From: Serpentinicella alkaliphila
Lineage (GTDB): Bacteria > Bacillota > Clostridia > Peptostreptococcales > Natronincolaceae
Assembly: GCF_018141405.1 (NCBI RefSeq)
Contig: NZ_CP058648.1
Span: forward strand, 1,813,001 to 1,877,000
Direction of reading: 5' to 3'
Length of the DNA: 64,000 bases
Shown: piece after piece, positions 1 through 64,000 of the stretch
How positions within the stretch are numbered: position 1 is the stretch's first letter
Layout: each line of letters begins with the position of its first letter
Made by a program: the position numbers and the translations under genes
Notes under the pieces: generated by a model
Seen by the model: the letters and a program-made list of their open reading frames with translations, nothing else
Database searches by the model: none
Told to the model about the DNA's origin: nothing

Positions 1-2
1 AG

Positions 3-647
3 AATAACCAGGCTGGTAAAAATGGTTTGGAATATGCAACTTCAAAGGGACTTCCGGTAATGATTATGGAGCCTTTAAGAGGTGGAAGGTTAGTTACAAG
101 TCTACCAAAGGAGGTATACCAAGTCTTTGAAAATGCACATGCAAAAAGATCACCTGCGGAATGGGCACTACGATGGATATGGAATCATCCTGAGGTAACA
201 ACTGTTTTATCCGGTATGAACTCACAAGAAATGATAGAAGAAAATATTAAAGCAGCTTCAGAAGTTCGAGCAAATTCATTTACAGAACAGGATTTTGAAC
301 TATTTAAAAAAGTTCGGCAAATTTTGAATGAAAAAATTCAAATCCCATGCACGGGCTGTAATTATTGCTTGCCATGTCCAAAGGGGGTTGACATACCTAC
401 TTGCTTTTCCTGCTATAACGATAGAATTATTGAGGGAAAAATAATGGCAGTTGGGAAATATATAATGAATACTAGTTTAAAAACTAAAGCTAATAACGCA
501 TCTCTTTGTTCCAAGTGTGGAATATGTGAGAAACATTGTCCACAAAAAATATCTATAAGAGAAGAATTGTCTAAAGTAACAAAATCAATGGAAGGCTTTT
601 ATTATAAACCAGCAAGATTTTTCATAAAAAGGTTTATGAAACTTTAG
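3..647 (+). CDS. Aldo/keto reductase with C-terminal ferredoxin domain (5' end outside window)
   Basis: This is the 3' part of a gene whose reading frame is already open at the first bases, so about half of a normal 370-380 residue protein is missing. The visible part has the end of an aldo/keto reductase barrel (MEPLRGGRL, then a 'tvlsGMnS' segment). A cysteine-rich tail follows with CTGCNYCLPCP and CSKCGICEKHCPQ, typical of a 4Fe-4S-binding extension. Proteins of this build are common in clostridia and are thought to be NADPH- or ferredoxin-linked oxidoreductases; the substrate cannot be told. It is followed directly by an intrinsic terminator. Confidence 0.85.
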   Translation, partial: NNQAGKNGLEYATSKGLPVMIMEPLRGGRLVTSLPKEVYQVFENAHAKRSPAEWALRWIWNHPEVTTVLSGMNSQEMIEENIKAASEVRANSFTEQDFELFKKVRQILNEKIQIPCTGCNYCLPCPKGVDIPTCFSCYNDRIIEGKIMAVGKYIMNTSLKTKANNASLCSKCGICEKHCPQKISIREELSKVTKSMEGFYYKPARFFIKRFMKL

Positions 648-670
648 TAAAAAAAAATAAATTAACTTAA

Positions 671-690
671 AAACTCCCAAAGGGGAGTTT
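671..690 (+). terminator. Intrinsic terminator after aldo/keto reductase
   Basis: Perfect 8-bp stem (AAACTCCC / GGGAGTTT) with a 4-base loop, followed by TTG and a T-rich stretch. Confidence 0.85.
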
Positions 691-715
691 TTGTATTTAG
701 CTTTTATTTTTACTT

Positions 716-1456
716 TTAATATATTACTGTCACTTTATTACCTAGTATAGCTACAAACTGATCAACTAGTGTAAAGTGTAGATGATTCCATTTCATAATT
801 GTTTGCACATATCCAAGGGCATCAGCTGCGTATTGGCCAGAGATTCTTTGGTATGCAAGAAGTTCATATACTCTATCGGAATCGTAGTCCACAGGATATA
901 AACCGCTAAGTGGGCTAACAAAACCTTCGATTGGAGCTTTTAGCTTACCACTTGGATCATAAATTTCTTCTAAGTAGCTTTTATCCCTATTTGAAATATC
1001 TATTATAAATTCCGTGCCTAAAGTGGTGTTAGTAACTCTAATTTTGTAATAGTTCTCGTAGGTTACTTTATACTTATATAAATCGTTAAATATATTATAA
1101 TCAAATAACAAATTAGGTTTATTGTGTAAATAGGAATAGATATAATAATACATTATTCCACCACTACCACCAGAAGCTATGCTAATAAAAATGTCATCCA
1201 CTTTATTTCCAGTAAAATCACCTAGGAAAAGTGTAGGATTGTATCCGGAGTCAGATTTAAGGGGTACATAATTTACTATTCCCGTTTGACCATCTTGAAT
1301 TACAAGGGTTATCTTTTGAATAAATAAACTATCCATAGTTTTTACTCCAGTTAAATATACCTTATCTGGTACTCGATCACCATTTACATCCCCGATAGCT
1401 GATGATAGTATAATTGGAGCTAAATAATTTAAATTGTTATGAATATGTTGAAACAT
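716..1456 (-). CDS. FG-GAP/VCBS-like calcium-repeat protein
   Basis: A 246-residue protein with two aspartate-rich loops, GDVNGDRVPDKVYL (about residues 22-35) and GDFTGNKVDDIF (about 79-90). These resemble the Ca-binding loops of FG-GAP/VCBS beta-propeller repeats. There is no clear signal peptide and no transmembrane segment. Similar short proteins occur in spore-forming Firmicutes, but I cannot assign a function. The start is supported by a GGAGGG Shine-Dalgarno 8 bases upstream on the minus strand. It converges with the aldo/keto reductase gene and diverges from pct. Confidence 0.65.
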   Translation of the reverse strand: MFQHIHNNLNYLAPIILSSAIGDVNGDRVPDKVYLTGVKTMDSLFIQKITLVIQDGQTGIVNYVPLKSDSGYNPTLFLGDFTGNKVDDIFISIASGGSGGIMYYYIYSYLHNKPNLLFDYNIFNDLYKYKVTYENYYKIRVTNTTLGTEFIIDISNRDKSYLEEIYDPSGKLKAPIEGFVSPLSGLYPVDYDSDRVYELLAYQRISGQYAADALGYVQTIMKWNHLHFTLVDQFVAILGNKVTVIY

Positions 1457-1827
1457 TACAATCCCTCCATTAAATAATATTGATACATTATATGCATTTA
1501 AGAAGGGATGTGTAATGGTTGTGGAAATACTGAGACAACAAAATATTAATTATTTTGCTGTTTTTAGACTAAAATAATACGTAGAATAAATATTTTAAAG
1601 AATGCTGAAGAATTTTAATAAATGATTTATTCTAAAATTAAAATGTTGCAGATTTGTATAATTGAGGGTGTTTTGAATTGACTTGAATTTTTGAATTCAA
1701 ATTTGACAAAATCCAATCAAGAACAGTCAAGCTCGTTCGATTTATTTACTCTTGCAAAAATAATAAAATGGTTTTGGGAAGTTAATTAGAATTCAAGCAA
1801 TAGTATAAAGAATGAGGGGGATTCAAA
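1457..1827. promoter_or_regulatory. Intergenic region upstream of pct
   Basis: This 371-base AT-rich divergent region lies between the FG-GAP-like gene and pct. It holds a TATAAT at 1657-1662 without a good -35 box, and a 12-bp palindrome TTTGAATTCAAA at 1690-1701. A TTGACA at 1703-1708 has no matching -10. A strong Shine-Dalgarno (GAGGGGG) precedes pct. I see no small gene here; the palindrome could be an operator. Confidence 0.35.
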
Positions 1828-3393
1828 ATGAAAAAAGTCAAAGTTTTAACAGCTCAAGAGGCTGTAGATTTGGTAAAAGATGGTGACACCCTTGTCACAA
1901 GTGGATTTGTAGGTAACTGTAACCCTGAATTATTAAGCAAAACAATTGAGAAAAAATTCTTAGAAACTGGACATCCTAGGGATTTAACTCTTTTCTACAT
2001 CTCATCTCAAGGAGATAGAAGTGGTACAAGAGGTGGAGATCACTATGCTCATGAGGGTATGCTTAAAAGAGCTGTTTTAGCTCACTATGGTACAGCTCCT
2101 AGCTTAGGTAAAATGGCCGTTGAGAATAAGATGGAAGCCTTCAACATACCTCAAGGTGGCACAGTATTTATGATTAGAGATATGGCTGGAAAAAGACCTG
2201 GAACTATTACTCACGTAGGACTAGATACATTTGTTGACCCAAGAAATACTGGTGGAAAAGTAAACCAAAAAGCTATTGACTCTGGATGGAATCCAATCCA
2301 GTTAATTGAAGTAGATGGAGAAGAAAAACTTTTCTATAGAACTTTCCCTGTAAATATTTGCTTTATTAGAGGAACTTATGCGGACGAGTTTGGTAATGTC
2401 TCATTAGATAAAGAGGCTGCTACTACTGAAGTACTTTCAATAGCTCAAGCAGTATATAACAATAAAGGAACTGTAATTGTTCAAGTAGAAGGAATAGTAA
2501 AGGCTGGAACAATAAACCCAAAACTAGTTAAAATACCTGGAGCTTATGTAACTGCAGTTGTAGTTGCTAGTCCAGAGGACCACGAGCAAGCATTAGGACA
2601 TCCATATAACCCAGGAATATCTGGAGAGCAAAGAATGGTTGTAGGCGAGACAGCTCCAATGCCATTAAGCGCCAAAAAAATTCTAGCAAGAAGAGCAGCT
2701 ATGGAATTAAGAGAAGGCACAGTTGTAAACTTAGGAGTAGGTGCGCCTGAAGGTATTGCAGCAGTTGCTGGTGAAGAGGGTATTTCAGATTACATGACTT
2801 TAACAGTTGAGTCTGGTACTATCGGTGGAATACCACAAGGTGGATCTAGATTTGGATCAGCATTAAACCCAGATGCAATTATAGATCAAGGATATCAATT
2901 CGACTTCTATGATGGTGGTGGATTAGATCAAGCTTATTTAGGATTAGCTCAATGTGACCAATTTGGTAACATTAACGTAAGTAGATTTGGACCTAGATTA
3001 GCAGGTTGTGGTGGATTCATAAGTATTACTCAAAATGCTGGAAAAGTATTCTTCTTAGGAACATTTACTGCTGGCGGACTAAAAACTAGTATCGCAGATG
3101 GGAAATTAGTAATAAACCAAGAAGGTAGAGAAATTAAGTTTATTGAACAGGTTGAACAAGTTACATTCAGTGGAAAACGTGCTAATAAAAACAAACAACC
3201 TGTACTATATATAACTGAAAGATGTGTATTTGAATTAACTGAAAAAGGACTATGTTTAATTGAAGTAGCTCCTGGAATCGATATTCAAACACAAATTTTA
3301 GATTTAATGAAATTTAAACCAGAAATTTCTGAAAATCTAAAAGAAATGGATCCAAGATTATTCAGAGAAGAAAAAATGGGTCTAGCAAAATAA
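1828..3393 (+). CDS. pct: Propionate/lactate CoA-transferase
   Basis: Class I CoA-transferase of 521 residues, the size of Pct from Clostridium propionicum (about 524). Family members move CoA between propionyl-CoA or acetyl-CoA and (R)-lactate. The two fused Rossmann-like halves are visible: an N-terminal half with TSGFVGN and RGTYADE, and a C-terminal half with VNLGVGAPEG. The predicted catalytic glutamate is E328 in LTVESGTIGG. The neighbours are a VOC protein and lactoyl-CoA dehydratase subunits, so the likely role is activation of lactate to lactoyl-CoA in the acrylate pathway. It is the first gene of the locus, and a 10-bp hairpin follows it without a T-tract, so read-through into the VOC gene is plausible. 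Confidence 0.93.
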   Translation: MKKVKVLTAQEAVDLVKDGDTLVTSGFVGNCNPELLSKTIEKKFLETGHPRDLTLFYISSQGDRSGTRGGDHYAHEGMLKRAVLAHYGTAPSLGKMAVENKMEAFNIPQGGTVFMIRDMAGKRPGTITHVGLDTFVDPRNTGGKVNQKAIDSGWNPIQLIEVDGEEKLFYRTFPVNICFIRGTYADEFGNVSLDKEAATTEVLSIAQAVYNNKGTVIVQVEGIVKAGTINPKLVKIPGAYVTAVVVASPEDHEQALGHPYNPGISGEQRMVVGETAPMPLSAKKILARRAAMELREGTVVNLGVGAPEGIAAVAGEEGISDYMTLTVESGTIGGIPQGGSRFGSALNPDAIIDQGYQFDFYDGGGLDQAYLGLAQCDQFGNINVSRFGPRLAGCGGFISITQNAGKVFFLGTFTAGGLKTSIADGKLVINQEGREIKFIEQVEQVTFSGKRANKNKQPVLYITERCVFELTEKGLCLIEVAPGIDIQTQILDLMKFKPEISENLKEMDPRLFREEKMGLAK

Positions 3394-3427
3394 GGAAAAT
3401 AAGTATATAATATAACTATAATTGGAA

Positions 3428-3451
3428 GGGATTAACAATACTGTTAATCCC
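3428..3451 (+). promoter_or_regulatory. Intercistronic hairpin after pct
   Basis: Perfect 10-bp inverted repeat (GGGATTAACA / TGTTAATCCC) with a 4-base loop, not followed by a T-run. CAACCGACTATAT follows. A hairpin of the same design sits after the next gene at 3956-3982. This suggests an mRNA-stability or processing element rather than a terminator. Confidence 0.6.
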
Positions 3452-3504
3452 AACCGACTATATATGTAAATTTTAAATAAACAAGATGTGAGGGGGAAAT
3501 TAAA

Positions 3505-3924
3505 ATGAAACCTATGAGAATGCATCACGTTGGGATTATACTACCTACATTAGAAGCTGCTTATAAATGGTTAGAGACTTTCGATTTAGAAGTAGATTAT
3601 AAAGGATTCGTTGAGGCTTATCAAGCGGATTTAATATTTACAAAGTATACTGAGAATGAAAGTCCAGTAGAGTTAATTATTCCTAGAGAAGGTAGCGTAC
3701 TTAAAAACTTCAATAATGGAAAAGGTGGTATTGCTCATATCGCTTTTGAGTGTGAAGATGTTGAAGCTATACGTCAAGATTTCGAAAGTAGAGGCATTGA
3801 AATGCTTGAAGGTAGTGCTGTTCCGGGAACAAGTGATATTATAGTAAACTTCGTAAGACCTAAATATACTCAAGGAATACTAGTTGAATACGTACAAACT
3901 GTTGCTCCAATTCAAAGAGATTAA
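3505..3924 (+). CDS. VOC-fold protein, methylmalonyl-CoA epimerase-like (possible lactoyl-CoA epimerase)
   Basis: A 139-residue vicinal-oxygen-chelate protein with two beta-alpha-beta-beta-beta modules. The candidate metal ligands are H8 (HHVGI), E56 (PVELII), H78 (AHIAFE) and E128 (ILVEYV). Family members include methylmalonyl-CoA epimerase, which inverts the carbon alpha to a CoA thioester through an enolate. No mutase or methylmalonyl-CoA gene is near. It lies between propionate CoA-transferase and lactoyl-CoA dehydratase, so I infer that it may interconvert (R)- and (S)-lactoyl-CoA or another 2-hydroxyacyl-CoA. The Shine-Dalgarno is GAGGGGG. The VOC fold is sure; the substrate is inference. 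Confidence 0.75.
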   Translation: MKPMRMHHVGIILPTLEAAYKWLETFDLEVDYKGFVEAYQADLIFTKYTENESPVELIIPREGSVLKNFNNGKGGIAHIAFECEDVEAIRQDFESRGIEMLEGSAVPGTSDIIVNFVRPKYTQGILVEYVQTVAPIQRD

Positions 3925-3955
3925 GGTTTGTTTTTATCATTAAGAAATGGATAAA

Positions 3956-3982
3956 AGGGTTAACAGAAATAATGTTAACCCT
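3956..3982 (+). promoter_or_regulatory. Intercistronic hairpin after VOC gene
   Basis: Perfect 10-bp stem (AGGGTTAACA / TGTTAACCCT) with a 7-base loop, followed by ATCCGATTGG and no T-run. It has the same architecture as the hairpin at 3428-3451, including a downstream CCGA. Confidence 0.6.
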
Positions 3983-4034
3983 ATCCGATTGGCTTAGTGT
4001 GATAAAAAATTCACAAGAATGTCTGTTAATAAAA

Positions 4035-4064
4035 GCAATACTTGTAAATACATACAAACTGTTG
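4035..4064 (+). pseudogene. Possible remnant of a second VOC gene 3' end
   Basis: The segment ending in AATACATACAAACTGTTG matches the 3' end of the intact VOC gene (AATACGTACAAACTGTTG at about 3888-3905) at 17 of 18 bases. Weaker similarity continues to the left, and a stop codon follows. It is too short to be certain, but the adjoining activase remnant makes a decayed duplicate plausible. Confidence 0.4.
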
Positions 4065-4110
4065 GATAAATCCTAAGGTAGTTTGAAGCATCAAGTAATT
4101 ATTGAACAAA

Positions 4111-4194
4111 ACCCATATAGTTGGGGCTCTTGGAACCGCATTATTTGCTTATTATAAATACGTCAGTTCCGAAATCAAGAAGCAAGTAGGGTGA
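4111..4194 (+). pseudogene. Remnant of a 2-hydroxyacyl-CoA dehydratase activase 3' end
   Basis: One frame here reads HIVGALGTALFAYYKY and ends in TGA at 4192-4194. The C-terminus of the intact activase (7002-7787) is QITGALGAALFAYEQL. At DNA level GGGGCTCTTGGA and ATTTGCTTAT are shared. No start codon or upstream activase sequence remains. This is therefore the 3' stub of a lost lcdC copy placed directly before the first dehydratase pair, as lcdC is placed before the second. Confidence 0.8.
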
Positions 4195-4228
4195 TATCAC
4201 CTTAAAAAATAAGAGGGGGGCTTAATAA

Positions 4229-5474
4229 ATGACTGAAAATATGAATGCAAAACAGATGTTAGCGTATTATCAGGAAAAGTTAGATGAAGAAGCAAGACAA
4301 GCCAAGAAAGAAGGGAAACTTGTTTGTTGGTCAGCGTCAGTAGCTCCACCAGAGTTTTGTGTAACTATGGATATCGCTATGGTATACCCAGAGACACATG
4401 CAGCTGGTATTGGTGCAAGAAAAGGTGCACTAGACATGTTAGACGTAGCAGATAGAAAAGGATACAACCTAGACATCTGTTCATATGCAAGAGTAAACCT
4501 TGGATTCATGGAATTATTAAAGCAAGAAGCTTTATTAGGAGAAACTCCAGACGTACTAGCAAAATCTCCAGCAGCTAGAGTACCACTTCCAGATCTAGTA
4601 ATTACTTGTAACAACATTTGTAACACATTATTAAAATGGTATGAAAACATTGCAGTAGAGTTAAACATCCCATGTATCGTGATAGACGTACCATTTAACC
4701 ATACAATGCCAATTCCTCAATATGCAAAAGACTATATAGCAGATCAATTTAGAGAAGCAATTGCTATGTTAGAAGATATAACTGGGAAACCATTTGATTA
4801 TGATAAATTTAGAGAAGTTCAAGAGCAAACTCAAAGATCAGTAGCTCAATGGAACAGACTTGCATCAATGTTAACTCATAAGCCATCTCCATTAAACGGT
4901 TTTGACTTATTGGCTTCATGGCATTAATCGTTTGTGCAAGAAGTAGAAGCTATGCAGAAGAGACTTTCAAAAATTTGCCGATGAGTTAGAAGAAAACTTA
5001 GCAAACGGAGTATATGCATTTAAAGGCGATGAAAAGACTCGTGTAACTTGGGAAGGTATTGCAGTATGGCCACATTTAGGACATACTTTCAAAACATTAA
5101 AAAACCAAGGTTCAATCATGACAGGTTCAGCTTATCCAGGACTATGGAACCTATCTTATGAAGTAGGCGACATGAGTTCTATGGCTGAAGCATATACAAG
5201 AATCTATATTAATACTTGTATAGATAATAAAGTTAAAGTTCTTAGCGATATTATCGATAAAGGACAATGTGATGGAATAGTATACCACTTAAATAGAAGT
5301 TGTAAGTTAATGAGTTTCTTAAACGTAGAAACAGGAGAAAGATTACAACAACAAAATGGACTACCATACGTAAGCTTTGATGGAGACCAAACAGATCCTC
5401 GTAACTTCGCTCCGGCACAGTTCGATACACGTGTTCAAGCATTAGCAGAAATGATGGATGAGGAGGGTAAATAA
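4229..5474 (+). pseudogene. lcdA: Lactoyl-CoA dehydratase alpha subunit, frameshifted copy 1
   Basis: This copy is nearly base-for-base identical to the intact lcdA at 7819-9066 but carries two one-base deletions. At about 4912 the intact TTCAGC has become TTGGC, which gives a stop at 4925-4927. At about 4970 a run of six A is reduced to five. Together they leave a 232-residue N-terminal fragment, and a C-terminal fragment open from about 5118 to 5474. The N-terminal part keeps the conserved cysteines C33, C44, C84, C127 and C131. Its Shine-Dalgarno (GAGGGGGG) and the following lcdB copy are intact. Unless the deletions are sequencing or assembly errors in a repeat, no full-length subunit is made from here. 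Confidence 0.9.
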
Positions 5475-5475
5475 T

Positions 5476-6606
5476 ATGAGTAGAGTAGAGGCTATTTTAA
5501 ATGAATTAATGAGTATTGCTAGTAACCCTAAAAAAGCAATGGAAGATTTTAAAGCAGAAACTGGAAAAGGCGCAGTAGGTGTAATGCCTGTATACGCTCC
5601 AGAGGAATTAATTCATGCAGCTGGATTCCTACCTATCGGTATCTGGGGTGGAAAAAGAAGCGTATCTAAAGCTAGAGCATATTTACCAGCATTTGCCTGT
5701 TCAATCATGCAAATCGTAATGGAAATGCAAATAGAAGGTGTATACGATGATTTACAAGCAGTATTATTCTCAGTTCCATGTGATACATTAAAGTGTCTAA
5801 GCCAAAAATGGAAAGGAACTTCAGAAACCATCGTATTTACACATCCACAAAATAGAGGATTAGAATCTGCTAACAAATTCTTAGTTACAGAATACCAAAT
5901 AGTAAAAGAGAAGTTAGAGAAAATATTAGGAACAGAAATTACTAACGAAGCATTAACAAACAGTATAGAAGTGTACAACGAAAACCGTCGTGCAATGAGA
6001 GAATTCTCAGACCTAGTATCTAGCTATCCTCAAACATTAGACCCAGTAAAACGTCATGCAGTAGTAAAAGCAAGATGGTTTATGGAAAAATCTAAGCACA
6101 CTGCATTAGTTAAAGAATTAATGGCAGAATTAAAACAACAACCAACAGAAGAAATCACAGGTAAAAAAGTTGTTTTAACAGGTATCTTAGCAGAGCCAAA
6201 TGGAATCTTAGAAATCTTCAAAGAGAACGGATTCACTGTAGTAGCAGACGATTTAGCACAAGAGTCAAGACAATTTAGACATGACGTTCCAGAAGGTGAC
6301 GACCCAATGCTAAGATTAGCAAAATGGTGGCAAGATCTTGAAGGATGTTCATTAGCAACAGATGTTCACAAAACAAGAGGACCAATGTTAATGGATATGG
6401 TTAAAAAATATGATGCAGATGCAGTAGTAGTATGTATGATGAAATTCTGTGATCCAGAAGAGTTCGATTACCCAATCTACTATATGCAGTTTGAAGAAGC
6501 AGGAGTTAAGAGCTTATATCTAGAAATAGATATGGAAGCAACTTCATTTGAGCAAATTAAAACAAGAGTACAAAGTTTTGCTGAAATGGGTTTAGTAACT
6601 AACTAA
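5476..6606 (+). CDS. lcdB: Lactoyl-CoA dehydratase beta subunit, copy 1
   Basis: A 376-residue subunit of the (R)-2-hydroxyacyl-CoA dehydratase family, which eliminates water from lactoyl-CoA to give acryloyl-CoA by a ketyl-radical mechanism using a 4Fe-4S cluster. Conserved cysteines are in LPAFACSIMQ, FSVPCDTLKCLSQ and MMKFCDPEEF. I chose ATG 5476 because GAGGAGGG lies just upstream and the preceding stop is 1 base away; an upstream in-frame start at 5458 would swallow that site. It differs from the second copy mainly in a patch around residues 180-250 (SSYPQTLDPVKRHAVVKAR against NSYPKTLDPVTRHAVIKSR) and at the C-terminus. It is intact and could pair with the functional alpha subunit. Confidence 0.93.
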   Translation: MSRVEAILNELMSIASNPKKAMEDFKAETGKGAVGVMPVYAPEELIHAAGFLPIGIWGGKRSVSKARAYLPAFACSIMQIVMEMQIEGVYDDLQAVLFSVPCDTLKCLSQKWKGTSETIVFTHPQNRGLESANKFLVTEYQIVKEKLEKILGTEITNEALTNSIEVYNENRRAMREFSDLVSSYPQTLDPVKRHAVVKARWFMEKSKHTALVKELMAELKQQPTEEITGKKVVLTGILAEPNGILEIFKENGFTVVADDLAQESRQFRHDVPEGDDPMLRLAKWWQDLEGCSLATDVHKTRGPMLMDMVKKYDADAVVVCMMKFCDPEEFDYPIYYMQFEEAGVKSLYLEIDMEATSFEQIKTRVQSFAEMGLVTN

Positions 6607-6624
6607 TATAAAAAATATGAATAA

Positions 6625-6664
6625 ATATATGGCTTAAGATAATACTATCTTGAGCCATATATTT
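6625..6664 (+). terminator. Intrinsic terminator after first dehydratase pair
   Basis: Long stem (ATATGGCTTAAGATA / TATCTTGAGCCATAT, one G-T pair) with a 4-base loop, followed by ATTTT. It separates the first module from lcdC. Confidence 0.85.
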
Positions 6665-6854
6665 TATAAAATTCAAAAATAATCACTTTCAGTTAAAATT
6701 TTCACCAAATTCAATTATTTTTATCTTTCATATTTATAAAATATAGTATAAAATCAATTATGAGAGTATTAAATGACAATGCTATTAGTATGTCATTAAG
6801 TAATAAGCGTAAAAATTTAAAACCTTCTTTATTTTCTGTAAAATTTGTACATTA

Positions 6855-6883
6855 TTGTACAATGGAAATATAAGTGTTATAAT
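6855..6883 (+). promoter_or_regulatory. Sigma-A promoter of the lcdC-lcdA-lcdB unit
   Basis: TTGTAC (6855-6860), a 17-base spacer and TATAAT (6878-6883). The -35 lies in a repeated TTGTACA motif (6845-6851 and 6855-6861) that could be an operator. The predicted start near 6890 gives a leader of about 110 bases. Confidence 0.7.
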
Positions 6884-6925
6884 ATCATTAATATGTGATT
6901 TAAAAGTAAGAAGATCGATGAATTT

Positions 6926-6960
6926 CTGTAGTTATTGGACAGACCGCCTGTCCACTACAG
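6926..6960 (+). promoter_or_regulatory. Structured 5' leader hairpin before lcdC
   Basis: Two stacked perfect helices: CTGTAG pairs with CTACAG, and TGGACAG pairs with CTGTCCA around a 5-base ACCGC loop. A 4-base bulge (TTAT) lies on the 5' side only. It is unusually GC-rich for this genome and no T-run follows. It lies about 40 bases before the lcdC start. Confidence 0.6.
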
Positions 6961-7001
6961 GGGTGGGTCTATATAGTATGCTAGGAAGGAGATCAAAGTT
7001 T

Positions 7002-7787
7002 ATGCTTACGATGGGAATCGATATTGGTTCTGCATCTTCTAAAGTAGTTATATTAGAAGATGGTGTAAAAATTATTGCTGCAGAAGTTATACAAATTGGA
7101 ACTGGATCATCAGGACCAAAGAGAGTAATTAGTCAAGCACTTGAAAGTGCAGGATTAACTATTGAAGATATGGACAGAATTGTAGCGACTGGCTATGGAA
7201 GATTTGCAATTGAAGAAGCTCATAAACAAATAAGTGAGATTAGTTGTCACGCTAAGGGAATAGCGTTTTTAGTGCCAACTGCTAGAACAATCATCGACAT
7301 AGGTGGACAAGATGCAAAGGCCATTAGACTTGATAGTAATGGTGGCGTTAAGCAGTTCTTTATGAATGATAAGTGTGCAGCTGGAACTGGACGTTTCTTA
7401 GATGTAATGGCTAGGGTACTAGAAGTAGAGCTTGAAGAAATGCAAGATTATGATGCTAGAGCTACAGAAGTAGCTACTGTAAGTAGTACTTGTACTGTAT
7501 TTGCAGAATCTGAGGTAATATCACAATTATCTAAGAATGTAGCAAAAGAAAATATAATAGCTGGGGTTCATCAATCCGTAGCAGCAAAGGCCTGTGGTCT
7601 AGCATATAGAACAGGACTAGAAGAAGATATAGTTATGTGTGGTGGAGTTGCAAAAAATGCAGGGGTAGTTAGAGCTATCAGTAGAGAGCTTAAAAAACCT
7701 GTAACTATAGCGCCAAACCCACAAATAACAGGGGCTCTTGGAGCTGCACTATTTGCTTATGAACAATTGATTAAAGAAAGTCAATAG
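7002..7787 (+). CDS. lcdC: 2-hydroxyacyl-CoA dehydratase activase (ATP-dependent electron donor)
   Basis: A 261-residue BadF/HgdC-type activator of the ASKHA fold. Dimers hold one 4Fe-4S cluster and use ATP hydrolysis to push an electron into the dehydratase. Visible are the N-terminal phosphate loop MGIDIGSASSK, DIGGQDAKAI, and the cluster cysteines C125 (DKCAAGTGRF) and C164 (SSTCTVFAESEV). GGVAKNAG and the C-terminal GALGAALFAYE are also present. I chose ATG 7002 because of AGGAAGGAG 10 bases upstream and the family's usual MxxMGIDIGS start; the frame stays open upstream to 6855 but that part is unlike the family. It is followed 31 bases later by lcdA. One activase probably serves both beta copies. 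Confidence 0.93.
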   Translation: MLTMGIDIGSASSKVVILEDGVKIIAAEVIQIGTGSSGPKRVISQALESAGLTIEDMDRIVATGYGRFAIEEAHKQISEISCHAKGIAFLVPTARTIIDIGGQDAKAIRLDSNGGVKQFFMNDKCAAGTGRFLDVMARVLEVELEEMQDYDARATEVATVSSTCTVFAESEVISQLSKNVAKENIIAGVHQSVAAKACGLAYRTGLEEDIVMCGGVAKNAGVVRAISRELKKPVTIAPNPQITGALGAALFAYEQLIKESQ

Positions 7788-7818
7788 TCAATTAATATAA
7801 AAAAAGGGGGATTATGAA

Positions 7819-9066
7819 ATGACTGAAAATATGAATGCAAAACAAATGTTAGCGTATTATCAGGAAAAGTTAGACGAAGAAGCAAGACAAGCCAAGAAAG
7901 AAGGTAAACTTGTTTGTTGGTCAGCGTCAGTAGCTCCACCAGAGTTTTGTGTAACTATGGATATCGCTATGGTATACCCAGAGACACATGCAGCTGGTAT
8001 TGGTGCAAGAAAAGGTGCACTAGACATGTTAGACGTAGCAGATAGAAAAGGATACAACCTAGACATCTGTTCATATGCAAGAGTAAACCTTGGATTCATG
8101 GAATTATTAAAGCAAGAAGCTTTATTAGGAGAAACTCCAGACGTACTAGCAAAATCTCCAGCAGCTAGAGTACCACTTCCAGATCTAGTAATTACTTGTA
8201 ACAACATTTGTAACACATTATTAAAATGGTATGAAAACATTGCAGTAGAGTTAAACATCCCATGTATCGTGATAGACGTACCATTTAACCATACAATGCC
8301 AATTCCTCAATATGCAAAAGACTATATAGCAGATCAATTTAGAGAAGCAATTGCTATGTTAGAAGATATAACTGGGAAACCATTTGATTATGATAAATTT
8401 AGAGAAGTTCAAGAGCAAACTCAAAGATCAGTAGCTCAATGGAACAGACTTGCATCAATGTTAACTCATAAGCCATCTCCATTAAACGGTTTTGACTTAT
8501 TCAGCTTCATGGCATTAATCGTTTGTGCAAGAAGTAGAAGCTATGCAGAAGAGACTTTCAAAAAATTTGCTGATGAGTTAGAAGAAAACTTAGCAAACGG
8601 AGTATATGCATTTAAAGGCGATGAAAAGACTCGTGTAACTTGGGAAGGTATTGCAGTATGGCCACATTTAGGACATACTTTCAAAACATTAAAAAACCAA
8701 GGTTCAATCATGACAGGTTCAGCTTATCCAGGACTATGGAACCTATCTTATGAAGTAGGCGACATGAGTTCTATGGCTGAAGCATATACAAGAATCTACA
8801 TTAATACTTGTATAGATAATAAAGTTAAAGTTCTTAGCGATATTATCGATAAAGGACAATGTGATGGAATAGTATACCACTTAAATAGAAGTTGTAAGTT
8901 AATGAGTTTCTTAAACGTAGAAACAGGAGAAAGATTACAACAACAAAATGGACTACCATACGTAAGCTTTGATGGAGACCAAACAGATCCTCGTAACTTC
9001 GCTCCGGCACAGTTCGATACACGTGTTCAAGCATTAGCAGAAATGATGGATGAGGAGGGTAAATAA
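7819..9066 (+). CDS. lcdA: Lactoyl-CoA dehydratase alpha subunit, intact copy
   Basis: A 415-residue alpha subunit of the 2-hydroxyacyl-CoA dehydratase family. It strongly resembles C. propionicum LcdA as I recall it: VCWSASVAPPEFCVTM, YPETHAAGIGARKG, VITCNNICNTLLKWYEN and YHLNRSCKLMSF are shared motifs. Conserved cysteines C33, C44, C84, C127 and C131 include the cluster ligands. With LcdB it dehydrates (R)-lactoyl-CoA to acryloyl-CoA after activation by LcdC. The start has a GGGGG Shine-Dalgarno. The stop is 1 base before lcdB, so translation is likely coupled. The sequence duplicates 4229-5474 without the deletions. Confidence 0.95.
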   Translation: MTENMNAKQMLAYYQEKLDEEARQAKKEGKLVCWSASVAPPEFCVTMDIAMVYPETHAAGIGARKGALDMLDVADRKGYNLDICSYARVNLGFMELLKQEALLGETPDVLAKSPAARVPLPDLVITCNNICNTLLKWYENIAVELNIPCIVIDVPFNHTMPIPQYAKDYIADQFREAIAMLEDITGKPFDYDKFREVQEQTQRSVAQWNRLASMLTHKPSPLNGFDLFSFMALIVCARSRSYAEETFKKFADELEENLANGVYAFKGDEKTRVTWEGIAVWPHLGHTFKTLKNQGSIMTGSAYPGLWNLSYEVGDMSSMAEAYTRIYINTCIDNKVKVLSDIIDKGQCDGIVYHLNRSCKLMSFLNVETGERLQQQNGLPYVSFDGDQTDPRNFAPAQFDTRVQALAEMMDEEGK

Positions 9067-9067
9067 T

Positions 9068-10186
9068 ATGAGTAGAGTAGAGGCTATTTTAAATGAATTA
9101 ATGAGTATTGCTAGTAACCCTAAAAAAGCAATGGAAGATTTTAAAGCAGAAACTGGAAAAGGCGCAGTAGGTGTAATGCCTGTATACGCTCCAGAGGAAT
9201 TAATTTATGCAGCTGGATTCCTACCTATCGGTATCTGGGGTGGAAAAAGAAGCGTATCTAAAGCTAGAGCATATTTACCAGCATTTGCCTGTTCAATCAT
9301 GCAAATCGTAATGGAAATGCAAATAGAAGGTGTATACGATGATTTACAAGCAGTATTATTCTCAGTTCCATGTGATACATTAAAGTGTCTAAGCCAAAAA
9401 TGGAAAGGAACTTCAGAAACCATCGTATTTACACATCCACAAAATAGAGGATTAGAATCTGCTAACAAATTCTTAGTTACAGAATACCAAATAGTAAAAG
9501 AGAAGTTAGAGAAAATATTAGGAACAGAAATTACTAACGAAGCATTAACAAACAGTATAGAAGTGTACAACGAAAACCGTCGTGCAATGAGAGAATTCTC
9601 AGACTTAGTAAATAGCTACCCTAAAACATTAGACCCAGTAACACGTCATGCAGTAATTAAATCAAGATGGTTTATGGAAAAATCTAAGCACACTGCATTA
9701 GTTAAAGAATTAATGGCAGAATTAAAACAACAACCAACAGAAGAAATCACAGGTAAAAAAGTTGTTTTAACAGGTATCGTAGCTGAGCCATACGGAATCT
9801 TAGAAATCTTCAAAGAGAACGGCTTCACTGTAGTAGCAGACGATTTAGCACAAGAGTCAAGACAATTTAGACATGACGTTCCAGAAGGTGACGACCCAAT
9901 GCTAAGATTAGCAAAATGGTGGCAAGATCTTGAAGGATGTTCATTAGCAACAGATGTTCACAAAACAAGAGGACCAATGTTAATGGATATGGTTAAAAAA
10001 TATGATGCAGATGCAGTAGTAGTATGTATGATGAAATTCTGTGATCCAGAAGAGTTCGATTACCCAATCTACTATATGCAGTTTGAAGAAGCAGGAGTTA
10101 AGAGCTTATATCTAGAAGTAGATATGGAAGCAACTTCATTTGAGCAAATTAAAACAAGAGTACAAAGTTTTGCTGAGATGGAATAG
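9068..10186 (+). CDS. lcdB: Lactoyl-CoA dehydratase beta subunit, copy 2
   Basis: A 372-residue beta subunit that shares almost all residues with copy 1 (5476-6606). Differences are H/Y in ELI(H/Y)AAGF, a cluster around residues 180-200 (NSYPKTLDPVTRHAVIKSR), IVAEPYG for ILAEPNG, and a shorter C-terminus ending ...EME rather than ...MGLVTN. Conserved cysteine motifs are the same. The start ATG 9068 is fixed by GAGGAGGG immediately upstream. It is the last gene of the lcdC-lcdA-lcdB unit and a terminator follows. Confidence 0.95.
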   Translation: MSRVEAILNELMSIASNPKKAMEDFKAETGKGAVGVMPVYAPEELIYAAGFLPIGIWGGKRSVSKARAYLPAFACSIMQIVMEMQIEGVYDDLQAVLFSVPCDTLKCLSQKWKGTSETIVFTHPQNRGLESANKFLVTEYQIVKEKLEKILGTEITNEALTNSIEVYNENRRAMREFSDLVNSYPKTLDPVTRHAVIKSRWFMEKSKHTALVKELMAELKQQPTEEITGKKVVLTGIVAEPYGILEIFKENGFTVVADDLAQESRQFRHDVPEGDDPMLRLAKWWQDLEGCSLATDVHKTRGPMLMDMVKKYDADAVVVCMMKFCDPEEFDYPIYYMQFEEAGVKSLYLEVDMEATSFEQIKTRVQSFAEME

Positions 10187-10228
10187 TTATTAAGACCTAA
10201 GGAATTGACTAGATATAATTAAAAATTT

Positions 10229-10262
10229 AAACCGCATTAAAGTTAAAACTTTGGTGCGGTTT
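10229..10262 (+). terminator. Intrinsic terminator after lcdB copy 2
   Basis: AAACCGCA / TGCGGTTT stem enclosing a second small stem (AAAGT / ACTTT). It closes the acrylate locus. Confidence 0.75.
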
Positions 10263-10278
10263 AAGTACTATAATTTGG

Positions 10279-10314
10279 TTTATAGTTTTTATATTTATTT
10301 TTATAGTTTTTATA
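10279..10314. repeat. Two 15-bp direct repeats 21 bp apart
   Basis: TTTATAGTTTTTATA occurs at 10279-10293 and 10300-10314. The 21-base period equals two helical turns, as expected for an operator read from one face of DNA. A short inverted repeat (TAGAC / GTCTA, 10327-10345 approximately) follows before the HTH gene. Confidence 0.5.
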
Positions 10315-10357
10315 AGTGCTATTAGACTTTGTAAAAGGTCTATACTGGGGGGATTAA

Positions 10358-11878
10358 ATGAAAAGTACAAAAAGCTATGGACTAATAATAAAAGAGTTAC
10401 TAGAAGTAACTGATACAAAATTTACAGTTTTAGCCAAAGCAGTAGGTTATGATATATCATACATCAGTAAATGGTGTAACAATATTAAAATTCCTTCCAC
10501 TAAAAACATTGAAACTGTTAATGCAAAGCTATCTTTGTTTTTCTCTGATGAAATCATAAAACAAGGTAAAACTGGTGAAATATATAAGCTATTTGAAATA
10601 TCAGACCCCTTAGATGAATCGAATAAAGATCTTTTGTATGAACAGATATATAGCATACTAGAAAATGGATATAAAAACTCTAAATCAGATTTATGTCAAA
10701 AAAGTGAGAAAAATTTAGAAGACAATAAGGTAGTCGTTGGTAACAAGAATGTTATTTTTTGTTTAACTGAATTAATAAAAAATACAATTCAAAATTCGAC
10801 ACAATGTATTGATTTCATTTCGACATTGGATATATGTAAAATTGCGCATCAGTTAGATCTTGATATTATTGAGGAATTTAAATCTAACGATATTCGTATT
10901 AATGCTAAGGTTGGCTTTGATATGAATGAGTTTGAAAGTAAGACGGATTACTATATACCAAGAGTATATTTTTTACTAAATGAATTTTTAAATATTGATT
11001 TCGACCTATATGATAATAAAGAAATTGATAAATTAAATATTATAGCAATAAGAGACAAGTTTGCTGTTTTATGTTCTTTAGATATAGATGGGATGATTGA
11101 AGTAGCAACTATTGTAACAGATATAGATACAGTTAATGGTATTTATGATCATACTAATGCCAAATTTAAAACGGAAAATATATTAGTAAAATCCGCAGAA
11201 TTTTTAGGAATGGATAAGGGTGGGTACAGAACAGAGTTCTACTCAAATGATGAATTTCAATTTCTTTCAACAAGAGGGTTTGAATTCTTACTACCTTCAG
11301 ATATAATAACCGAAATAATTAATGAAGCCCATAGGCAAGGTTTTAATGAGGATATGGATTTATTAATAAGAAAGATTCAAATTACTTGGGAAGAGGTTTT
11401 TGAAAAAAGTAAGATTAATTTTATTATATTAAAATCAGCTCTTATGAAATATATTGAGGATGGGGAAATTTTCTATGCTGAGGTAAGCTATAACCTTTCC
11501 CCTGAACAAAGAAAAATACATGCTCAAAATGTAATAGAATGTATGAGAAACAATAATGATATTAAGTTTACTATTTTGGATGATGAACTATTGAATTATA
11601 AGGCTAACCTATTTAAACTATCTGTCTATGTAAACAATAAAAAGATTTTCCTTAAGAAAAACTTCAAATCAATGTCACATTCCTCAAATCCACTTTATTA
11701 TACAATTATTAATGATAAGCTGGTTCGATATATAAACGATTATCTAATATCCTTGAGAGATAAAGATTATTGTTCGGAGTTTGATGTCAATGCAACTGAA
11801 AAAATTGTTGAAAAATATGGAACCATGTATTTAAGATTATTAGATGCACAAAATAGAAAAAAAGTCAGTAATATATAA
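10358..11878 (+). CDS. Large HTH-domain protein of unknown function
   Basis: A 506-residue protein. The first 60 residues look like a Cro/C1-type helix-turn-helix (LAKAVGYDISYISKWCNNIKIPS). The remaining 440 residues are mixed alpha/beta and match no family I can name, with no transmembrane segment and no obvious catalytic motif. It has its own strong Shine-Dalgarno (GGGGGGAT) and lies between two terminators, so it is probably monocistronic. Its position after the lcd operon and the helically phased repeats upstream suggest a transcription regulator, possibly self-regulating, but nothing shows that it controls lcd. Confidence 0.6.
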   Translation: MKSTKSYGLIIKELLEVTDTKFTVLAKAVGYDISYISKWCNNIKIPSTKNIETVNAKLSLFFSDEIIKQGKTGEIYKLFEISDPLDESNKDLLYEQIYSILENGYKNSKSDLCQKSEKNLEDNKVVVGNKNVIFCLTELIKNTIQNSTQCIDFISTLDICKIAHQLDLDIIEEFKSNDIRINAKVGFDMNEFESKTDYYIPRVYFLLNEFLNIDFDLYDNKEIDKLNIIAIRDKFAVLCSLDIDGMIEVATIVTDIDTVNGIYDHTNAKFKTENILVKSAEFLGMDKGGYRTEFYSNDEFQFLSTRGFEFLLPSDIITEIINEAHRQGFNEDMDLLIRKIQITWEEVFEKSKINFIILKSALMKYIEDGEIFYAEVSYNLSPEQRKIHAQNVIECMRNNNDIKFTILDDELLNYKANLFKLSVYVNNKKIFLKKNFKSMSHSSNPLYYTIINDKLVRYINDYLISLRDKDYCSEFDVNATEKIVEKYGTMYLRLLDAQNRKKVSNI

Positions 11879-11891
11879 TAAGTATAATTAG

Positions 11892-11924
11892 CCCCTTACA
11901 TTAATAATATTTGTGAGGGGTTTT
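11892..11924 (+). terminator. Intrinsic terminator after HTH gene
   Basis: CCCCTTACA / TTGTGAGGGG imperfect stem followed by TTTT. Confidence 0.75.
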
Positions 11925-11953
11925 AAGTTTTTGAACTATAAATAAAAAACATA

Positions 11954-11982
11954 TTGAATACCATAGGGGGGTATGGTATATT
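11954..11982 (+). promoter_or_regulatory. copA promoter with CsoR-type operator in the spacer
   Basis: TTGAAT (11954-11959), a 17-base spacer and TATATT (11977-11982). The spacer is filled by an inverted repeat: ATACCAT, AGGGGGGT, ATGGTAT at 11958-11979. The G-tract flanked by TACC/GGTA halves is the known form of CsoR copper-sensor operators. Repressor binding would block RNA polymerase, and copper would relieve it. No csoR gene is in the window. Confidence 0.8.
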
Positions 11983-12003
11983 ATAGGTGAGGGAGTTGAT
12001 AAT

Positions 12004-14463
12004 ATGAAAAATACTACTAAAACGCTACAAGTAAATGGGATGACTTGTACAGCTTGCGCTAATGCTGTAGAAAGAAACCTTAATAAACTTGATGGAGTAG
12101 AATACGCAAACGTTAATTTTGCAACTGAAAAACTTACGATCTCATTTGATGAAGATATAGTTACTAAAGAAGATATATTTAAACGAGTAGAAAAATTAGG
12201 ATATAGCTTACAAGAGGAAGATTCACTAAGGGAAATAACTATACCTATATCTGGTATGACTTGTTCAGCTTGTGCAATTGCCGTCGAAAAAGCATTAAAT
12301 AAGTTGAATGGTATTGAAAGCTCTTCGGTGAATTTTGCAACAGAAAAAGTATTTATAAATTACGATAGTAGCATTGTACGAATATCTAAAATAAAGCAGG
12401 TAATTGAAAAGGCCGGTTACAAGCCCTTAGAAATAGAAACGGAAATTAGTATTGATAAGGAAAAGGAGAGAAGAGAAAAGGAGATAAAATCTCTTTGGAC
12501 AAAATTCATTATTTCATTGATATTCACAAGCCCTCTATTTTATATATCAATGGGTCATATGCTCGGAGCACCACTTCCTAGTTTTTTTGACCCTCATATT
12601 AATGATATTAACTTTGCATTAGCTCAACTAATTTTAACTATACCAGTTATGTTAGTAGGATACCGTTTCTATACAGTTGGTTTTACAAACCTATTCAAAG
12701 GTTCCCCTAATATGGACTCTTTAATTGCCATAGGAACTAGTGCAGCTTTCATATACGGGGTTTATGCATTAATTGAAATTATTGGTGGCAATCACTCCAT
12801 GGTTATGGAGCTATATTTTGAAACAGCTGCAGTGATTATTACACTAATTTTACTTGGCAAATACCTGGAAACAGTATCAAAGGGAAAAACATCAGAGGCA
12901 ATAAAACAGCTTATGGGACTTCAACCTAAAACAGCAATAGTTATTCAAGATGGCAAGGAAATTATATTACCAATAGAAGAAGTAGAAGTTGGTGATATAC
13001 TTGTGGCTAAACCTGGAGAAAGAATTCCTGTTGATGGTGTTGTAATTGAAGGCTATACTTCAGTTGATGAATCAATGCTGACCGGTGAAAGTATCCCCGT
13101 AGAGAAGAAACCAGGTGATAAAATAATTGGGGGCAGCATAAATAAAAATGGTTCAGTAAATTTTGAAGCAACTAAAGTGGGAAAAGACACTGCTCTATCT
13201 CAAATAATTAAACTTGTAGAGGATGCTCAAGGATCAAAGGCACCAATAGCTAAAATGGTAGATATTATTTCAGGTTACTTTGTACCCATTGTTATTGGAA
13301 TCGCGGTGATTTCAACATTATTATGGCTATTAACAGGGCATTCCATAACTTTTGCTCTAACAATATTTATTTCTGTATTAGTAATCGCATGTCCTTGTGC
13401 ATTAGGCTTAGCTACACCTACAGCTATAATGGTAGGTACAGGTAAAGGTGCGGAAAACGGAGTATTGATTAAAGGTGGAGAATCACTTGAGACTGCCCAT
13501 AAAATTGAAACGATAGTGTTTGATAAAACTGGAACTATAACAGAGGGAAAACCCAAGGTTACAGATATAATTGTTAAAGATGAAATAACTGAAGAAGAAA
13601 TTCTCATACTTTCAGCTTCGGCAGAAAAAGGCTCTGAGCATCCATTGGGTGAAGCAATTGTTAAAGCTGCCCAGGAAAGAAATTTAGAACATAAAAAAGT
13701 AGATAGTTTTAAAGCAATACCGGGACATGGAATTGAGGTAAGTATTGATAATAAGTTGGTGCTCCTGGGAAATAAAAAATTAATGAATGAAAGAAATATT
13801 GAAATAGATTTACAACAAGAGTCTGATAGGTTGGCAAGTGAAGGAAAAACACCGATGTATATATCAATAAACGGTAGGTTAGTTGGAATAATTGCAGTAG
13901 CCGATGTAGTAAAAGAAAGTAGCATAAGGGCAATTAAGAAGCTACATGAAATTGGCATTGAAGTAGCAATGATAACTGGAGATAATAGAAGGACTGCTGA
14001 AGCAATTGCAAGACAAGTTGGCATAGATATTGTTTTAGCTGAAGTACTTCCTGAGGATAAGGCAATGGAAGTTAAGAAGTTACAAGAATCAGGTAAAAAG
14101 GTTGCGATGGTAGGTGACGGAATAAATGATGCACCTGCTCTTGCTCAAGCTGATGTGGGTATGGCAATTGGGTCTGGAACAGACGTGGCAATGGAGTCAG
14201 CAGATATTGTTTTAATGAGAAGTGATTTAATGGACGTAGTTACAGCTATACAATTAAGTAAGAAAACCATAAATAATATAAAGCAAAACCTGTTTTGGGC
14301 ATTTGCATATAATACAGCAGGGATACCTTTGGCAGCAGGGTTACTCCATGTACTCGGTGGGCCCTTGTTAAATCCAATGTTTGCAGCTGGGGCTATGGCA
14401 TTAAGCTCAGTATCTGTTGTAAGTAATGCCTTAAGATTACGTAGGTTTAAGCCTTATCACTAG
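12004..14463 (+). CDS. copA: Copper-exporting P1B-type ATPase
   Basis: An 819-residue P-type ATPase. Two N-terminal heavy-metal-associated domains carry CxxC motifs (GMTCTACA, C15/C18; GMTCSACA, C87/C90). A membrane domain with CPC (C463-P-C465) is followed by the phosphorylation site D507 in DKTGT, the SEHPLG motif that binds nucleotide, and [10 protein letters not shown]. The last membrane pair carries AYN and [11 protein letters not shown], typical of Cu(I) transporters. It exports Cu(I) across the cell membrane at the cost of ATP. It stands alone behind a CsoR-like operator; no chaperone copZ is adjacent. Confidence 0.95.
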
Positions 14464-14578
14464 GTAATTATATTCGTCAAATAATGAAAAACCAAAAAGT
14501 TAGTTGTAGAAAAATTGTATGAAGTTGTAGAAATTTAATAATACTAGAGTTAATGGATAAAATATACCTTGAAATATG

Positions 14579-14615
14579 ATAGTCCTATTGGTGTTAAAAC
14601 AATAGGACTATTTTA
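14579..14615 (+). terminator. Intrinsic terminator after copA
   Basis: Perfect 12-bp stem (ATAGTCCTATTG / CAATAGGACTAT) with a 9-base loop followed by TTTTAT. Confidence 0.85.
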
Positions 14616-14649
14616 TGTACATAATTAATTAATGAGATTTGATATCATA

Positions 14650-14703
14650 TTGAATTAAATCTATTCATATGGTATAATATCAAATATTAGTACCAAGTAA
14701 TAA
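14650..14703 (+). promoter_or_regulatory. acc operon promoter with FapR-like operator
   Basis: TTGAAT (14650-14655), a 17-base spacer and TATAAT (14673-14678). TTAGTACCAAGTAATAA at 14687-14703 covers the expected start point. The half-sites TTAGTAC and GTAATAA are near-inverted and close to the FapR consensus as I recall it (TTAGTACCTRGTACTAA). FapR represses fatty-acid synthesis genes until malonyl-CoA, the product of this operon's enzyme, rises. No fapR is in the window. Confidence 0.65.
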
Positions 14704-14771
14704 AACTAGTTAACAAATTAACAAAACTTATAAATATATGTGCTAATTATTAAATTAGGGAGGCATTATTA

Positions 14772-15242
14772 ATGGATGTAAAGGATATAAAAGACTTGAT
14801 TTTAACAATAGATAAAACAAGTGTTGAAAGCGTAGAAATCGAAAAAGGTGATTTTGTAATTAGAGTAAGCAAAAAATCAAAAATTGAAAGTAATACTACA
14901 CAGAAGATAAATGAAGCCATTACCTTAGATAAGGTTAAAGAAGTTAATAGAGAGTTAGAAGTAGGCAACGAAGATAATGCAAAATACATACAAGAAATTG
15001 AAGACCTTCATATCATAAAATCACCTATGGTAGGTACATTTTATGGAGCTCCAAGTCCTGACTCAGCACCTTTTGTAAAGGTAGGAGACAAGGTAGAAAA
15101 GGGTCAGACTTTATGTATTGTTGAAGCAATGAAGATGATGAATGAAATAAAAAGTGATATAGCTGGTGAGATCGTTGAAATATTAGCGGAGGCTGAGGAT
15201 ATAGTTGAATATGGGCAACCCCTAATGAGAATCAGGAGGTAG
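14772..15242 (+). CDS. accB: Acetyl-CoA carboxylase biotin carboxyl carrier protein
   Basis: A 156-residue carrier subunit. A poorly conserved N-terminal helix region is followed by a biotinyl domain from about residue 80, with [16 protein letters not shown]. The biotin-accepting lysine is K121 in [10 protein letters not shown]. It carries carboxy-biotin from AccC to AccDA. It is the first gene of accBCDA, with an AGGGAGG Shine-Dalgarno, and its stop is 6 bases before accC. Confidence 0.95.
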
Positions 15243-15248
15243 TAAAGA

Positions 15249-16595
15249 ATGTTCAAAAAAGTACTCATTGCAAATAGAGGGGAAATAGCCCTTAGAATTA
15301 TTAGAGCGTGTAAGGATATGGGTATCCATACGGTTGCTGTATATTCAGAAATAGACGAAGATTCAGTTCATGTTCATTTCGCTGATGAATCTATTTGTAT
15401 AGGACCAGGGCCTTCTAAAAAAAGTTACTTAAATATAGATAGTATAATTACTGCTGCGTTAGTTACGAAGTGTGAAGCAATACATCCTGGCTATGGTTTC
15501 CTATCAGAGAATTCGAAATTTGTAGAAGCGTGTATAGCAAATGATATAAAATTTATTGGACCATCAGCTCATCATATGGAGAAAATGGGGAATAAATCTG
15601 AAGCTAGGAGAACGATGATAGAAGCAGGAGTACCAGTTGTGCCAGGTTCCCCTGGCTCTACAAATAATGCTGAAGAAGCCTTTGAAGTAGCTAAGGAGAT
15701 TGGATTCCCAGTTATAATCAAAGCTGCCAGTGGTGGTGGCGGTAGAGGTATGAGAATCGTCTATTTAGAAAATGAGTTTATTGAAAAATTCAATATGGCT
15801 AAGTCAGAGTCCGCTGTCGCATTTAATGACGACTCTATGTATGTAGAGAAGTTTGTAGAGGAGCCTAGACATATAGAATTTCAAATATTAGCAGATGAAT
15901 ATGGCAATGTAATTCATTTAGGTGAAAGAGACTGTTCAATTCAAAGAAAAAATCAAAAGGTTTTAGAAGAAGCTCCATGTACAATAATGAGTCAAGAACT
16001 TCGAAATAAAATGGGTGAAATGGCAGTTCGTGCAGCAAAAGCAGTTAATTATGTTAATGCTGGAACGATTGAGTTTTTATTAGATAAACATAATAATTTC
16101 TATTTCATTGAAATGAATACAAGAATACAAGTAGAGCATCCAGTTACTGAAATGACTACAGGAATAGATTTAATAAAAGAGCAAATAAAAGTAGCATATG
16201 GGGAAAGATTGAGTGTAACCAGCGAGGAATTAACAATTAATGGACACTCAATTGAATGTAGGATAAATGCAGAAGACCCATCAGAAAACTTTAGGCCGTC
16301 TCCTGGTTTAATTGAAGTGTATTTTCCACCAGGTGGTTATGGTGTAAGGATAGATAGTCATATATATAGTGGTTATGTTATTCCGCCTACATATGATTCA
16401 ATGATAGGTAAGCTAATAGTTTGGGGAAAAGATAGGACTGAGGCTATTGACAGGATGAAGAGAGCTCTTAGCGAGCTTGTAATAACAGGGGTAGACACAA
16501 ATATTGAGTTTCAAAGAGAAATATTAAGCAATGAAAAATTTGTTGAAAATAAAATAGATACTTCTTTTATAGAAAAAGAAATTCTAAAAGGTTAA
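15249..16595 (+). CDS. accC: Acetyl-CoA carboxylase biotin carboxylase subunit
   Basis: A 448-residue ATP-grasp enzyme, the normal length for AccC. It carboxylates biotin on AccB with ATP and bicarbonate. Motifs seen are FKKVLIANRGEIALRI at the N-terminus, HPGYGFLSEN, the glycine-rich ATP loop KAASGGGGRGMR, and FIEMNTRIQVEHPVTE with the catalytic Glu and Arg. AGGAGG overlaps the end of accB. It is followed by accD 16 bases later. Confidence 0.96.
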   Translation: MFKKVLIANRGEIALRIIRACKDMGIHTVAVYSEIDEDSVHVHFADESICIGPGPSKKSYLNIDSIITAALVTKCEAIHPGYGFLSENSKFVEACIANDIKFIGPSAHHMEKMGNKSEARRTMIEAGVPVVPGSPGSTNNAEEAFEVAKEIGFPVIIKAASGGGGRGMRIVYLENEFIEKFNMAKSESAVAFNDDSMYVEKFVEEPRHIEFQILADEYGNVIHLGERDCSIQRKNQKVLEEAPCTIMSQELRNKMGEMAVRAAKAVNYVNAGTIEFLLDKHNNFYFIEMNTRIQVEHPVTEMTTGIDLIKEQIKVAYGERLSVTSEELTINGHSIECRINAEDPSENFRPSPGLIEVYFPPGGYGVRIDSHIYSGYVIPPTYDSMIGKLIVWGKDRTEAIDRMKRALSELVITGVDTNIEFQREILSNEKFVENKIDTSFIEKEILKG

Positions 16596-16611
16596 GTAAG
16601 GGAGTGTGTAT

Positions 16612-17430
16612 ATGCTAAAGGATCTCTTTAGTAAAAAACAATATGTAACAATAAATTTACCCGAAAAGCAGAGAACAATTTTACCGAGTGAAAGCTATAA
16701 ACAAACAATTGCTAAAACACCTCAAGAAGAAAAGGCTAAAAGGCTTGGGGCTAGGGATAGAATCAATGAGATAATCGATCAAAACACTTTTAATGAGTAT
16801 GATTTAGATTTGAAAACGGCTAATCCATTAGACTTTCCAGAGTATGCTGAAAAAGTTGCTACTGCCACTGAGTATTCTAACGAGTCAGAGGCTGTAATAA
16901 CAGGAGAAGGTAAAATAAACGGTTATAATTGTGTTATATGTGTTATGGATCCAAACTTTATGATGGGAAGTATGGGTTCAGTTGTTGGTGAAAAAATTAC
17001 AAGAGCAGTAGAAAAAGCAATCGAAAAAAGGTTCCCTGTTATTATTTTTTCAGCATCCGGTGGGGCTAGAATGCAAGAGGGTATAATATCTTTAATGCAA
17101 ATGGCTAAAACCTCTGCTGCTATAGCAAGACTATCAGAAGAAGGGTTACTATATGTTTCTGTTTTAACTGACCCTACAACTGGAGGAGTTATTGCTAGTT
17201 TTGCTATGTTAGGAGACATAATCATTGCGGAACCAGGTGCCCTTATTGGATTTGCTGGACCAAGGGTAATCGAACAAACAATTAGACAAAAACTTCCGGA
17301 AGGCTTCCAAAGGGCTGAATTTTTAAAGGAAAAGGGATTTGTAGACAAAATTGTTCCTAGAAATGAAATGAAAAAAATATTATCTAAAATATTAAAAATC
17401 CACAGTCCGGGTGGTGAAATAAATGAATAG
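16612..17430 (+). CDS. accD: Acetyl-CoA carboxyltransferase beta subunit lacking the zinc ribbon
   Basis: A 272-residue AccD with the crotonase-like core ([56 protein letters not shown]). The N-terminus starts MLKDLFSKK as in Bacillus AccD. The two CxxC pairs of the usual zinc ribbon are absent: the 55 residues before [10 protein letters not shown] contain no cysteine. The zinc ribbon normally helps bind substrate or mRNA, so its loss is notable. ATG 16612 has GGGAG 7 bases upstream; GTG at 16606 is less likely. Its last codons overlap the accA start. Confidence 0.93.
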
Positions 17431-18379
17431 CAATTTAGAATTTGAGAAACCAATTAGAGAACTAGAAAATAAAATAAATGAGCTTAAAGGGTTTGCAAAG
17501 GATAATAGCTTAGATTTAACTCATGAAATAGATATATTATCTAATAAGCTAGAAAATATGAAACGAGAAGTTTATGAAAATCTAAGCCCTTGGCAAAAAG
17601 TTAAGCTAGCTCGTCTACAAGAAAGACCAACTTCCCTTGATTATATTAAAAAGCTTATAACTGATTTTACTCAATTACATGGTGATAGATATTTTGGTAA
17701 TGATAGAGCCATAATAGCTGGTATTGGTATGTTTGAGGGTATTCCTGTAACTGTTATTGGGCAACAAAAAGGGAAAGATTTAGATGAAAACATTAGAAGA
17801 AACTTTGGAATGCCTCATCCAGAAGGTTATAGAAAAGCCCTAAGACTTATGGAACAGGCTGCAAAGTTCAATAGACCGATAATTACTTTCGTTGATACTC
17901 CAGGGGCGTATCCTGGTTTAGGCGCAGAGGAAAGAGGTCAAGGAGAGGCTATTGCCGTAAATCTTATGACGATGAGTAGATTAAAAACTCCTATTATTTC
18001 TGTTGTTATAGGTGAAGGTGGAAGTGGTGGTGCTTTAGCTTTAGGCGTGGCAGATAGAGTGTGTATGCTTGAAAATTCAATATACTCTGTAATATCACCA
18101 GAAGGCCTTTCAAGTATTCTATGGAAAGATTCAAATCTTGCACCAGTTGCAGCGGATATAATGAAACTTACAGCACAAGACCTAATGTCTTTAAAAGTTA
18201 TAGATACTATAATTAAGGAGCCTTTAGGTGGAGCCCATAAGGATTTAGATATAACTGCAAATAATATGAAGCAATACATTCTAGGTGAATTAAAAGAACT
18301 TAGAAAATTAACTCATAATGAGTTATTAGATAGAAGATACAAAAAACTTAGAAGTATAGGTGTATACGAACAAGTATAA
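17423..18379 (+). CDS. accA: Acetyl-CoA carboxyltransferase alpha subunit
   Basis: A 318-residue AccA of normal length. An N-terminal coiled helix region ([18 protein letters not shown]) is followed by the carboxyltransferase core with [34 protein letters not shown] and [13 protein letters not shown]. With AccD it moves CO2 from biotin to acetyl-CoA, giving malonyl-CoA for fatty-acid synthesis. The ATG overlaps the accD stop by 8 bases, which points to translational coupling. Confidence 0.96.
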
Positions 18380-18393
18380 AATTATGTCTAGAA

Positions 18394-18436
18394 GCCTTGG
18401 AAAATACAAAATAATGTATTTACAGGGCTTTTTTTT
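18394..18436 (+). terminator. Intrinsic terminator after accA
   Basis: Imperfect stem (GCCTTGGAAAATAC / GTATTTACAGGGC) followed by eight T. Confidence 0.75.
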
Positions 18437-18504
18437 ATTTTAAAGATAAATAATTGTCTCTAAGAGTTGATAAATTTTTGAAATGGGAATACAATATCAT
18501 TAAA

Positions 18505-18529
18505 CGATATATCGCGAAGCGATATATCG
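18505..18529. promoter_or_regulatory. Palindromic operator before padR
   Basis: Perfect inverted repeat with 11-base arms (CGATATATCGC / GCGATATATCG) and a 3-base GAA centre, 58 bases before the PadR gene. The CGATATATCG core is a typical PadR-type target, so autoregulation is likely. A TATAAT lies at 18543-18548. Confidence 0.65.
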
Positions 18530-18586
18530 GGAGCTGTACTAATATAATAGTTAAATATACTAATAAATAGAAGTGAGGTTTTAATC

Positions 18587-18931
18587 ATGTTTGGGAATAA
18601 ATCCGTGAAAAAGTATTTGCCATTAACAGAAGCTTGGTACTACATATTACTTTCCTTAGTCGAAACTCGTCATGGTTATGGAATTATGCAGTATGTGGAA
18701 CGTATTAGTAATGGACGGGTGAAAATTGGACCAGGGACATTATATGGAGCATTATCTAAAATGGAAAAGGAAGAGCTAATAGTTATGGTATTAGATGATG
18801 ATAAGAGAAAAAGCTATGAATTAAGCAAACAAGGGAAAAAAATACTTTATTATGAGATTGAAAGATTAAAAGAGCTTTTATTAAATGGTGAACTAATTTT
18901 TACAAGTATACAGGAGGATTTCAATGATTAA
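18587..18931 (+). CDS. PadR-family transcription regulator
   Basis: A 114-residue winged-helix regulator of the PadR family. LPLTEAWYYILLSLVETRHGYGIMQYVE opens the helix-turn-helix, and KIGPGTLYGALSKMEKEELI is the recognition helix and start of the wing. A C-terminal dimer helix follows. PadR proteins with this short form usually repress a neighbouring membrane or DUF2812 gene. The partner gene starts inside its last codons (ATG 18924), and a near-perfect palindromic operator lies upstream. Confidence 0.9.
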   Translation: MFGNKSVKKYLPLTEAWYYILLSLVETRHGYGIMQYVERISNGRVKIGPGTLYGALSKMEKEELIVMVLDDDKRKSYELSKQGKKILYYEIERLKELLLNGELIFTSIQEDFND

Positions 18932-19444
18932 TAAAAATTATAAATCAATTTGGAAAGTTTTCTTTGTGTGTGGCAGGATGATTTAGAGGAGAAGTGGCTT
19001 AGAAACATGTCACTATCAGGATGGCATCTGGTTGGAATAAGTTCACTAATTAAATATCATTTTGTAAAGGGAGATCCTGAGAATTATAATTATAAACTTG
19101 ATTTTGTATATGTGTCTGACACAGAAGATTATATCGACATATTTGAAAACGCAGGATGGGAGTATATAGATAAAATGTTTATTTGGCGTTATTTTAGAAA
19201 ACATGCTAAAGCTTCTGAAACTGAAGAGATATATACGGATAATCAATCAAAAATAGATAGAAATAAATCTATTATAAAGATGTTATATGGAGCCTTACTA
19301 ATAAATATAGTGCCTTCATCTGTGTTTATATTTAATTACTTATTTAAGCATGATGGAATACAAAATGTAACAATATTAAATGTTCTAGCAAGCATTGTAC
19401 TCGGGTATGCTATATATAAAATCAAAAACAAAATGAAATACTAA
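18924..19444 (+). pseudogene. DUF2812 membrane protein, frameshifted by a TG insertion
   Basis: The natural start is ATG 18924: AGGAGG sits 6 bases upstream and the frame begins MINKNYKSIWKVFFV. A DUF2812 protein would continue directly with WQDDLEEKWLRNMSLSGWHL, but that continuation is two bases out of frame. The DNA reads TTTGTGTGTGG where one fewer TG would restore the frame. The shifted frame stops at 18984-18986. The rest (from about 18971 to 19444) is an intact DUF2812 domain followed by two C-terminal membrane helices. DUF2812 genes commonly follow PadR genes. It is either inactivated or switched by slippage in the TG repeat. Confidence 0.8.
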
Positions 19445-19460
19445 AACAAAATGAAATACT
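19425..19460 (+). repeat. 18-bp tandem duplication at the DUF2812 stop codon
   Basis: AAAACAAAATGAAATACT occurs twice back to back (19425-19442, 19443-19460). The repeat spans the end of the gene, and a partial third copy (AAAACAA) follows. Confidence 0.85.
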
Positions 19461-19477
19461 AAAACAATAATAACTAT

Positions 19478-19526
19478 GCTCCTTATTTAAACAGATGTTA
19501 GATTACTGTTAATAAAGAGCATTTTT
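19478..19526 (+). terminator. Intrinsic terminator after padR-DUF2812
   Basis: GCTC...TTATTTAAACAG pairs imperfectly with CTGTTAATAA...GAGC and is followed by ATTTTTT. Confidence 0.65.
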
Positions 19527-19671
19527 TAATTATTAAAGTTAATAAATCCTTTAGATAAGCAATGATTAGAGTAAGTGTCTAATAGTGTCATTTTAAATTG
19601 CCTACATTACATAATATGACAACTTTCTGAGAAAGATATATAGTAAATAAAAAAATTCAAGAGGTGGATTT

Positions 19672-21036
19672 ATGTACAAGAAAAGTATACTCATCTTAAT
19701 ATTTATAATTACATTAACTACATACGGATGTGCAAATAGACGGGAAATGCCACGAGAGCAGTCTCCAGGACAACGGGTTGAACAACAAAGGGAAGATCGT
19801 TTGGCTAAATCAGATCAAGAAGCAGTTGAGGAAAATATTAATGGGTATAATCTTCAAGACGATTTAAAGATAACAAGAGAAGAAGGATCTGAAATATCTT
19901 ATATCAATCAAGAACAGAAGGATGAGCTTATTAATGGCCTAGGACCAAAGGAGAATAACACAATATTAGAGGAGTTTAGGTCATCTCTACCTGTGGGAAT
20001 AAATAATGCAATAGATTACTTTAAATATAATATTTCTTTTGACTACTTTCTAATTACTGCGGAGGAAGGTTCCACAATTAGAGAAACACCTACTGATGAA
20101 TCAGCTGCAGTAACAGCAAAGGAGAGTTTAGAAAAAGTTTCCCTACTACACAGGGTAGAAGGAGAAGAATTAGAAGGTTCAAATATATGGTATAGAGTAG
20201 CCTTTGAAAATCAAGGGAGTGTTAATGAGGGATATATACACTCTTCAATGGGAACCCCTAGAAATTTTAGATTTGATAGTATGAAGCAAGCAATAGATGA
20301 ATTAAATGAACAACTAGGTCAAGGTCCATTGCATTTTATTAGTAACTATAAAAATGAAAACGGTACTCCACCTCAACGAGGTGATGCAGCAATAGATGAA
20401 TTTGGTTACAGAGTTTATCACAGTGCCCCCGCATATGATGAAGCTAACACTGAAAGTAACTATAGGTATATACCTGATGGAATGCTAGTTAGAATTCTTG
20501 ATGAAACAGGTGATTTTTACCATATAGATGCGCCTACTTTTGGAAGGGGTTATTATGTTCCAAAACAGTATATAGATCCTAATGTGACTTTAAGAGAACT
20601 GACTCATGTGGTAGTAATCGATAGAAGTCAGCAAAATCAAGGAGCCTTTGAAGTTGAGGATAATGGTTTAAATCTAGTGTCATACACATTTTCAACAACA
20701 GGTATACCAGGGGAATTTTCCTATGAGACAACGCTAGGAAGCTATAAAGCAATTCAAAAAAGAGATCGATTTGAGTATTTAAAAAGTGGAACTCAGGAAA
20801 TTGCAGGATATGCACCCTTTGCAATCAGATTTACTGGTGGGGCATATATTCATGGTGTACCAGTTGCTTACGAAGAAGTAGAAGGAGAGATGGTAGACCC
20901 AGGCTTTATTGAGTATCTGCATACGATAGGTACATTTCCCAGATCTAATATGTGTGTCAGAAATTTTACTAGCCATGCAGAGTTTTTATACAATTGGATG
21001 AATGTGAGAAATGGAGCAGTAATAGTGATAGAATAA
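19672..21036 (+). CDS. L,D-transpeptidase lipoprotein with SH3-like domains
   Basis: A 454-residue secreted lipoprotein. A hydrophobic signal ends in the lipobox TYGC (Cys about residue 20). A charged linker follows, then two SH3-like regions (about 115-195 with GSTIRETPTDESA; about 240-300 with RVYHSAPAYDE). The C-terminal 150 residues form a YkuD catalytic domain with GGAYIHGVP and the nucleophile C428 in SNMCVRN. Such enzymes make 3-3 crosslinks or attach proteins to peptidoglycan outside the membrane. The usual SHGC is SNMC here. It is a single gene with an AGGTGG Shine-Dalgarno and a terminator after it. Confidence 0.85.
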   Translation: MYKKSILILIFIITLTTYGCANRREMPREQSPGQRVEQQREDRLAKSDQEAVEENINGYNLQDDLKITREEGSEISYINQEQKDELINGLGPKENNTILEEFRSSLPVGINNAIDYFKYNISFDYFLITAEEGSTIRETPTDESAAVTAKESLEKVSLLHRVEGEELEGSNIWYRVAFENQGSVNEGYIHSSMGTPRNFRFDSMKQAIDELNEQLGQGPLHFISNYKNENGTPPQRGDAAIDEFGYRVYHSAPAYDEANTESNYRYIPDGMLVRILDETGDFYHIDAPTFGRGYYVPKQYIDPNVTLRELTHVVVIDRSQQNQGAFEVEDNGLNLVSYTFSTTGIPGEFSYETTLGSYKAIQKRDRFEYLKSGTQEIAGYAPFAIRFTGGAYIHGVPVAYEEVEGEMVDPGFIEYLHTIGTFPRSNMCVRNFTSHAEFLYNWMNVRNGAVIVIE

Positions 21037-21066
21037 GTTAAGATTAGTATATAAAAGATTATGAGG

Positions 21067-21096
21067 AAGAAGTAGTTCTCTCTACTTCTTTTTTCA
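21067..21096 (+). terminator. Intrinsic terminator after L,D-transpeptidase
   Basis: AAGAAGTAG / CTACTTCTT perfect stem with a 6-base loop, then TTTT. Confidence 0.85.
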
Positions 21097-21125
21097 TTGA
21101 CAAATAATACATTATTCATTATATT
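21097..21125 (+). promoter_or_regulatory. Sigma-A promoter of TSCPD gene
   Basis: TTGACA (21097-21102), a 17-base spacer and TATATT (21120-21125), 43 bases before the gene start. Confidence 0.75.
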
Positions 21126-21168
21126 TTAATGGTTGAGTTTTTTAAGAAGGATAGGTAGGTGATAAAAT

Positions 21169-21423
21169 ATGTTTTCGTTTTTCACTACTGGAGTATGTGC
21201 AAAACAAATAATTTTTTCAATTGAAGACGGAATAATTGATAAGGTATCCTTTAATGGCGGATGCTCTGGAAATCTTATAGGAGTTAGTCGTTTAGTAGAG
21301 GGAATGAAAGTGGAAGAAGCAATTAATAAGCTACAGGGTATCAAATGTGGTAGTCGTAATACTTCTTGTCCAGATCAATTAGCTACTGCTTTACAAATAA
21401 GCTTAAAAAAGCAAGCGGGATAG
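21169..21423 (+). CDS. Small TSCPD-domain protein
   Basis: An 84-residue protein with the TSCPD signature near the end (CGSRNTSCPDQLATAL) and further cysteines in GVCAKQ and FNGGCSGN. The domain also forms the C-terminus of B12-dependent ribonucleotide reductase; stand-alone forms are widespread in clostridia and have no proven role. The conserved cysteines suggest metal binding. It has its own promoter and a terminator shared with the convergent hydrolase gene. Confidence 0.85.
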   Translation: MFSFFTTGVCAKQIIFSIEDGIIDKVSFNGGCSGNLIGVSRLVEGMKVEEAINKLQGIKCGSRNTSCPDQLATALQISLKKQAG

Positions 21424-21429
21424 GTTTGG

Positions 21430-21464
21430 AAACTCCTTTCAATAATCATTAAAGAAAGGAGTTT
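21430..21464. terminator. Bidirectional terminator between convergent genes
   Basis: AAACTCCTTTC / GAAAGGAGTTT perfect 11-bp stem with a 13-base loop. It serves the TSCPD gene and, on the other strand, touches the end of the hydrolase gene. Confidence 0.75.
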
Positions 21465-22242
21465 ATACTTTTAAAGAATCAATGAATTCCAGAGTGAATT
21501 GATTTACTGCATTAGGATTATCTAGATTAGTACAATGATGCGCATTTAGAATAATCCTTAATTCCGTATTAGAGATTTTTGTATATAATAGGGGCTGCTG
21601 AAAATTAGTTATTATATCATGGTCACCTATTAATAAAAGGGTTGGACATTTTACTTTATGTAGCTCATCCTTACTTTCCATGCGAGTAACCGCAGACCAA
21701 ATTCTATGCCAATTTTCTTTAGGCATTTTAGAAAAAGTATTATATACATATGCAAAGGTAGAAGGATTTTGTTTCGATAACATTTTAGCTAGTATAAAAG
21801 CATTTGTTTTCATAGGTAGAAATTTGCTAGATAAACTATTAATCTGTATAAATAACTTTTGGTTTAAACTAATGGAGTTACTACATGGAGTACCTATTAG
21901 AATAAGCCCTTTAACTCTATAGGGTATTTCAATAGCAGTCCTTAGTGATATATGTCCACCCATTGATAGACCACATAATATGGCTTTTTTTATACTAAGG
22001 TGATTCATAAGGGCTATTAAATCTAATATGAAATCATCAGGGTTTATTGGACCCTTAGGCAATGAAGATTGGCCATGACCACGAACATCCCAGGATACAA
22101 CCTTGTAATCCTTCTTAAAGAAGTTTACCTGCTTAACCCATTGTTTATGGTCCCAGGATGCCCCATGAGTAAATATTATTGGATGACCTTCTCCAGTAAC
22201 CTCATAAAATAGCATTGTATCATTTCTATAAAATATTGGCAT
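21463..22242 (-). CDS. Alpha/beta-hydrolase
   Basis: A 259-residue cytoplasmic hydrolase. The oxyanion loop is HGASWDHKQW, the nucleophile elbow is GLSMGG (Ser about 95), the acid is in LIGDHDIIT and the histidine in NAHHCTN. This is the full catalytic triad of an esterase, lipase or C-C hydrolase, but the substrate is not readable. It is monocistronic, faces the TSCPD gene, and has CGGGGGA as a Shine-Dalgarno on the minus strand. Confidence 0.88.
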   Translation of the reverse strand: MPIFYRNDTMLFYEVTGEGHPIIFTHGASWDHKQWVKQVNFFKKDYKVVSWDVRGHGQSSLPKGPINPDDFILDLIALMNHLSIKKAILCGLSMGGHISLRTAIEIPYRVKGLILIGTPCSNSISLNQKLFIQINSLSSKFLPMKTNAFILAKMLSKQNPSTFAYVYNTFSKMPKENWHRIWSAVTRMESKDELHKVKCPTLLLIGDHDIITNFQQPLLYTKISNTELRIILNAHHCTNLDNPNAVNQFTLEFIDSLKV

Positions 22243-22426
22243 AATATCCCCCGAAAGTTGTTTATTTGCTGTTAAGAATCTATAAATATATTATTAATAG
22301 ATCAATAGGGTAATATTTAAGTGAATACTGGAAAATATAACAAATAGCGGTGTAATACAATTTTAATGAGTAAAAAGATATATAAAATATATAAAAATAA
22401 TTATAAAGATTTTGGGAGGGAAGTAT

Positions 22427-22816
22427 ATGATAAAAGCCTACTTAGTTGGAATAGGAACACCTTATGAAAATGAGGATATAACCGTTCGTTATCGTGTATT
22501 AAAAGATGAAAGTATAATACTTGAAAAAGACCTTTTAATGGATTATAGTAAGCCTTTAATTGTGAGCCATACTGCATTATTAACTCTAATGAGGGATTTG
22601 GAGAAATTAGATGAGAATGATATATTAATCATCATAAATGATGCTGCTCTATTTGAGCAGATTAGAGGTACGTCAACAACTAAAAATAGAGATGTATTAA
22701 AGATGGCGAGAATAGTCAAAGAGACACTAAATAGAACGAAAAAGACAATAAAGTTTAAGGATGTAAGTGGTAACCAAGCGGATTTTATAGAATGGAATGA
22801 GAAATTAAAATTTTAA
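22427..22816 (+). CDS. Hypothetical protein, possible RNase H-like fold
   Basis: A 129-residue soluble protein I do not recognise. It starts MIKAYLVGIGTPYENED and has alternating strands with charged loops; HTALLTLMRDLEKLDENDILIIIND is a helix-strand unit. The order of elements hints at an RNase H-like or Rossmannoid fold, but catalytic acids are not obvious. ATG 22427 follows GGGAGGG; a TTG 15 bases upstream would include that site. It is 22 bases before the next small gene, so the two are probably cotranscribed. Confidence 0.6.
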   Translation: MIKAYLVGIGTPYENEDITVRYRVLKDESIILEKDLLMDYSKPLIVSHTALLTLMRDLEKLDENDILIIINDAALFEQIRGTSTTKNRDVLKMARIVKETLNRTKKTIKFKDVSGNQADFIEWNEKLKF

Positions 22817-22838
22817 CTAAAGGGTTAGGGGTATAATA

Positions 22839-23246
22839 ATGAAAAAAATGAGTAGTGAAGAACTCGAAAAATGTCTTAAATATGCAGATATAACTAATAT
22901 AACAGCAACTGATTATGGGACTTTTATAAGGGCAATGGTTTATACCATTCAAAAAAACCTACCTATTGAGATTGTTGATAATTCAAATAATATTATTAAA
23001 GCTCAAATAAAATCGTTTTCTTTGACATATATTGAGGGTGATGAGGGTAGAAATGATATATTAGATGTTGAATACTATAAATCAGATGAAGAGATTTTAC
23101 ATACACTTGAATTTGATAAGATTGGTACAGGTAATGTGGTCAAGGATAGAAAAAGTGGCACTAGGACTTTTTATAGATATTATATAAATATGGATAATAA
23201 ACAAAGCTTTAGATTTACATTTAATAGAAGGATTTCAAAGGCGTAA
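22839..23246 (+). CDS. Hypothetical protein
   Basis: A 135-residue soluble protein of unknown family. It is rich in charged residues, has no membrane segment, and ends in a basic strand-rich segment (FYRYYINMDNKQSFRFTFNRR). It follows the preceding small gene closely with a weak GGGGTATA Shine-Dalgarno. No function can be proposed. Confidence 0.55.
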   Translation: MKKMSSEELEKCLKYADITNITATDYGTFIRAMVYTIQKNLPIEIVDNSNNIIKAQIKSFSLTYIEGDEGRNDILDVEYYKSDEEILHTLEFDKIGTGNVVKDRKSGTRTFYRYYINMDNKQSFRFTFNRRISKA

Positions 23247-23375
23247 ACGCTTAAATAAGAGTCTTTGATGGTCAGATGGTCATAGGGGACTAAAATGAAG
23301 GAAACTATGCTAAAAAGGTATTTATAAAAGGTTTAAGGACTAGGATATTTCAATTTCATGATAGATAAAACAAAT

Positions 23376-23397
23376 AAAACACCCCGCAGGGTGTTTT
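23376..23397. terminator. Bidirectional terminator before acyl-CoA dehydrogenase
   Basis: AAAACACCC / GGGTGTTTT perfect 9-bp stem with a CGCA loop, A-rich on one side and T-rich on the other. It serves both convergent genes. Confidence 0.85.
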
Positions 23398-23426
23398 ATC
23401 TATATAAAGAATTGTTAATTAATTAA

Positions 23427-24566
23427 TTAACGAAGAATTGATCCAGCAACAATCATACGCATTGCTTGGTTAGTTCCTTCGTAGATTTGACAGATCTTAG
23501 CATCACGCATGAATCTCTCTGCAGAGTACTCACGAGTGTATCCGTATCCACCGTGGATTTGAACTGCATTTGTAGTTACCCACATAGCTACGTCAGAAGC
23601 GAAACATTTTGCAATAGCAGCTTCTTCTGAGTAAGGTTTACCACTTTCTTTAGTCCAAGCAGCTTTCATAACTAAATGTCTAGCAGCTTCAATTCTCATT
23701 TTCATATCAGCTAAAGTAAAGTTTACCCATTGTTGAGCAGAGATTGGTTTACCAAATTGTTTACGCTCTTTTGAATATTGAAGTGCTAGGTTGTACGCAC
23801 CTTCTGCGATACCTAATGATTGAGCAGCAACCCCAATACGTCCACCGTCAAGAGTAGTCATTGCAATTTTAAATCCATCTCCTTCTTTACCAAGAAGATT
23901 TTCTTTTGGTACACGGCAGTTTTCAAAGCTTAATTCTCTTTGAACAGATGCACGGATACCCATTTTAACTTCTGGTTTACCAAAAGTAAATCCTGGAGTA
24001 CCTTTTTCTACGATGAAAGCACTCATTCCTTTTGGTCCTTTAGATTTATCAGTTAAACCAAATACTACATAGATTTCTGAATCACCAGCATTTGTGATAA
24101 AGATTTTAGTACCATTAAGTACATAGTGATCTCCATCAAGAACAGCTGTAGTTTGAGCTCCACTTACGTCAGTTCCTGCATTTGGCTCAGTTAAACCAAA
24201 AGAACCCATAGATTGTCCAGTAGTTAATCTTGGTAAGTATTTTGCTTTTTGCTCTGCATTACCATACTTAAATATTGGCCATGTAGCAAGAGAAGTATGT
24301 ACTGATACACCAATTGCAGTTGAAGGATCAACTTTAGCTAGTTCTGCTACTGATAATGCATAAGCAACATCTCCAGCTCCAGCTCCACCGTACTCTTTAG
24401 GATATGGAACTCCCATAAGTCCAACTTGACCTAGTTTTGCCATTATGTCTAAATCAAAAATTTCATGCTCGTCTCTTTCTGCGATACTTGGTGCAAGTTC
24501 TTTCTCAGCGAATTCTGCAACCATTTTAACAGTCATTTCTTGGGTTTTAGATAAATTAAAATCCAT
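23427..24566 (-). CDS. Short-chain acyl-CoA dehydrogenase (butyryl-CoA dehydrogenase-like)
   Basis: A 379-residue FAD enzyme, the usual length for Bcd-type dehydrogenases. Motifs are FGLTEPNAGTD, the FAD-binding IFITNAGDS, GGRIGVAAQSLGIAEGA, QIHGGYGYTREY, and the catalytic base E363 in IYEGTNQ. It reduces a short enoyl-CoA or oxidises the acyl-CoA, normally with electron-transfer flavoprotein; no etfAB is adjacent. It could reduce acryloyl-CoA or crotonyl-CoA made by other genes here, which is inference. The AGGAGGC Shine-Dalgarno is strong, and palindromes upstream suggest control. Confidence 0.93.
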   Translation of the reverse strand: MDFNLSKTQEMTVKMVAEFAEKELAPSIAERDEHEIFDLDIMAKLGQVGLMGVPYPKEYGGAGAGDVAYALSVAELAKVDPSTAIGVSVHTSLATWPIFKYGNAEQKAKYLPRLTTGQSMGSFGLTEPNAGTDVSGAQTTAVLDGDHYVLNGTKIFITNAGDSEIYVVFGLTDKSKGPKGMSAFIVEKGTPGFTFGKPEVKMGIRASVQRELSFENCRVPKENLLGKEGDGFKIAMTTLDGGRIGVAAQSLGIAEGAYNLALQYSKERKQFGKPISAQQWVNFTLADMKMRIEAARHLVMKAAWTKESGKPYSEEAAIAKCFASDVAMWVTTNAVQIHGGYGYTREYSAERFMRDAKICQIYEGTNQAMRMIVAGSILR

Positions 24567-24715
24567 AGATATAGCCTCCTTAGATTTAGTTTATTTATAT
24601 ATATGAGGGATGTTTGCTTTTGTATCCAGTTCAAAAATCCCTTAATATATTTTAGTAATATCTCTTTAAAAGAGAATATTTTTTTACACATACTTATAAG
24701 ATAAAACTCAGAAAT

Positions 24716-24802
24716 ATGGTTTTATATAAAACCATTTTAAACCATTAGTAGTTTTTTTGTCAATTTATTTTTTAAAAAAATTAAACCATTTCAATTGGTT
24801 TA
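24716..24802. promoter_or_regulatory. Paired palindromic operators upstream of acyl-CoA dehydrogenase
   Basis: A perfect 20-bp palindrome ATGGTTTTATATAAAACCAT (24716-24735) is followed 46 bases later by TAAACCA / TGGTTTA arms around a 7-base centre (24782-24802). A single TAAACCATTA lies between. All share the half-site AAACCAT, a pattern expected for a TetR- or GntR-type fatty-acyl regulator. A further perfect palindrome TCTCTTTAAAAGAGA is at 24661-24675. The rest of the 440-base region to the next gene shows nothing else. Confidence 0.6.
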
Positions 24803-25005
24803 TTTAATCATTTTTCCCGTAAATATACAGAAGTGTATATTTACAATAGCTTTACAACTATATGGTTTTTCTAAATTTTTCTCCCCTATATAATCATAAC
24901 ATAAGTATAGATTTTTAAAAAGTATTTATTAACAGAACTAAGCTTAAAGAATATTATAGTATAAATATAATTATTGAGGGTGGTTCTAGGTTTTTTTTTA
25001 GTACT

Positions 25006-26012
25006 ATGATTAATAGCAAACAATTAGATACTCAAAATCTGCTTATTTTTTTACTATATATATTAATTCCAATAGTAATTTTATATATCCATATTTCTAT
25101 TAAAAAAAATCTGCCAAATTTATACCTTATTGTTTATCAGTGGTTTTCCTATATAACAGTTTTATTAAAAAATAAGCTCAGTAGGTTTAAAATAAAAAAT
25201 AAACAAAAAGATGATTTAATTGTTGAAATAATGGAAAGTACGGGTTATTCATATGAAATTGACCAAGACATTTTTTATTCAAATCTATATGCCTGGCAAA
25301 GGAATATGGGATATTGTAGACTATACGACAAAGCAGCAGCACCATTAAGTATGACTATTGATTGTGAACCCATTTATTTTAAATATGCAATAAAAAGTGG
25401 CTTATAGAGTTTTGGAAAGGTCAGTATGGTATGACTACAGGTGGAGAAGTTGGAGTTTATAATACAAAGGGTCCTGGTTTGAATATTCCTGGTATATTTG
25501 ATGGTACATTTTATTACTGTGTTGATGACGATGACCTACGATCGATGTCAATTACATTAAAAAAATTAGGAAAGACATTATTTAAAAGAACAAGGCCTCA
25601 TTGGTGGTTAACAGGATTTAAGCTAGGAGAGTTTTCTGAGCCTTCGGAGCTCACTATGAATATTTTTATTACATTAAAGAATGAAATAATGCGCAATGCA
25701 TTTATAGGTGGTTTAATTGAGGCTGGGTATTCTAAGGATGAGCTTATTATCAGTGGCAATTCTGTTGGGGTATTATTCGATAAACCTCGTAATCGACAGC
25801 CTATTACAAGAACTGAGCTCACAGATGGTATTACTCAACGAAAAAATAAATTACGATGTGATAAATTTAATCTTTTAACTAAGGATTATGATAATTCATG
25901 GGATAAAATAAATGCTATTCAAGAAAGTGCACCTGAAATGTTAATGGATGTTCTAAATATTGGTAAAACTAAGAAGTATTTAAGATGTTCAATACAATTC
26001 AAAAATATCTAA
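25006..26012 (+). pseudogene. DUF4474 protein, frameshifted
   Basis: The first part (25006 to about 25390) has an N-terminal membrane helix and starts a DUF4474 domain (YSYEIDQDIFYSNLYAWQRN, then CEPIYFKYA). The frame is lost near 25392 and the domain continues in another frame from about 25400: WLIEFWKGQYGMTTGGEVGVYN, then HWWLTGFKLGEFSEPSELTM. One lost A in an A-rich stretch (GCAATAAAAAG) explains the break. DUF4474 proteins are common, membrane-anchored and of unknown function in clostridia. No strong Shine-Dalgarno is seen. Confidence 0.8.
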
Positions 26013-26019
26013 AATAATA

Positions 26020-26918
26020 ATGGGAAATTTGGAGGTTGATAAGAATAAATTAGAAAGATTATCTAGGGTTTTTCATTCATCCGAAGAAATTCTATTTGAT
26101 GATTCATCACGTTTTATTTTAATGAGTGATTGTCATAGAGGTACTGGGGATTGGGCTGATACCTTTGCTAAAAATCAAAATATTTTCTTTGTTGCACTTA
26201 ACCATTATTACAAAGAAAACTATATTTATATAGAGCTAGGGGATGGGGATGAGCTGTGGCAAAATAGTAAAATGTGCGATATTATGAGGGAACATTTCGA
26301 TTCATTTTGGCTAATGAAAGACTTCATTTACTATACGGTAATCATGATATTGCAAAAAGAGATAAATCGTTTTTAGAAAAAAATTACTACCATTATTTTA
26401 GTGAACGTGAAGGCAGAAATATATCTATGTTCGAAAATATAAAGGTTCATGAGGGCTTGGTTCTCAGGCATAGGAATAGTAATTACAGAATTTTTCTAGT
26501 GCATGGCCATCAAGTTGACTTTATAAACTATGAATTATGGAGATTAACTAGATTTATTGTTAAATATCTATGGCGCCCTTTAGAGGCCTTTGGAATAAAT
26601 GATCCTACTAGAACAGCGAAGAACTATAAAAAGAAAGAGGCTGTTGCAATAAAGCTTAATGTCTGGGTTGCAAAAGAAAAACATATGCTTATTGGTGGAC
26701 ATAATCATAGGCCAAGATTTCCAGAAGTTGGAGAGCCACCATGTTTTAACGATGGCAGTTGTGTACATCCAAGGGGAATAACAGGAATACAAATAGCACA
26801 AGGAAAAATATCCTTAGTAAAATGGAGTACTAAAGCTAAAGACAATGGTATTTTATATATAGATAAGGATATATTAGCAGGACCAAGATACTTAAAAGAC
26901 TATTTGGAAATCAACTAA
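26020..26918 (+). pseudogene. Metallophosphoesterase, frameshifted
   Basis: A calcineurin-like phosphoesterase broken by one missing base near 26319. The first frame has SDCHRG (metal ligands Asp and His) and GDGDELWQ. The second continues with LLYGNHDIAKRD, VHGHQVD and GGHNHRPRF, completing the GD-GNH-GH-GHxH metal site. ATGAAAGACTTCAT needs one more A to read through (MKELHLLYGNHD). Without the lesion the protein would have about 298 residues. It lies 7 bases after the DUF4474 gene, which is also broken, so the pair was probably an operon. Confidence 0.82.
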
Positions 26919-26928
26919 AGGCATATAT

Positions 26929-26958
26929 AAGGGAATTGGATTTAGCTTCAATTCCTTT
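26929..26958 (+). terminator. Terminator-like hairpin after metallophosphoesterase
   Basis: AAGGGAATTG / CAATTCCTTT stem (one mismatch) with an 8-base loop, followed by AACTTTTTG. Confidence 0.6.
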
Positions 26959-26979
26959 AACTTTTTGCGGATATATAAC

Positions 26980-27293
26980 GGACAGGCTGTGCCATAAAAG
27001 AATATGAACAGGTAATCGTGATTACTGGGATGTATAGAATCCAAATCTAACAGAAAACCATTTAAGAGAACCACTATGATGGAGATAAGGTAGTTTATGA
27101 AACAAAGAGCAGTAATGCTATAGTAGCTGATACACAATGACCCAATGGGTAACCTAGGAACTATGACTAGTTCAGGAGAAACCTATTACTACCTATCAAC
27201 GGCCATCATCGTATTCAAGCAAGCTATGAATACGATGATGCAAACATTGGTAGGTTTATAACTAGAGATAGTTTCCATGGGTTTGAAGATTAA
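26980..27293 (+). pseudogene. Rhs/YD-repeat protein remnant
   Basis: Translating this stretch across several stops gives the tail signature of Rhs/wall-associated proteins: TSSGETYYYL, then YEYDDANIGRFITRDSFHGFED and a stop at 27291-27293. In intact Rhs proteins the GRFxxRD motif marks the end of the conserved core before the variable toxin. Several stop codons and frame changes occur upstream (about 27060-27180). No other part of the gene remains, so this is a decayed 3' fragment. The rest of the 700-base gap (27294-27545) shows nothing else. Confidence 0.75.
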
Positions 27294-27562
27294 ACTCTTA
27301 ATTGAATCAATGCAACTACAATATTTTAAATAGAAATAAGATTAGGAAAAATAAGAAGTATAGGTTGAATAAGACCTATATTTTTATATTTGTCGGACAT
27401 AATTTAAGAATTTTTAAATAGGAAGCTAGAGATTATTAAAATTGTATGTGTCTTGAAGTGATATTTAGCTTTTTTTCTATTTATTTCTAAGTTTTTTTAG
27501 GGAACATAATATGTCTATTATCGTCTTAATTAGTAAGTAAAACAAAAGGAGGTAAAAAAATA

Positions 27563-27631
27563 GTGCCTAAATTAGAAGAAAATCGATTACTTAATATAAA
27601 AAATTGGAATAGGAGGGTTTTAAATGATTAA
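27563..27631 (+). CDS. Short leader ORF overlapping the next gene
   Basis: A 22-codon frame starting with GTG 27563, 9 bases after AAAGGAGGT, which is the best Shine-Dalgarno nearby. It reads MPKLEENRLLNIKNWNRRVL and ends with TAA at 27629-27631, overlapping the start of the next gene (ATG 27624) by 8 bases. That overlap suggests translational coupling or a regulatory leader peptide. Confidence 0.5.
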   Translation: MPKLEENRLLNIKNWNRRVLND

Positions 27632-28505
27632 ATCAAGATTTGTCAAAACAATTATTATAAGTAGTTGCATTACTGTTTTTTCAAGTGGTATAGCCTTTGG
27701 TTTTACAGGGGGAGGGAGTCAGCCCTCATCAATTTCGCCAACACAACCTACTATGACTATTGATAGAGATGGTGGGACTGTTGATTCTGGGTTAGATAGG
27801 CCAATTTCAAGTGTGGCTAGGGATTATAGGGAACCGAACAGTGAGCTAGAGAAAAAACATAGGGAAATAGATGACAAGCTATTTTCGAAATATGAAGCAG
27901 AGATAAATAAAAAAGGGTTCAAAGTAGTGTATACTGGCCCAATGGACAACTACATCGAAGTGGCTATTGCTCCTTACAGCAAAGAAAATGTAGAGTATCT
28001 TTATACTATGCTTGGAAAAGATGGAATAAAGGTTGTTGAAGGTGTGGAGGCTAGCATAATGCCTTTAATAGCTCCAGACAATAGAGCTAATTTAGGTAAT
28101 AGGGAACCAGTTATTATTGATGAAGCAATGATTAAAAGACAGAGTGAAATTGATAAATATTTATTCGAAGATTATAAGTTGGAAATAGAAAATAAAGGCT
28201 TTACAATTACCCATACAGTAGCAACCACTGATTATGTTGAAGTAGGTATAACACCATTTAATGATGAAAACGCAAATTACTTATATGGTAAATTAGGTAA
28301 TGATGAAATTAAAGTAGTTGAAGGTCAGCTAGCTGAATTATTAACTTTTGCTGATGGAAATGATAATGTTGAAGTTGATATTGCAGCGACTACAGGTCTA
28401 GCTGCAGATACTTCTCAGAAATCCCTATTAAAATTTGGTTTAGCAGCTATGTTATTATTAGGAAGCCTTATTTTAGTACCTAAAACAAAATTGTTAAAGA
28501 AATAA
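27624..28505 (+). CDS. Secreted, membrane-anchored protein with an internal duplication
   Basis: A 293-residue protein I do not recognise. It has an N-terminal signal segment (about residues 8-28, ending AFGFTGGG) and a C-terminal membrane helix (LLKFGLAAMLLLGSLILVP) with a basic tail. Two similar units of about 60 residues lie between. Each begins with EIDxxLFxxYxxEIxxKGF, continues xYxEVxIxPxxxENxxYLY and ends KVVEG (about 75-140 and 175-245). The layout suggests an extracellular two-domain protein held in the membrane at its C-terminus. ATG 27624 has AGGAGGG upstream and overlaps a short leader frame. Confidence 0.65.
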   Translation: MIKSRFVKTIIISSCITVFSSGIAFGFTGGGSQPSSISPTQPTMTIDRDGGTVDSGLDRPISSVARDYREPNSELEKKHREIDDKLFSKYEAEINKKGFKVVYTGPMDNYIEVAIAPYSKENVEYLYTMLGKDGIKVVEGVEASIMPLIAPDNRANLGNREPVIIDEAMIKRQSEIDKYLFEDYKLEIENKGFTITHTVATTDYVEVGITPFNDENANYLYGKLGNDEIKVVEGQLAELLTFADGNDNVEVDIAATTGLAADTSQKSLLKFGLAAMLLLGSLILVPKTKLLKK

Positions 28506-28534
28506 GTTTTTAAATTAAGTGATAGTGATAGAAA

Positions 28535-28564
28535 AAGGCAGTTATGTTTATTGATAACTGCCTT
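28535..28564. terminator. Bidirectional terminator
   Basis: AAGGCAGTTAT / ATAACTGCCTT perfect 11-bp stem with an 8-base loop between convergent genes. Confidence 0.88.
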
Positions 28565-28568
28565 AAAG

Positions 28569-30182
28569 TTATTTATTTATTAAGATTGAGTCTAATAATT
28601 TAGGAATTACTTGTTTTTTTCTAGAAACAATTCCTTTAGCAAAGGCCCCTTGTTCATTTGGTATATCGAAGGCTGAAGGAATAATACTATTATGCCTGCT
28701 TTGGTAGAGTAAATAAGAGCCTTCATTTAAAATATCCGTAATTAATAGAAGGGTTATGTCATTTTTCATTTTTTTATGGATATCCTTAATGTAATCTAAG
28801 TAGTCTTCTTTATTGTTGAAAATACTATCGATATCTAAGGTAAACACTTGACTAATCCCTGTCTTAAATGTATCTAATTGAAACTCTTTAAAGTCCTTCT
28901 GAAACACCTCATCAATACTTTGACCTTCTAAGGATGTTCCGAATTTAAACATATCCATACCGTATTCGTTGATATCAAGCTTTAAAATTTCATTTAAAGA
29001 ATCTACAGCTTTTTTATCAATGTTAGTAGTCGTAGGGGATTTTAAAAGTAGAGTATCAGATAAAATTCCTGATATTAGAATTCCAGCAATGTTACAGGGG
29101 ATTTCTATTCCATACTCTTGATACATTAAATATACTATGGTACAAGTACTACCTACAGGTGTATTTCTAAAATTAATGGGCATAGAAGTGGATATGTCCC
29201 CAATCTTGTGATGATCAACAATAGCTACGATTTCAGCTTCCTGTAAACCATCGGCACTTTGTCCATATTCATTATGATCCACAAGTATTACCTGTTTTTT
29301 AGAAGGATTCATAATATGTTTTCTATTTATAAACCCTAAGAAATTGTTACGACTGTCAACAATAGGATAGTTTCTAAAGTGGCTGTGACTTAACTCCTCT
29401 TTTACATCCTCTAAATATTCGAATTCGTTGAATCTTATTAAATTATTTGTACGCATAATACTACTGCTATAATTACACATATGTATGTTCTTAGAAATTG
29501 TATATGTATCCATAGGCACTGAAATTATTGTTACATTATTTTCTTTAGCTAGTCCTAAATATTTACCTGGGAGTTTATTACCACCTGTCACTATAATAAG
29601 TTGGACTTTACAGGAAATAGCGTACTCAATAATGTCATATCTATCACCAGTAATAATAATATCTTCTTCGCTCAAAAGGCCCTGGATAGTTTTAAAATAA
29701 AATGCTAGCACCATTAGTTTTCCGTTTATATGCTCTCTGCTCATAGTTAACACTTGTCCATTTAAATCTCTCAATAGATTATCTAAAGAAGTTTCTAAAT
29801 GATACAAATTACCATCTATTACTCCTTTTGCAATATCTTTCATACTAATTATACCTAAGAGTTGATTGTTATTATCTACTATACCTACAGTTTCTAAATT
29901 CTCAGATTTCATTGTATTATATGTATGTAAAATAGATTTATCCGGAGATAAACCTTTTGCGAAGTCATACTGCAAGTCTTTAACTTGTATTTTTACATCT
30001 GGAACAAACTTAGGGGCAGGAATTTGAAATTTATCTAATACAAATTGCGTTTCTCTAGGTATATTACCAAGAACACAGGGGATAGTATCAAGTTTACGTT
30101 GATTTAGTAAATGTGAAAGTGCTATAGCTGATGCTACAGAATCAGTGTCTGGGTTTTTGTGTCCAAAAACTAAAATAGACAT
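28569..30182 (-). CDS. Family II manganese inorganic pyrophosphatase with CBS/DRTGG insert
   Basis: A 537-residue DHH-family pyrophosphatase. The N-terminal metal site is GHKNPDTDSVASA (H8, D12, D14). A regulatory insert of about 250 residues, with a CBS pair split by a DRTGG-like domain (ILSMKDIAKG... GIISMKD, ITGDRYDIIEYA, FLGFINRKH), interrupts the DHH domain. The DHH motif VDHHKIGD and the C-terminal DHHA2 domain follow. Such enzymes hydrolyse PPi to phosphate and are inhibited or activated by adenine nucleotides at the CBS sites. It is monocistronic with a GGAGG Shine-Dalgarno. Confidence 0.93.
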   Translation of the reverse strand: MSILVFGHKNPDTDSVASAIALSHLLNQRKLDTIPCVLGNIPRETQFVLDKFQIPAPKFVPDVKIQVKDLQYDFAKGLSPDKSILHTYNTMKSENLETVGIVDNNNQLLGIISMKDIAKGVIDGNLYHLETSLDNLLRDLNGQVLTMSREHINGKLMVLAFYFKTIQGLLSEEDIIITGDRYDIIEYAISCKVQLIIVTGGNKLPGKYLGLAKENNVTIISVPMDTYTISKNIHMCNYSSSIMRTNNLIRFNEFEYLEDVKEELSHSHFRNYPIVDSRNNFLGFINRKHIMNPSKKQVILVDHNEYGQSADGLQEAEIVAIVDHHKIGDISTSMPINFRNTPVGSTCTIVYLMYQEYGIEIPCNIAGILISGILSDTLLLKSPTTTNIDKKAVDSLNEILKLDINEYGMDMFKFGTSLEGQSIDEVFQKDFKEFQLDTFKTGISQVFTLDIDSIFNNKEDYLDYIKDIHKKMKNDITLLLITDILNEGSYLLYQSRHNSIIPSAFDIPNEQGAFAKGIVSRKKQVIPKLLDSILINK

Positions 30183-30395
30183 AATAATCCTCCCTCATAT
30201 AGTAATGTCTCTTAATGGATATCGTTACTAATTATACCATAAGGTTATACTATTAAAAACATAATATACTAACTAATTAGATTGACCTGATAAATTACCA
30301 TAAAAAAAAGATTTTTTACTGGGATGGCAGGTATCAAATCGATTTTACTGATATTTTGGTATTGATTTGTGGATTTTTCCCTGACTATGAACTTT

Positions 30396-31774
30396 TTAGC
30401 CCATAATCAGCCGAGCGGCTTTTCTGAGGTTGTGAGAGAAGATTAAATACCCACACCAAATAGAGGTTCCTTTCAAACCTCTTATGTAGCTACGCCGCAT
30501 TCCAAAAGACCGTTTTAGACAACTGATTCGTCCTGCAACACCTGCTCTAAACTTCTGAAGCTTTTTGAACTTTTTTGTATTTTCAACTTCAGATCTTTTT
30601 TTGGACTTCTTACCGGGTTTAGGAATACTGTTGTGTTTTACTCCTAATTCTTCAAGGGAATCTTCATTGGGTTTTGAGTAATAACCACGATCTGCTGCTA
30701 CTTCTCTTGGTGCCTTTTCAAAGAGCTGCTTATGTTGCTTGATTGCATTAACCAATAACGTTTTATCTGAAGGATTTCCTTTATGGACACTATAGCCAGT
30801 TACAATTCCTTGAGAAATTTCTTGTATTTTAAGTACGTGACCAAATTCAACACGTTTGCCCAATTTCCCTTTAGAGATAGGTCTTGCATCTGTATCTACT
30901 ATACTGACGATTCTATCTTACGGTTTACCGCCACTATTTACGAGTTCTGTTTGTCTGATGATGTTTTCAACAGTTTGAATAGTTTCTAGCAAACTAAGTT
31001 AAGAGTTTCATCTTTTCTGTTTTCGGGAATTAATTTTTTAGTCATTGATTTGGCTTGTTTGATGACTTCTTTTGCAAGTTCAGCCATACTACCAGAGATA
31101 TTTCTAACTTCCTTAAGGGTTTCTTCTGTTCTACGACGAACAATTTTATTAATGTTAAGAAGTCTTTGCTTCATTTCTTTCGTTTTTTTTAGCGTACTTT
31201 CTAACATTTTGACCACATTTCTCTTTAATAGTTGTCATTGTTGTTTCGAGTTTTTGGACACCTTTAAATAGTAGTTCTGCATCTGTAGGATAAGCAATAT
31301 TGGATTCAATCACTGTAGTGTCTACACGAAGCTTTCTACCTTTGATAATCTTCTGTTTTCTAAGCTCTCGAATGAAGTTGTCATTTAATTTTAATTGTTG
31401 AATAATCTCTAAACCATATTTTTTTGTAATTTTCATCATTGCGGTATCAGTTGGGGCATCTTGATCTAGCGGTATATGACAGAATTGTTTATACATGGGT
31501 GTTTTGGAAACAACAATAGAAAGATCTTCAAAGCTAATACATAGGTAAAACTTTAGAACCATCATGCGTATAAAAACCCTAACAGGAACAGTAGTCTACT
31601 TCTCATGGTGTTAAATCTATAAATAATTGGCTCTTCAAAAACAGGATTATTTAAAAGCTTATCAATTTCAGCAAGCTCAGGTGTTAACTCAAAAAGAGAC
31701 TTAGGGAGAAATTCAGCAATCAATGTTAGTTGTTCCCAATTGGGATAGTCTAGAATTAGCACAGTATAGCACAC
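30396..31774 (-). pseudogene. Decayed IS5/IS1182-like DDE transposase
   Basis: Pieces of one transposase lie in at least three frames on the minus strand: N-terminal (31562-31774), middle (31155-31565, then 30986-31216) and C-terminal (30396-30863). The middle piece has the first catalytic region RKLRVDTTVIESNIAYPTD. The C-terminal piece has the second Asp in VAADRGYY and GLKGTSIWCGYLIFSHNLRK. The breaks and an in-frame stop near 30918 show that it cannot make active protein. I saw no clear terminal inverted repeats, so the element limits are unknown. The family call is tentative. Confidence 0.75.
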
Positions 31775-31933
31775 TTCCTTTCAAATCGGCATATTACTAT
31801 ACTAATTCGACGTAAGTTTCTTAAATCCTTTTTGTTTAATAAAAAAATAGTAAAAATGTCATTTTATAAGGTTAAACTAATTAATAATGATATACATATC
31901 GACATACTGAATAGGATAGAAGGCAATAATAAT

Positions 31934-32145
31934 TTGACAGATAGATGTGTTTAAAGTATACTAAAATCAATGGAAAAACGTAGTTTTCCTATTTTTTTTA
32001 GAGAGTTTAAGAAAATGTTATTAAAATAAATCATTAGCAAAGTAAAATAATTGTGTAAGCCTTTAAAATAAAGCGCACAATAAGTATATAATTTTGCTAG
32101 ATATAATTAAAATAAAAAGTACCGTTGTTAAGCTATGGTACTTTT
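31934..32145 (+). promoter_or_regulatory. asnB promoter and leader with two terminator-like hairpins
   Basis: TTGACA (31934-31939), a 17-base spacer and TATACT (31957-31962) form a near-consensus promoter 230 bases before asnB. A GGAAAA / TTTTCC hairpin (31972-31989) followed by TATTTTTTTT starts almost at the transcript start. A second hairpin, AAAAGTACC / GGTACTTTT, is at 32115-32145. Between them ATTGTG and CACAAT form an inverted pair (about 32050-32077). Two attenuators, or a very short terminated RNA, are possible. The rest of 31775-32199 shows nothing else. Confidence 0.55.
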
Positions 32146-32199
32146 AATAATGAGTAAATAATAAAAGTATATATAAATTTATAGCGAAAGGTGATATAT

Positions 32200-34047
32200 A
32201 TGTGTGGTTTTATCGGATTTGCAAATACTACTTTACGTTTTAATAAAGAAACAGTAATAAATGATATGATGGATATGATTGTTCATAGGGGACCGGACAG
32301 TGCTGGAGTATATTCAGATGACAAGGTTACTTTAGGGTTCAGAAGACTTAAAATAATTGACCTATCAGAAGATGCTAGTCAGCCTATGTATAATGAGGAC
32401 AAGACTTGTGTATTAATTTTTAATGGAGAAATATATAATTTCCAAGAATTAAGAAAAGAACTTGAAGAAAAGGGTCATATATTCAAAAGTCATACTGATA
32501 GTGAAGTCCTTATTCATGGTTATGAAGAGTATGGTGTTGAACTACTAAAAAAATTAAGGGGCATGTTTGCCTTCGCTATTTGGGATACCAAAAATGAAAG
32601 TTTATTTATAGCTAGGGACTTCTTTGGTATTAAGCCTTTATATTACACTCAAAACACTGAAGATAATTCTTTCATTTTCGGTTCAGAAATAAAATCATTT
32701 TTAAAACATCCAGGATTTAAAAAAGAACTTAATAAAGATGCTTTAAAACCATATCTTACATTTCAATACTCAGTTTTGGAAGAGACCTTTTTCAAAGGGG
32801 TATATAAACTAAAGCCAGGCCATTATATGATATATAAGGATGGCCAAATTGAAACAAAACAGTATTGGGACCCTAAATTTGATGAAAAGGAAAATAGTCT
32901 TGAGTACTATGTGGAAAAAATAAAAGAGACTATGAAAGAGTCCGTTGCATACCATCAAATAAGTGATGTTAAGGTAGGTTCCTTTTTATCTGGAGGTGTA
33001 GATTCTAGTTATATTACTTCTTTGCTTATGCCGAATAAAACCTTTTCTGTTGGTTTTGAAGTATATGAAGCAATTTTTGATGAAACTGATATGGCAAAGG
33101 ATTTATCCGATATCTTAAATATACAAAATGAAAGAAAAATAATAAGTGCAGATGAATGCTTTGAGATGCTTCCAACAATACAATACCATATGGATGAACC
33201 TCAATCTAATCCGTCATCAGTACCTTTATATTTTTTAGCTGGACTAGCTAGAGAACATGTTACAGTTGTTCTTTCTGGAGAGGGAGCAGATGAGATTTTC
33301 GGTGGATACCCTTGGTATCAACAATCCCCTTCAATGGAAAAATATGAAAAAGTGCCATTTGCATTCAGACGTTCAATTTCTAATGTTGCTAAGATGTTAC
33401 CACGTAATAAAATAACTAATTTTTTAATAAAAGGTGGACAAAGGGTCGAAGAGAAGTTTATTGGAGAGGCTAAGGTCTTTGAAGAAGAAGATGCGTATAA
33501 AGTTTTAAAAGAAGAATATAGAAAAGGTCCTTCTGTTGGAAGTGTAACGAAGAAGGTTTATGATAAAGTTAAAAATAAAGATGATGTTACTAAGATGCAA
33601 TACCTTGATTTGAATCTTTGGTTGCCGGGAGATATTCTTTTAAAGGCAGACAAAATGAGTATGGCTCACTCTTTAGAACTTAGAGTACCTTTTTTAGATA
33701 AGGAGGTAATGGCATTAGCTTCGAAGCTTCCTAGCGAAATAAGAGTAAATAATATAGATACTAAATATGCTCTAAGAGTAGCTGCTAATGAAACATTACC
33801 TGATGAATGGGCTAAGAGGCCAAAGTTAGGTTTCCCAGTACCAATCAGATATTGGATGAGAGAGAAAAAATATTATGATTTAATTAAAGAAATGTTCCAA
33901 TCAGATATGGCTAAAGAGTTTTTCAATACAGATGAACTTATTAGATATTTAGATGAACATTACACTAAAAAAAGTAATTATGCTAGATATATATGGACTG
34001 TTTACGTTTTCTTAGTTTGGTACCAAAAGTTTTTTATAGAAATGTAG
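32200..34047 (+). CDS. asnB: Asparagine synthase, glutamine-hydrolysing
   Basis: A 615-residue class II glutamine amidotransferase. The N-terminal nucleophile is Cys2 (MCGFIGF), with IVHRGPDSAGVY and LIFNGEIYN of the glutaminase domain. The synthetase domain has the PP-loop SFLSGGVDSSYI and VVLSGEGADEIFGGY. ATG 32200 gives the mandatory Met-Cys start; an in-frame start 9 bases earlier would not. It normally makes asparagine from aspartate, ATP and glutamine. It heads an operon with an ATP-grasp ligase and a FemAB transferase, so I infer that it may amidate a cell-wall aspartate instead, as reported for the D-Asp bridge of Enterococcus faecium. Confidence 0.92.
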   Translation: MCGFIGFANTTLRFNKETVINDMMDMIVHRGPDSAGVYSDDKVTLGFRRLKIIDLSEDASQPMYNEDKTCVLIFNGEIYNFQELRKELEEKGHIFKSHTDSEVLIHGYEEYGVELLKKLRGMFAFAIWDTKNESLFIARDFFGIKPLYYTQNTEDNSFIFGSEIKSFLKHPGFKKELNKDALKPYLTFQYSVLEETFFKGVYKLKPGHYMIYKDGQIETKQYWDPKFDEKENSLEYYVEKIKETMKESVAYHQISDVKVGSFLSGGVDSSYITSLLMPNKTFSVGFEVYEAIFDETDMAKDLSDILNIQNERKIISADECFEMLPTIQYHMDEPQSNPSSVPLYFLAGLAREHVTVVLSGEGADEIFGGYPWYQQSPSMEKYEKVPFAFRRSISNVAKMLPRNKITNFLIKGGQRVEEKFIGEAKVFEEEDAYKVLKEEYRKGPSVGSVTKKVYDKVKNKDDVTKMQYLDLNLWLPGDILLKADKMSMAHSLELRVPFLDKEVMALASKLPSEIRVNNIDTKYALRVAANETLPDEWAKRPKLGFPVPIRYWMREKKYYDLIKEMFQSDMAKEFFNTDELIRYLDEHYTKKSNYARYIWTVYVFLVWYQKFFIEM

Positions 34048-34063
34048 TGGAGTTGAGTTACAA

Positions 34064-35284
34064 ATGAAAAAGTATGATTTTCTTCCAATAATATTAGGTA
34101 GTGATGTTAATGCTTATGGAATGGCTAGGTCTTTTCATGAACAATATGGAATAAAAAGCTATGCAATTGCACGGCAAAGACTTTTTACCACTGATAATTC
34201 AAAGATAATTACAGTAGATGTATGTGATAATTTTAATCATGCTGACATTTTTATTGATAAGTTAATAAGTGTTGCAGAGGAATTAAAGAGTAAAGCTGAA
34301 AAACTTATTTTGGTTGCAAGTAGTGATGCATATGCGGAGTTAATAATAAGAAACAAATCAGTACTAAATAAGTATTATGTTATTCCATTTATCGATGAAG
34401 ATTTGATGAATGATCTAATTTTCAAGGAAAATTTTTATAAAACTTGTGAAAAATATAATCTTGATTATCCTAATACCTTTATTTGTACGATTGATAATAA
34501 AGATAGCATAGCTCTTCCTTTTGAGTATCCTGTAGTTATTAAGCCATCGGACAGTCTATTATACTTTGAATGTTCTTTTGAGGGTAAGAAAAAAGCGTAT
34601 GTTGTGCAAACTAAAGAGGAATTCACAGATATAATTAATAGGATTTATTCATCCGCATATAACAAGAATTTAATAATACAGGAATATATACCTGGTGATG
34701 ACACACAGATGAGGGTTTTAAACTGCTATTCAGGTATTGATGGAAAGGTAAAAATGATGTGTTTAGGTAGACCACTTTTAGAGGATTATACCCCATCATT
34801 GATAGGTAATTATACGGCAATTATTAATGACTATAATGTGGACATTTTTGATAAATATAGAAGATTTTTAGAGGATATAGGATATGTAGGCTTTGCAAAT
34901 TTTGATATGAAATATGATATAAGAGATGGAAAATTTAAAGTTTTTGAGATAAACCTAAGACAAGGTAGAAGTAGCTATTTTGTTACAGGAAGTGGATATA
35001 ATTTAGCAAAATACCTGGTTGAGGACTGTATATATAATCGAAGCAATGAACTAGTATTAGCTAAGGGCGAGCACTTATGGCTTGGAGTACCAAAGGGTAT
35101 TGTACTAAAATATACGGAAGATGACAAGCTAAGGAATAGTGCTAGAAAACTAATAAATGAAGGTAAATATAGTTATACCTTACAATATAAAAAAGATTTG
35201 AATTTTAAAAGGCTTATAAAAAACTTTAGATATTATTTTGATTACTATGGAAGATATAATAAGTACTTTAAAAAAATAGATTAG
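34064..35284 (+). CDS. ATP-grasp carboxylate-amine ligase (D-aspartate ligase-like)
   Basis: A 406-residue ATP-grasp enzyme. The N-terminal part has PIILGSDVNAYGMARSFHEQYG. The ATP-grasp core has YPVVIKPSDS, LIIQEYIPGDDTQM and a metal-binding FKVFEINLRQGRSS. This set resembles D-aspartate ligases that attach D-Asp to the lysine of the peptidoglycan precursor, though the family also makes other peptide bonds. It starts 16 bases after asnB and is followed 30 bases later by a FemAB gene. The exact amino acid is inference. Confidence 0.82.
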   Translation: MKKYDFLPIILGSDVNAYGMARSFHEQYGIKSYAIARQRLFTTDNSKIITVDVCDNFNHADIFIDKLISVAEELKSKAEKLILVASSDAYAELIIRNKSVLNKYYVIPFIDEDLMNDLIFKENFYKTCEKYNLDYPNTFICTIDNKDSIALPFEYPVVIKPSDSLLYFECSFEGKKKAYVVQTKEEFTDIINRIYSSAYNKNLIIQEYIPGDDTQMRVLNCYSGIDGKVKMMCLGRPLLEDYTPSLIGNYTAIINDYNVDIFDKYRRFLEDIGYVGFANFDMKYDIRDGKFKVFEINLRQGRSSYFVTGSGYNLAKYLVEDCIYNRSNELVLAKGEHLWLGVPKGIVLKYTEDDKLRNSARKLINEGKYSYTLQYKKDLNFKRLIKNFRYYFDYYGRYNKYFKKID

Positions 35285-35314
35285 GCTGTATTTAAAAGTA
35301 TTGGGAGGATAAGC

Positions 35315-36361
35315 ATGCCAATTCTAGATAAAACAAATAAAGCAGATATAGAGCGATATAATAACTTTGTAAGAAATTCCAAATTTTCTAATGTCACACA
35401 AGACATTTCTTGGTCATCAGTAAAAAAGGATTGGGAAAATGAGCAGATTTATATTGAAAAAGATGGTGAAATAGTTGGGGCTATGTCACTACTTATTAGA
35501 AAAGGCTTAGGGGGTTTTTCAATGCTCTATGCTCCTAAAGGCCCTGTTTGTGATATAAATGATTTAGAGACAGTCCAAAATTTAATATCAGAGGTAGACA
35601 TAATTGCAAAAAAATATAATGCGTTTATGCTACGTTTTGATCCAGAAGCTATTTATGATAAGGACTTAGAGAATAAATACTTTAAGCTTGGTTACAAGGT
35701 TAGAAACATTGGATTCGATCAGAATTCATTAATACAACCTAGATATAATATGATTTTATACATGGACAAATATACAGAAGATGAACTATTAGAAAGTTTT
35801 AATAGTAAGACTAGATATAATATTCGCCTAGCAAGTCGTAAAGGTGTAAAAGTAAATTACTATGATAGTGAAGAAGCATTAAAAATATTCTATGAATTAT
35901 ATGAGATTACAGCTGGTAGAAATAAAATTGGAATGAGACCATATAGTTATTTTGAAAATATGCTTAATGCGTTTGGTGAAAGATTAAGAATTTATATTAC
36001 GGAACATGAGGGCGATTATTTATCTGCTGCAATTTCAATAAATTATGCCGATAAGGTTTGGTATATTTATGGGGCAAGCTCAAATGTAAAGCGAAACCTA
36101 ATGCCAAACTATATTATGCAATGGGAAATGATTAAATGGGCTAAGGAAGTAGGCGCAAATAAATATGACTTTGGTGGTGTTTTTGAATTAAATAATGAGG
36201 ATGGTTTATTTAGATTCAAAGAAGGATTCTGTAATAAGGATGGGGTTACAGAATTTATTGGTGAAATAGATAAAGTATATAAGCCTTCGATATATTATGC
36301 ATTTACTACTTTGGTTCCAAAAGTTCAAGAGTTTAGGAAAAAAATAAATAAGCGTGGTTAA
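35315..36361 (+). CDS. FemAB-family peptidoglycan bridge aminoacyltransferase
   Basis: A 348-residue protein with two GNAT-like halves typical of FemX/FemAB: SNVTQDISWSSVKKDWENEQ with GFSMLYAPKGPV in the first, and NSKTRYNIRLASRKGVKV, NYADKVWYIYGASSN and KYDFGGVF in the second. These enzymes add an amino acid from aminoacyl-tRNA to the stem peptide of lipid II on the inner side of the membrane. It has a GGGAGGAT Shine-Dalgarno and is in line with the preceding ligase, so a second bridge residue may be added after the first. Confidence 0.9.
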   Translation: MPILDKTNKADIERYNNFVRNSKFSNVTQDISWSSVKKDWENEQIYIEKDGEIVGAMSLLIRKGLGGFSMLYAPKGPVCDINDLETVQNLISEVDIIAKKYNAFMLRFDPEAIYDKDLENKYFKLGYKVRNIGFDQNSLIQPRYNMILYMDKYTEDELLESFNSKTRYNIRLASRKGVKVNYYDSEEALKIFYELYEITAGRNKIGMRPYSYFENMLNAFGERLRIYITEHEGDYLSAAISINYADKVWYIYGASSNVKRNLMPNYIMQWEMIKWAKEVGANKYDFGGVFELNNEDGLFRFKEGFCNKDGVTEFIGEIDKVYKPSIYYAFTTLVPKVQEFRKKINKRG

Positions 36362-36381
36362 TAGATGATAAGGGGGAAAAA

Positions 36382-37431
36382 ATGAAAAGATCATTTAGAT
36401 TTGTAAGATTCATTATTTTTGTACTTGTACTTTCAATAATTGTTTTCACTGGTGGTGCAAAATTAAAGAACTACATTTTTAAAAAATATTTTACTATTCC
36501 TCAGGGTACAGTAACGGTAGTTAGTTTAGATGCTAAAACTGGGTTGCCTATAAAAAACTCTGAATTTACAGTAATAGATTATGAGGCAGATAATATCATA
36601 GAAGTATTAGTTACTGATGAGAATGGTGTGGCAGTTTCTCTACTTCTTAATTATAAAAAAGAATACTTGGTGGAGCAGACAAAGGTACCTTTTCCATATA
36701 AGCTTAATAACGAAGCCGAAGTCAGATTCGAACTGAACGAAGAAAATTATGAGATTGTTACTAAAAGCAGCTTATATGAGCATATAAAAAATATTGAAAG
36801 AACTGAGGATGGAAACATTAAAGTCAAAGAAGTATATATTAATGTGCCTACATTAATGCAAAATCCTGAGTTGCCAAATGGCTGTGAGATCACCTCTCTT
36901 ACTGCTATATTAAACTACTATGGAAATAATGTAACAAAGCTAGAAATGTCTGATAGGTATTTAAGAAAAGAAGGCTTTATAAGAAAAAATGGTAAACTAT
37001 ATGGGGCTAACCCATATGTTGCATTTTCTGGGGATCCTAGGGATCCACATGGATGGTTTGTTTATGCACCACCAATTGTTGAAGCTGGGGATATGTATTT
37101 AAAAGAAGTACAATCAAATCTTAGAGCAAAAGACATTAGTGGTAGTAGTATTGAAGAGATATATGATTATCTTAATAATGGAAACCCTATCGTGATTTGG
37201 ACTTCTATAGATCAACAACCTATAAGATTTAACTACTCATGGTATTTACATGACAGTGACAGCGATGAATTATTTAAAGCAGCTACTAATCTACATGCTG
37301 TAGTTTTAAATGGTTTTGTTGGAGATAAGCTCCATGTAATGGATCCTTTAAAGGGTCAAGTGCTTTATGATAGTAATACTTTATTTGAGGGATATTTTAG
37401 TTTGGACAGACAGGCAATGATAGTATACTAA
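36382..37431 (+). CDS. Membrane-anchored C39-like cysteine peptidase
   Basis: A 349-residue protein with an N-terminal membrane anchor (about residues 8-25), a SpaA/prealbumin-like beta domain (about 42-125; GTVTVVSLDAKTGLPI and DENGVAV) and a C39_2 peptidase domain. The catalytic Cys is C168 in LPNGCEITSL, and H305 lies in NLHAVVLNGF. It sits outside the membrane and is the last gene of the asnB operon, so it may trim or crosslink wall peptides. The substrate is unknown. A terminator follows. Confidence 0.85.
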   Translation: MKRSFRFVRFIIFVLVLSIIVFTGGAKLKNYIFKKYFTIPQGTVTVVSLDAKTGLPIKNSEFTVIDYEADNIIEVLVTDENGVAVSLLLNYKKEYLVEQTKVPFPYKLNNEAEVRFELNEENYEIVTKSSLYEHIKNIERTEDGNIKVKEVYINVPTLMQNPELPNGCEITSLTAILNYYGNNVTKLEMSDRYLRKEGFIRKNGKLYGANPYVAFSGDPRDPHGWFVYAPPIVEAGDMYLKEVQSNLRAKDISGSSIEEIYDYLNNGNPIVIWTSIDQQPIRFNYSWYLHDSDSDELFKAATNLHAVVLNGFVGDKLHVMDPLKGQVLYDSNTLFEGYFSLDRQAMIVY

Positions 37432-37456
37432 TATAAAAATACTCTTAAATGAATAT

Positions 37457-37507
37457 GCTCCCCTTATGAAGACAGCTAAATCCACTGTTTATTATGAGGG
37501 GAGTTTT
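37457..37507 (+). terminator. Intrinsic terminator after cell-wall operon
   Basis: GCTCCCCTTAT pairs with ATGAGGGGAG across a 30-base loop containing ACAG / CTGT; TTTTACC follows. Confidence 0.7.
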
Positions 37508-37618
37508 ACCATGCCCATAGTAAATTCCATACAAAAAGGTTTTTGAAACTTTTATTGGTATATATTCACAATATATATTAATATATTTATTAATAGTGTT
37601 CTATTTGGAGGATGTTCA

Positions 37619-38788
37619 ATGGATATAATAACATATTCACTTTTAGAAAATAAGTGTAATTCTAACGACTTTTATAAGGTTTTAGACCTATTCTCTAAGG
37701 AAGTTATGAATAAAGTTGAACATACTCTAAATGATGTAATGGAGAACTATAGAGTATATTTGATTAATGAACTAAATAGTCCAATCTCAACTAACGAAGA
37801 AATAATATTAGATATTCTATTTTTATCGTGCCTATCTTACTCGTATAACGGAAAAATAAAAAATGTTAATAGATCTGTATATATAACTCTTTCAGGGTTA
37901 TCTAGCATAAGGGGAAAGTACAGATTTGTAAAACCCATTGCAGATTTATTAAAGGGTATTCTTTCACAGGCATTTCTTTCACACATTCGTAAGGAAAGAA
38001 CATATAAAATTAGGAATTTAGAGGATGTCAATAGATTAATTAGTTGGTTAGAAGCAACAGGAGAGTTTAAGGAAGAGACCAGGAGAATTAAAAGATTCAC
38101 AAAATATATAAGTATGCTTTCAGAAAAAGAAATGGAAAGTTTATTTAATAAAACTACTATAATCGGAAATTGGTTTGAACATAAAAGTAATAGGGTACTT
38201 GGGCTATATACTAAGAATGTTAACATATACTTATATAATTCTGAGAAAGTGAAGAAATTCAAAGAAGATAAAATATTTTGCACAAAAGATAGAAATTTGT
38301 ACCATTTAAATATGGTTTGTTCACAAATTATGAATAGTTTATTCAGAAGAGATTTCCTTGAAACAGAAAATAAGGTTCTATTATTGCCAGTATGTATGAC
38401 AAATCCAAAAAATAAAAAATGTATGTCTAAAGAATTTGGAAACAATTTCAAATGTTATAGATGTTCGAATACATGCCAGATCAATATGTTAACAGGTTTA
38501 GGTGAAGAGTGGGGCTTTAAAGTAATTGTAATTCCTCATGAATCATCAATTTCATCTATGAATATAAAAAGTGATTTAATAAGTGTTAAAACTGGGGTTG
38601 TAGGAGTAGCGTGTGTACTTAACCTTGTTTCAGGTGGTGGACTACTTAGTCAAATGAATATAGCATCTCAATGCGTAATACTAGATTATTGTGGTTGTAA
38701 AAATCACTGGCACAATAAAGGTATAGCTACAAGAATAAATGTTAAAAGATTAGAAAACATAATGGCTAAGGATACAGTAAAAAATTGA
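37619..38788 (+). CDS. DUF116 protein with cysteine clusters
   Basis: A 389-residue protein. The N-terminal half (1-230) is helical and unrecognised. The C-terminal 160 residues form a DUF116 domain: LLLPVCMTNPKNKKCMS, FKCYRCSNTCQIN, then VACVLNLVSGGG and LDYCGCKNHWH. The seven to eight conserved cysteines suggest an iron-sulfur or zinc site. DUF116 proteins occur in anaerobes and have no proven function. It stands alone; the start has TTTGGAGGATG upstream. Confidence 0.78.
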   Translation: MDIITYSLLENKCNSNDFYKVLDLFSKEVMNKVEHTLNDVMENYRVYLINELNSPISTNEEIILDILFLSCLSYSYNGKIKNVNRSVYITLSGLSSIRGKYRFVKPIADLLKGILSQAFLSHIRKERTYKIRNLEDVNRLISWLEATGEFKEETRRIKRFTKYISMLSEKEMESLFNKTTIIGNWFEHKSNRVLGLYTKNVNIYLYNSEKVKKFKEDKIFCTKDRNLYHLNMVCSQIMNSLFRRDFLETENKVLLLPVCMTNPKNKKCMSKEFGNNFKCYRCSNTCQINMLTGLGEEWGFKVIVIPHESSISSMNIKSDLISVKTGVVGVACVLNLVSGGGLLSQMNIASQCVILDYCGCKNHWHNKGIATRINVKRLENIMAKDTVKN

Positions 38789-38813
38789 CATGGAAAAATA
38801 ATTTTGATAGAAT
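38785..38813 (+). promoter_or_regulatory. Sigma-A promoter of the tetR-ABC operon
   Basis: TTGACA (38785-38790) overlaps the stop of the DUF116 gene. A 17-base spacer and TAGAAT (38808-38813) follow, 25 bases before the TetR start. Confidence 0.7.
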
Positions 38814-38837
38814 TTAATAAAGAGCAGGTGATTTTGT

Positions 38838-39428
38838 ATGCAGTACAAAAAAGATGAGATTAGATTAAAAATATTATTAGAGGCAGAAAAGGAATTTTTA
38901 GAAAAAGGTTTTGATGGGGCCTCACTTAGGAAAATTGTTAAAAAAGCTGGTACGTCTATTGGCAACTTCTATAATTACTTTGAAAATAAGGAAGAATTAT
39001 TTGAAGAACTTGTTAAGGAAGAATACACGAACTTAATTTATTTTCTAAAAAATCATAATGGGGTTGAGGCACCGAATTTCAATGATATTCTTAAAGAAGA
39101 CCAATGGAAAACCATTTTAGCTTCTACTCTTTATGAGATGATACCTAGATTGTCTAATTCCTTTGTTTTACTTTTTGAAAGCAGTAAGGGTACTAAATTT
39201 GAAAATATAAGACAGGAAATTGTAAAAATACTTAAAGAGCATTTTATTGAACATATGTTAGATAAAGGACTAAAGTATTTAAATATTGCATTTGCTGACT
39301 TGGTTGCGGAACAGTGTTTAAATGGTATTATTTATATTATTAAAAAGCATAAAGATGTAGATGTAAGAAAAAAACTTATAGTGGAACACCTAATGTTTTA
39401 TATTATTGGAGTTATGTCGTTATGTTAG
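38838..39428 (+). CDS. TetR-family transcription regulator
   Basis: A 196-residue repressor. The N-terminal helix-turn-helix is typical (KILLEAEKEFLEKGFDGASLRKIVKKAGTS-IGNFYNYFENKEELF), and a ligand-binding helical domain follows. It is the first gene of an operon with three ABC exporter genes and probably represses it until a toxic ligand binds; the ligand is not readable. Confidence 0.9.
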   Translation: MQYKKDEIRLKILLEAEKEFLEKGFDGASLRKIVKKAGTSIGNFYNYFENKEELFEELVKEEYTNLIYFLKNHNGVEAPNFNDILKEDQWKTILASTLYEMIPRLSNSFVLLFESSKGTKFENIRQEIVKILKEHFIEHMLDKGLKYLNIAFADLVAEQCLNGIIYIIKKHKDVDVRKKLIVEHLMFYIIGVMSLC

Positions 39429-39479
39429 TATATTTTTTTATACTAAAAAAGAACAGGCGATCTTTTTAGGGGGTTTAAG

Positions 39480-40340
39480 ATGGATATTATTAAAGTTACA
39501 AATCTACAATTCAGCTATGAAAGTTCAAACAAAAACGCAATAGATGGCATTAATTTTACTATAGAGAAGGGAAGTATTTTTGGATTTTTAGGGCCTAGTG
39601 GAGCTGGAAAAACAACAACACAAAGAATACTTATTGGATTATTGAGGGGTTATAAAGGCAGTATTGAAATTATGGGTAAGGAAAGAACAAAGTGGGGCAA
39701 AGATTTTTACGAGAAGATTGGTGTAGCTTTTGATTTTCCAAATTTATATTTAAAGCTCACAGCAAAGGAGAACTTAGAGTTAATAGCCTCTTATTATATA
39801 GGAAATAAAAAGGATATTAACAATTTATTAGATAAGGTTGGGCTACTCCCAGATAGAGATAAGAAGGTAGAGAATTTCTCAAAAGGTATGAAAATGAGAC
39901 TAAACTTTGTTAGATCAATAATGCATAATCCAGAGATAATTTTTCTTGACGAGCCCACATCAGGATTAGACCCGGTAAATGCTAAAATTATTAAAGACCT
40001 AATTATTGATTTAAAAAAGGAAGGCAAAACTATTTTTCTTACTACACACAATATGATCGTAGCTGAGCAATTATGTGATAGAGTGGCTTTTATTGTGGAT
40101 GGAAGGATACCAATAATCAATTCTCCTAATGAGCTAAAAATAAAATATGGGGATCAAACTGTTAAAGTTGAATTTTATAATAATAATGTTGAGCAATCAG
40201 AGGTATTTAAATTAGAAAATATTAATAAAAATGAAAGATTCTTTGATGTACTTAAAAACAAAAAAATTAAAACAATTCATAGTCAGGAAACAACCTTAGA
40301 AGATATTTTCATTAGGCTTACGGGGAGGGAGCTTATATGA
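39480..40340 (+). CDS. ABC exporter ATP-binding protein
   Basis: A 286-residue ABC ATPase of the drug/lipid exporter type. Walker A is GPSGAGKTT, the signature is FSKGMKMRL, Walker B is IIFLDEPTSGLDP, and the switch histidine is in FLTTHNM. A C-terminal 70-residue extension is typical of DrrA-like subunits. It energises the two permeases that follow; its stop overlaps the start of the next gene by 4 bases. Confidence 0.93.
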   Translation: MDIIKVTNLQFSYESSNKNAIDGINFTIEKGSIFGFLGPSGAGKTTTQRILIGLLRGYKGSIEIMGKERTKWGKDFYEKIGVAFDFPNLYLKLTAKENLELIASYYIGNKKDINNLLDKVGLLPDRDKKVENFSKGMKMRLNFVRSIMHNPEIIFLDEPTSGLDPVNAKIIKDLIIDLKKEGKTIFLTTHNMIVAEQLCDRVAFIVDGRIPIINSPNELKIKYGDQTVKVEFYNNNVEQSEVFKLENINKNERFFDVLKNKKIKTIHSQETTLEDIFIRLTGRELI

Positions 40341-41035
40341 GAATACTTAAAGCTTTGAAAGCTGATATTATGTTTCAGTTTAAACAAGGATTTTACTTTG
40401 TTTATATAGCTCTAACAATTGCTTATATGATAGTTATAGGACAACTGCCAACAGCAATGGGAAGAATAGCAGTCCCTTTAGTTGTGTTTAGTGATCCGTC
40501 TGTTGTAGGATTCTTTTTTATAGGCGGAATAATTATGCTCGAAAAAGTTCAAGGAATTTTACAATATATTGTAGTAACTCCACTACGCACAAAGGAATAC
40601 TTACTATCTAAAGTAATATCATTAGCAGTATTATCGGAATTTGCCGGATTTGCAATTGTATTTGCAACTTATGAAGGTAGATTTAATATTTTATTACTTT
40701 TTATAGCAATATTATTAACCTCTTCAATTTTCACATTATACGGATTTATAGTAGCTGCTGGCTGTAATACGATAAATCAATACTTTGTAAAAATGGTGCC
40801 ATATATGCTAGTCATAATTATCCCTTGTTTGCTATTAATAAAGTACCCATATTCAATTTGGTTAGATTTATTTCCCAGTGTTACTGGCCTTAAATTAATA
40901 TTTGGATGTTTCCATGGTATTGGTATTTTAACCGTTGGAATTTACACGATTTATTTAATAGTAGTTAACCTAATACTATTTAAATTGGTTGAAAACTTTT
41001 TCGAACGAAGATTAGCTTATAAGGGGGAGATTTGA
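40337..41035 (+). CDS. ABC-2 type exporter permease, first
   Basis: A 232-residue protein with six hydrophobic segments (the first about residues 18-40, FVYIALTIAYMIVIGQL). The motif VQGILQYIVVTPLRTKEYLLSK is typical of ABC-2 permeases. It overlaps its ATPase by 4 bases and the next permease by 4 bases. The pair likely forms a heterodimeric membrane channel. Confidence 0.88.
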   Translation: MRILKALKADIMFQFKQGFYFVYIALTIAYMIVIGQLPTAMGRIAVPLVVFSDPSVVGFFFIGGIIMLEKVQGILQYIVVTPLRTKEYLLSKVISLAVLSEFAGFAIVFATYEGRFNILLLFIAILLTSSIFTLYGFIVAAGCNTINQYFVKMVPYMLVIIIPCLLLIKYPYSIWLDLFPSVTGLKLIFGCFHGIGILTVGIYTIYLIVVNLILFKLVENFFERRLAYKGEI

Positions 41036-41742
41036 ATATGAGTAGAACTTCCTTTAAGGCAGATATGAAAATTATTCTTCGTGAGCCTATATTACTTTTA
41101 TTTATACTTTTGCCTTTGCTTATAGCTTTAATTTTTAAAGCCCTAATAAACTTCGGTGAAGTATATGTGTATACTTTTACCGGAATTGTTTTAGAAAATT
41201 ATTATGGGTACATATTAACCGGTGTGTTTTTAATAACTCCTAGTATGCTAGGTACTGTAACTGGATTTCTAATGATAGATGAAAGAGATGTGAAAATTAA
41301 TGAATTAATAGGCATTACTCCAATAGGTTATTCAGGTTATGTAATGAACAGACTGATTATACCGTTTTTCGGTAGTATTATATACACATTATATTCCTAT
41401 TACCTATTAAATATATATAAAATCAGTTTTGTAATACTAGGCTATATAGCTGTATTATTAGGACTACAGGGAATACTAGTAGGCCTAATATTGTACAAAA
41501 TAGCTGATGACAAGGTTAAGGGTTTAACCTATTCAAAGGGAATGAGCATATTCACGGTATTAGCTATGGCGGATCTTATAAATAATGATTTTATAATATA
41601 TATCGCTTCAATAACACCTTTTTATTGGATTACTAGATTAATAATAGATGGAAATAAAGCTTATTCAGTAACAATGGCAGCGATAGTTCACTTAATATAT
41701 TTTTTAATTATAGTATGGTTAGGAAAAATTTATAGAGAGTAA
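41032..41742 (+). CDS. ABC-2 type exporter permease, second
   Basis: A 236-residue membrane protein with about six hydrophobic segments and the motif DERDVKINELIGITPIGYSGYVMNR of ABC-2 permeases. It starts inside the last codons of the first permease and ends the operon. The cargo is unknown; fluoroquinolone- and antibiotic-type exporters have this gene order. Confidence 0.88.
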   Translation: MNMSRTSFKADMKIILREPILLLFILLPLLIALIFKALINFGEVYVYTFTGIVLENYYGYILTGVFLITPSMLGTVTGFLMIDERDVKINELIGITPIGYSGYVMNRLIIPFFGSIIYTLYSYYLLNIYKISFVILGYIAVLLGLQGILVGLILYKIADDKVKGLTYSKGMSIFTVLAMADLINNDFIIYIASITPFYWITRLIIDGNKAYSVTMAAIVHLIYFLIIVWLGKIYRE

Positions 41743-41747
41743 TAGTT

Positions 41748-41793
41748 AAGAGTCCATATTAAATTCAATAAATTTTATTGGACTCTTTTTTTA
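41748..41793 (+). terminator. Intrinsic terminator after ABC exporter
   Basis: AAGAGTCCA / TGGACTCTT stem over a 22-base loop, followed by TTTTT. Confidence 0.75.
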
Positions 41794-41858
41794 TTGACAG
41801 GACGGATTTAAATATCTTAATATATAGATATACAATACATAGATATACAATGCATTGT
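41794..41858 (+). promoter_or_regulatory. Promoter and operators of second padR gene
   Basis: TTGACA (41794-41799), an 18-base spacer and TAATAT (41818-41823). Two adjacent 15-bp direct repeats follow, TAGATATACAATACA (41825-41839) and TAGATATACAATGCA (41840-41854). The second runs into the palindrome ACAATGCATTGT (41847-41858). The sites cover the transcript start, as expected for PadR autorepression. Confidence 0.7.
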
Positions 41859-41873
41859 GATAGGAGGGTAAAT

Positions 41874-42212
41874 ATGAAAATAAATAAAGAGCTTATAAAG
41901 GGAAGTACTACAATGTTTATTCTTAAGTTGTTAAGTAGAGGCGATATGTATGGTTATCAAATGATAAGAGAATTAGAGGAGCAATCAGATAATACATTTA
42001 CCTTGAAGGAAGGGACTTTATATCCTATTTTGAACTTGCTTGAAAGTGATGGCATGATAGAATCCTATTGGGAAGATACGGAGTCGGCTCGAAAAAGGAA
42101 GTATTATAAAATAACTAATAACGGTAAAAAGCTATTAGCTGAAAAAGAGAAGGAATGGGAAATATATAGCAATGCTGTAAATAAGGTTATTGGGGGTGCA
42201 GGTCTTGCATAA
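41874..42212 (+). CDS. PadR-family transcription regulator
   Basis: A 112-residue winged-helix protein (KGSTTMFILKLLSRGDMYGYQMIRELEE; LKEGTLYPILNLLESDGMIE). I chose ATG 41874 because AGGAGGG lies 6 bases upstream; the frame is open further up, but that part overlaps the promoter. It belongs to the PadR type that pairs with membrane genes carrying a permease-prefix domain, as here. Its last codons overlap the start of the SEDS gene. Confidence 0.92.
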   Translation: MKINKELIKGSTTMFILKLLSRGDMYGYQMIRELEEQSDNTFTLKEGTLYPILNLLESDGMIESYWEDTESARKRKYYKITNNGKKLLAEKEKEWEIYSNAVNKVIGGAGLA

Positions 42213-43587
42213 GGTTATTGAAAATTATTTGGAAGAGGTTTGCGCACAGGTAAAATACAAGAAAGCACACTCTCAAATAACAAATGAACTAAGTAGTCAT
42301 ATTTATGAGCTAGTGGATAATTACGTGGATAGGGGTATGACTGAAGAAGAGACCACAATAAAAGCGGTTTTGCAGATGGGTAATGCAACGGATATAGGTA
42401 AGGAATTACATAAAACACATAGGCCAAAAATAGAGTGGTCTATATTGGTTCTCGTAGGTGTCACTATAATAATCTGATTGATTTCTTTATTTTCTCTAGC
42501 AAAAGATCCCGCATTTTGGAGTCTTAATTAAACAGATTTTCTCAAATCATACTCTATATATGGCACTTTAGGGCTTATAGGTTTTGCTATTTTTTATTTA
42601 ACAGATTATACAAAGCTAGAAAAGTTTTCTTTGAGGATATATGTTATCTCTTTAATTATATTAATATTATCATCCCGTTCTCATAATACAATAAACGGAT
42701 TATCGACCTTTATGATAGGGTCCTTTAGATTTGCACCAGTTTCCTATGCGATTGTTACTTTTACAGTGTCTTTTTCAGGCCTTGTTATTAAACGGGGTAA
42801 AGGTGATTTGAAAGGAATGTTAAAACTATTTGGGATAGCTGTAGGTGCTACTATCGTATGTATGATTCAGCCATCCTTTGCTAAGGCAATGCTTTTAGCA
42901 TCAGTTTTCTTAGTGGTTATTACAAAAGCAATTATGTCTAAAAATTTTATAGGAAGTAGAAAGGTATTTTTATCAGTACTTTATGGTGGTGGAATGCTTT
43001 CTACAATACTATTGTATTTGGTAGCTACTGATTATCAGCTTGCAAGAATAAATTTTTTAAAATATAAAGAGTACCCATTAGGTAGTGGATACGCTTATTA
43101 TATGGCGGATAAGCTAAAGGCAGGGGCAAGACTATTTGGCAAGGGTGATGGACTATATGTTAACGGTAGTGGCATAAATAATGTTGTAATAGGGCTACCT
43201 GAGGCAAATACAGACTTTGTTTTGACATATATAGTATCAGCCTTTGGTTGGATTATGGGGTTATCAGTAATTATAATACTAGGTTTGATTATTGTAAGAA
43301 TGTTTAAAGCAACAAAATCCATACATACACCCTATGGTAGCTATTTATCAGTATCTATCCTTACGGTATTTACTGTACAGAGTGCAATAAACATACTAAT
43401 GAATTTTGGTCTTTTTCCGTATGTGGGTTTAGGCCTACCATTAGTATCCTATGGGGGTTCAAATGTTGTGACTAATATGGTGCTATTAGGATTGTTTTTG
43501 GGAATATATAGAATAAAGGACCTTGTAAAAAAGGATGATATTTCCATTCAGAAATATATAGAAAAGGAAGAATTAAAAAATGTATAG
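42205..43587 (+). pseudogene. FtsW/RodA/SpoVE-like protein with permease prefix domain, two internal stops
   Basis: The N-terminal 90 residues match the helical permease-prefix domain often found after PadR (ITNELSSHIYELVDNYVDRGMTEEE). A multispan SEDS protein follows (GLGLPLVSYGGSNVVTNMVLLG near the end). TGA at 42475-42477 and TAA at 42529-42531 interrupt the same reading frame, with no shift needed to read through. The start is TTG 42205 or GTG 42196 after GGGGG; no ATG is present. SEDS proteins polymerise peptidoglycan glycan strands. With two nonsense codons this copy is very likely dead. Confidence 0.8.
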
Positions 43588-44133
43588 AATAGATATACTT
43601 CCATTTGGAGTAATAGGTTTAATTATATATGTAATAATAGATTTAATTAAGATTAGAAGAAAAAGTTTTATTAAAAGAGTCCTCTTCTATAGTTTTATAC
43701 TTTATTTAATAAATGTTTTTAGGGTAACTACCGGTGGAATTTCGATTCCACCTTCTAAATATAGTGCAGTAGATTTTCAACTTATACCCTTTTCGTTTAT
43801 TATAGATTGGACCAGGGAATATTGAATAAGAGGTTTTAGCTGGTTTTTTTGGAACTCTGTTAAATTATCTGCCCTAAATGTTTTATTATTATTACCTCTA
43901 GGAATTTATTTGCCAGTTATTTTTAATGTTAAAGATGGGAAGAAAGTTTTAATTATTACATTTTTGGCGTCATTAAATATTGAGATTTATCAGGCAGTCT
44001 TTTCTTTTTTCGGTTTAGTTTTTATAGTTCGGACTACTAATGTAGATGACCTTATTTTAAATACATTGGTGGGTTAATAGGATTTTTTATTTATAAAATA
44101 GTAATAAGTAAATGGATACATAGGTATATATAA
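43580..44133 (+). pseudogene. VanZ-like membrane protein, nonsense and frameshift
   Basis: The frame begins MYRIDILPFGVIGLIIYV and overlaps the preceding gene by 8 bases. It is cut by TGA at 43823-43825, continues in frame with VKLSALNVLLLLPLGIYLP and NVDDLILNTL, then loses one G near 44070. Restoring it gives GGLIGFFIYKIV and a stop at 44131-44133. These are VanZ hallmarks. VanZ-type proteins are linked to glycopeptide tolerance. Its decay parallels that of the SEDS gene before it. Confidence 0.78.
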
Positions 44134-44134
44134 A

Positions 44135-44162
44135 AGGACAGAAATCTAGTGATTTCTGTCCT
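44135..44162. terminator. Bidirectional terminator
   Basis: AGGACAGAAATC / GATTTCTGTCCT perfect 12-bp stem with a TAGT loop between convergent genes. Confidence 0.88.
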
Positions 44163-44172
44163 GAAATATTTA

Positions 44173-44679
44173 TTATAATTTCAAAATACTGAATAGGGTT
44201 ATTGCTGATACTACAACTCTCTTTGTTGCTCTTCTTGGTAATTTAATTAAAGTATATGCTTTTTTAGTAAAATCAGACTGATTTGATGACTTAAAACCAT
44301 TTGCACACCATGCGGTGAAATGCTCACAATTATTTTTAAATGGATGGTATCCACCAAAAGTAGTGTCTATTTTACTATAGGCTCTTTTAACTATATGCTT
44401 CCTAGAATACTTATAATTAATGGTAGTATCTACTTCTTTTTTACCATCCTTAATAAATTCATCCATAGTCACTTTTTTAATCATACCGTATTTTGTTAGA
44501 AATATACTATCACAAATAAAATGAATTACATTTCCATCTTCAACTTCTATACCATAGTGTTTATAAGTACAGGCACGACAAATTAGTTCATCTATTTTTG
44601 TTGAGTGAGCTGATTTACGTGTAGTAAAAGGCTTTAGTCCTAGACGTTTTCTATAGACAAAAATTACATCACCTTTCAT
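44173..44679 (-). CDS. LRAT-domain (NlpC/P60-like) protein
   Basis: A 168-residue protein with the LRAT triad in order: H41 (KHYGIEV), H53 (VIHFIC) and C118 (FKNNCEHFTAW). Family members are thiol acyltransferases or phospholipases; bacterial ones are mostly uncharacterised. A C-terminal basic-hydrophobic segment (RRATKRVVVSAITLFSILKL) may be a membrane anchor. It begins 1 base after the stop of a small upstream gene and the two form an operon. Confidence 0.85.
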   Translation of the reverse strand: MKGDVIFVYRKRLGLKPFTTRKSAHSTKIDELICRACTYKHYGIEVEDGNVIHFICDSIFLTKYGMIKKVTMDEFIKDGKKEVDTTINYKYSRKHIVKRAYSKIDTTFGGYHPFKNNCEHFTAWCANGFKSSNQSDFTKKAYTLIKLPRRATKRVVVSAITLFSILKL

Positions 44680-44680
44680 G

Positions 44681-44878
44681 TTACTCCCCTGTTCTTCTGT
44701 GCATTGTTGACTTTTTACTTTGCTGACTTTTTACTTTATTATTAGAACCATTTGAATTAGAGAAAGAACGATTATTTTGTTGGTTTTGTTTTTGACTTTC
44801 AAGCTTTTTCTTCATAAGTTCTGCTAGGCTCACTTTTTTAACCTCTGTTGAATTTAAATCATCATTGTGTTGTGACAT
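44681..44878 (-). CDS. Small polar protein upstream of LRAT gene
   Basis: A 65-residue protein rich in Gln, Asn, Ser and Lys (ESQKQNQQNNRSFSNSNGSN), predicted disordered, without a known domain. It has an AAGGAGTTAA Shine-Dalgarno on the minus strand and directly precedes the LRAT gene, so it is probably translated with it. Its function is unknown. Confidence 0.55.
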   Translation of the reverse strand: MSQHNDDLNSTEVKKVSLAELMKKKLESQKQNQQNNRSFSNSNGSNNKVKSQQSKKSTMHRRTGE

Positions 44879-44984
44879 TTGCTCATTAACTCCTTTTATT
44901 TATTAAATAATTATTTTTTGATATAATTATTATAATATACGGAGTGATGTAGAACAACCATAACATTAAAAAGGGGAGCTGAAA

Positions 44985-45311
44985 TTGAAATTACCTGTTG
45001 TATTATTTAATGGAGTTGTAGCGACTACGAATGGTATTTATGAAATAGAGGATGTTGATGTTGAAACAGCCATAGAGTTAATTAAGGAAAAAGGTTTTGT
45101 TTCTGCTATAGGACATGAAGCTACAGCGCTAATAATGTCAGAAATATTGGGTATAAATATACCGATGAATAGAATACAATTTAAGCAGGAAGTTGGGCAG
45201 GATGCAATCGTATTAAAGCTTAATGTTAGACCTGAGGAAGGTAAAATATTAACTATTGATGAAATGAAATTAATAGGTTTTGGTTTGAAAATAATGAAAA
45301 GATTAAAATAA
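44985..45311 (+). CDS. DUF1874 / YddF-like protein (AcrIII-1 ring nuclease family)
   Basis: A 108-residue protein that fits DUF1874 along its length: VVLFNGVVATTNGIYE, the conserved FVSAIGHEATA with H44, LGINIPMNRIQFKQEVGQDAIV, and a C-terminal EEGKILTIDEM. Archaeal viral members (AcrIII-1) cleave the cyclic tetra-adenylate second messenger and disarm type III CRISPR; the histidine of GHE is catalytic there. Bacterial relatives include YddF of ICEBs1 and Crn2. No CRISPR array or cas gene is in the window. It has an AAGGGGAG Shine-Dalgarno. Confidence 0.85.
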   Translation: MKLPVVLFNGVVATTNGIYEIEDVDVETAIELIKEKGFVSAIGHEATALIMSEILGINIPMNRIQFKQEVGQDAIVLKLNVRPEEGKILTIDEMKLIGFGLKIMKRLK

Positions 45312-45393
45312 CAAAAAATAGTAGCAAAAACTATAACGATAATTTATTATAGTATAGTTGCATAAACTAAAATGAAGGAAGTGCATTTAAATA

Positions 45394-47091
45394 ATGAAGC
45401 AAAGGGATTTAGAAAAGTATTCATCGGCAATAACATTATCTGATATGGAGATTTTTATATTTCCAGAGCTATTATATAGCCTATTACTAGCTAATATAAT
45501 GTCTCCTGTAGTATGGGAATGGAAAAAAGATCCTTGGTTTGACAAAATTGAAAAAATGTCTCCGTATAGAAAAATTTTAAGACTTAAGCAATTTATAATG
45601 GATAAGTATGATTTCAACTTAGATCTTGAAACATGGGGGCTTACAACAAAGGAAACAGAAATACATAGGTTTAATCCATTTATGGATGAAGAAATATTAA
45701 GTAAAAGTAATGCATTGTTTGGCTATGAGGGAGATAAATATTATTTTAAGGTTGACATAAGAAAACACTTTAGACTAGATAAATATGATTCAAATGTTAT
45801 ACCATATTGGAAAACAGAAACAATAGAAGCGATGGAAGCCTTCAAGTATAAAGAAGGGTACCATAAAGGGGCTGGAGAATGTGTATCTTTATCTACCCTA
45901 TATGCAGCAGCTCTATTTATTATTTGTAAAATACCCTTAGAGGATATTTACTTACTAGCTACACCTCTTCATTCTCAAAACTTTGTTGATATAAATGAAG
46001 GATTGATGACAAATAATAGAAGGTTAGTTACTAAAAATATGTGGTTTAATGGAACAGAGCTGACATTAAAGGCACAAAGGGCTTTAAGAAATGAGCAGGT
46101 AACAATAATTTCTCACAACACTGGATATATACATGTAATCTATCCAGATGCAACTTTAGATAAAAAAGCTTATGAGAAATTTGAAAAAAAATTAAAGAAA
46201 TTCCTTATAACAGATGTAGACTCAGATATTATATACAACTTTTTAAGACAAGAAAGTCAATTTCAGAAATGTTTTCAAGTTAAAGAATTATTTAATGGTA
46301 AATATAGATATATTGGTGCTGAGAAGGCATATGCTTATGAACATACAAGCTCTCATAGGATAAACGACAGTACTAGAGATAAGCTTTTTTCTGAAATAGA
46401 TGAGTATGAGTTTTTCTTAGAACCTTTGGAAGATAGAATATGTCTTAATAAGTTTAATGAGTACTTTAAATCTCATAAGATTGATTTTAGGGATAAGGGT
46501 AGCTGTGAAGAATTTTCTAGGGAATTTGATTGTATGCATATTAGAAAAGAGGAAATTTTAAAATCACTGTTTGAATTCTGTTACTTAAATCCTAAACTTC
46601 CGGGAAAAGATAAAAACTTTATTGATTCACAAGCTATTAAAATAGCTAATGATATGGAAAGAGAAGATATTATCTCCTACCTAGAGTCTATTAGAGAGAA
46701 TAATATAACGGCAGATTTGGCCTTTTATGCCTTTAGAGACTTTTCAAAAACGGATCTAGAGCCTTTTATAAAGGCATCTATTGAAAGAAACCCTGTAATT
46801 ATAGATGCATTAAAAAGCTATGATTTAGATGTAATTATCGAAAAATTACACAATATGACGAATGAATCTATATATGATGGTACAAGAGTATCCCAACCAG
46901 ATGAAGTTTGGAATTTTCAACGAGGAGATGGAATTGAAAAGGCTATCTCCTTGGCAAATATATTAAAAAATAGAGATAATAATATGTCAATTAACATTGA
47001 AATTAATGAAAAAGATGTTTTTGTGTATTTTAATGATCGTAGTTTAAAGTTTACATCAAATAAAGGTATGGTTGGAAAAATCCAAATATAG
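45394..47091 (+). CDS. Large transglutaminase-like protein of unknown function
   Basis: A 565-residue soluble protein. A transglutaminase/cysteine-protease triad is visible: C163 in KGAGECVSLSTLYAAAL, H193 in PLHSQNFVDI and D199. SHNTGYIHVIYPDATLDKK follows. The C-terminal 280 residues are helical (repeated AAxxI-like helices with LANILKNRDN) and end in a strand pair. There is no signal peptide, so it acts inside the cell. I do not know the family. It stands alone between the DUF1874 gene and a terminator. Confidence 0.7.
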   Translation: MKQRDLEKYSSAITLSDMEIFIFPELLYSLLLANIMSPVVWEWKKDPWFDKIEKMSPYRKILRLKQFIMDKYDFNLDLETWGLTTKETEIHRFNPFMDEEILSKSNALFGYEGDKYYFKVDIRKHFRLDKYDSNVIPYWKTETIEAMEAFKYKEGYHKGAGECVSLSTLYAAALFIICKIPLEDIYLLATPLHSQNFVDINEGLMTNNRRLVTKNMWFNGTELTLKAQRALRNEQVTIISHNTGYIHVIYPDATLDKKAYEKFEKKLKKFLITDVDSDIIYNFLRQESQFQKCFQVKELFNGKYRYIGAEKAYAYEHTSSHRINDSTRDKLFSEIDEYEFFLEPLEDRICLNKFNEYFKSHKIDFRDKGSCEEFSREFDCMHIRKEEILKSLFEFCYLNPKLPGKDKNFIDSQAIKIANDMEREDIISYLESIRENNITADLAFYAFRDFSKTDLEPFIKASIERNPVIIDALKSYDLDVIIEKLHNMTNESIYDGTRVSQPDEVWNFQRGDGIEKAISLANILKNRDNNMSINIEINEKDVFVYFNDRSLKFTSNKGMVGKIQI

Positions 47092-47094
47092 CAC

Positions 47095-47131
47095 AAAAGG
47101 GTATCTATGAATAAGTAATAGATGCCCTTTT
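47095..47131 (+). terminator. Intrinsic terminator
   Basis: AAAAGGGTATCTAT / ATAGATGCCCTTTT stem (one G-T pair) with a 9-base loop. Confidence 0.85.
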
Positions 47132-47326
47132 AATATAGAGAAGTAATAAATTAGCTAATAATATGTTTTTAACTCTGATTATTCAAAATATTACATAAAT
47201 TTATTAAAAATACTTTAAATTTTTACAAAATAAGTTACAAAAATAGAATATAATTAAAATATAAGGTTGTTCATCAATTTATAGCTATTCCTAATCTAAC
47301 AGTTAATCAGATACTAGCCTTATAAT

Positions 47327-47342
47327 TAGAGACAAGTCTCTA
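47327..47342. promoter_or_regulatory. Palindrome before sigma-54 activator gene
   Basis: TAGAGACAAGTCTCTA: 7-base arms around AA, directly downstream of a TATAAT (47321-47326) that lacks a good -35. It could be an operator at the start point of the activator gene. The rest of 47132-47399 shows nothing else. Confidence 0.5.
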
Positions 47343-47399
47343 GTACATATAAGTTATGTCATAATATTGTAAGTAAGTGTAGTAGGAGGGGGATGAATT

Positions 47400-49505
47400 A
47401 TGGTTTTGACTTTTCTTGATTGTTTTTTTCTCAAATCAAATCAAAGGATTAAAGATGGAATTAAGCTATTTATGAAAACAAAAAGCAACACACTCCCGAT
47501 TGTTAGTGAAGAAGGACAATATTTAGGTCTTATAGTATTAAAGGATTTAGTAAAACACCTACTTAAGGAAGAAAATATTTTGATGAAGGATTTAATAATT
47601 TGGCATGAGCCTATTCTTGCAGAAGCAAATCCATTAAATGTTGAATTTGATGAAATGGATACAATCGATATTGTGCCAGTGATAAAAACAGAGAATATGG
47701 AATTTGAAGGCTTTTATATTAAAGAGGAGATTGTAACCCTAAAATATGAAAAGCATAGGGAGCTAGTCCATGAACTTAATCAAGTTATAAACTCCTCGTA
47801 TAATGGAATTTTGGCAATTAATTCGGAAGGCAACATTATAGTATATAACACTGCAGCTGAACGAATTATGGGGAAACCAAAGGATAAGGTATTTGGTAAG
47901 CACATTTCATATGTAGATCCTGATAAAGCACTGCTAGATACATTGAAGACTCAGGAGGTTTCCGTAAATGTTAAGCGGGTAATTAATGGTTATGATATAC
48001 TTTCAAATCGAAGTCCTCTAATATACGAAGGAAGATGTATTGGTGCAGTAGGGGTATTCGTAGATAGGTCGGATATCGAGAAAGTTAGCTATGAATTAGA
48101 ATCCTATAAGAAACTATCAAAGGAATTAAATGATATACTAGAAGCTTCATATGATGGACTATACATTTGTGATAAGGAAGGACGAGTAATAAGAGTAAAC
48201 TCATCCTGGGAAAAAATATGTGGTCTATCTAGAGAATATACAATTGGAAAAACTGCACAGGAGCTAATTAAAGACGGATGGTATGATAATTCAGCCGCAC
48301 TTTTAACTTTGAAAAATAAAGAAGTATCAACAACTATGTTAGAAATAACCTCAGGTCCTAAAAAGGGCCAAATAATAATGGCAACTGGAACACCTATTTT
48401 CGATAAGAATGGAGAATTAGATTTAGTAGTAGTTAATGTAAGAGATATTACATATTTAGAGCATTTAAAAACCCAATTGGTTGAAACTATGGAGTTGAGT
48501 AAAAGATATGCGACTGAATTAGAGGAAATTCGTTTGCAGGCCAAGAAGATGGAAGATATAGTTGTTCGTAGTCCTGAAATGCAGCGGATAATGGAGCTAG
48601 CAATTAGAGTTTCAAAGGTAGACTCAACTGTAATAATAACAGGAGAGTCAGGGGTTGGGAAGGATGTTATAGCAAAGAAAATTCACTATTTAAGTAAGCG
48701 AAAAGATAAATCATATATTAAAATAAATTGTGGTGCTATACCAGAACATCTTCTTGAATCAGAGCTATTCGGATATGAAGGCGGAGCCTTTACAGGTGCT
48801 AAAAAAGAGGGTAAACTAGGGATGTTTGAGTTAGCTTCTGGTGGAACATTGTTTTTAGATGAAGTCGGAGATTTGCCCCTATGCCTTCAAGTTAAGCTAT
48901 TAAGGGCAATTCAAGAAAAAGAAATAGTTAGAGTAGGCGGAGTTAAAACTATCAAAGTAGATGTAAGATTGATCTCAGCTACTAATAAAAATCTGGAGCT
49001 AATGATTAGAGAAGGAACCTTTAGAGAAGATTTATTTTACAGGCTCAATGTAGTAAATATTCAAATACCGCCCCTAAGAGAACGGAAAGAGGATATGGAG
49101 TATTTACTAGGTTTTATGCTAAATAAGCATAATCAAAATTATGGGCTTAATAAAAAACTGGCTGCCCCTGTAGTGGAAAGATTACTTAGCTATAACTGGC
49201 CAGGAAATATAAGAGAGATGGAGAATATGATTGAAAGATTAGTTGTATTGACAGATGAAGAACAGATTCAAATAAGGCATTTGCCGGTCTTTTTACAAGA
49301 GGAATTGTCAGCTAGTAAGTTGGTAACTTTAAATAGCATTATTCCTCTTAAGGATGCTATAGAAGAGGTAGAGCAACAACTAATAAGAAAGGCCTTAGAT
49401 AAATATGTAACTACTAGGAAAGTGGCTAAAATGTTAGGCGTTAACCAGTCAACAGTAGTAAGAAAAATAAAGCAATATAGTATAGAGAAGCACGATGCAT
49501 CATAG
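47400..49505 (+). CDS. Sigma-54-dependent activator with CBS-like and PAS domains
   Basis: A 701-residue enhancer-binding protein. The N-terminal 120 residues resemble a degenerate CBS pair (NTLPIVSEEGQYLGLIVLKDL). Two PAS domains follow (about 125-225, NSSYNGILAINSEGNIIVYN; about 245-355, EASYDGLYICDKEGRVIRVN). The AAA+ domain has Walker A GESGVGKD (about 415), the sigma-54 contact loop GAFTGA (about 462) and TLFLDEVGD. A Fis-type HTH ends the protein (KVAKMLGVNQSTVVRKIKQY). It probably senses a small molecule or redox state and turns on the sigma-54 promoter 243 bases after its stop. The Shine-Dalgarno is AGGAGGGGG. Confidence 0.93.
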   Translation: MVLTFLDCFFLKSNQRIKDGIKLFMKTKSNTLPIVSEEGQYLGLIVLKDLVKHLLKEENILMKDLIIWHEPILAEANPLNVEFDEMDTIDIVPVIKTENMEFEGFYIKEEIVTLKYEKHRELVHELNQVINSSYNGILAINSEGNIIVYNTAAERIMGKPKDKVFGKHISYVDPDKALLDTLKTQEVSVNVKRVINGYDILSNRSPLIYEGRCIGAVGVFVDRSDIEKVSYELESYKKLSKELNDILEASYDGLYICDKEGRVIRVNSSWEKICGLSREYTIGKTAQELIKDGWYDNSAALLTLKNKEVSTTMLEITSGPKKGQIIMATGTPIFDKNGELDLVVVNVRDITYLEHLKTQLVETMELSKRYATELEEIRLQAKKMEDIVVRSPEMQRIMELAIRVSKVDSTVIITGESGVGKDVIAKKIHYLSKRKDKSYIKINCGAIPEHLLESELFGYEGGAFTGAKKEGKLGMFELASGGTLFLDEVGDLPLCLQVKLLRAIQEKEIVRVGGVKTIKVDVRLISATNKNLELMIREGTFREDLFYRLNVVNIQIPPLRERKEDMEYLLGFMLNKHNQNYGLNKKLAAPVVERLLSYNWPGNIREMENMIERLVVLTDEEQIQIRHLPVFLQEELSASKLVTLNSIIPLKDAIEEVEQQLIRKALDKYVTTRKVAKMLGVNQSTVVRKIKQYSIEKHDAS

Positions 49506-49632
49506 CATCATGCAGATGTGAATACGCATCTGTTGAAAATTAAATAGTGCATATACAACAACTTATGATTGCAACTTATCACTGATGCATGAGCAAATCA
49601 TATAATTTAATAAATTAAAAATGATATAATAG

Positions 49633-49669
49633 AAAATCCATTTGGTCTAGGGCTAAATGGATTTTTTAT
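49633..49669 (+). terminator. Intrinsic terminator after sigma-54 activator
   Basis: AAATCCATTT / AAATGGATTT stem with an 11-base loop, then TTTATTTTTTT. Confidence 0.85.
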
Positions 49670-49747
49670 TTTTTTGCAACTGTTGAACATATTGAAATTG
49701 CAAGAATTCAAAATTATTTTTCATTAATAACATTTATATAAATAATG

Positions 49748-49764
49748 TTGGCATGCTTGTTGCT
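49748..49764 (+). promoter_or_regulatory. Sigma-54 (-24/-12) promoter, first catabolic unit
   Basis: TTGGCATGCTTGTTGCT has the invariant GG and GC separated by 10 bases and matches TGGCAY-N4-TTGC very well. The start point near 49776 gives a 30-base leader to the CoA-transferase gene. Candidate activator sites (TAGTGCAT at 49545-49552, TTTTTGCAAC at 49671-49680) lie upstream. Confidence 0.92.
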
Positions 49765-49805
49765 TTGTTAATGTAGTAACAAATTAAATAGGAAGGAGCG
49801 ATAAA

Positions 49806-51110
49806 ATGAATAGATGGCAAGAAATGTATATAAGCAAATTAGCTTCTCCAAAAGAGATAGTTAAAGCTATAAAATCCGGTGATGTTTGTGCAAGTACTTG
49901 TGCTTTAGGAGAACCAATCGGGCTGGTTGAAGCTTTAGCTACGAGAGTAAAAGAAGAGCAGTTAACAGGAATAAAGCACCATATGCTATTAACTTTAAGA
50001 AATAATGCGTATTTATCTCCTTCAGTGTCGGATAGGTTACAACACGTTGCATGGTTTACAAGTGGATTTGCAAGAAAGGCTGTTCAAGAAGGAAGAGCAG
50101 ATTTTATGCCATGTTATTACAAGGATGCACCAAGATTGTGGAGAGAATTTGTTGAGGCTGATGTTTTCTACGCTACAGTATCGCCGATGGATCAGCATGG
50201 TTGGTTTAGCTTTGGAGTCTCTGTAAGTAATGCGAGAGCTCAGCTATCTAGAGCGAAGAAGGTATTTCTAGAAGTAAACAAATATATGCCAAGAACTCAT
50301 GGAACTGGTTTTGTTCATATCTCAGAAGTTGATGCTATATGTGAAAACGATTTACCTCTAGTTGAACTTGGGGATGCACCAATAACTGAAAAAGATGCTA
50401 TTGTTGGAAATATAATAGCTGATTTAATTCCAAATGAAGCGACTATTCAATTAGGAATTGGTGGGATTCCAAATGCGGTAGCACAAGCATTAAAAAATAA
50501 AAGAGATTTAGGTATACACAGTGAAATGTTCACAGAAGGAATGGTGGACTTAATTGAGGCTGGAGTAGTTACAAATAGAAAGAAAAATATTAACAATAAT
50601 AAAACAATTGCTGGATTTGCTGCAGGCAGTAGAAGAATGTATGACTTTCTAGATGATAATCCGGGTGTTGAATTCCATTCTATAGATTATGTTAATGATT
50701 TAAATGTAATTGCTTCCCATGAGAAGTTTGTGTCTATTAATGCAACTTTAGAGGTAGACCTACTGGGTCAGGTAGCTTCAGAGTCTATAGGACCCCGCCA
50801 ATTTAGTGGAACCGGTGGTCAGGCAGATTTTGTTAGAGGGGCTAGCTATTCAAAGGGTGGAATGTCATTTATAACCACCTATGCAACAGCTAAAAAGGAT
50901 ACAATATCAAAAATTAAGCCTACACTTACTGAGGGGTCTCACGTTACATGTACAAAAAATGATGTGGACTATATAGTAACAGAGTTTGGGGCTGCAAGAC
51001 TTAGAGGAAAGACTGCATCCGAAAGAGCAAAGACGTTAATAGCAATAGCACACCCAGCCTTTAGAGAAGAGTTAACACAAGCTGCACGAAAAATGCATCT
51101 TATTCCATAA
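49806..51110 (+). CDS. 4-hydroxybutyrate/acetate-type CoA-transferase, first copy
   Basis: A 434-residue acetyl-CoA hydrolase/transferase family protein, the size of 4-hydroxybutyrate CoA-transferase AbfT (about 438). Seen are RTHGTGFVHISEVD, QLGIGGIPNAV, the catalytic glutamate E240 in GIHSEMFTEG, and the FSGTGGQADFVRGA oxyanion/CoA loop. It should move CoA from acetyl-CoA to a hydroxy or short-chain acid. It is the first gene after the sigma-54 promoter and precedes the dehydratase-like gene. It is clearly related to the second copy at 54781. The true acid is unknown. Confidence 0.92.
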   Translation: MNRWQEMYISKLASPKEIVKAIKSGDVCASTCALGEPIGLVEALATRVKEEQLTGIKHHMLLTLRNNAYLSPSVSDRLQHVAWFTSGFARKAVQEGRADFMPCYYKDAPRLWREFVEADVFYATVSPMDQHGWFSFGVSVSNARAQLSRAKKVFLEVNKYMPRTHGTGFVHISEVDAICENDLPLVELGDAPITEKDAIVGNIIADLIPNEATIQLGIGGIPNAVAQALKNKRDLGIHSEMFTEGMVDLIEAGVVTNRKKNINNNKTIAGFAAGSRRMYDFLDDNPGVEFHSIDYVNDLNVIASHEKFVSINATLEVDLLGQVASESIGPRQFSGTGGQADFVRGASYSKGGMSFITTYATAKKDTISKIKPTLTEGSHVTCTKNDVDYIVTEFGAARLRGKTASERAKTLIAIAHPAFREELTQAARKMHLIP

Positions 51111-51254
51111 ATAAATAAGTAACTTTAATAACACAGCCAATGAATTAAAAAATACACAAAAATGATGAGAGGGAGTGGGAGTAGACTTTAGAAATAATAA
51201 GTACATTATTTTAGTTTAATAAAAATTATCAACCAAAAAAGGGAGGAATTTATA

Positions 51255-52712
51255 ATGGCATTAAAAACAGGTGAACAATATAAGGAAAGCTTAAGAAAAA
51301 TGAGACCAAACGTGTACAAGTGGGATAGATTGATTGAAGATATAACAACAGATCCAGTAACAAGAGGGCACGTTGCTTCAGTAGCACATTCTTATGATAT
51401 GAGCTTTGATGAGAAAGATGCATATATTTATACAGCAAAATCTCACTTAACAGGGGAAATAGCACACAGATGGAATACATTACCACAAACTGCTGAAGAT
51501 CAAATGCACAATGCAAGAATGAAAAGACATCAATATAGACATTCTGGAACATGTAAAGGAGCAACCTGTGCTGGTTGGACTGGAATGACAGTGCTTTGGG
51601 CTGTTACACAGGAAATGGATAAAGAATATGGTACTAACTATCATGAGCGCCTTAAAAACTATTTTAAATACGTAGAAGATAATGCACTAGCCCTAGCAGG
51701 GGCTATTACAGATGCAAAAGGTGATAGATCTCTTAAACCATCTCAACAAAAAAATAAAGATTCACATGTACACATTAAAGAAGTAAGAGAAGATGGAATC
51801 GTTATAAGAGGATACAAAACTCAAATTTGTGGTATAGTTGGAGCTAATGAGATTATAGTTGTTCCTGGTGGTGGTTACGGGGAATCAGAAAAGGATTTCT
51901 GTCTAGCAGTAGCAGTACCAAGAGATGTTGAAGGACTTACATGCGTAATTACACGAAAACCAAGTGATACTCGTGAAGAAGAAGAGGGCTGGGATGCTCC
52001 AAAAGTCGGAACAATTACACAAGCATACTTAATATTTGATGATGTATTTGTACCAAATGAGCGTGTATTTATGGCTGGTGAGTATAAATACAGTGGTAAA
52101 ATAATTGGATACTTCGCAGCAATTTATAGAGCAGCAATTGGCGCATGTGTTGCTGGTCAAGGGGATGTTATGATAGGGGCAGCAATAAATATGGCTAGAG
52201 CAAATGGTTTATCTCAAAAGGTATTTCAAGATAAATTAACTCAAATGGCCATTAATAATGAAATTAACTATGGAACTGGTTTAGGCGCTATGTTAGCAGG
52301 AAAACAGCATGAGTCTGGACTTTATATACCTGATGCTTTATTAGCTCATGTTAATAAAACTCAAGTAGCTAAACTTCCTTATGAAACAAAAGTTATTACT
52401 CAAGATATTAGTGGTGGTATTGCTGAAACCGGATGTATTCCATCATATAAAGATTTCCAATCTGAGTTATATGGAGAGCATCTATATAAAGCATTAGAAG
52501 CTGCAACCGATGGAGAATCAAGAACTAGAGCTGCTCGTTTAGCAGAATGGTTAACTGTAGGCGCAGGTATTCCTGGATGTATGCATGGTGGTGGTTCACC
52601 AGATGGCGCTAAGATGGTAGTTAAGGCTTTAACTAAGTGGGAAGATTATGCTGCTGATGCAAAAAGAATTGCAGGAATTACCGGGGAAATCGTAGAACCT
52701 AAAAAGAAATAA
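51255..52712 (+). CDS. 4-hydroxybutyryl-CoA dehydratase-like flavoprotein with altered active site
   Basis: A 485-residue member of the 4-hydroxybutyryl-CoA dehydratase / HpaB flavoprotein family, full length and collinear with AbfD (about 490). Compared from memory with AbfD of C. aminobutyricum, only one cluster ligand is plainly kept: C298 (AbfD C299). AbfD C99 and C103 correspond to a region with C100 and C105, whose spacing is one residue longer; AbfD H292 is Y291. AbfD E257, Y296, K300, E455 and T190 correspond to Q256, I295, V299, G441 and C192. FAD-binding GAITDAKGD is present. It is therefore unlikely to be an ordinary 4-hydroxybutyryl-CoA dehydratase. The cotranscribed CoA-transferase and permease imply a CoA-thioester substrate. 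Confidence 0.85.
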   Translation: MALKTGEQYKESLRKMRPNVYKWDRLIEDITTDPVTRGHVASVAHSYDMSFDEKDAYIYTAKSHLTGEIAHRWNTLPQTAEDQMHNARMKRHQYRHSGTCKGATCAGWTGMTVLWAVTQEMDKEYGTNYHERLKNYFKYVEDNALALAGAITDAKGDRSLKPSQQKNKDSHVHIKEVREDGIVIRGYKTQICGIVGANEIIVVPGGGYGESEKDFCLAVAVPRDVEGLTCVITRKPSDTREEEEGWDAPKVGTITQAYLIFDDVFVPNERVFMAGEYKYSGKIIGYFAAIYRAAIGACVAGQGDVMIGAAINMARANGLSQKVFQDKLTQMAINNEINYGTGLGAMLAGKQHESGLYIPDALLAHVNKTQVAKLPYETKVITQDISGGIAETGCIPSYKDFQSELYGEHLYKALEAATDGESRTRAARLAEWLTVGAGIPGCMHGGGSPDGAKMVVKALTKWEDYAADAKRIAGITGEIVEPKKK

Positions 52713-52785
52713 AAATTAATAATAGCAAATCGCCTGACTATATGTAAGTGTATTAAAAGTTTTGATTTAAAGTTTAATATAATTT

Positions 52786-52813
52786 GTTATCTCTCCCTTC
52801 TGGGAGAGGTAAC
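52786..52813 (+). promoter_or_regulatory. Strong intercistronic hairpin
   Basis: GTTATCTCTCCC / GGGAGAGGTAAC 12-bp stem (one G-T pair) with a TTCT loop and no T-run after it. It may protect the upstream mRNA or partly end transcription before the permease gene. Confidence 0.7.
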
Positions 52814-52873
52814 AAATAAAAATACTTCTAGTGCAATCTTAAGGTTTAAAATAAAATTCTAGGAGGGTAAATT

Positions 52874-54235
52874 ATGGCGATTGTAAGAGAAAACGGAAAA
52901 GAGCAACCTTATGTACCATTTGGACCATTTAAGCTAAGAATCCCGTTCGTACATTTTAGGTGGGAGTGGCCAGAGGCAATTCAAGGAGCGTTACTGGTAG
53001 CAGTGCCTATGGGAGCAATACCAGTTTTGCAAGAAACATTAGGAGTATCATTTGAAGTAGCCCTTACTATGATGATACTAAACGGAATTTTATATATTTT
53101 ACATCCAACTTTCGGTGATCCATTATTCCCAGGATGGATTACACCAGCAATACCATTAGTATTAGGATATGCAGCCGGTTTTGAGCCAGGGGTAGACAGA
53201 ATACATTCCATCATTGCTTTGCAGCTCTCGATGGCCGTCGTATTCACTCTAATGGGAGTTACCGGATGGGCTAAAAAGATTGTAAGTAAAGTACCAGTCT
53301 CCTTAAGAGGGGGTATTATTCTAGGGGCTGGGATAGCAGCAGTTCATAGTGTTGTTAATCCAAACGGTAGAATGAAGGGTATGGAAATTACAATTATGGC
53401 AGGGGCTGTAATTTGTTATCTAGTATTATTCTCTTGGAGATTCTATGTTGCAAAGGACAAAAATACCTTCTTAAATCAATTATCTAAGTTTGGTATGCTA
53501 CCAGGATTTATAGTGGCGCTAATTCTTGGTCCACTATTTAAAGAACTACCAATGCCTCAAATTCAAATGGGTTTTTCAAGCTTAAGATTTGGTGAGTTAA
53601 TAAGTGGATATACTGTATTTGGTGCTCCGGGATTCCCACCACTTGAGTATTTTGTTAAGGCTATTCCATTAGTATTTGCTGCATATATTATTGCCTTCGG
53701 AGACTTCGTTCTTGCAGAGGTAGTTACTAAAGATGCGGATGAAGTTAGAAAAGACGAAATTATTGACTTTAACGCAAATAGATCTAATATGATTTCAGGC
53801 TTTAGAAACTTAATTATGGGATTATTTGCTCCATACGCCCCATTAAATGGACCACTATGGGCAGGTGGAACAATAGCAGCTGTAGAAAGATACAAACACG
53901 GTAGAAAGTCAATGGATAGTATTTTTGGTGGAATGGGTTCGTATATTATCGCAATGGCAATTGCTGCATTCTTTACTCCAGTAATATCACTACTTCGTCC
54001 AGCTCTTCCAGCGGGATTATCTTTAACATTAATAGTTCAAGGTTTTGCTTGCGCATATATAGCCATGGAAATGCTTAAGACTAAAGAAGAACGTGGGGTT
54101 GCAGGTATTATGGCAATATTCCTAGCCTTTAGGGGAGCATCATGGGGATTAGCTGTAGGTGTTATTCTTCACTTAGTAATAGGTGTAAGAGATATGGTAG
54201 CCCCAAAGGTAGAAAAAGAGGCGAAATCAGCATAG
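52874..54235 (+). CDS. Multi-pass permease (NCS2/SulP-like), first copy
   Basis: A 453-residue membrane protein with about 12 hydrophobic segments. Recognisable elements are HPTFGDPLFPGWITPAIPLVLG in the first half and FAAYIIAFGDFVLAEVVTKDADE, NANRSNMISGFRN and MDSIFGGMGSY in the second. The repeated half structure and the acidic D/E-rich loop after a conserved helix recall the NCS2/SulP transporters, but I cannot place it in a defined family. It is cotranscribed with a CoA-transferase and the dehydratase-like enzyme, so it probably imports the acid they use. A second copy is at 56175. AGGAGGG precedes the start. Confidence 0.8.
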   Translation: MAIVRENGKEQPYVPFGPFKLRIPFVHFRWEWPEAIQGALLVAVPMGAIPVLQETLGVSFEVALTMMILNGILYILHPTFGDPLFPGWITPAIPLVLGYAAGFEPGVDRIHSIIALQLSMAVVFTLMGVTGWAKKIVSKVPVSLRGGIILGAGIAAVHSVVNPNGRMKGMEITIMAGAVICYLVLFSWRFYVAKDKNTFLNQLSKFGMLPGFIVALILGPLFKELPMPQIQMGFSSLRFGELISGYTVFGAPGFPPLEYFVKAIPLVFAAYIIAFGDFVLAEVVTKDADEVRKDEIIDFNANRSNMISGFRNLIMGLFAPYAPLNGPLWAGGTIAAVERYKHGRKSMDSIFGGMGSYIIAMAIAAFFTPVISLLRPALPAGLSLTLIVQGFACAYIAMEMLKTKEERGVAGIMAIFLAFRGASWGLAVGVILHLVIGVRDMVAPKVEKEAKSA

Positions 54236-54256
54236 ATAAGTATTTAAATTAGGTCT

Positions 54257-54287
54257 AATTAACAATGAGTCCCCCTCATTATTAATT
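54257..54287 (+). terminator. Hairpin after first permease
   Basis: AATTAACAATGAG / CTCATTATTAATT 13-base arms (one mismatch) with a TCCCC loop. A second, weaker stem with TTTTTATTTT lies at 54304-54340 and is the likely terminator. Confidence 0.6.
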
Positions 54288-54494
54288 GAATAAGTAAAAA
54301 ATCAATAAAAAGATTGGGTAATAATTTACTCAGTCTTTTTATTTTATAATGCAAACTCGCAATACAGTGTAAAAATGCACTAGTCCAAATTGTATTCTGT
54401 TGCAAAAACACATTGTTTCTTTATTTTAAATTGATTTAAAAATGTACAACTATTGAAATTACTAGATTATATTTTTAAAACTTACAATAACAAC

Positions 54495-54511
54495 TTGGCA
54501 CAATATATGCA
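54495..54511 (+). promoter_or_regulatory. Sigma-54 (-24/-12) promoter, second catabolic unit
   Basis: TTGGCACAATATATGCA has GG and GC separated by 10 bases, with a perfect TTGGCAC -24 element. Upstream are ATGCACTA (54375-54382) and GTTGCAAAAA (54399-54408), the reverse complements of motifs before the first promoter. The transcript would start near 54523, about 258 bases before the coding start. Confidence 0.9.
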
Positions 54512-54522
54512 ATATATAAATG

Positions 54523-54780
54523 CAGATGTTATGGATGAGTGATTAAATGACTCTGAAAACTGCAAGTAAGTATGAAAACTTACGTAAGTTAAATCAAGAA
54601 GTATACCTTCTTGTTGGAAGGGTAGTAATCTACTGACTCGACTCAAGCTCAAAAAGTGTGATATCAAAATCAATCTAACTTAGGGATGAAGTAACAAATA
54701 GTAATAGACCTGTTTGATATTAAAGAATAGTAGGGTGTAGTGCGTTCAAGTTTATTTTATCAATGAGAGGGGAGAGCATA
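54523..54780 (+). promoter_or_regulatory. Long structured 5' leader of second CoA-transferase
   Basis: About 258 bases separate the sigma-54 start point from the gene; the first unit has only 30. Two perfect hairpins are GTAAGT / ACTTAC (54566-54583) and CAAGAAG / CTTCTTG (54595-54613). A pyrimidine-poor stretch leads to the AGAGGGGAGAG Shine-Dalgarno. I see no coding frame of note. It matches no riboswitch class I know. Confidence 0.45.
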
Positions 54781-56082
54781 ATGAAAGACTGGCAGATGGT
54801 ATATAAAAGCAAGGTTGTTACTCCAGAAAAGGCTGTGAAAAACATAAAGTCTGGTGATAGAGTAGTTGTTGCTCATGCTGCTGCAGAGCCACAAATTATT
54901 ACGGAGGCTATGGTAAAAAACTATGAGAGTTATACTGGGGTAGAGGTAGTTCATATGGTTCCTCTAGGAAAAGGAGAATATATGAGTCCAGGAATGGAAA
55001 AACATTTTAGACATAATGGACTTTTCTTAGGAGGGAAAACAAGAGGTGCCATAGCTGAAGGTAGAGGTGACTATACTCCAAGCTTTTTCTTTGAAATACC
55101 AAGACTTTTTAAAAAGGATATTTTGCCAGTAGATGTAGCATTAATTCAAGTCTCTAAACCAGATATTCAGGGCTATTGTAGTTTCGGGGTTTCTGTAGAT
55201 TATACAAAGAGCGCTACTGAGAAAGCAAAATTAGTTATTGCTCAAGTGAATGATCAGATGCCTAGAACACATGGAGAAAGCTTTATTCATATTAGTGAGA
55301 TTGACTATATTGTAGAATCTTCCCAACCAATTTTAGAGCTGCCAACCCCTAAAATTGGCGAAGTCGAAAGAAAAATAGGAGAATATTGTGCTAGTTTAAT
55401 CGAGGACGGCTCAACTCTTCAGTTAGGCATAGGTGGAATACCTGATGCAGTACTGTCATTTCTTAAGGAAAAAAGTGACCTAGGAATTCATTCCGAAATG
55501 TTTTCGGATGGGGTACTAGAATTAGTTATGAATGGTAACGTCACAAACAAGTTGAAAACCCTACACAAGGATAGATTTATTGCCACTTTCCTTATGGGAA
55601 GCAAAAAATTATATGATTTCGTAAACGATAATCCTAGTGTATTAATGTATCCTGTAGATTATGTTAATCACCCTGCTGTTATAGCACAAAATTATAAGAT
55701 GGTTTCAGTAAACTCAGCAATACAAGTGGATTTAATGGGTCAGGTTGCAGCAGAAACTATCGGATATAAGCAGTTTAGTGGTACTGGTGGCCAGGTAGAT
55801 TTTGTTAGGGGTACTTCCTTAGCCCAAGATGGAAAATCAATTATTGCATTACCATCGGTGGCCTCGGGAGGGAAAATCTCTAGAATTACACCTATTCTTG
55901 ACGAAGGAGCAGCTGTTACAACATCCAGAAATGACGTTCACTATATTGTTACCGAATACGGTATTGCAAATTTAAAGGGAAAAACCTTAAGAGAGAGGGC
56001 TAAAGAACTAATAAAAATAGCACATCCTAGCTTTAGAGAAATACTGACAGAAAAGGCTATTTTAAAGTATAAGAGCTTATAA
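54781..56082 (+). CDS. 4-hydroxybutyrate/acetate-type CoA-transferase, second copy
   Basis: A 433-residue paralogue of the gene at 49806, with PRTHGESFIHISEID, QLGIGGIPDAV, catalytic E239 in GIHSEMFSDG, and FSGTGGQVDFVRGT. I chose ATG 54781 because AGAGGGGAGAG lies just upstream; an earlier ATG at 54763 would contain that site. It should transfer CoA to a short organic acid. It is followed by a permease but not by a dehydratase-like gene. The paralogue may serve a different acid or growth condition. Confidence 0.92.
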   Translation: MKDWQMVYKSKVVTPEKAVKNIKSGDRVVVAHAAAEPQIITEAMVKNYESYTGVEVVHMVPLGKGEYMSPGMEKHFRHNGLFLGGKTRGAIAEGRGDYTPSFFFEIPRLFKKDILPVDVALIQVSKPDIQGYCSFGVSVDYTKSATEKAKLVIAQVNDQMPRTHGESFIHISEIDYIVESSQPILELPTPKIGEVERKIGEYCASLIEDGSTLQLGIGGIPDAVLSFLKEKSDLGIHSEMFSDGVLELVMNGNVTNKLKTLHKDRFIATFLMGSKKLYDFVNDNPSVLMYPVDYVNHPAVIAQNYKMVSVNSAIQVDLMGQVAAETIGYKQFSGTGGQVDFVRGTSLAQDGKSIIALPSVASGGKISRITPILDEGAAVTTSRNDVHYIVTEYGIANLKGKTLRERAKELIKIAHPSFREILTEKAILKYKSL

Positions 56083-56174
56083 CATGAAAATTAACTTCTG
56101 ATAAAAGTTTATGAAATCTACAAAAGATTTTCTATGAGATAGTAGATAGATTAATTTAATGAGGAGGTTAATTT

Positions 56175-57530
56175 ATGAAAAGAAGTTATGGTGGAGAACA
56201 ACCATATTTTGCAGCAGGTATATTCAAAATAAGGCTTCCATTTATACACTATAGATGGGAATGGTCCGAATGCTTACAGGGCTTATTAATGTGTGCTACA
56301 TGTCTAGGGGCAATACCTATTTTAACAGGAACCCTTGGTATATCTTTTGAATTAGCATGGTCAATGGTTATTATTAACGGAATTTTATATAGTCTTCATT
56401 CTCTTTTAGGTGATCCAGTAGTTCCGGGATGGATAACACCTTCTATACCTTTAACAATTGCATTTTTAAATGAGTATGCTCTTGGTATAGAAAGGATACA
56501 GGCGCTAATAGCATTACAAATTCTAGTAGGACTAATGTTTATTATTATGGGCATAACTGGGGTTGCTGGTAAATTGATAAGAATAGTACCTAGTTCTTTG
56601 AAAGCTGGGATTTTACTAGGGGCTGCCATAGCAGCAGTAACAGGTGAATTTAAATTGGGTGGAAGATTTGGATCATACCCTATGGCAATTTTAATTGGTG
56701 CTTTAATTGCTTACTATATTCTTTTCTCAGATGGATTTAAAAATTTGAGGAAGAGTTCTCAAGCTGCAAACTTACTTGGAAAGTATGGAATGCTACCTGC
56801 AATAATTGTTGCGATTATTGTTGGCCCATTATTTAGTGAGTTGCCTATGCCACAAATAGAGATAGGGTCTGTTATAAAAATTCCACAGGTAGGAGAATTA
56901 TTTAAAAATGTAAGTCCTTTTGGAATTGGTTTTCCAGCAGTAAACTTGTTTATTCAAGCTATTCCGATGGCCTTTATTGCATATATTATAGCATTTGGCG
57001 ATTTTGCAACTGGGGAAGCTCTTATAAAAGAGGCTGATGAAGCAAGGCCAGATGAAGTAATAGATTTTAACTCAAATAGATCTAATCTAGTAAGTGGTTT
57101 TAGAAATATTATTCTAGCACTAATAGCTCCTTATGTTACTTTAGCAGGTCCCCTTTGGGCTGCAGTAACAGCTGCGGTTTCACAAAGATACCAAGAGGGC
57201 AGAGAAGCCATGGATTCAATCTTTAGCGGAGTTGGTACCTTTAGATTAACTACACTTGTTGCAGTTGCGTTGGTTCCAATAGTTTCATTAGTACAGCCAG
57301 TACTACCAGTTGCCCTATCATTAACATTATTAGTTCAAGGCTATGTTTGCGCAAGATTAGCTATGAATATTTGTGAAAATGATGCAGATAGAGGGATTGC
57401 AGGTGTAATGGGTGCTGTACTAGCCACTAGGGGAGCAGCCTGGGGATTTGTTGTTGGTATCGTATTATTCTTTGTGTTATCAGATATTAGTAAACTAAAA
57501 AAGCAAAAAAAGACTGAGACAGTTGAATAA
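56175..57530 (+). CDS. Multi-pass permease (NCS2/SulP-like), second copy
   Basis: A 451-residue paralogue of the permease at 52874. It shares GGEQPYFAAG at the start, LGDPVVPGWITPSIPLTI, AFIAYIIAFGDFATGEALIKEADE, NSNRSNLVSGFRN and MDSIFSGVGTF. About 12 membrane segments are predicted. With the preceding CoA-transferase it forms the second sigma-54 unit. The strictly kept acidic loop and NRSN motif are probably substrate- or ion-binding. GAGGAGG precedes the start. Confidence 0.8.
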   Translation: MKRSYGGEQPYFAAGIFKIRLPFIHYRWEWSECLQGLLMCATCLGAIPILTGTLGISFELAWSMVIINGILYSLHSLLGDPVVPGWITPSIPLTIAFLNEYALGIERIQALIALQILVGLMFIIMGITGVAGKLIRIVPSSLKAGILLGAAIAAVTGEFKLGGRFGSYPMAILIGALIAYYILFSDGFKNLRKSSQAANLLGKYGMLPAIIVAIIVGPLFSELPMPQIEIGSVIKIPQVGELFKNVSPFGIGFPAVNLFIQAIPMAFIAYIIAFGDFATGEALIKEADEARPDEVIDFNSNRSNLVSGFRNIILALIAPYVTLAGPLWAAVTAAVSQRYQEGREAMDSIFSGVGTFRLTTLVAVALVPIVSLVQPVLPVALSLTLLVQGYVCARLAMNICENDADRGIAGVMGAVLATRGAAWGFVVGIVLFFVLSDISKLKKQKKTETVE

Positions 57531-57567
57531 ATATGTTAGATAGGATAATTAAATAATTTTATGCCTA

Positions 57568-57607
57568 CTGCTTAATAGATTTTATATAGTCTATTAAGCA
57601 GTTTTTT
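57568..57607 (+). terminator. Intrinsic terminator after second unit
   Basis: CTGCTTAATAGA / TCTATTAAGCAG perfect 12-bp stem with a 10-base loop, then TTTTTT. Confidence 0.9.
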
Positions 57608-57666
57608 AATTCTATAGGAAATTATAAAATTAAAAATCTGTGGATAACATATGGTATGATTGAGAT

Positions 57667-58932
57667 ATGAATAGAAAAAAGATAACAGTTAAAGAGATAT
57701 TGGTAGATAGATATGAGGACTTTAAAAACACATACTGGTCTAGAGTTCCTAAGGTTATGAGAGAACATATAGATGATCTAGTAAATAAGGCTATAAATTG
57801 TAGCGATGTTAAAAATGGATATGCCGAATATATATGTGAGGATTGTTTTAGTGTAACGAAAGTACCATTTACATGTAAAAGCAAGTTTTGCAATAAATGC
57901 GGAAGAGTATATACACTAAAATGGGAAAAAAGCAAACAACAGAACATGTTAAGGGTAGGGCATAGACATAGTGTATTTACAATGCCTAAGGAACTGAGAA
58001 ACTTCTTTTATGCAAGGAGAGAATTATTAAAAGAATTGCAGGATGCAGTATACAACGTAATTTCATATTGGTATAAAAATAATAGGAAATGTGATTATGA
58101 AGTAGGTATAATAGCTGTAGTGCACACCTTTGGAAGAGATTTGAAATGGAACCCACATATACATGCATTAGTAACAGAGGGAGCAATAGATAGAAATAAT
58201 AATTGGTGGAAGAGTGTTGAATATATACCATATCCATTTTTGAAGAAAGCATGGCAGAAGGTGCTACTAGAAATAATTAAGAAATATTTTAATAGTTATG
58301 AAACCAGGCAGCTAATAAGTGAGATGTATAAAAGATATCCAAATGGGTTTTATGTTAATGCAAAGAGAAAACTGAATGATACAAGACAAGCAGTAAAGTA
58401 CATAGGAAGATATCTTGCTAGAGCAGCTATAGCAGAATATAGAATAGAGGAATATGATGGAGAAAAGGTTACGTTTTGGTATGAAGATCATAACGATGGA
58501 AAAAAAGTAAAGATAACTATGGATGTGTTAGAATTTATAGGAAAAATAACACAACATATAGTACCTAAAGGATTCAAGACAGTAAGAAGATATGGACTGT
58601 ATTCAAGGAGAAGAAATAAGATATCCAAGGATATAGTGCATCTATATAATTTTATGAAGGAAAAGTCTATAGAAAAATTGCTTAGGGATAAGAGAAAAAG
58701 TTTTGAAAAGAAAAAGACCTGGAAAGAGAGGATTATAGAGAATTTCGGAAGAAATCCACTTTTATGTGTAAAATGTACCACTGAAAAAATTTTATGGAGA
58801 ATATGGCATAAAGACTATGGGGTGATATATGATATAAGAGAATCTAGGGATATGGAGGAAATATTATATGAGCCCATTAGTAGAGCGCCATTACAAAGAA
58901 AAGTTGTACAAATATCATTGTTTGAAGTGTAA
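57667..58932 (+). CDS. IS91-like transposase (HUH type)
   Basis: A 421-residue rolling-circle transposase. An N-terminal zinc finger (C57, C60, C70, C75, C78; YICEDCFSV, FTCKSKFCNKCGR) is followed by SVFTMPKELR, the metal-binding HUH motif NPHIHALVTEG and the catalytic tyrosine region AVKYIGRYLAR. It nicks single-stranded DNA and moves the element by rolling-circle transfer. It looks intact. It lies between the second permease and the second sigma-54 activator, so the insertion probably split an older gene neighbourhood. Its Shine-Dalgarno is weak. Confidence 0.9.
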   Translation: MNRKKITVKEILVDRYEDFKNTYWSRVPKVMREHIDDLVNKAINCSDVKNGYAEYICEDCFSVTKVPFTCKSKFCNKCGRVYTLKWEKSKQQNMLRVGHRHSVFTMPKELRNFFYARRELLKELQDAVYNVISYWYKNNRKCDYEVGIIAVVHTFGRDLKWNPHIHALVTEGAIDRNNNWWKSVEYIPYPFLKKAWQKVLLEIIKKYFNSYETRQLISEMYKRYPNGFYVNAKRKLNDTRQAVKYIGRYLARAAIAEYRIEEYDGEKVTFWYEDHNDGKKVKITMDVLEFIGKITQHIVPKGFKTVRRYGLYSRRRNKISKDIVHLYNFMKEKSIEKLLRDKRKSFEKKKTWKERIIENFGRNPLLCVKCTTEKILWRIWHKDYGVIYDIRESRDMEEILYEPISRAPLQRKVVQISLFEV

Positions 58933-59146
58933 GTATTTGGAGTGGGCTCCCGCAGATATTGTGGATGAGTTTGCAGATTTGGATACCTACTGTGACGAAG
59001 AGTACGACGAAGAACAAAATAAAAATAGAAAAGGTATGCCGATTATGGTATGCCCTAATTGTAATGAGGATTTTTATTATTTTGGTGAACAAAAAGAAGA
59101 AAAACACTCATACCTAGAAGAAGATGATGAGTGTATTCCTTTTTAA
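58868..59146 (+). CDS. Zinc-ribbon accessory protein of the IS91-like element
   Basis: A 92-residue acidic protein with two CxxC pairs (YHCLKCKYLEW; MVCPNCNEDF), likely a zinc ribbon. It overlaps the last 65 bases of the transposase gene in another frame and has GGAGG before its start, so it is translated by coupling. It may be a partner or regulator of transposition. A terminator-like hairpin follows. Confidence 0.7.
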   Translation: MSPLVERHYKEKLYKYHCLKCKYLEWAPADIVDEFADLDTYCDEEYDEEQNKNRKGMPIMVCPNCNEDFYYFGEQKEEKHSYLEEDDECIPF

Positions 59147-59152
59147 ACACAG

Positions 59153-59173
59153 TCCCCGTCAGGGGATTTTTTT
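59153..59173 (+). terminator. Hairpin after IS91 accessory gene
   Basis: TCCCC / GGGGA stem with a GTCA loop followed by TTTTTTT. It may also mark the terminus of the IS91-like element, which in this family ends in a hairpin. Confidence 0.75.
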
Positions 59174-59324
59174 ATACAAATAATAAGTAGATTTAAAATA
59201 GTGATAGAAAAAGGTTTTCTAAATATTAATATCGAATAAAAAGTAGTACAAGCTAATATATTTATATAAGACCTTATTAACTTCTAGAAAATAAATATAT
59301 TCACAGTTCTAAGGTGGGATGAAT

Positions 59325-61064
59325 ATGAAAATGAATTATAAACTACTTGAGTATGTTTTAAACAATTCTATAAATGGTGTTGTAATCGTAGAAAATGATT
59401 TTAGTATAAAGTATATGAATAAAAGAGCTAAAGAGATTCTTGAGCTAGTGGATTCATATGAAAATCATCACTTATATGAATTTTTTTTGTTAGAGGAATT
59501 AGACAAACTTGAGAGGCAAGGTATTGATGAGTTTGATAAGCTTCATTATAAAAATAAAACATTAAGTGTGAGTACACTATTAATAGATAATTTAATGGGA
59601 TATAGTGGAAAAGCATATATTCTGCAAGATATTTCAAAATATAAAAATATAGTTGATCAAATCGATAAATATAAGGAGCTTAATAAAACCCTGGAATGTA
59701 TAATTCATTCTTCCTATGATGGTATATACGTAACTGATGGTCAAGCCAATACTCTTATGATAAATAGTGCCTACGAGAGAATTACCGGAATTAAAGCTGA
59801 AGAAGTATTAGGAAGGAATATGAACGACTTAGTAAAAGAGGGTCTTTTCAGTCAGTCTAGTTCATTATTAGCAATTCAGGAAAGAAGGCAGGTAACAATA
59901 AGGCAGCTTATAAAGCAGTCTAAAGAGGTTTTAGTAACTAGTACACCTGTATTTTTTAAGAATACAATTACACATGTTGTAACAAATGTTAGGGATATTT
60001 CTGAATTAGTGGATTTAAAGATAGAGCTTATGGATACAAAAGCCTTAAATGAAAGATATTTAACTGAATTAGAATATATAAAAAGCAAACTTATAGATAC
60101 GCCAGAAATAGTAGTCAGGGATAGAAATATGTACAAGGTTATAGAAATGTCTTTAAGGGTAGCAAGGGTCGATACAACAGTGCTATTAAATGGAGAAACA
60201 GGTGTAGGAAAGGGAGAACTATCAAAATTTATACATAAAAATAGCCCTAGATCAAAAGGGTGTTTTGTAGAGGTAAATTGTGGTGCTATACCCCAAAATC
60301 TTATTGAGTCAGAGTTATTTGGTTATGAGAAAGGTGCATTTACTGGAGCAAGCAGTAAAGGTAAGATAGGGCTTTTTGAACTAGCTAATAATGGTACAAT
60401 TTTTCTCGATGAAATATCTGAGTTGTCACTAGATTTGCAAGTTAAATTATTAAAGATTATCGAAGATAAGAGGGTTATTAGATTAGGCGGAAATAAATCT
60501 ATGCCGATAGATGTCCGTATAATTGCTGCGACTAATAAAAATATTAAAGAAATGGTTGAAAAAGGAAAATTTAGAGATGATTTATATTATCGTCTAAATG
60601 TAGTTCCAATATATATATATGCCTTAAAAGAGAGAAAGGACGATATAATACCTTTAAGCATTAAGTTTTTAAATGATTTTAATAGGAAATATAATATGGA
60701 TAAAAAGCTAGCCCCTAGTGTATTAAATAAATTTTTAGACTATAATTGGCCAGGAAATGTGAGGGAACTTAGAAATTTAATTGAAAGAATTGTCGTCATT
60801 TCTAGTGAGAAGCAAATAAATGAAGATATAATACCTGAGTATATTATAAAAAAAGATATAAAAACCCAGGAAGATGGCGGCGAATATTCAAGCTATAAGG
60901 AAGGTTATGAGGGTATGTCCTTAAAGATGGCTACTCAAAACTTTGAAGCAAAGTTAATAAGCCATTCAATAAAAAAATATGGTTCAATTAAAGAGGCTGC
61001 AAAGCATCTGGATATAGATGCCTCAACTATAAATAGGAAATTAAATAAAAATAGAAAAAAATGA
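59325..61064 (+). CDS. Sigma-54-dependent activator with PAS domains
   Basis: A 579-residue enhancer-binding protein. Two PAS domains (about 5-105, NNSINGVVIVENDFSIKYMN; about 120-225, HSSYDGIYVTDGQANTLMIN) precede an AAA+ domain with Walker A GETGVGKG (about 290), GAFTGA (about 337) and TIFLDEISE. A Fis-type HTH ends it (SIKEAAKHLDIDASTINRKL). I chose ATG 59325 because AGGTGG lies 7 bases upstream; ATG 59319 would abut that site. It lacks the CBS-like part of the first activator. It probably controls one of the two sigma-54 promoters. Confidence 0.92.
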   Translation: MKMNYKLLEYVLNNSINGVVIVENDFSIKYMNKRAKEILELVDSYENHHLYEFFLLEELDKLERQGIDEFDKLHYKNKTLSVSTLLIDNLMGYSGKAYILQDISKYKNIVDQIDKYKELNKTLECIIHSSYDGIYVTDGQANTLMINSAYERITGIKAEEVLGRNMNDLVKEGLFSQSSSLLAIQERRQVTIRQLIKQSKEVLVTSTPVFFKNTITHVVTNVRDISELVDLKIELMDTKALNERYLTELEYIKSKLIDTPEIVVRDRNMYKVIEMSLRVARVDTTVLLNGETGVGKGELSKFIHKNSPRSKGCFVEVNCGAIPQNLIESELFGYEKGAFTGASSKGKIGLFELANNGTIFLDEISELSLDLQVKLLKIIEDKRVIRLGGNKSMPIDVRIIAATNKNIKEMVEKGKFRDDLYYRLNVVPIYIYALKERKDDIIPLSIKFLNDFNRKYNMDKKLAPSVLNKFLDYNWPGNVRELRNLIERIVVISSEKQINEDIIPEYIIKKDIKTQEDGGEYSSYKEGYEGMSLKMATQNFEAKLISHSIKKYGSIKEAAKHLDIDASTINRKLNKNRKK

Positions 61065-61065
61065 T

Positions 61066-61092
61066 AAAATAGGACTGAGATGTCCTATTTTT
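61066..61092 (+). terminator. Intrinsic terminator after second activator
   Basis: AAAATAGGAC / GTCCTATTTT perfect 10-bp stem with a 6-base loop. Confidence 0.88.
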
Positions 61093-61185
61093 ATATATTT
61101 AATATGTTTTTTCCTACTTGTTTACAGGTTACTTTAAGTCTAATATAATTAAGTGCTAAATTGTAAAGTAAAGGACTGATATATT

Positions 61186-62202
61186 ATGACAAATTCTAGT
61201 ATCAATAAATATTCTAAAGGGTTTTTCGTATCATTAACAATAGCTATTACTGCAACTTTTGTAGCTAGAATTACACCTAGTATTATAGGAAGTAGTATAA
61301 TTTCTTTAGTATTAGGAATGGCACTAAACTATTTTATAAACTCAAACACTGGTATAGATGAGGGTGCTAAATTTGTATCAAAAAGGGTATTACAATTTGC
61401 AATTATACTAATGGGTACAAGATTAAATATAAATCAAGTTTTCACGGTCGGAAGATTCGCCTTATTTGTTATGATTTTTACAGTTTCTGCAGCATATTTA
61501 TCAGCATATTCATTTGGTAATATTCTTAATATAAACCAAAAGCTAAGAGCCCTTGTTGGCACAGGAACTGCAATATGTGGAGGGTCAGCAATACTTGCTT
61601 TGTCTCCTATAATTGACGCAGATGAAAATGATATAGCCTATGCTATTTCCTCTGTATTTTTATTCGATGTACTAATGATTGTTACTTTTCCTTTAATCGG
61701 TATACTACTTAATATGTCAGACTTATCCTATGGTTTGTGGGCAGGTACAGGCATTAATGATACTTCTTCAGTGGTAGCTGCTGGCTATGCATTTAGTAAT
61801 GCAGCAGGAGATTATGCCACAATAGTTAAATTAACTAGAACAACAGCCATTATTCCTATAACATTGATTTATTCTGCTATAGTAATGTATAAAGGTGATA
61901 AGGAAAACAAGGAGTCTCACAAAATTAGTAATGTTTTTCCTTGGTTTATTCTATTATTCTTACTAAGTTCAATAATAAACTCCTTAGGCTTAATACCATC
62001 TGAAATAAGTACTACCTTAAGCTTTTTGAGCAAGTTTCTAATGACTATGGCACTAGCTGCTGTTGGATTAAAAACTAACTTAAAAAAGATGATTAAGTCT
62101 GGAATAAAACCAATTGGTTTAGGGTTTATTGCCTCTTCTGTTGTTGTTTTAGTTTCAATGTTAGCCCAATATCTAGCTACAGCATATATATTTATTCACT
62201 AA
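61186..62202 (+). CDS. UPF0324 (YeiH-family) membrane protein
   Basis: A 338-residue membrane protein with about 10 hydrophobic segments. Family signatures are FAIILMGTRLNINQVF, GTGTAICGGSAILALSPII and GTGINDTSSVVAAGYAFS. Relatives (YeiH) are annotated as putative sulfate or sulfonate exporters without firm proof. It stands alone between the sigma-54 activator and a transposase and has only a weak Shine-Dalgarno. Confidence 0.9.
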   Translation: MTNSSINKYSKGFFVSLTIAITATFVARITPSIIGSSIISLVLGMALNYFINSNTGIDEGAKFVSKRVLQFAIILMGTRLNINQVFTVGRFALFVMIFTVSAAYLSAYSFGNILNINQKLRALVGTGTAICGGSAILALSPIIDADENDIAYAISSVFLFDVLMIVTFPLIGILLNMSDLSYGLWAGTGINDTSSVVAAGYAFSNAAGDYATIVKLTRTTAIIPITLIYSAIVMYKGDKENKESHKISNVFPWFILLFLLSSIINSLGLIPSEISTTLSFLSKFLMTMALAAVGLKTNLKKMIKSGIKPIGLGFIASSVVVLVSMLAQYLATAYIFIH

Positions 62203-62356
62203 AATAAAACAGATTAATTGTTAGGAATAGATCATACGGGATTGAATAGTTCAATACCTATGTTTCCTGAAGTCACAGAGGCCTTAGTTGAAACTTGTAG
62301 TTTTTTATGAGAAAAATTCCTCAGATATAACCTGACTTTGGAACATCATTCATAAG

Positions 62357-62401
62357 AAAAAGTGCTGTAATCGTCTGTCTATAGAAGTTTCAGCACTTTT
62401 T
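62357..62401. terminator. Terminator-like hairpin
   Basis: AAAAAGTGCTG / CAGCACTTTTT perfect 11-bp arms around a 23-base loop. It separates the UPF0324 gene from the transposase. Confidence 0.75.
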
Positions 62402-62419
62402 ATTGTTGTTTTACGTTCA

Positions 62420-63941
62420 CTACATCTTTTTAATTATATTGGGGATTTCATTACTTAGCAGAACATTCTTTTCAATCTTAAATATGTCTTTGTTTATTTT
62501 ACTATTAAGTAATTTGTCTGACATTATATATAATTTGTCTACTTTGTAATCAATTTCATCTATTATAAATCCTTCTAGTCCATTGATTATTTCATAGGTA
62601 GATAATTCAACTTTATTCACTGCTAACTTATACTCTAATATTCTTTGCATTACTAAGGCTAAATAACAAATTAAAAAATGCGACCTAATTCTTCGTTCTT
62701 TAAAGTGATATACTGGTCTTGTTTTTAAATTTGTTTTTAATATTCTAAAGGATTCTTCAATTTTATATAGAGATTTATAAGCTACCATTATATCTCTTTG
62801 GGTTCATATCCACTTTATTTGTAACAATGTAAAAATATCCGAAATTTTCTTGCTCTTGTTTAATTATTTCCTCATCAATTTCAATGTTTATTTTTTCTTT
62901 AGGGTTTTCTACTGCTTTATAATACTTGCTTTTGGATTTAGTTGTTGAATTGATTGTAAAATCCTTTATATTCTTTTTAGCTCTTTCAATCATTTTCTCT
63001 TGTTTAAACATCTCACGTTCTTTGTAGACATCTGAATATTTTTTTATGATTAATTCGTCATAGGTTTCATCATTCTGACTCACCTTTCTTTTACTGGTTA
63101 TATATCCGCTTTTGTATTTAGCTTCTGCATTAGAAGTTATGTTCCAAGATGAATTAAATTTCTTCTCTTTTAAATCTTTAGGAACTGCACTGCCCTTAGA
63201 ACCTACAATGTAACTAAGCCCTTTACCTCGAATCATCTCTAAGTTAGCCCTTGAATTTAAGCCCCTATCAGCCACTATTATGATTTCTTTTATGGTGTAA
63301 TTATTTAATATATCGTCAATGACTTCTTCCATGGTATGTAATTCATGTTTGTTGCCTTTAAAAAGCCTATAAGAAATAGGTATCCCATTGGTGTCTATTA
63401 GTAAGCCCATAACAACTTGTGTTTCATTTCTTTTATTATCCTTACTCATACCTCTTTCTCTAAATCCGTCTTCATCAAAAGACTCAAAGTAATAGGTTGT
63501 ACAGTCATAAAATGCTAATGACATATTTCTATCTGGAATAATCTTTCCTATATGATCATTTAAATGTTTGAAAAGTTTATTTTCATTCATTTCAAAATTT
63601 TTATCATAGGTAGCTATATTTTGTTCCAATTCATCAGAAGTGTTTTTAATGTTATATTCTAATATTTTTTTAGCCTCTGAATCAACGGTATCTAAGAGGA
63701 TTTCCATGTTTTTTATGAGCTGAACTCCATCTGTTAGTGCTTTAGATTTATGTTTATTAAATCCAGAAAAAACATCTAGGGAAGAATAAATGTTATCGCT
63801 ATTCACAAAACTGAAATCATATAGGAAATCATCTTTTCTAGAAGCCACTTCAAGCTTGCTTGAAGGATTAAATAATCTACCAAGTACCTGATAGAACATT
63901 AAGTTACTAAAGGAATAATCTAGTTTAGAATCTTTCACCAT
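62420..63941 (-). pseudogene. IS1634/IS4-like transposase, frameshifted
   Basis: Two overlapping frames on the minus strand make one transposase of about 500 residues. The first (63941 to 62775) has FYDCTTYYFESF (catalytic Asp), IIIVADRGLNSRANLEMI (second Asp) and ends YIVTNKVDMNPKRYNG. The second (62788 to 62420) continues with YKSLYKIEESFRILKTNLKTRPV, which holds the catalytic Glu of the DDE triad. One base is lost near 62785 in CCCAAAGAGATATAATGG. Without it or a frameshift event the protein lacks its third catalytic residue. The gene start is near 63941; terminal repeats were not found. Confidence 0.8.
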
Positions 63942-64000
63942 TTTAGTAAAAAGTTAGGTAATTTCAATTGGTTAAAGATTTTTAGGTATGGAAGATAACC

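Follow-up and report, generated by a model that had tools for sequence, protein, structure and literature searches.

4-Hydroxybutyryl-CoA dehydratase (4HBD), whose [4Fe-4S] cluster has one histidine ligand, is a model enzyme for ketyl-radical dehydration at an unactivated C-H bond, and its archaeal "type-2" paralogues have altered active sites. A published gene set for comparison is the sigma-54 "XanR" regulon of Clostridium, which comprises abfD-nifU-hyp-ach-golB (PMC6615313, Table 1). The window analyzed here, a 64,000-nucleotide stretch of the Serpentinicella alkaliphila genome, contains two sigma-54 units, both on the + strand (unit 1, 49493-54235; unit 2, 54496-57530), with two enhancer-binding proteins (EBPs), two -24/-12 promoters, two CoA-transferases, two alike permeases, and one 4HBD-like enzyme; the genome carries one sigma-54 gene. 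The initial annotation located all of these parts correctly and confined the HpaB/4HBD-family enzyme to unit 1 (51255-52712), and its proposal that an organic acid is taken up, activated with CoA, and converted by sigma-54-controlled genes is compatible with the sequence. The units are not twins: they differ in origin and are modules from separate subfamilies. The best overall explanation, which we regard as rather likely, is that unit 2 together with EBP2 is a relic 4-hydroxybutyrate cluster, and that unit 1 is a catabolic module in its own right, conserved in other genomes.

Unit 2 and the 4-hydroxybutyrate cluster

Unit 2 and EBP2 are the surviving rear half of a common sigma-54 4-hydroxybutyrate cluster consisting of genes for an EBP, abfD, nifU, a CoA-transferase, and a permease. 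The genes of unit 2 are 59-80% identical to those of the intact cluster in a genome of the same family, G118 (CoA-transferase, 76%; permease, 80%; EBP, 59%). In particular, CoA-T2 (54763-56082, +) is a CoA-transferase of the 4-hydroxybutyrate type (76% identity to L070) that matches the Porphyromonas gingivalis enzyme (3eh7; 2e-170) and AbfT (3gk7; 3e-159) and groups with both at 98% SH-aLRT support. PERM2 (56175-57530, +) is the orthologue of the permease of canonical 4HBD clusters (80% identity to L070, 77% to L069), and EBP2 (59319-61064, +), with the PAS-PAS-AAA-HTH organization, is a sigma-54 activator of the canonical 4HBD-cluster type (59% identity to the EBP of L070, 53% to those of L085 and L100). 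CoA-T2 would make 4-hydroxybutyryl-CoA from 4-hydroxybutyrate imported by PERM2. Unit 2 retains the AbfT-type CoA-transferase and the -24/-12 promoter with its EBP; the linked 4HBD and nifU genes have been deleted.

Both ends of the canonical 4HBD gene persist between the unit 2 promoter and CoA-T2 (54547-54730), amounting to about 56 codons. The first remnant (54547-54624, +) corresponds to residues 1-27 and is 59% identical to L100 over 27 amino acids, and the second (54638-54730, +), which reads in a different frame and is interrupted by stop codons, corresponds to the last 30 residues (454-483) and the stop codon TAG. The C-terminal remnant is 57% identical to L100 and L070 over 30 amino acids and scores 35.4 bits, compared with 24.3 bits for the best of 400 dinucleotide shuffles. 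The deletion of 4HBD left this scar, which illustrates the decay of a catabolic gene set; unit 2 is a decayed cluster rather than a dehydratase-free design. The view that the two units are variants serving related acids is partly right, given that the modules belong to different subfamilies and that unit 2 lost its dehydratase by deletion. Likewise, the claim that no such pathway has been described does not apply to unit 2, considering the abfD-nifU-hyp-ach set under a sigma-54 activator (PMC6615313) and the joint occurrence of 4HBD, a CoA-transferase, and this permease in 16 genomes sampled from the order, and stands for unit 1, for which no described pathway was found in the literature.

A gene for an IS91-family transposase (57667-58932, +; NF033538, 294 bits; cut-off, 125) separates unit 2 from EBP2, in the place where G118 carries genes for a CGGC protein and a crotonase. 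The idea that insertion of this element removed the 4HBD gene was rejected, since the element sits at the opposite end of unit 2 and its surroundings yielded no trace of a crotonase gene.

The sole other HpaB_N gene of the genome is located 1.2 Mb away, at 3.04 Mb, where an intact 4HBD-nifU pair forms part of an EBP-4HBD-NifU-CGGC locus; the catalytic residues are retained in this canonical 4HBD (L032). In the phylogenetic tree, it does not branch with the 4HBD of G118 and is therefore a second copy, not simply a relocated gene. The 4HBD lost from unit 2 is probably covered by this distant copy, which comes with nifU and a separate EBP. Between them, the 3.04-Mb locus and unit 2 contain abfD, nifU, a small protein gene, and a CoA-transferase gene under sigma-54 control, a set comparable to the XanR regulon; unlike in that regulon, the set is split over two loci, the 4HBD of unit 2 is deleted, a permease is present, and the loci have EBPs of their own.

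The unit 1 module and its regulation

The unit 1 module was identified in the window and in four other genomes (five in all), with the other four loci on draft genomes (MAGs or contigs). In gene trees, CoA-T1, the permease, the 4HBD-like enzyme, and EBP1 form concordant clades across the five genomes, showing that the same parts stay together rather than being scattered, the outcome that the initial annotation had named as refuting its reading. EBP1 (47400-49505, +) is a sigma-54 activator with the CBS-PAS-PAS-sigma54 AAA-HTH organization (Pfam/NCBIfam) and is 52-63% identical to the EBPs of the unit 1 clusters L034, L033, and L035, compared with about 40% for others. CoA-T1 (49806-51110, +) is a class I CoA-transferase that falls outside the AbfT (3gk7)/3eh7 group of 4-hydroxybutyrate enzymes and joins RipA (4n8h) on a long branch.

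The sigma-54 promoter of unit 1 (TGGCATGCTTGTTGCT; 49749-49764, +) is located 41 bp upstream of CoA-T1, and that of unit 2 (TGGCACAATATATGCA; 54496-54511, +) lies 35 bp upstream of the 4HBD remnant. All six operon heads of unit 1 orthologues have a -24/-12 site, at a distance of 37-64 bp to the start codon. Among 698 control upstream regions, just 1.7% reach an equal score, so that these promoters are more than a chance occurrence. Further upstream, three predicted upstream activating sequences (UAS) match the palindrome TGATGC-N6-GCATCA: site 1 (CGATGCATCATAGCATCA; 49493-49510, +; 11/12 match), site 2 (49514-49531, +; 21 bp from site 1), and site 3 (49583-49600, +; 69 bp from site 2). The triple array is kept at 6/6 unit 1 operon heads (29-33/36, against a best score of 24 among 835 controls), and none of the 835 control upstream regions contains such a three-site array, which predicts the EBP1 regulon. 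An Rfam scan of 47000-62300 found no RNA.

Genes for EtfAB, thiolase, crotonase, Hbd, and acyl-CoA dehydrogenase (ACAD) are linked to the unit 1 enzyme in relatives; in the window itself, no EtfAB, crotonase, or thiolase gene adjoins unit 1. We infer that unit 1 carries out import, CoA transfer, and then a non-4HBD flavin/[4Fe-4S] step feeding beta-oxidation. EBP1 would bind the three upstream sites and drive unit 1 as a single sigma-54 operon, PERM1 would import a short carboxylate, and CoA-T1 would convert it to the CoA ester, on which the divergent 4HBD-family flavoprotein might perform a different radical-type or flavin-based step; the product would enter CoA-linked beta-oxidation, involving crotonase, Hbd, thiolase, and EtfAB as encoded in relatives.

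The divergent 4HBD-like enzyme of unit 1

The unit 1 enzyme (51255-52712, +), a 4HBD-like FAD and probable [4Fe-4S] protein, contains the Pfam domains HpaB_N and HpaB. Its AlphaFold2 model, built from a 61-row alignment, reached a pLDDT of 91.8 (46 with a 6-row alignment, which was not used), and Foldseek matched it to 1u8v (TM 0.94, rmsd 1.5) and 6vjr (TM 0.94); as modeled, the enzyme retains the HpaB/4HBD fold. It resembles 4HBD (1u8v) in fold, length, the three cluster cysteines, Arg90, and His458; it is 36% identical to 1u8v, and its identity with other canonical 4HBDs reaches about 41%. A search of BFVD yielded one weak match, a viral acyl-CoA oxidase. Gamma-butyrobetaine lyase (BbuA/gbu) was considered and discarded; it shares about 10% identity with 4HBD (PMC8364193).

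The enzyme belongs to a divergent, uncharacterized clade of 21 members (100% SH-aLRT), denoted 4HBD-Y, on which no papers were found. The three cluster cysteines (C100, C105, and C298 in the unit 1 enzyme) are invariant over 61 sequences, although in the clade a one-residue insertion turns the CX3C motif into CX4C. The position of His292 is occupied by Tyr in 20 of the 21 members (Y291 here) and by Glu in one, leaving the [4Fe-4S] ligand set of Cys99, Cys103, Cys299, and His292 incomplete. Moreover, the whole clade has other residues in place of Gln101, Thr190, Glu257, Tyr296, Lys300, and Ala460 and lacks Glu455 through a deletion, whereas the canonical 4HBD rows shown all keep C99, Q101, C103, T190, H292, Y296, C299, K300, and E455, of which the clade keeps only the cysteines. 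Two further cysteines were dismissed: C442, a candidate fourth ligand invariant in the first six sequences, is Thr in L130, and C192, at the Thr190 position, is Ala in several members. Finally, a sample of 18 canonical loci from the order has NifU next to 4HBD in every case, whereas none of the divergent loci has this neighbor. Given these replacements, the loss of Glu455, and the missing nifU partner, the unit 1 enzyme is, judging from the aligned residues, unlikely to be a 4-hydroxybutyryl-CoA dehydratase; the label "4HBD-like" fits the fold and would mislead if meant for the activity.

Tentatively, and with somewhat less than even confidence, we propose a new class of 4HBD-fold FAD/[4Fe-4S] enzymes, with the cluster held by three Cys and Tyr (or with an open iron), catalyzing another acyl-CoA reaction, possibly Etf-linked, in an undescribed sigma-54 import-activation-conversion pathway. 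In this conserved clade, which spans anaerobic Firmicutes, the histidine and nearly all other catalytic residues have been exchanged while the fold and the cysteines were kept, so that the role of the replaced residues, and other chemistry of the 4HBD scaffold, can be probed directly. That unit 1 is instead a second 4-hydroxybutyrate pathway, in which the rebuilt active site still dehydrates 4-hydroxybutyryl-CoA or isomerizes vinylacetyl-CoA, appears improbable: the shared fold and cysteines, and a CoA-transferase, permease, and sigma-54 control of the canonical-cluster kind, are countered by the clade-wide replacements, by the position of CoA-T1 outside the AbfT group, and by the canonical 4HBD already in the genome. 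In Buckel's 4HBD mutants, several single changes at such residues reportedly abolish or cripple activity.

It is likewise doubtful that the enzyme is an Etf-linked, ACAD-like oxidoreductase that desaturates or isomerizes an acyl-CoA, which would mean that a redox-neutral dehydratase gave rise to a net redox enzyme in this clade. EtfA or EtfBA is encoded beside the unit 1-type enzyme in L034, L033, and L122 without a neighboring ACAD, L122 also encodes a TfrB-like iron-sulfur oxidoreductase, other clade members adjoin genes for ACAD-EtfBA, OFOR, or a PaaK-like ligase, and the fold is related to that of ACAD; however, in loci that encode an ACAD, Etf would pair with that protein, and no Etf gene is adjacent in the window or in L035.

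Permeases

The permeases, described initially as unusual, are not unique: PERM1 (52874-54235, +), a permease of the NAT/NCS2 type, and PERM2 both align almost full length (1e-107 and 6e-117) to their closest solved relative, PurT of Colwellia psychrerythraea (7tak), which has the NAT/NCS2 fold and is reported to transport purines. Given this similarity, the permease might carry something other than a short carboxylate. It is quite unlikely, though, that the permeases are nucleobase or heterocycle carriers and the modules process a heterocyclic carboxylate rather than a short aliphatic acid, as the PurT similarity and a homologue (L095) near genes that appear, by eye, to be for pyrimidine reduction could suggest, because 4HBD-linked permeases fall in several clades apart from PurT in the tree and the permease shares an operon with 4HBD and a CoA-transferase of the 4-hydroxybutyrate type in 16 genomes sampled from the order, the co-occurrence that the initial annotation had proposed to look for. 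No papers on this permease with 4HBD were found in the literature. Unlike PurT, both permeases of the window stand in a short-chain acyl-CoA operon context, and the linkage to 4HBD points to hydroxy acids as the cargo of some "nucleobase-like" importers.

The two units and the decay of unit 2

All of the elements listed in the initial annotation were recovered in place. Unit 1 comprises the sigma-54 enhancer-binding protein (EBP) EBP1 (47400-49505), a sigma-54 promoter (49749-49764), the CoA-transferase CoA-T1 (49806-51110), an HpaB/4-hydroxybutyryl-CoA dehydratase (4HBD)-family protein of 485 aa (51255-52712), and permease 1 (52874-54235); unit 2 comprises its own promoter (54496-54511), CoA-T2 (54763-56082), permease 2 (56175-57530), and EBP2 (59319-61064), with an IS91-family transposase (57667-58932) lying between the latter two. 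The chromosome (3.26 Mb, one contig) carries one sigma-54 gene. The proposal that the units are twins did not hold: CoA-T1 and CoA-T2 are ~46% identical and the permeases 49%. Instead, unit 2 is ordinary and decayed, and unit 1 is a variant with an enzyme clade worth characterising.

When ~35 fetched clusters were compared, the same-family genome G118 provided counterparts with 76% (CoA-T2), 80% (permease 2), and 59% (EBP2) identity; its gene order is 4HBD, NifU-like protein, CoA-transferase, permease, small CGGC protein, crotonase, and EBP. CoA-T2 is placed by phylogenetic trees in a group with AbfT (3gk7) and the 4-hydroxybutyrate CoA-transferase of P. gingivalis, separately from CoA-T1. The absence of a dehydratase from unit 2 is explained by a gene scar. 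Canonical 4HBD is matched twice, in the correct order and orientation, within the 251 bp that separate CoA-T2 from its promoter: residues 1-27 at 54547-54624 and the last 30 residues at 54638-54727, immediately followed by TAG. The two remnants are in different frames, with internal stops in the second; the best score is 35.4 bits, compared with 24.3 for the best of 400 dinucleotide-preserving shuffles, and the promoter-to-remnant distance of 35 bp matches the canonical spacing.

The genome has just one other HpaB_N gene, which encodes an intact canonical 4HBD (3,044,172-3,045,617). An EBP gene and a promoter-like site of its own (TGGCATAGTACTTGCT) lie ahead of it, and genes for NifU and a CGGC protein come after it. 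In the enzyme tree, this 4HBD and that of G118 are not on a common branch, indicating a separate copy, which may now serve unit 2. A few kilobases downstream of this locus are three tandem ORFs that resemble one another (72-83 aa; PQLPGTVLRIFIPAGAVINLLNLIELTSPSGICLIIRLP and variants; L032:4492-5526).

Elsewhere in the window, an STIV B116-like protein (44985-45311; PF08960, 3.5e-32), unrelated to the units, is encoded upstream of EBP1, and adjacent minus-strand ORFs of 388 and 122 aa (62420-63941), adjoining a YeiH-like transporter gene, look like a single transposase split by a frame change.

The divergent enzyme of unit 1

The closest solved relatives of the unit 1 enzyme are 4HBD (1u8v; 2e-85) and 6vjr, and its AlphaFold2 model, built from 61 aligned sequences (pLDDT 91.8), superimposes on 1u8v with a TM score of 0.94 and rmsd of 1.5. 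Cys99, Cys103, and Cys299 of 1u8v are retained, with one extra residue between the first two, and are invariant in 61/61 sequences. By contrast, His292, the fourth ligand in 1u8v, is replaced by Tyr in 20 of the 21 members of a divergent clade and by Glu in the remaining one; Tyr291, occupying this position in the unit 1 enzyme, could be considered a candidate iron ligand. Gln101, Thr190, Glu257, Tyr296, Lys300, and Ala460 are also replaced in this clade and the Glu455 stretch is deleted, whereas canonical sequences retain these residues, whose roles in 4HBD come from structural and mutant work. The clade has 100% SH-aLRT support and sits on a long stem (0.82 changes per column). Sampling of 391 genomes from the class and 398 from the phylum detected it in 3 further and ~11 genomes, respectively. 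No NifU-like partner is encoded at any divergent locus fetched. A further 4HBD-family clade (L138:2602-4032, L140:8591-10015, L141:8602-10026) has His292, Tyr296, and Lys300, with Gly, Ala, or Ser for Glu455; its members in L138 and L139 lie near an old-yellow-enzyme-like gene.

Conservation, regulation, and context of unit 1

Unit 1 is conserved as a module: the same types of CoA-transferase, enzyme, and permease, with an EBP, also occur together in MAGs of Anaerosolibacter (L034), Peptococcaceae (L033, with a different gene order), and Eubacteriales (L035), and in the sampled genome G1045 (L122). The trees of the first three proteins concordantly place the five loci in one clade; in the enzyme tree, two ACAD-linked relatives, L066 and L067, branch immediately outside it. 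EBP1 has its nearest relatives among the EBPs of unit 1-type clusters (52-63% identity to those of L033, L034, and L035).

TGGCA[CT]-N5-TTGC[AT] is present at 6/6 unit 1-type operon heads, 37-64 bp from the start codon. Upstream is an array of three TGATGC-N6-GCATCA sites (in unit 1, 49493-49510, 49514-49531, and 49583-49600), spaced 21 and 65-69 bp apart, which are likely EBP1-binding sites. The arrays score 29-33/36 at the six heads versus a maximum of 24 among 835 control upstream regions, a gap that is partly circular because the same six sequences supplied the motif and, ahead of control scoring, the spacing; the stronger point is the 21-bp spacing, repeated at 6/6 heads.

The first steps of a mechanism can be proposed by homology: EBP1 would sense some signal via its PAS or CBS domains and switch on sigma-54-dependent expression of CoA-T1, the enzyme, and permease 1; a short carboxylate would enter through the permease, and CoA-T1 would exchange CoA, with acetyl-CoA or a similar compound as the donor. 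For the final step, we infer that the flavoenzyme may perform a dehydration, isomerisation, or oxidation unlike that of 4HBD. Near unit 1-type loci are genes for EtfA or EtfBA (L033, L034, L122), a TfrB-like iron-sulfur protein and thiolase (L122), crotonase (L034, L035), Hbd (L034), and aldehyde:ferredoxin oxidoreductase (L033, L122). Other clade members are accompanied by ACAD-EtfBA and 2-oxoacid:ferredoxin oxidoreductase (L066, L067, L132, L133; VorB above the cut-off in L132), PaaK-like ligase (L124, L130, L131), or thiolase-ACAD-EtfBA (L127). The theme of these contexts is the putative delivery of an acyl-CoA from a transferase, ligase, or oxidoreductase to beta-oxidation, a theme that does not point to one particular substrate.

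Canonical 4HBD clusters and the permease

The permease is present in 39/297 genomes of the order, and the suggested search for its co-occurrence with 4HBD placed it in one cluster with the canonical enzyme in 16 of these 39; in 2 more, it adjoins canonical 4HBD as a fragment or at the end of a contig. All 18 canonical loci fetched from the order contain a NifU-like gene; in most, a -24/-12 site precedes 4HBD by 36-116 bp. Given that a Clostridium sigma-54 regulon, 'XanR: abfD-nifU-hyp-ach-golB', has been predicted previously (PMC6615313), and that a survey found COG2368 under sigma-54 control mainly in Clostridia (PMC12316311), the canonical cluster is of a known kind. The operon-linked permease is the addition of the present analysis; we found no literature on its linkage to 4HBD. 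A small CGGC-motif protein of 85-104 aa recurs in canonical clusters (L032:7611-7868, L070:8231-8521, L072:12253-12528, and others), the L072 copy having no NCBIfam match. Permease family members are also encoded next to a class I CoA-transferase-like protein and acyl-CoA dehydrogenase (L097:3228-7392) and next to a PaaK-like ligase and divergent 4HBD (L124:7489-13932), which suggests a wider role of the family as organic-acid carriers.

Follow-up and report, generated by a model that had tools for sequence, protein, structure and literature searches.

4-Hydroxybutyryl-CoA dehydratase (4HBD, AbfD) is an unusual enzyme, whose flavin radical chemistry goes together with a [4Fe-4S] cluster that has a His ligand. 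Enzymes of this family use FAD, deprotonate their substrate at C2 and exchange one electron with the flavin, close to which the Fe-S cluster is located. In the AbfD of Clostridium aminobutyricum (1U8V), the cluster ligands are C99, C103, H292 and C299. The HpaB-type FAD monooxygenases (4-hydroxyphenylacetate 3-hydroxylase, 2YYK) share the superfamily fold and the Pfam domains, and function without a cluster. BbuA, too, catalyzes a redox-neutral elimination with a flavin, on a C4 acyl-CoA, and reactions of this kind are considered below. This gamma-butyrobetainyl-CoA TMA-lyase is of the acyl-CoA dehydrogenase type, has only ~10% identity to 4HBD, and is encoded in a setting of class III CoA-transferases and a BCCT transporter (PMC8364193).

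The window analyzed here, a stretch of 64,000 nucleotides from Serpentinicella alkaliphila (NZ_CP058648.1), encodes a flavoprotein (51255-52712, Table 1) that is homologous to AbfD over its full length (phmmer E 2e-85 to 1U8V, residues 3-475 on 2-489, ~37% identity) and carries both the HpaB_N and HpaB Pfam domains, which bears out the collinearity with AbfD claimed in the first-pass annotation of this DNA. At an E-value of 0.001, these two were the only Pfam domains found, acyl-CoA dehydrogenase domains (including the BbuA type) being absent, and the protein scored below the NCBIfam HpaB cut-offs (TIGR02309, 136 of 480 bits; TIGR02310, 65 of 885 bits). Current family models place it and its relatives only under 4-hydroxyphenylacetate hydroxylase-like proteins. 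An initial structure model built on 10 close sequences reached a pLDDT of 44; a second one, from 11 sequences (with the canonical L114 from a viral-contig scan added), reached 65, a grade suited to comparing folds and not to measuring distances between cysteines. With VIA-align, the predicted model gave Z-scores of 40.3 with the AbfD of N. maritimus (6VJR) and 39.2 with 1U8V (2.6 Angstrom, 387-390 residues), versus ~27-32 with HpaB-type monooxygenases (~31 for 2YYK, at ~23% identity in the structural alignment). Judged by its sequence, the protein is paralogous to 4-hydroxybutyryl-CoA dehydratase/vinylacetyl-CoA isomerase, from which it has diverged, and belongs to a distinct clade, whose members, unlike the HpaB-type enzymes, possess the cluster cysteines.

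The departures from AbfD were read from an alignment of 74 sequences, 27 of the clade and 47 others. The AbfD residue numbering behind the first-pass annotation was checked on the 1U8V sequence, where C99, C103, T190, E257, H292, Y296, C299, K300 and E455 proved correct, and the exchanges deduced from it are all present. While the three Cys ligands are shared with AbfD, one residue is inserted between the first two, CKGATC (C100, C105) standing for CFQRC, i.e., CxxxxC for CxxxC. The His ligand is lost, Y291 being aligned with H292; E257, Y296 and K300 are changed to Q256, I295 and V299; C192 stands at the T190 position; and a four-residue deletion ahead of C442 spans the position of E455. Throughout the clade (27/27), K300 is replaced by Val, Y296 by Ile or Met, and E257 by Gln or Ser. 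We also found two clade-specific cysteines absent from the earlier annotation, namely C442 and C394, the latter lying in an insertion (393-394) preceded by an invariant Glu (E391). As the same exchanges recur in the whole of a monophyletic clade of 27 sequences, they cannot be ascribed to chance. The protein lacks the His ligand and the active-site set that define AbfD, and the name "4-hydroxybutyryl-CoA dehydratase" is therefore unsuitable for it. With the His ligand and most of the acid/base residues gone, the standard dehydration is probably not the reaction catalyzed, as had been suspected from the start.

The [4Fe-4S] cluster itself is probably kept, the His ligand being exchanged for a Cys, in which case C100, C105, C298 and either C394 or C442 would form an all-Cys site. 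The first-pass annotation had offered a choice between an all-Cys cluster, ligated by C100, C105, C192 and C298, and the loss of the cluster. This particular set of four fails at the level of the clade: C192 is Ala in 7 of 27 members and was rejected as the fourth ligand, and for the same reason C394 or C442 appears a better candidate. Loss of the cluster seems less likely than ligand exchange, because C100, C105 and C298 are invariant across the clade. The enzyme might have become an acyl-CoA isomerase or dehydrogenase that depends on FAD only, with cysteines of structural role, given that its His ligand is gone and that the aligned HpaB-type monooxygenases do without the cluster cysteines; yet the conservation of these cysteines down to 47% identity would be unexpected had their role disappeared, and we consider this unlikely. 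Somewhat doubtful, too, is a cluster held by three cysteines with one open iron, where substrate or water would replace His and C192 and C442 would act as catalytic thiols. The invariance of the three ligands in all 74 sequences, the variability of C192 and the lack of a clade-wide substitute His agree with such a site, but the near-invariant, clade-specific C394 and C442 are at hand as ligands. The C-terminal part of the second model that holds these two cysteines has a pLDDT below 50 (residues 367-403 and 405-462).

The 27 sequences, which come from anaerobic Bacillota and Syntrophaceae, form their monophyletic clade with a bootstrap of 100. A scan of genome contigs yielded ten loci with 66-79% identity to the 51255-52712 protein, in MAGs labelled Negativicutes, Selenomonadales, Clostridia, Syntrophomonadaceae, Syntrophaceae and Deltaproteobacteria, and also in the cultured Anaerospora hongkongensis, whose orthologue lies at L039:10001-11440. 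Searches within the order, class and phylum of the source organism gave G067 (70%), three same-genus genomes (63-65%) and eleven further genomes (47-79%), where G952 and G577/L041 are counted once and the counts concern mainly Bacillota, the source organism's own phylum. The deepest member (L113:6842-8320; 47% identical to the 51255-52712 protein and 42% to AbfD) has a Glu at the position of the AbfD His ligand and keeps C100, C105, C192, C298, C394 and C442. All matches in a plasmid search were below 37% identity, and no relatives came up when viral contigs were scanned with A1 or with the canonical AbfD of S. alkaliphila. Four divergent 4HBD-like side families (L075, L063, L079, L082) have altered flanking residues around canonical CxxxC/His/Cys ligands, so that, among the sequences seen, the loss of His is special to the clade. 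No description of the clade was found in the literature searched, a coverage that excludes most subscription journals. As far as our searches tell, it is a real and conserved variant within the 4HBD family that had not been named before. It is widespread among fermenting and syntrophic anaerobes, which points to an unassigned step of short-chain acid or amino-acid metabolism.

The gene is the middle one of a sigma-54-type operon (CoA-transferase, flavoprotein, PurT-type permease) that is preceded by the regulator gene. The same gene families recur at canonical AbfD loci, which carry a transferase in 16/21, a sigma-54 regulator in 17/21 and a permease in 8/21 cases. The three neighbors (reg1, CoAT1, PurT1) are paralogues of the members of this canonical 4-hydroxybutyrate module, and synteny ties them to the clade: CoAT1 is 77-81% identical to the transferases beside the closest clade members versus 44-48% to those beside canonical AbfD, and the corresponding PurT1 orthologues are 74-76% identical. 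Sigma-54 promoters recur as well: sites as perfect as the one ahead of CoAT1 lie 67-69 nt upstream of its counterpart in L033, L041 and L066, and ~70 nt upstream of a PaaK-type gene in L101 and L107. Downstream of the operon, the window holds another set of the canonical kind, consisting of a transferase and a permease (54763-57530) and a regulator (59319-61064). CoAT2 is clearly canonical, sharing 61-76% identity with the transferases of canonical AbfD loci versus 41-46% with those of clade loci. PurT2 (46-80%, where PurT1 reaches 48%) and reg2 (38-59%, where reg1 reaches 38%) are close to some canonical-locus homologs only, L117 being the best match of both. The whole uptake-and-activation module thus seems to be the product of a duplication, absent from the first-pass annotation, after which it diverged in step with its dehydratase, which suggests a substrate that resembles 4-hydroxybutyrate but is distinct from it.

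Table 1. Features of the 51255-52712 locus and of the downstream module, in window coordinates.
Feature	Position	Strand	Evidence or conservation
reg1, CBS/PAS/AAA+ sigma-54 activator	47400..49505	+	Pfam; 58-67% identical to regulators beside close clade members
Sigma-54-type promoter TGGCATGCTTGTTGCT, upstream of CoAT1	49749..49764	+	perfect consensus match
CoAT1, 4-hydroxybutyrate/butyrate CoA-transferase family	49806..51110	+	Pfam AcetylCoA_hydro; best PDB match 3eh7
4HBD-like flavoprotein, 485 aa	51255..52712	+	ORF, phmmer, Pfam, structure model
C100 codon (AbfD ligand C99)	51552..51554	+	Cys in 74/74 aligned
C105 codon (AbfD ligand C103, spacing +1)	51567..51569	+	Cys in 74/74
C192 codon (AbfD T190)	51828..51830	+	clade: 20/27 Cys, 7/27 Ala
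Y291 codon (AbfD ligand H292)	52125..52127	+	clade Tyr 26/27, Glu 1/27; others His 47/47
C298 codon (AbfD ligand C299)	52146..52148	+	Cys in 74/74
C394 codon, clade-specific 2-residue insertion (E-T-G-C)	52434..52436	+	clade 27/27; gap in 47/47 others
C442 codon (AbfD S456, beside E455)	52578..52580	+	clade Cys 26/27; others Ser 43/47
PurT1, PurT-type permease	52874..54235	+	phmmer to 7TAK PurT E 1e-107
Sigma-54-like promoter, 1 mismatch, upstream of CoAT2	54496..54511	+	
CoAT2, canonical 4-hydroxybutyrate-cluster-type transferase	54763..56082	+	identity comparison
PurT2, canonical-cluster-type permease	56175..57530	+	80% identical to L117 permease at best
reg2, canonical-cluster-type sigma-54 activator	59319..61064	+	59% identical to L117 regulator

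Several other genes are more frequent at the clade loci than at the canonical ones. Acyl-CoA dehydrogenases (ACAD) were found at 11/28 clade loci versus 2/21 canonical loci, Etf at 13/28 versus 2/21, 2-oxoacid:ferredoxin oxidoreductases at 6/28 versus 0/21 and PaaK-type ligases at 4/28 versus 0/21, counts that include related genomes (L067/L068, L109/L110, L035/L037) and make the Fisher p-values optimistic. Butyryl-CoA-dehydrogenase-type enzymes are the closest relatives of the L037 ACAD, and L033, L041 and L066 also have crotonase and Hbd at the locus. The gene order in L109 and L110 runs from a TRAP transporter and an alanine-dehydrogenase/ornithine-cyclodeaminase-like protein through VorB-type oxidoreductase genes to the clade enzyme, ACAD and EtfBA. 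These neighborhoods suggest that the clade enzymes act on a small acid in the form of its CoA ester, supplied through acid activation or 2-oxoacid decarboxylation, and that their product is passed on to the ACAD/Etf pair. The acid-activating genes themselves vary from locus to locus (AbfT-type and FadX-type transferases, PaaK-type ligases, besides the 2-oxoacid oxidoreductases), and the clade may therefore cover more than one substrate specificity.

Two other functions were weighed against these neighborhoods. The enzyme could still be a 4-hydroxybutyryl-CoA dehydratase that uses other cluster ligands and persists as a back-up isozyme, since its transferase, permease and regulator families are those of canonical loci and the best solved relatives of CoAT1 are 4-hydroxybutyrate CoA-transferases, among them 3eh7. 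However, the acid/base residues are replaced clade-wide, PaaK-type ligases and 2-oxoacid oxidoreductases do not occur at the canonical loci, and S. alkaliphila encodes a canonical AbfD elsewhere in its genome (G000:C1:3044172-3045617), as do most genomes of the clade relatives, so that the canonical job is already covered; a back-up role is, in our judgment, quite improbable. Release of an amine or a thiol was also considered, namely of TMA from gamma-butyrobetainyl-CoA, ammonia from 4-aminobutyryl-CoA or methanethiol from 3-methylthiopropionyl-CoA. Such reactions would fit the TMA methyltransferase-type and corrinoid-protein-like genes upstream in L042, the MetQ-type transporter upstream in L039, and the amino-acid dehydrogenase-like gene and VorB-type oxidoreductase in L109/L110, but each of these links is confined to one locus or to one genus-like pair, and the known TMA-lyase BbuA is a different type of protein (PMC8364193). 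We hold this family of reactions to be very doubtful, and the TMA-lyase proposal prompted by L042 was rejected on the same two grounds, its single locus and the protein type of BbuA.

Our preferred reading is a diverged FAD/Fe-S enzyme, probably with an all-Cys cluster, that would convert the CoA ester of a small acid, probably other than 4-hydroxybutyrate, to an enoyl-CoA, a reading to which we give about equal weight for and against. That the substrate is probably not 4-hydroxybutyryl-CoA is read from the protein itself, as not only the His ligand but also E257, Y296, K300, E455 and T190, which line the AbfD active site, are changed. The PurT-type permease would import a small carboxylic acid, and the CoA-transferase would link it to CoA and hand the thioester to the 51255-52712 enzyme. 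There, FAD is very likely retained, and the enzyme probably works along lines similar to AbfD: the substrate would lose a proton at C2 and exchange an electron with FAD, undergo an elimination or a double-bond shift, and have the electron returned. The handling of a 4-hydroxyl would be lost. The predicted enoyl-CoA could then enter a butyryl-CoA-dehydrogenase-type ACAD/Etf or crotonase, Hbd and thiolase. A more specific version, in which the all-Cys flavin/[4Fe-4S] enzyme would act on an acyl-CoA that lacks a 4-hydroxyl, for example of isobutyryl type, through a new redox-neutral radical isomerization or elimination, is hinted at by the VorB-type neighbors in L109/L110 and by the 2-hydroxyisobutyryl-CoA synthetase that is the best solved relative of the PaaK-type ligases; we regard it as a decidedly unlikely guess. 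If this all-Cys reading without a 4-hydroxyl were true, it would provide anaerobes with a new entry into butyrate-type metabolism. In any case, a clade that has kept the three cysteines while losing the His ligand and most acid/base residues reveals which parts of the AbfD machine can be changed, and amounts to a natural experiment on the role of its His ligand.

Several further observations concern the surroundings of the locus. The PurT-type permease might be taken as a pointer to purine metabolism, which we rejected because the same permease family occurs at 8/21 canonical AbfD loci; the family may carry 4-hydroxybutyrate-like acids and not purines. An IS91-family transposase (57667-58932) lies between the CoAT2/PurT2 pair and reg2, and two adjacent minus-strand ORFs at 62420-63941, the larger of them a DDE transposase, possibly correspond to a broken element. 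At the other end of the window, the 1828-10186 stretch comprises a CoA-transferase gene and two genes for 2-hydroxyglutaryl-CoA-dehydratase D-components (5458-6606 and 7819-9066), besides a third ORF of similar size (9050-10186); these genes belong to a radical acyl-CoA dehydratase system of another kind, unrelated to AbfD.
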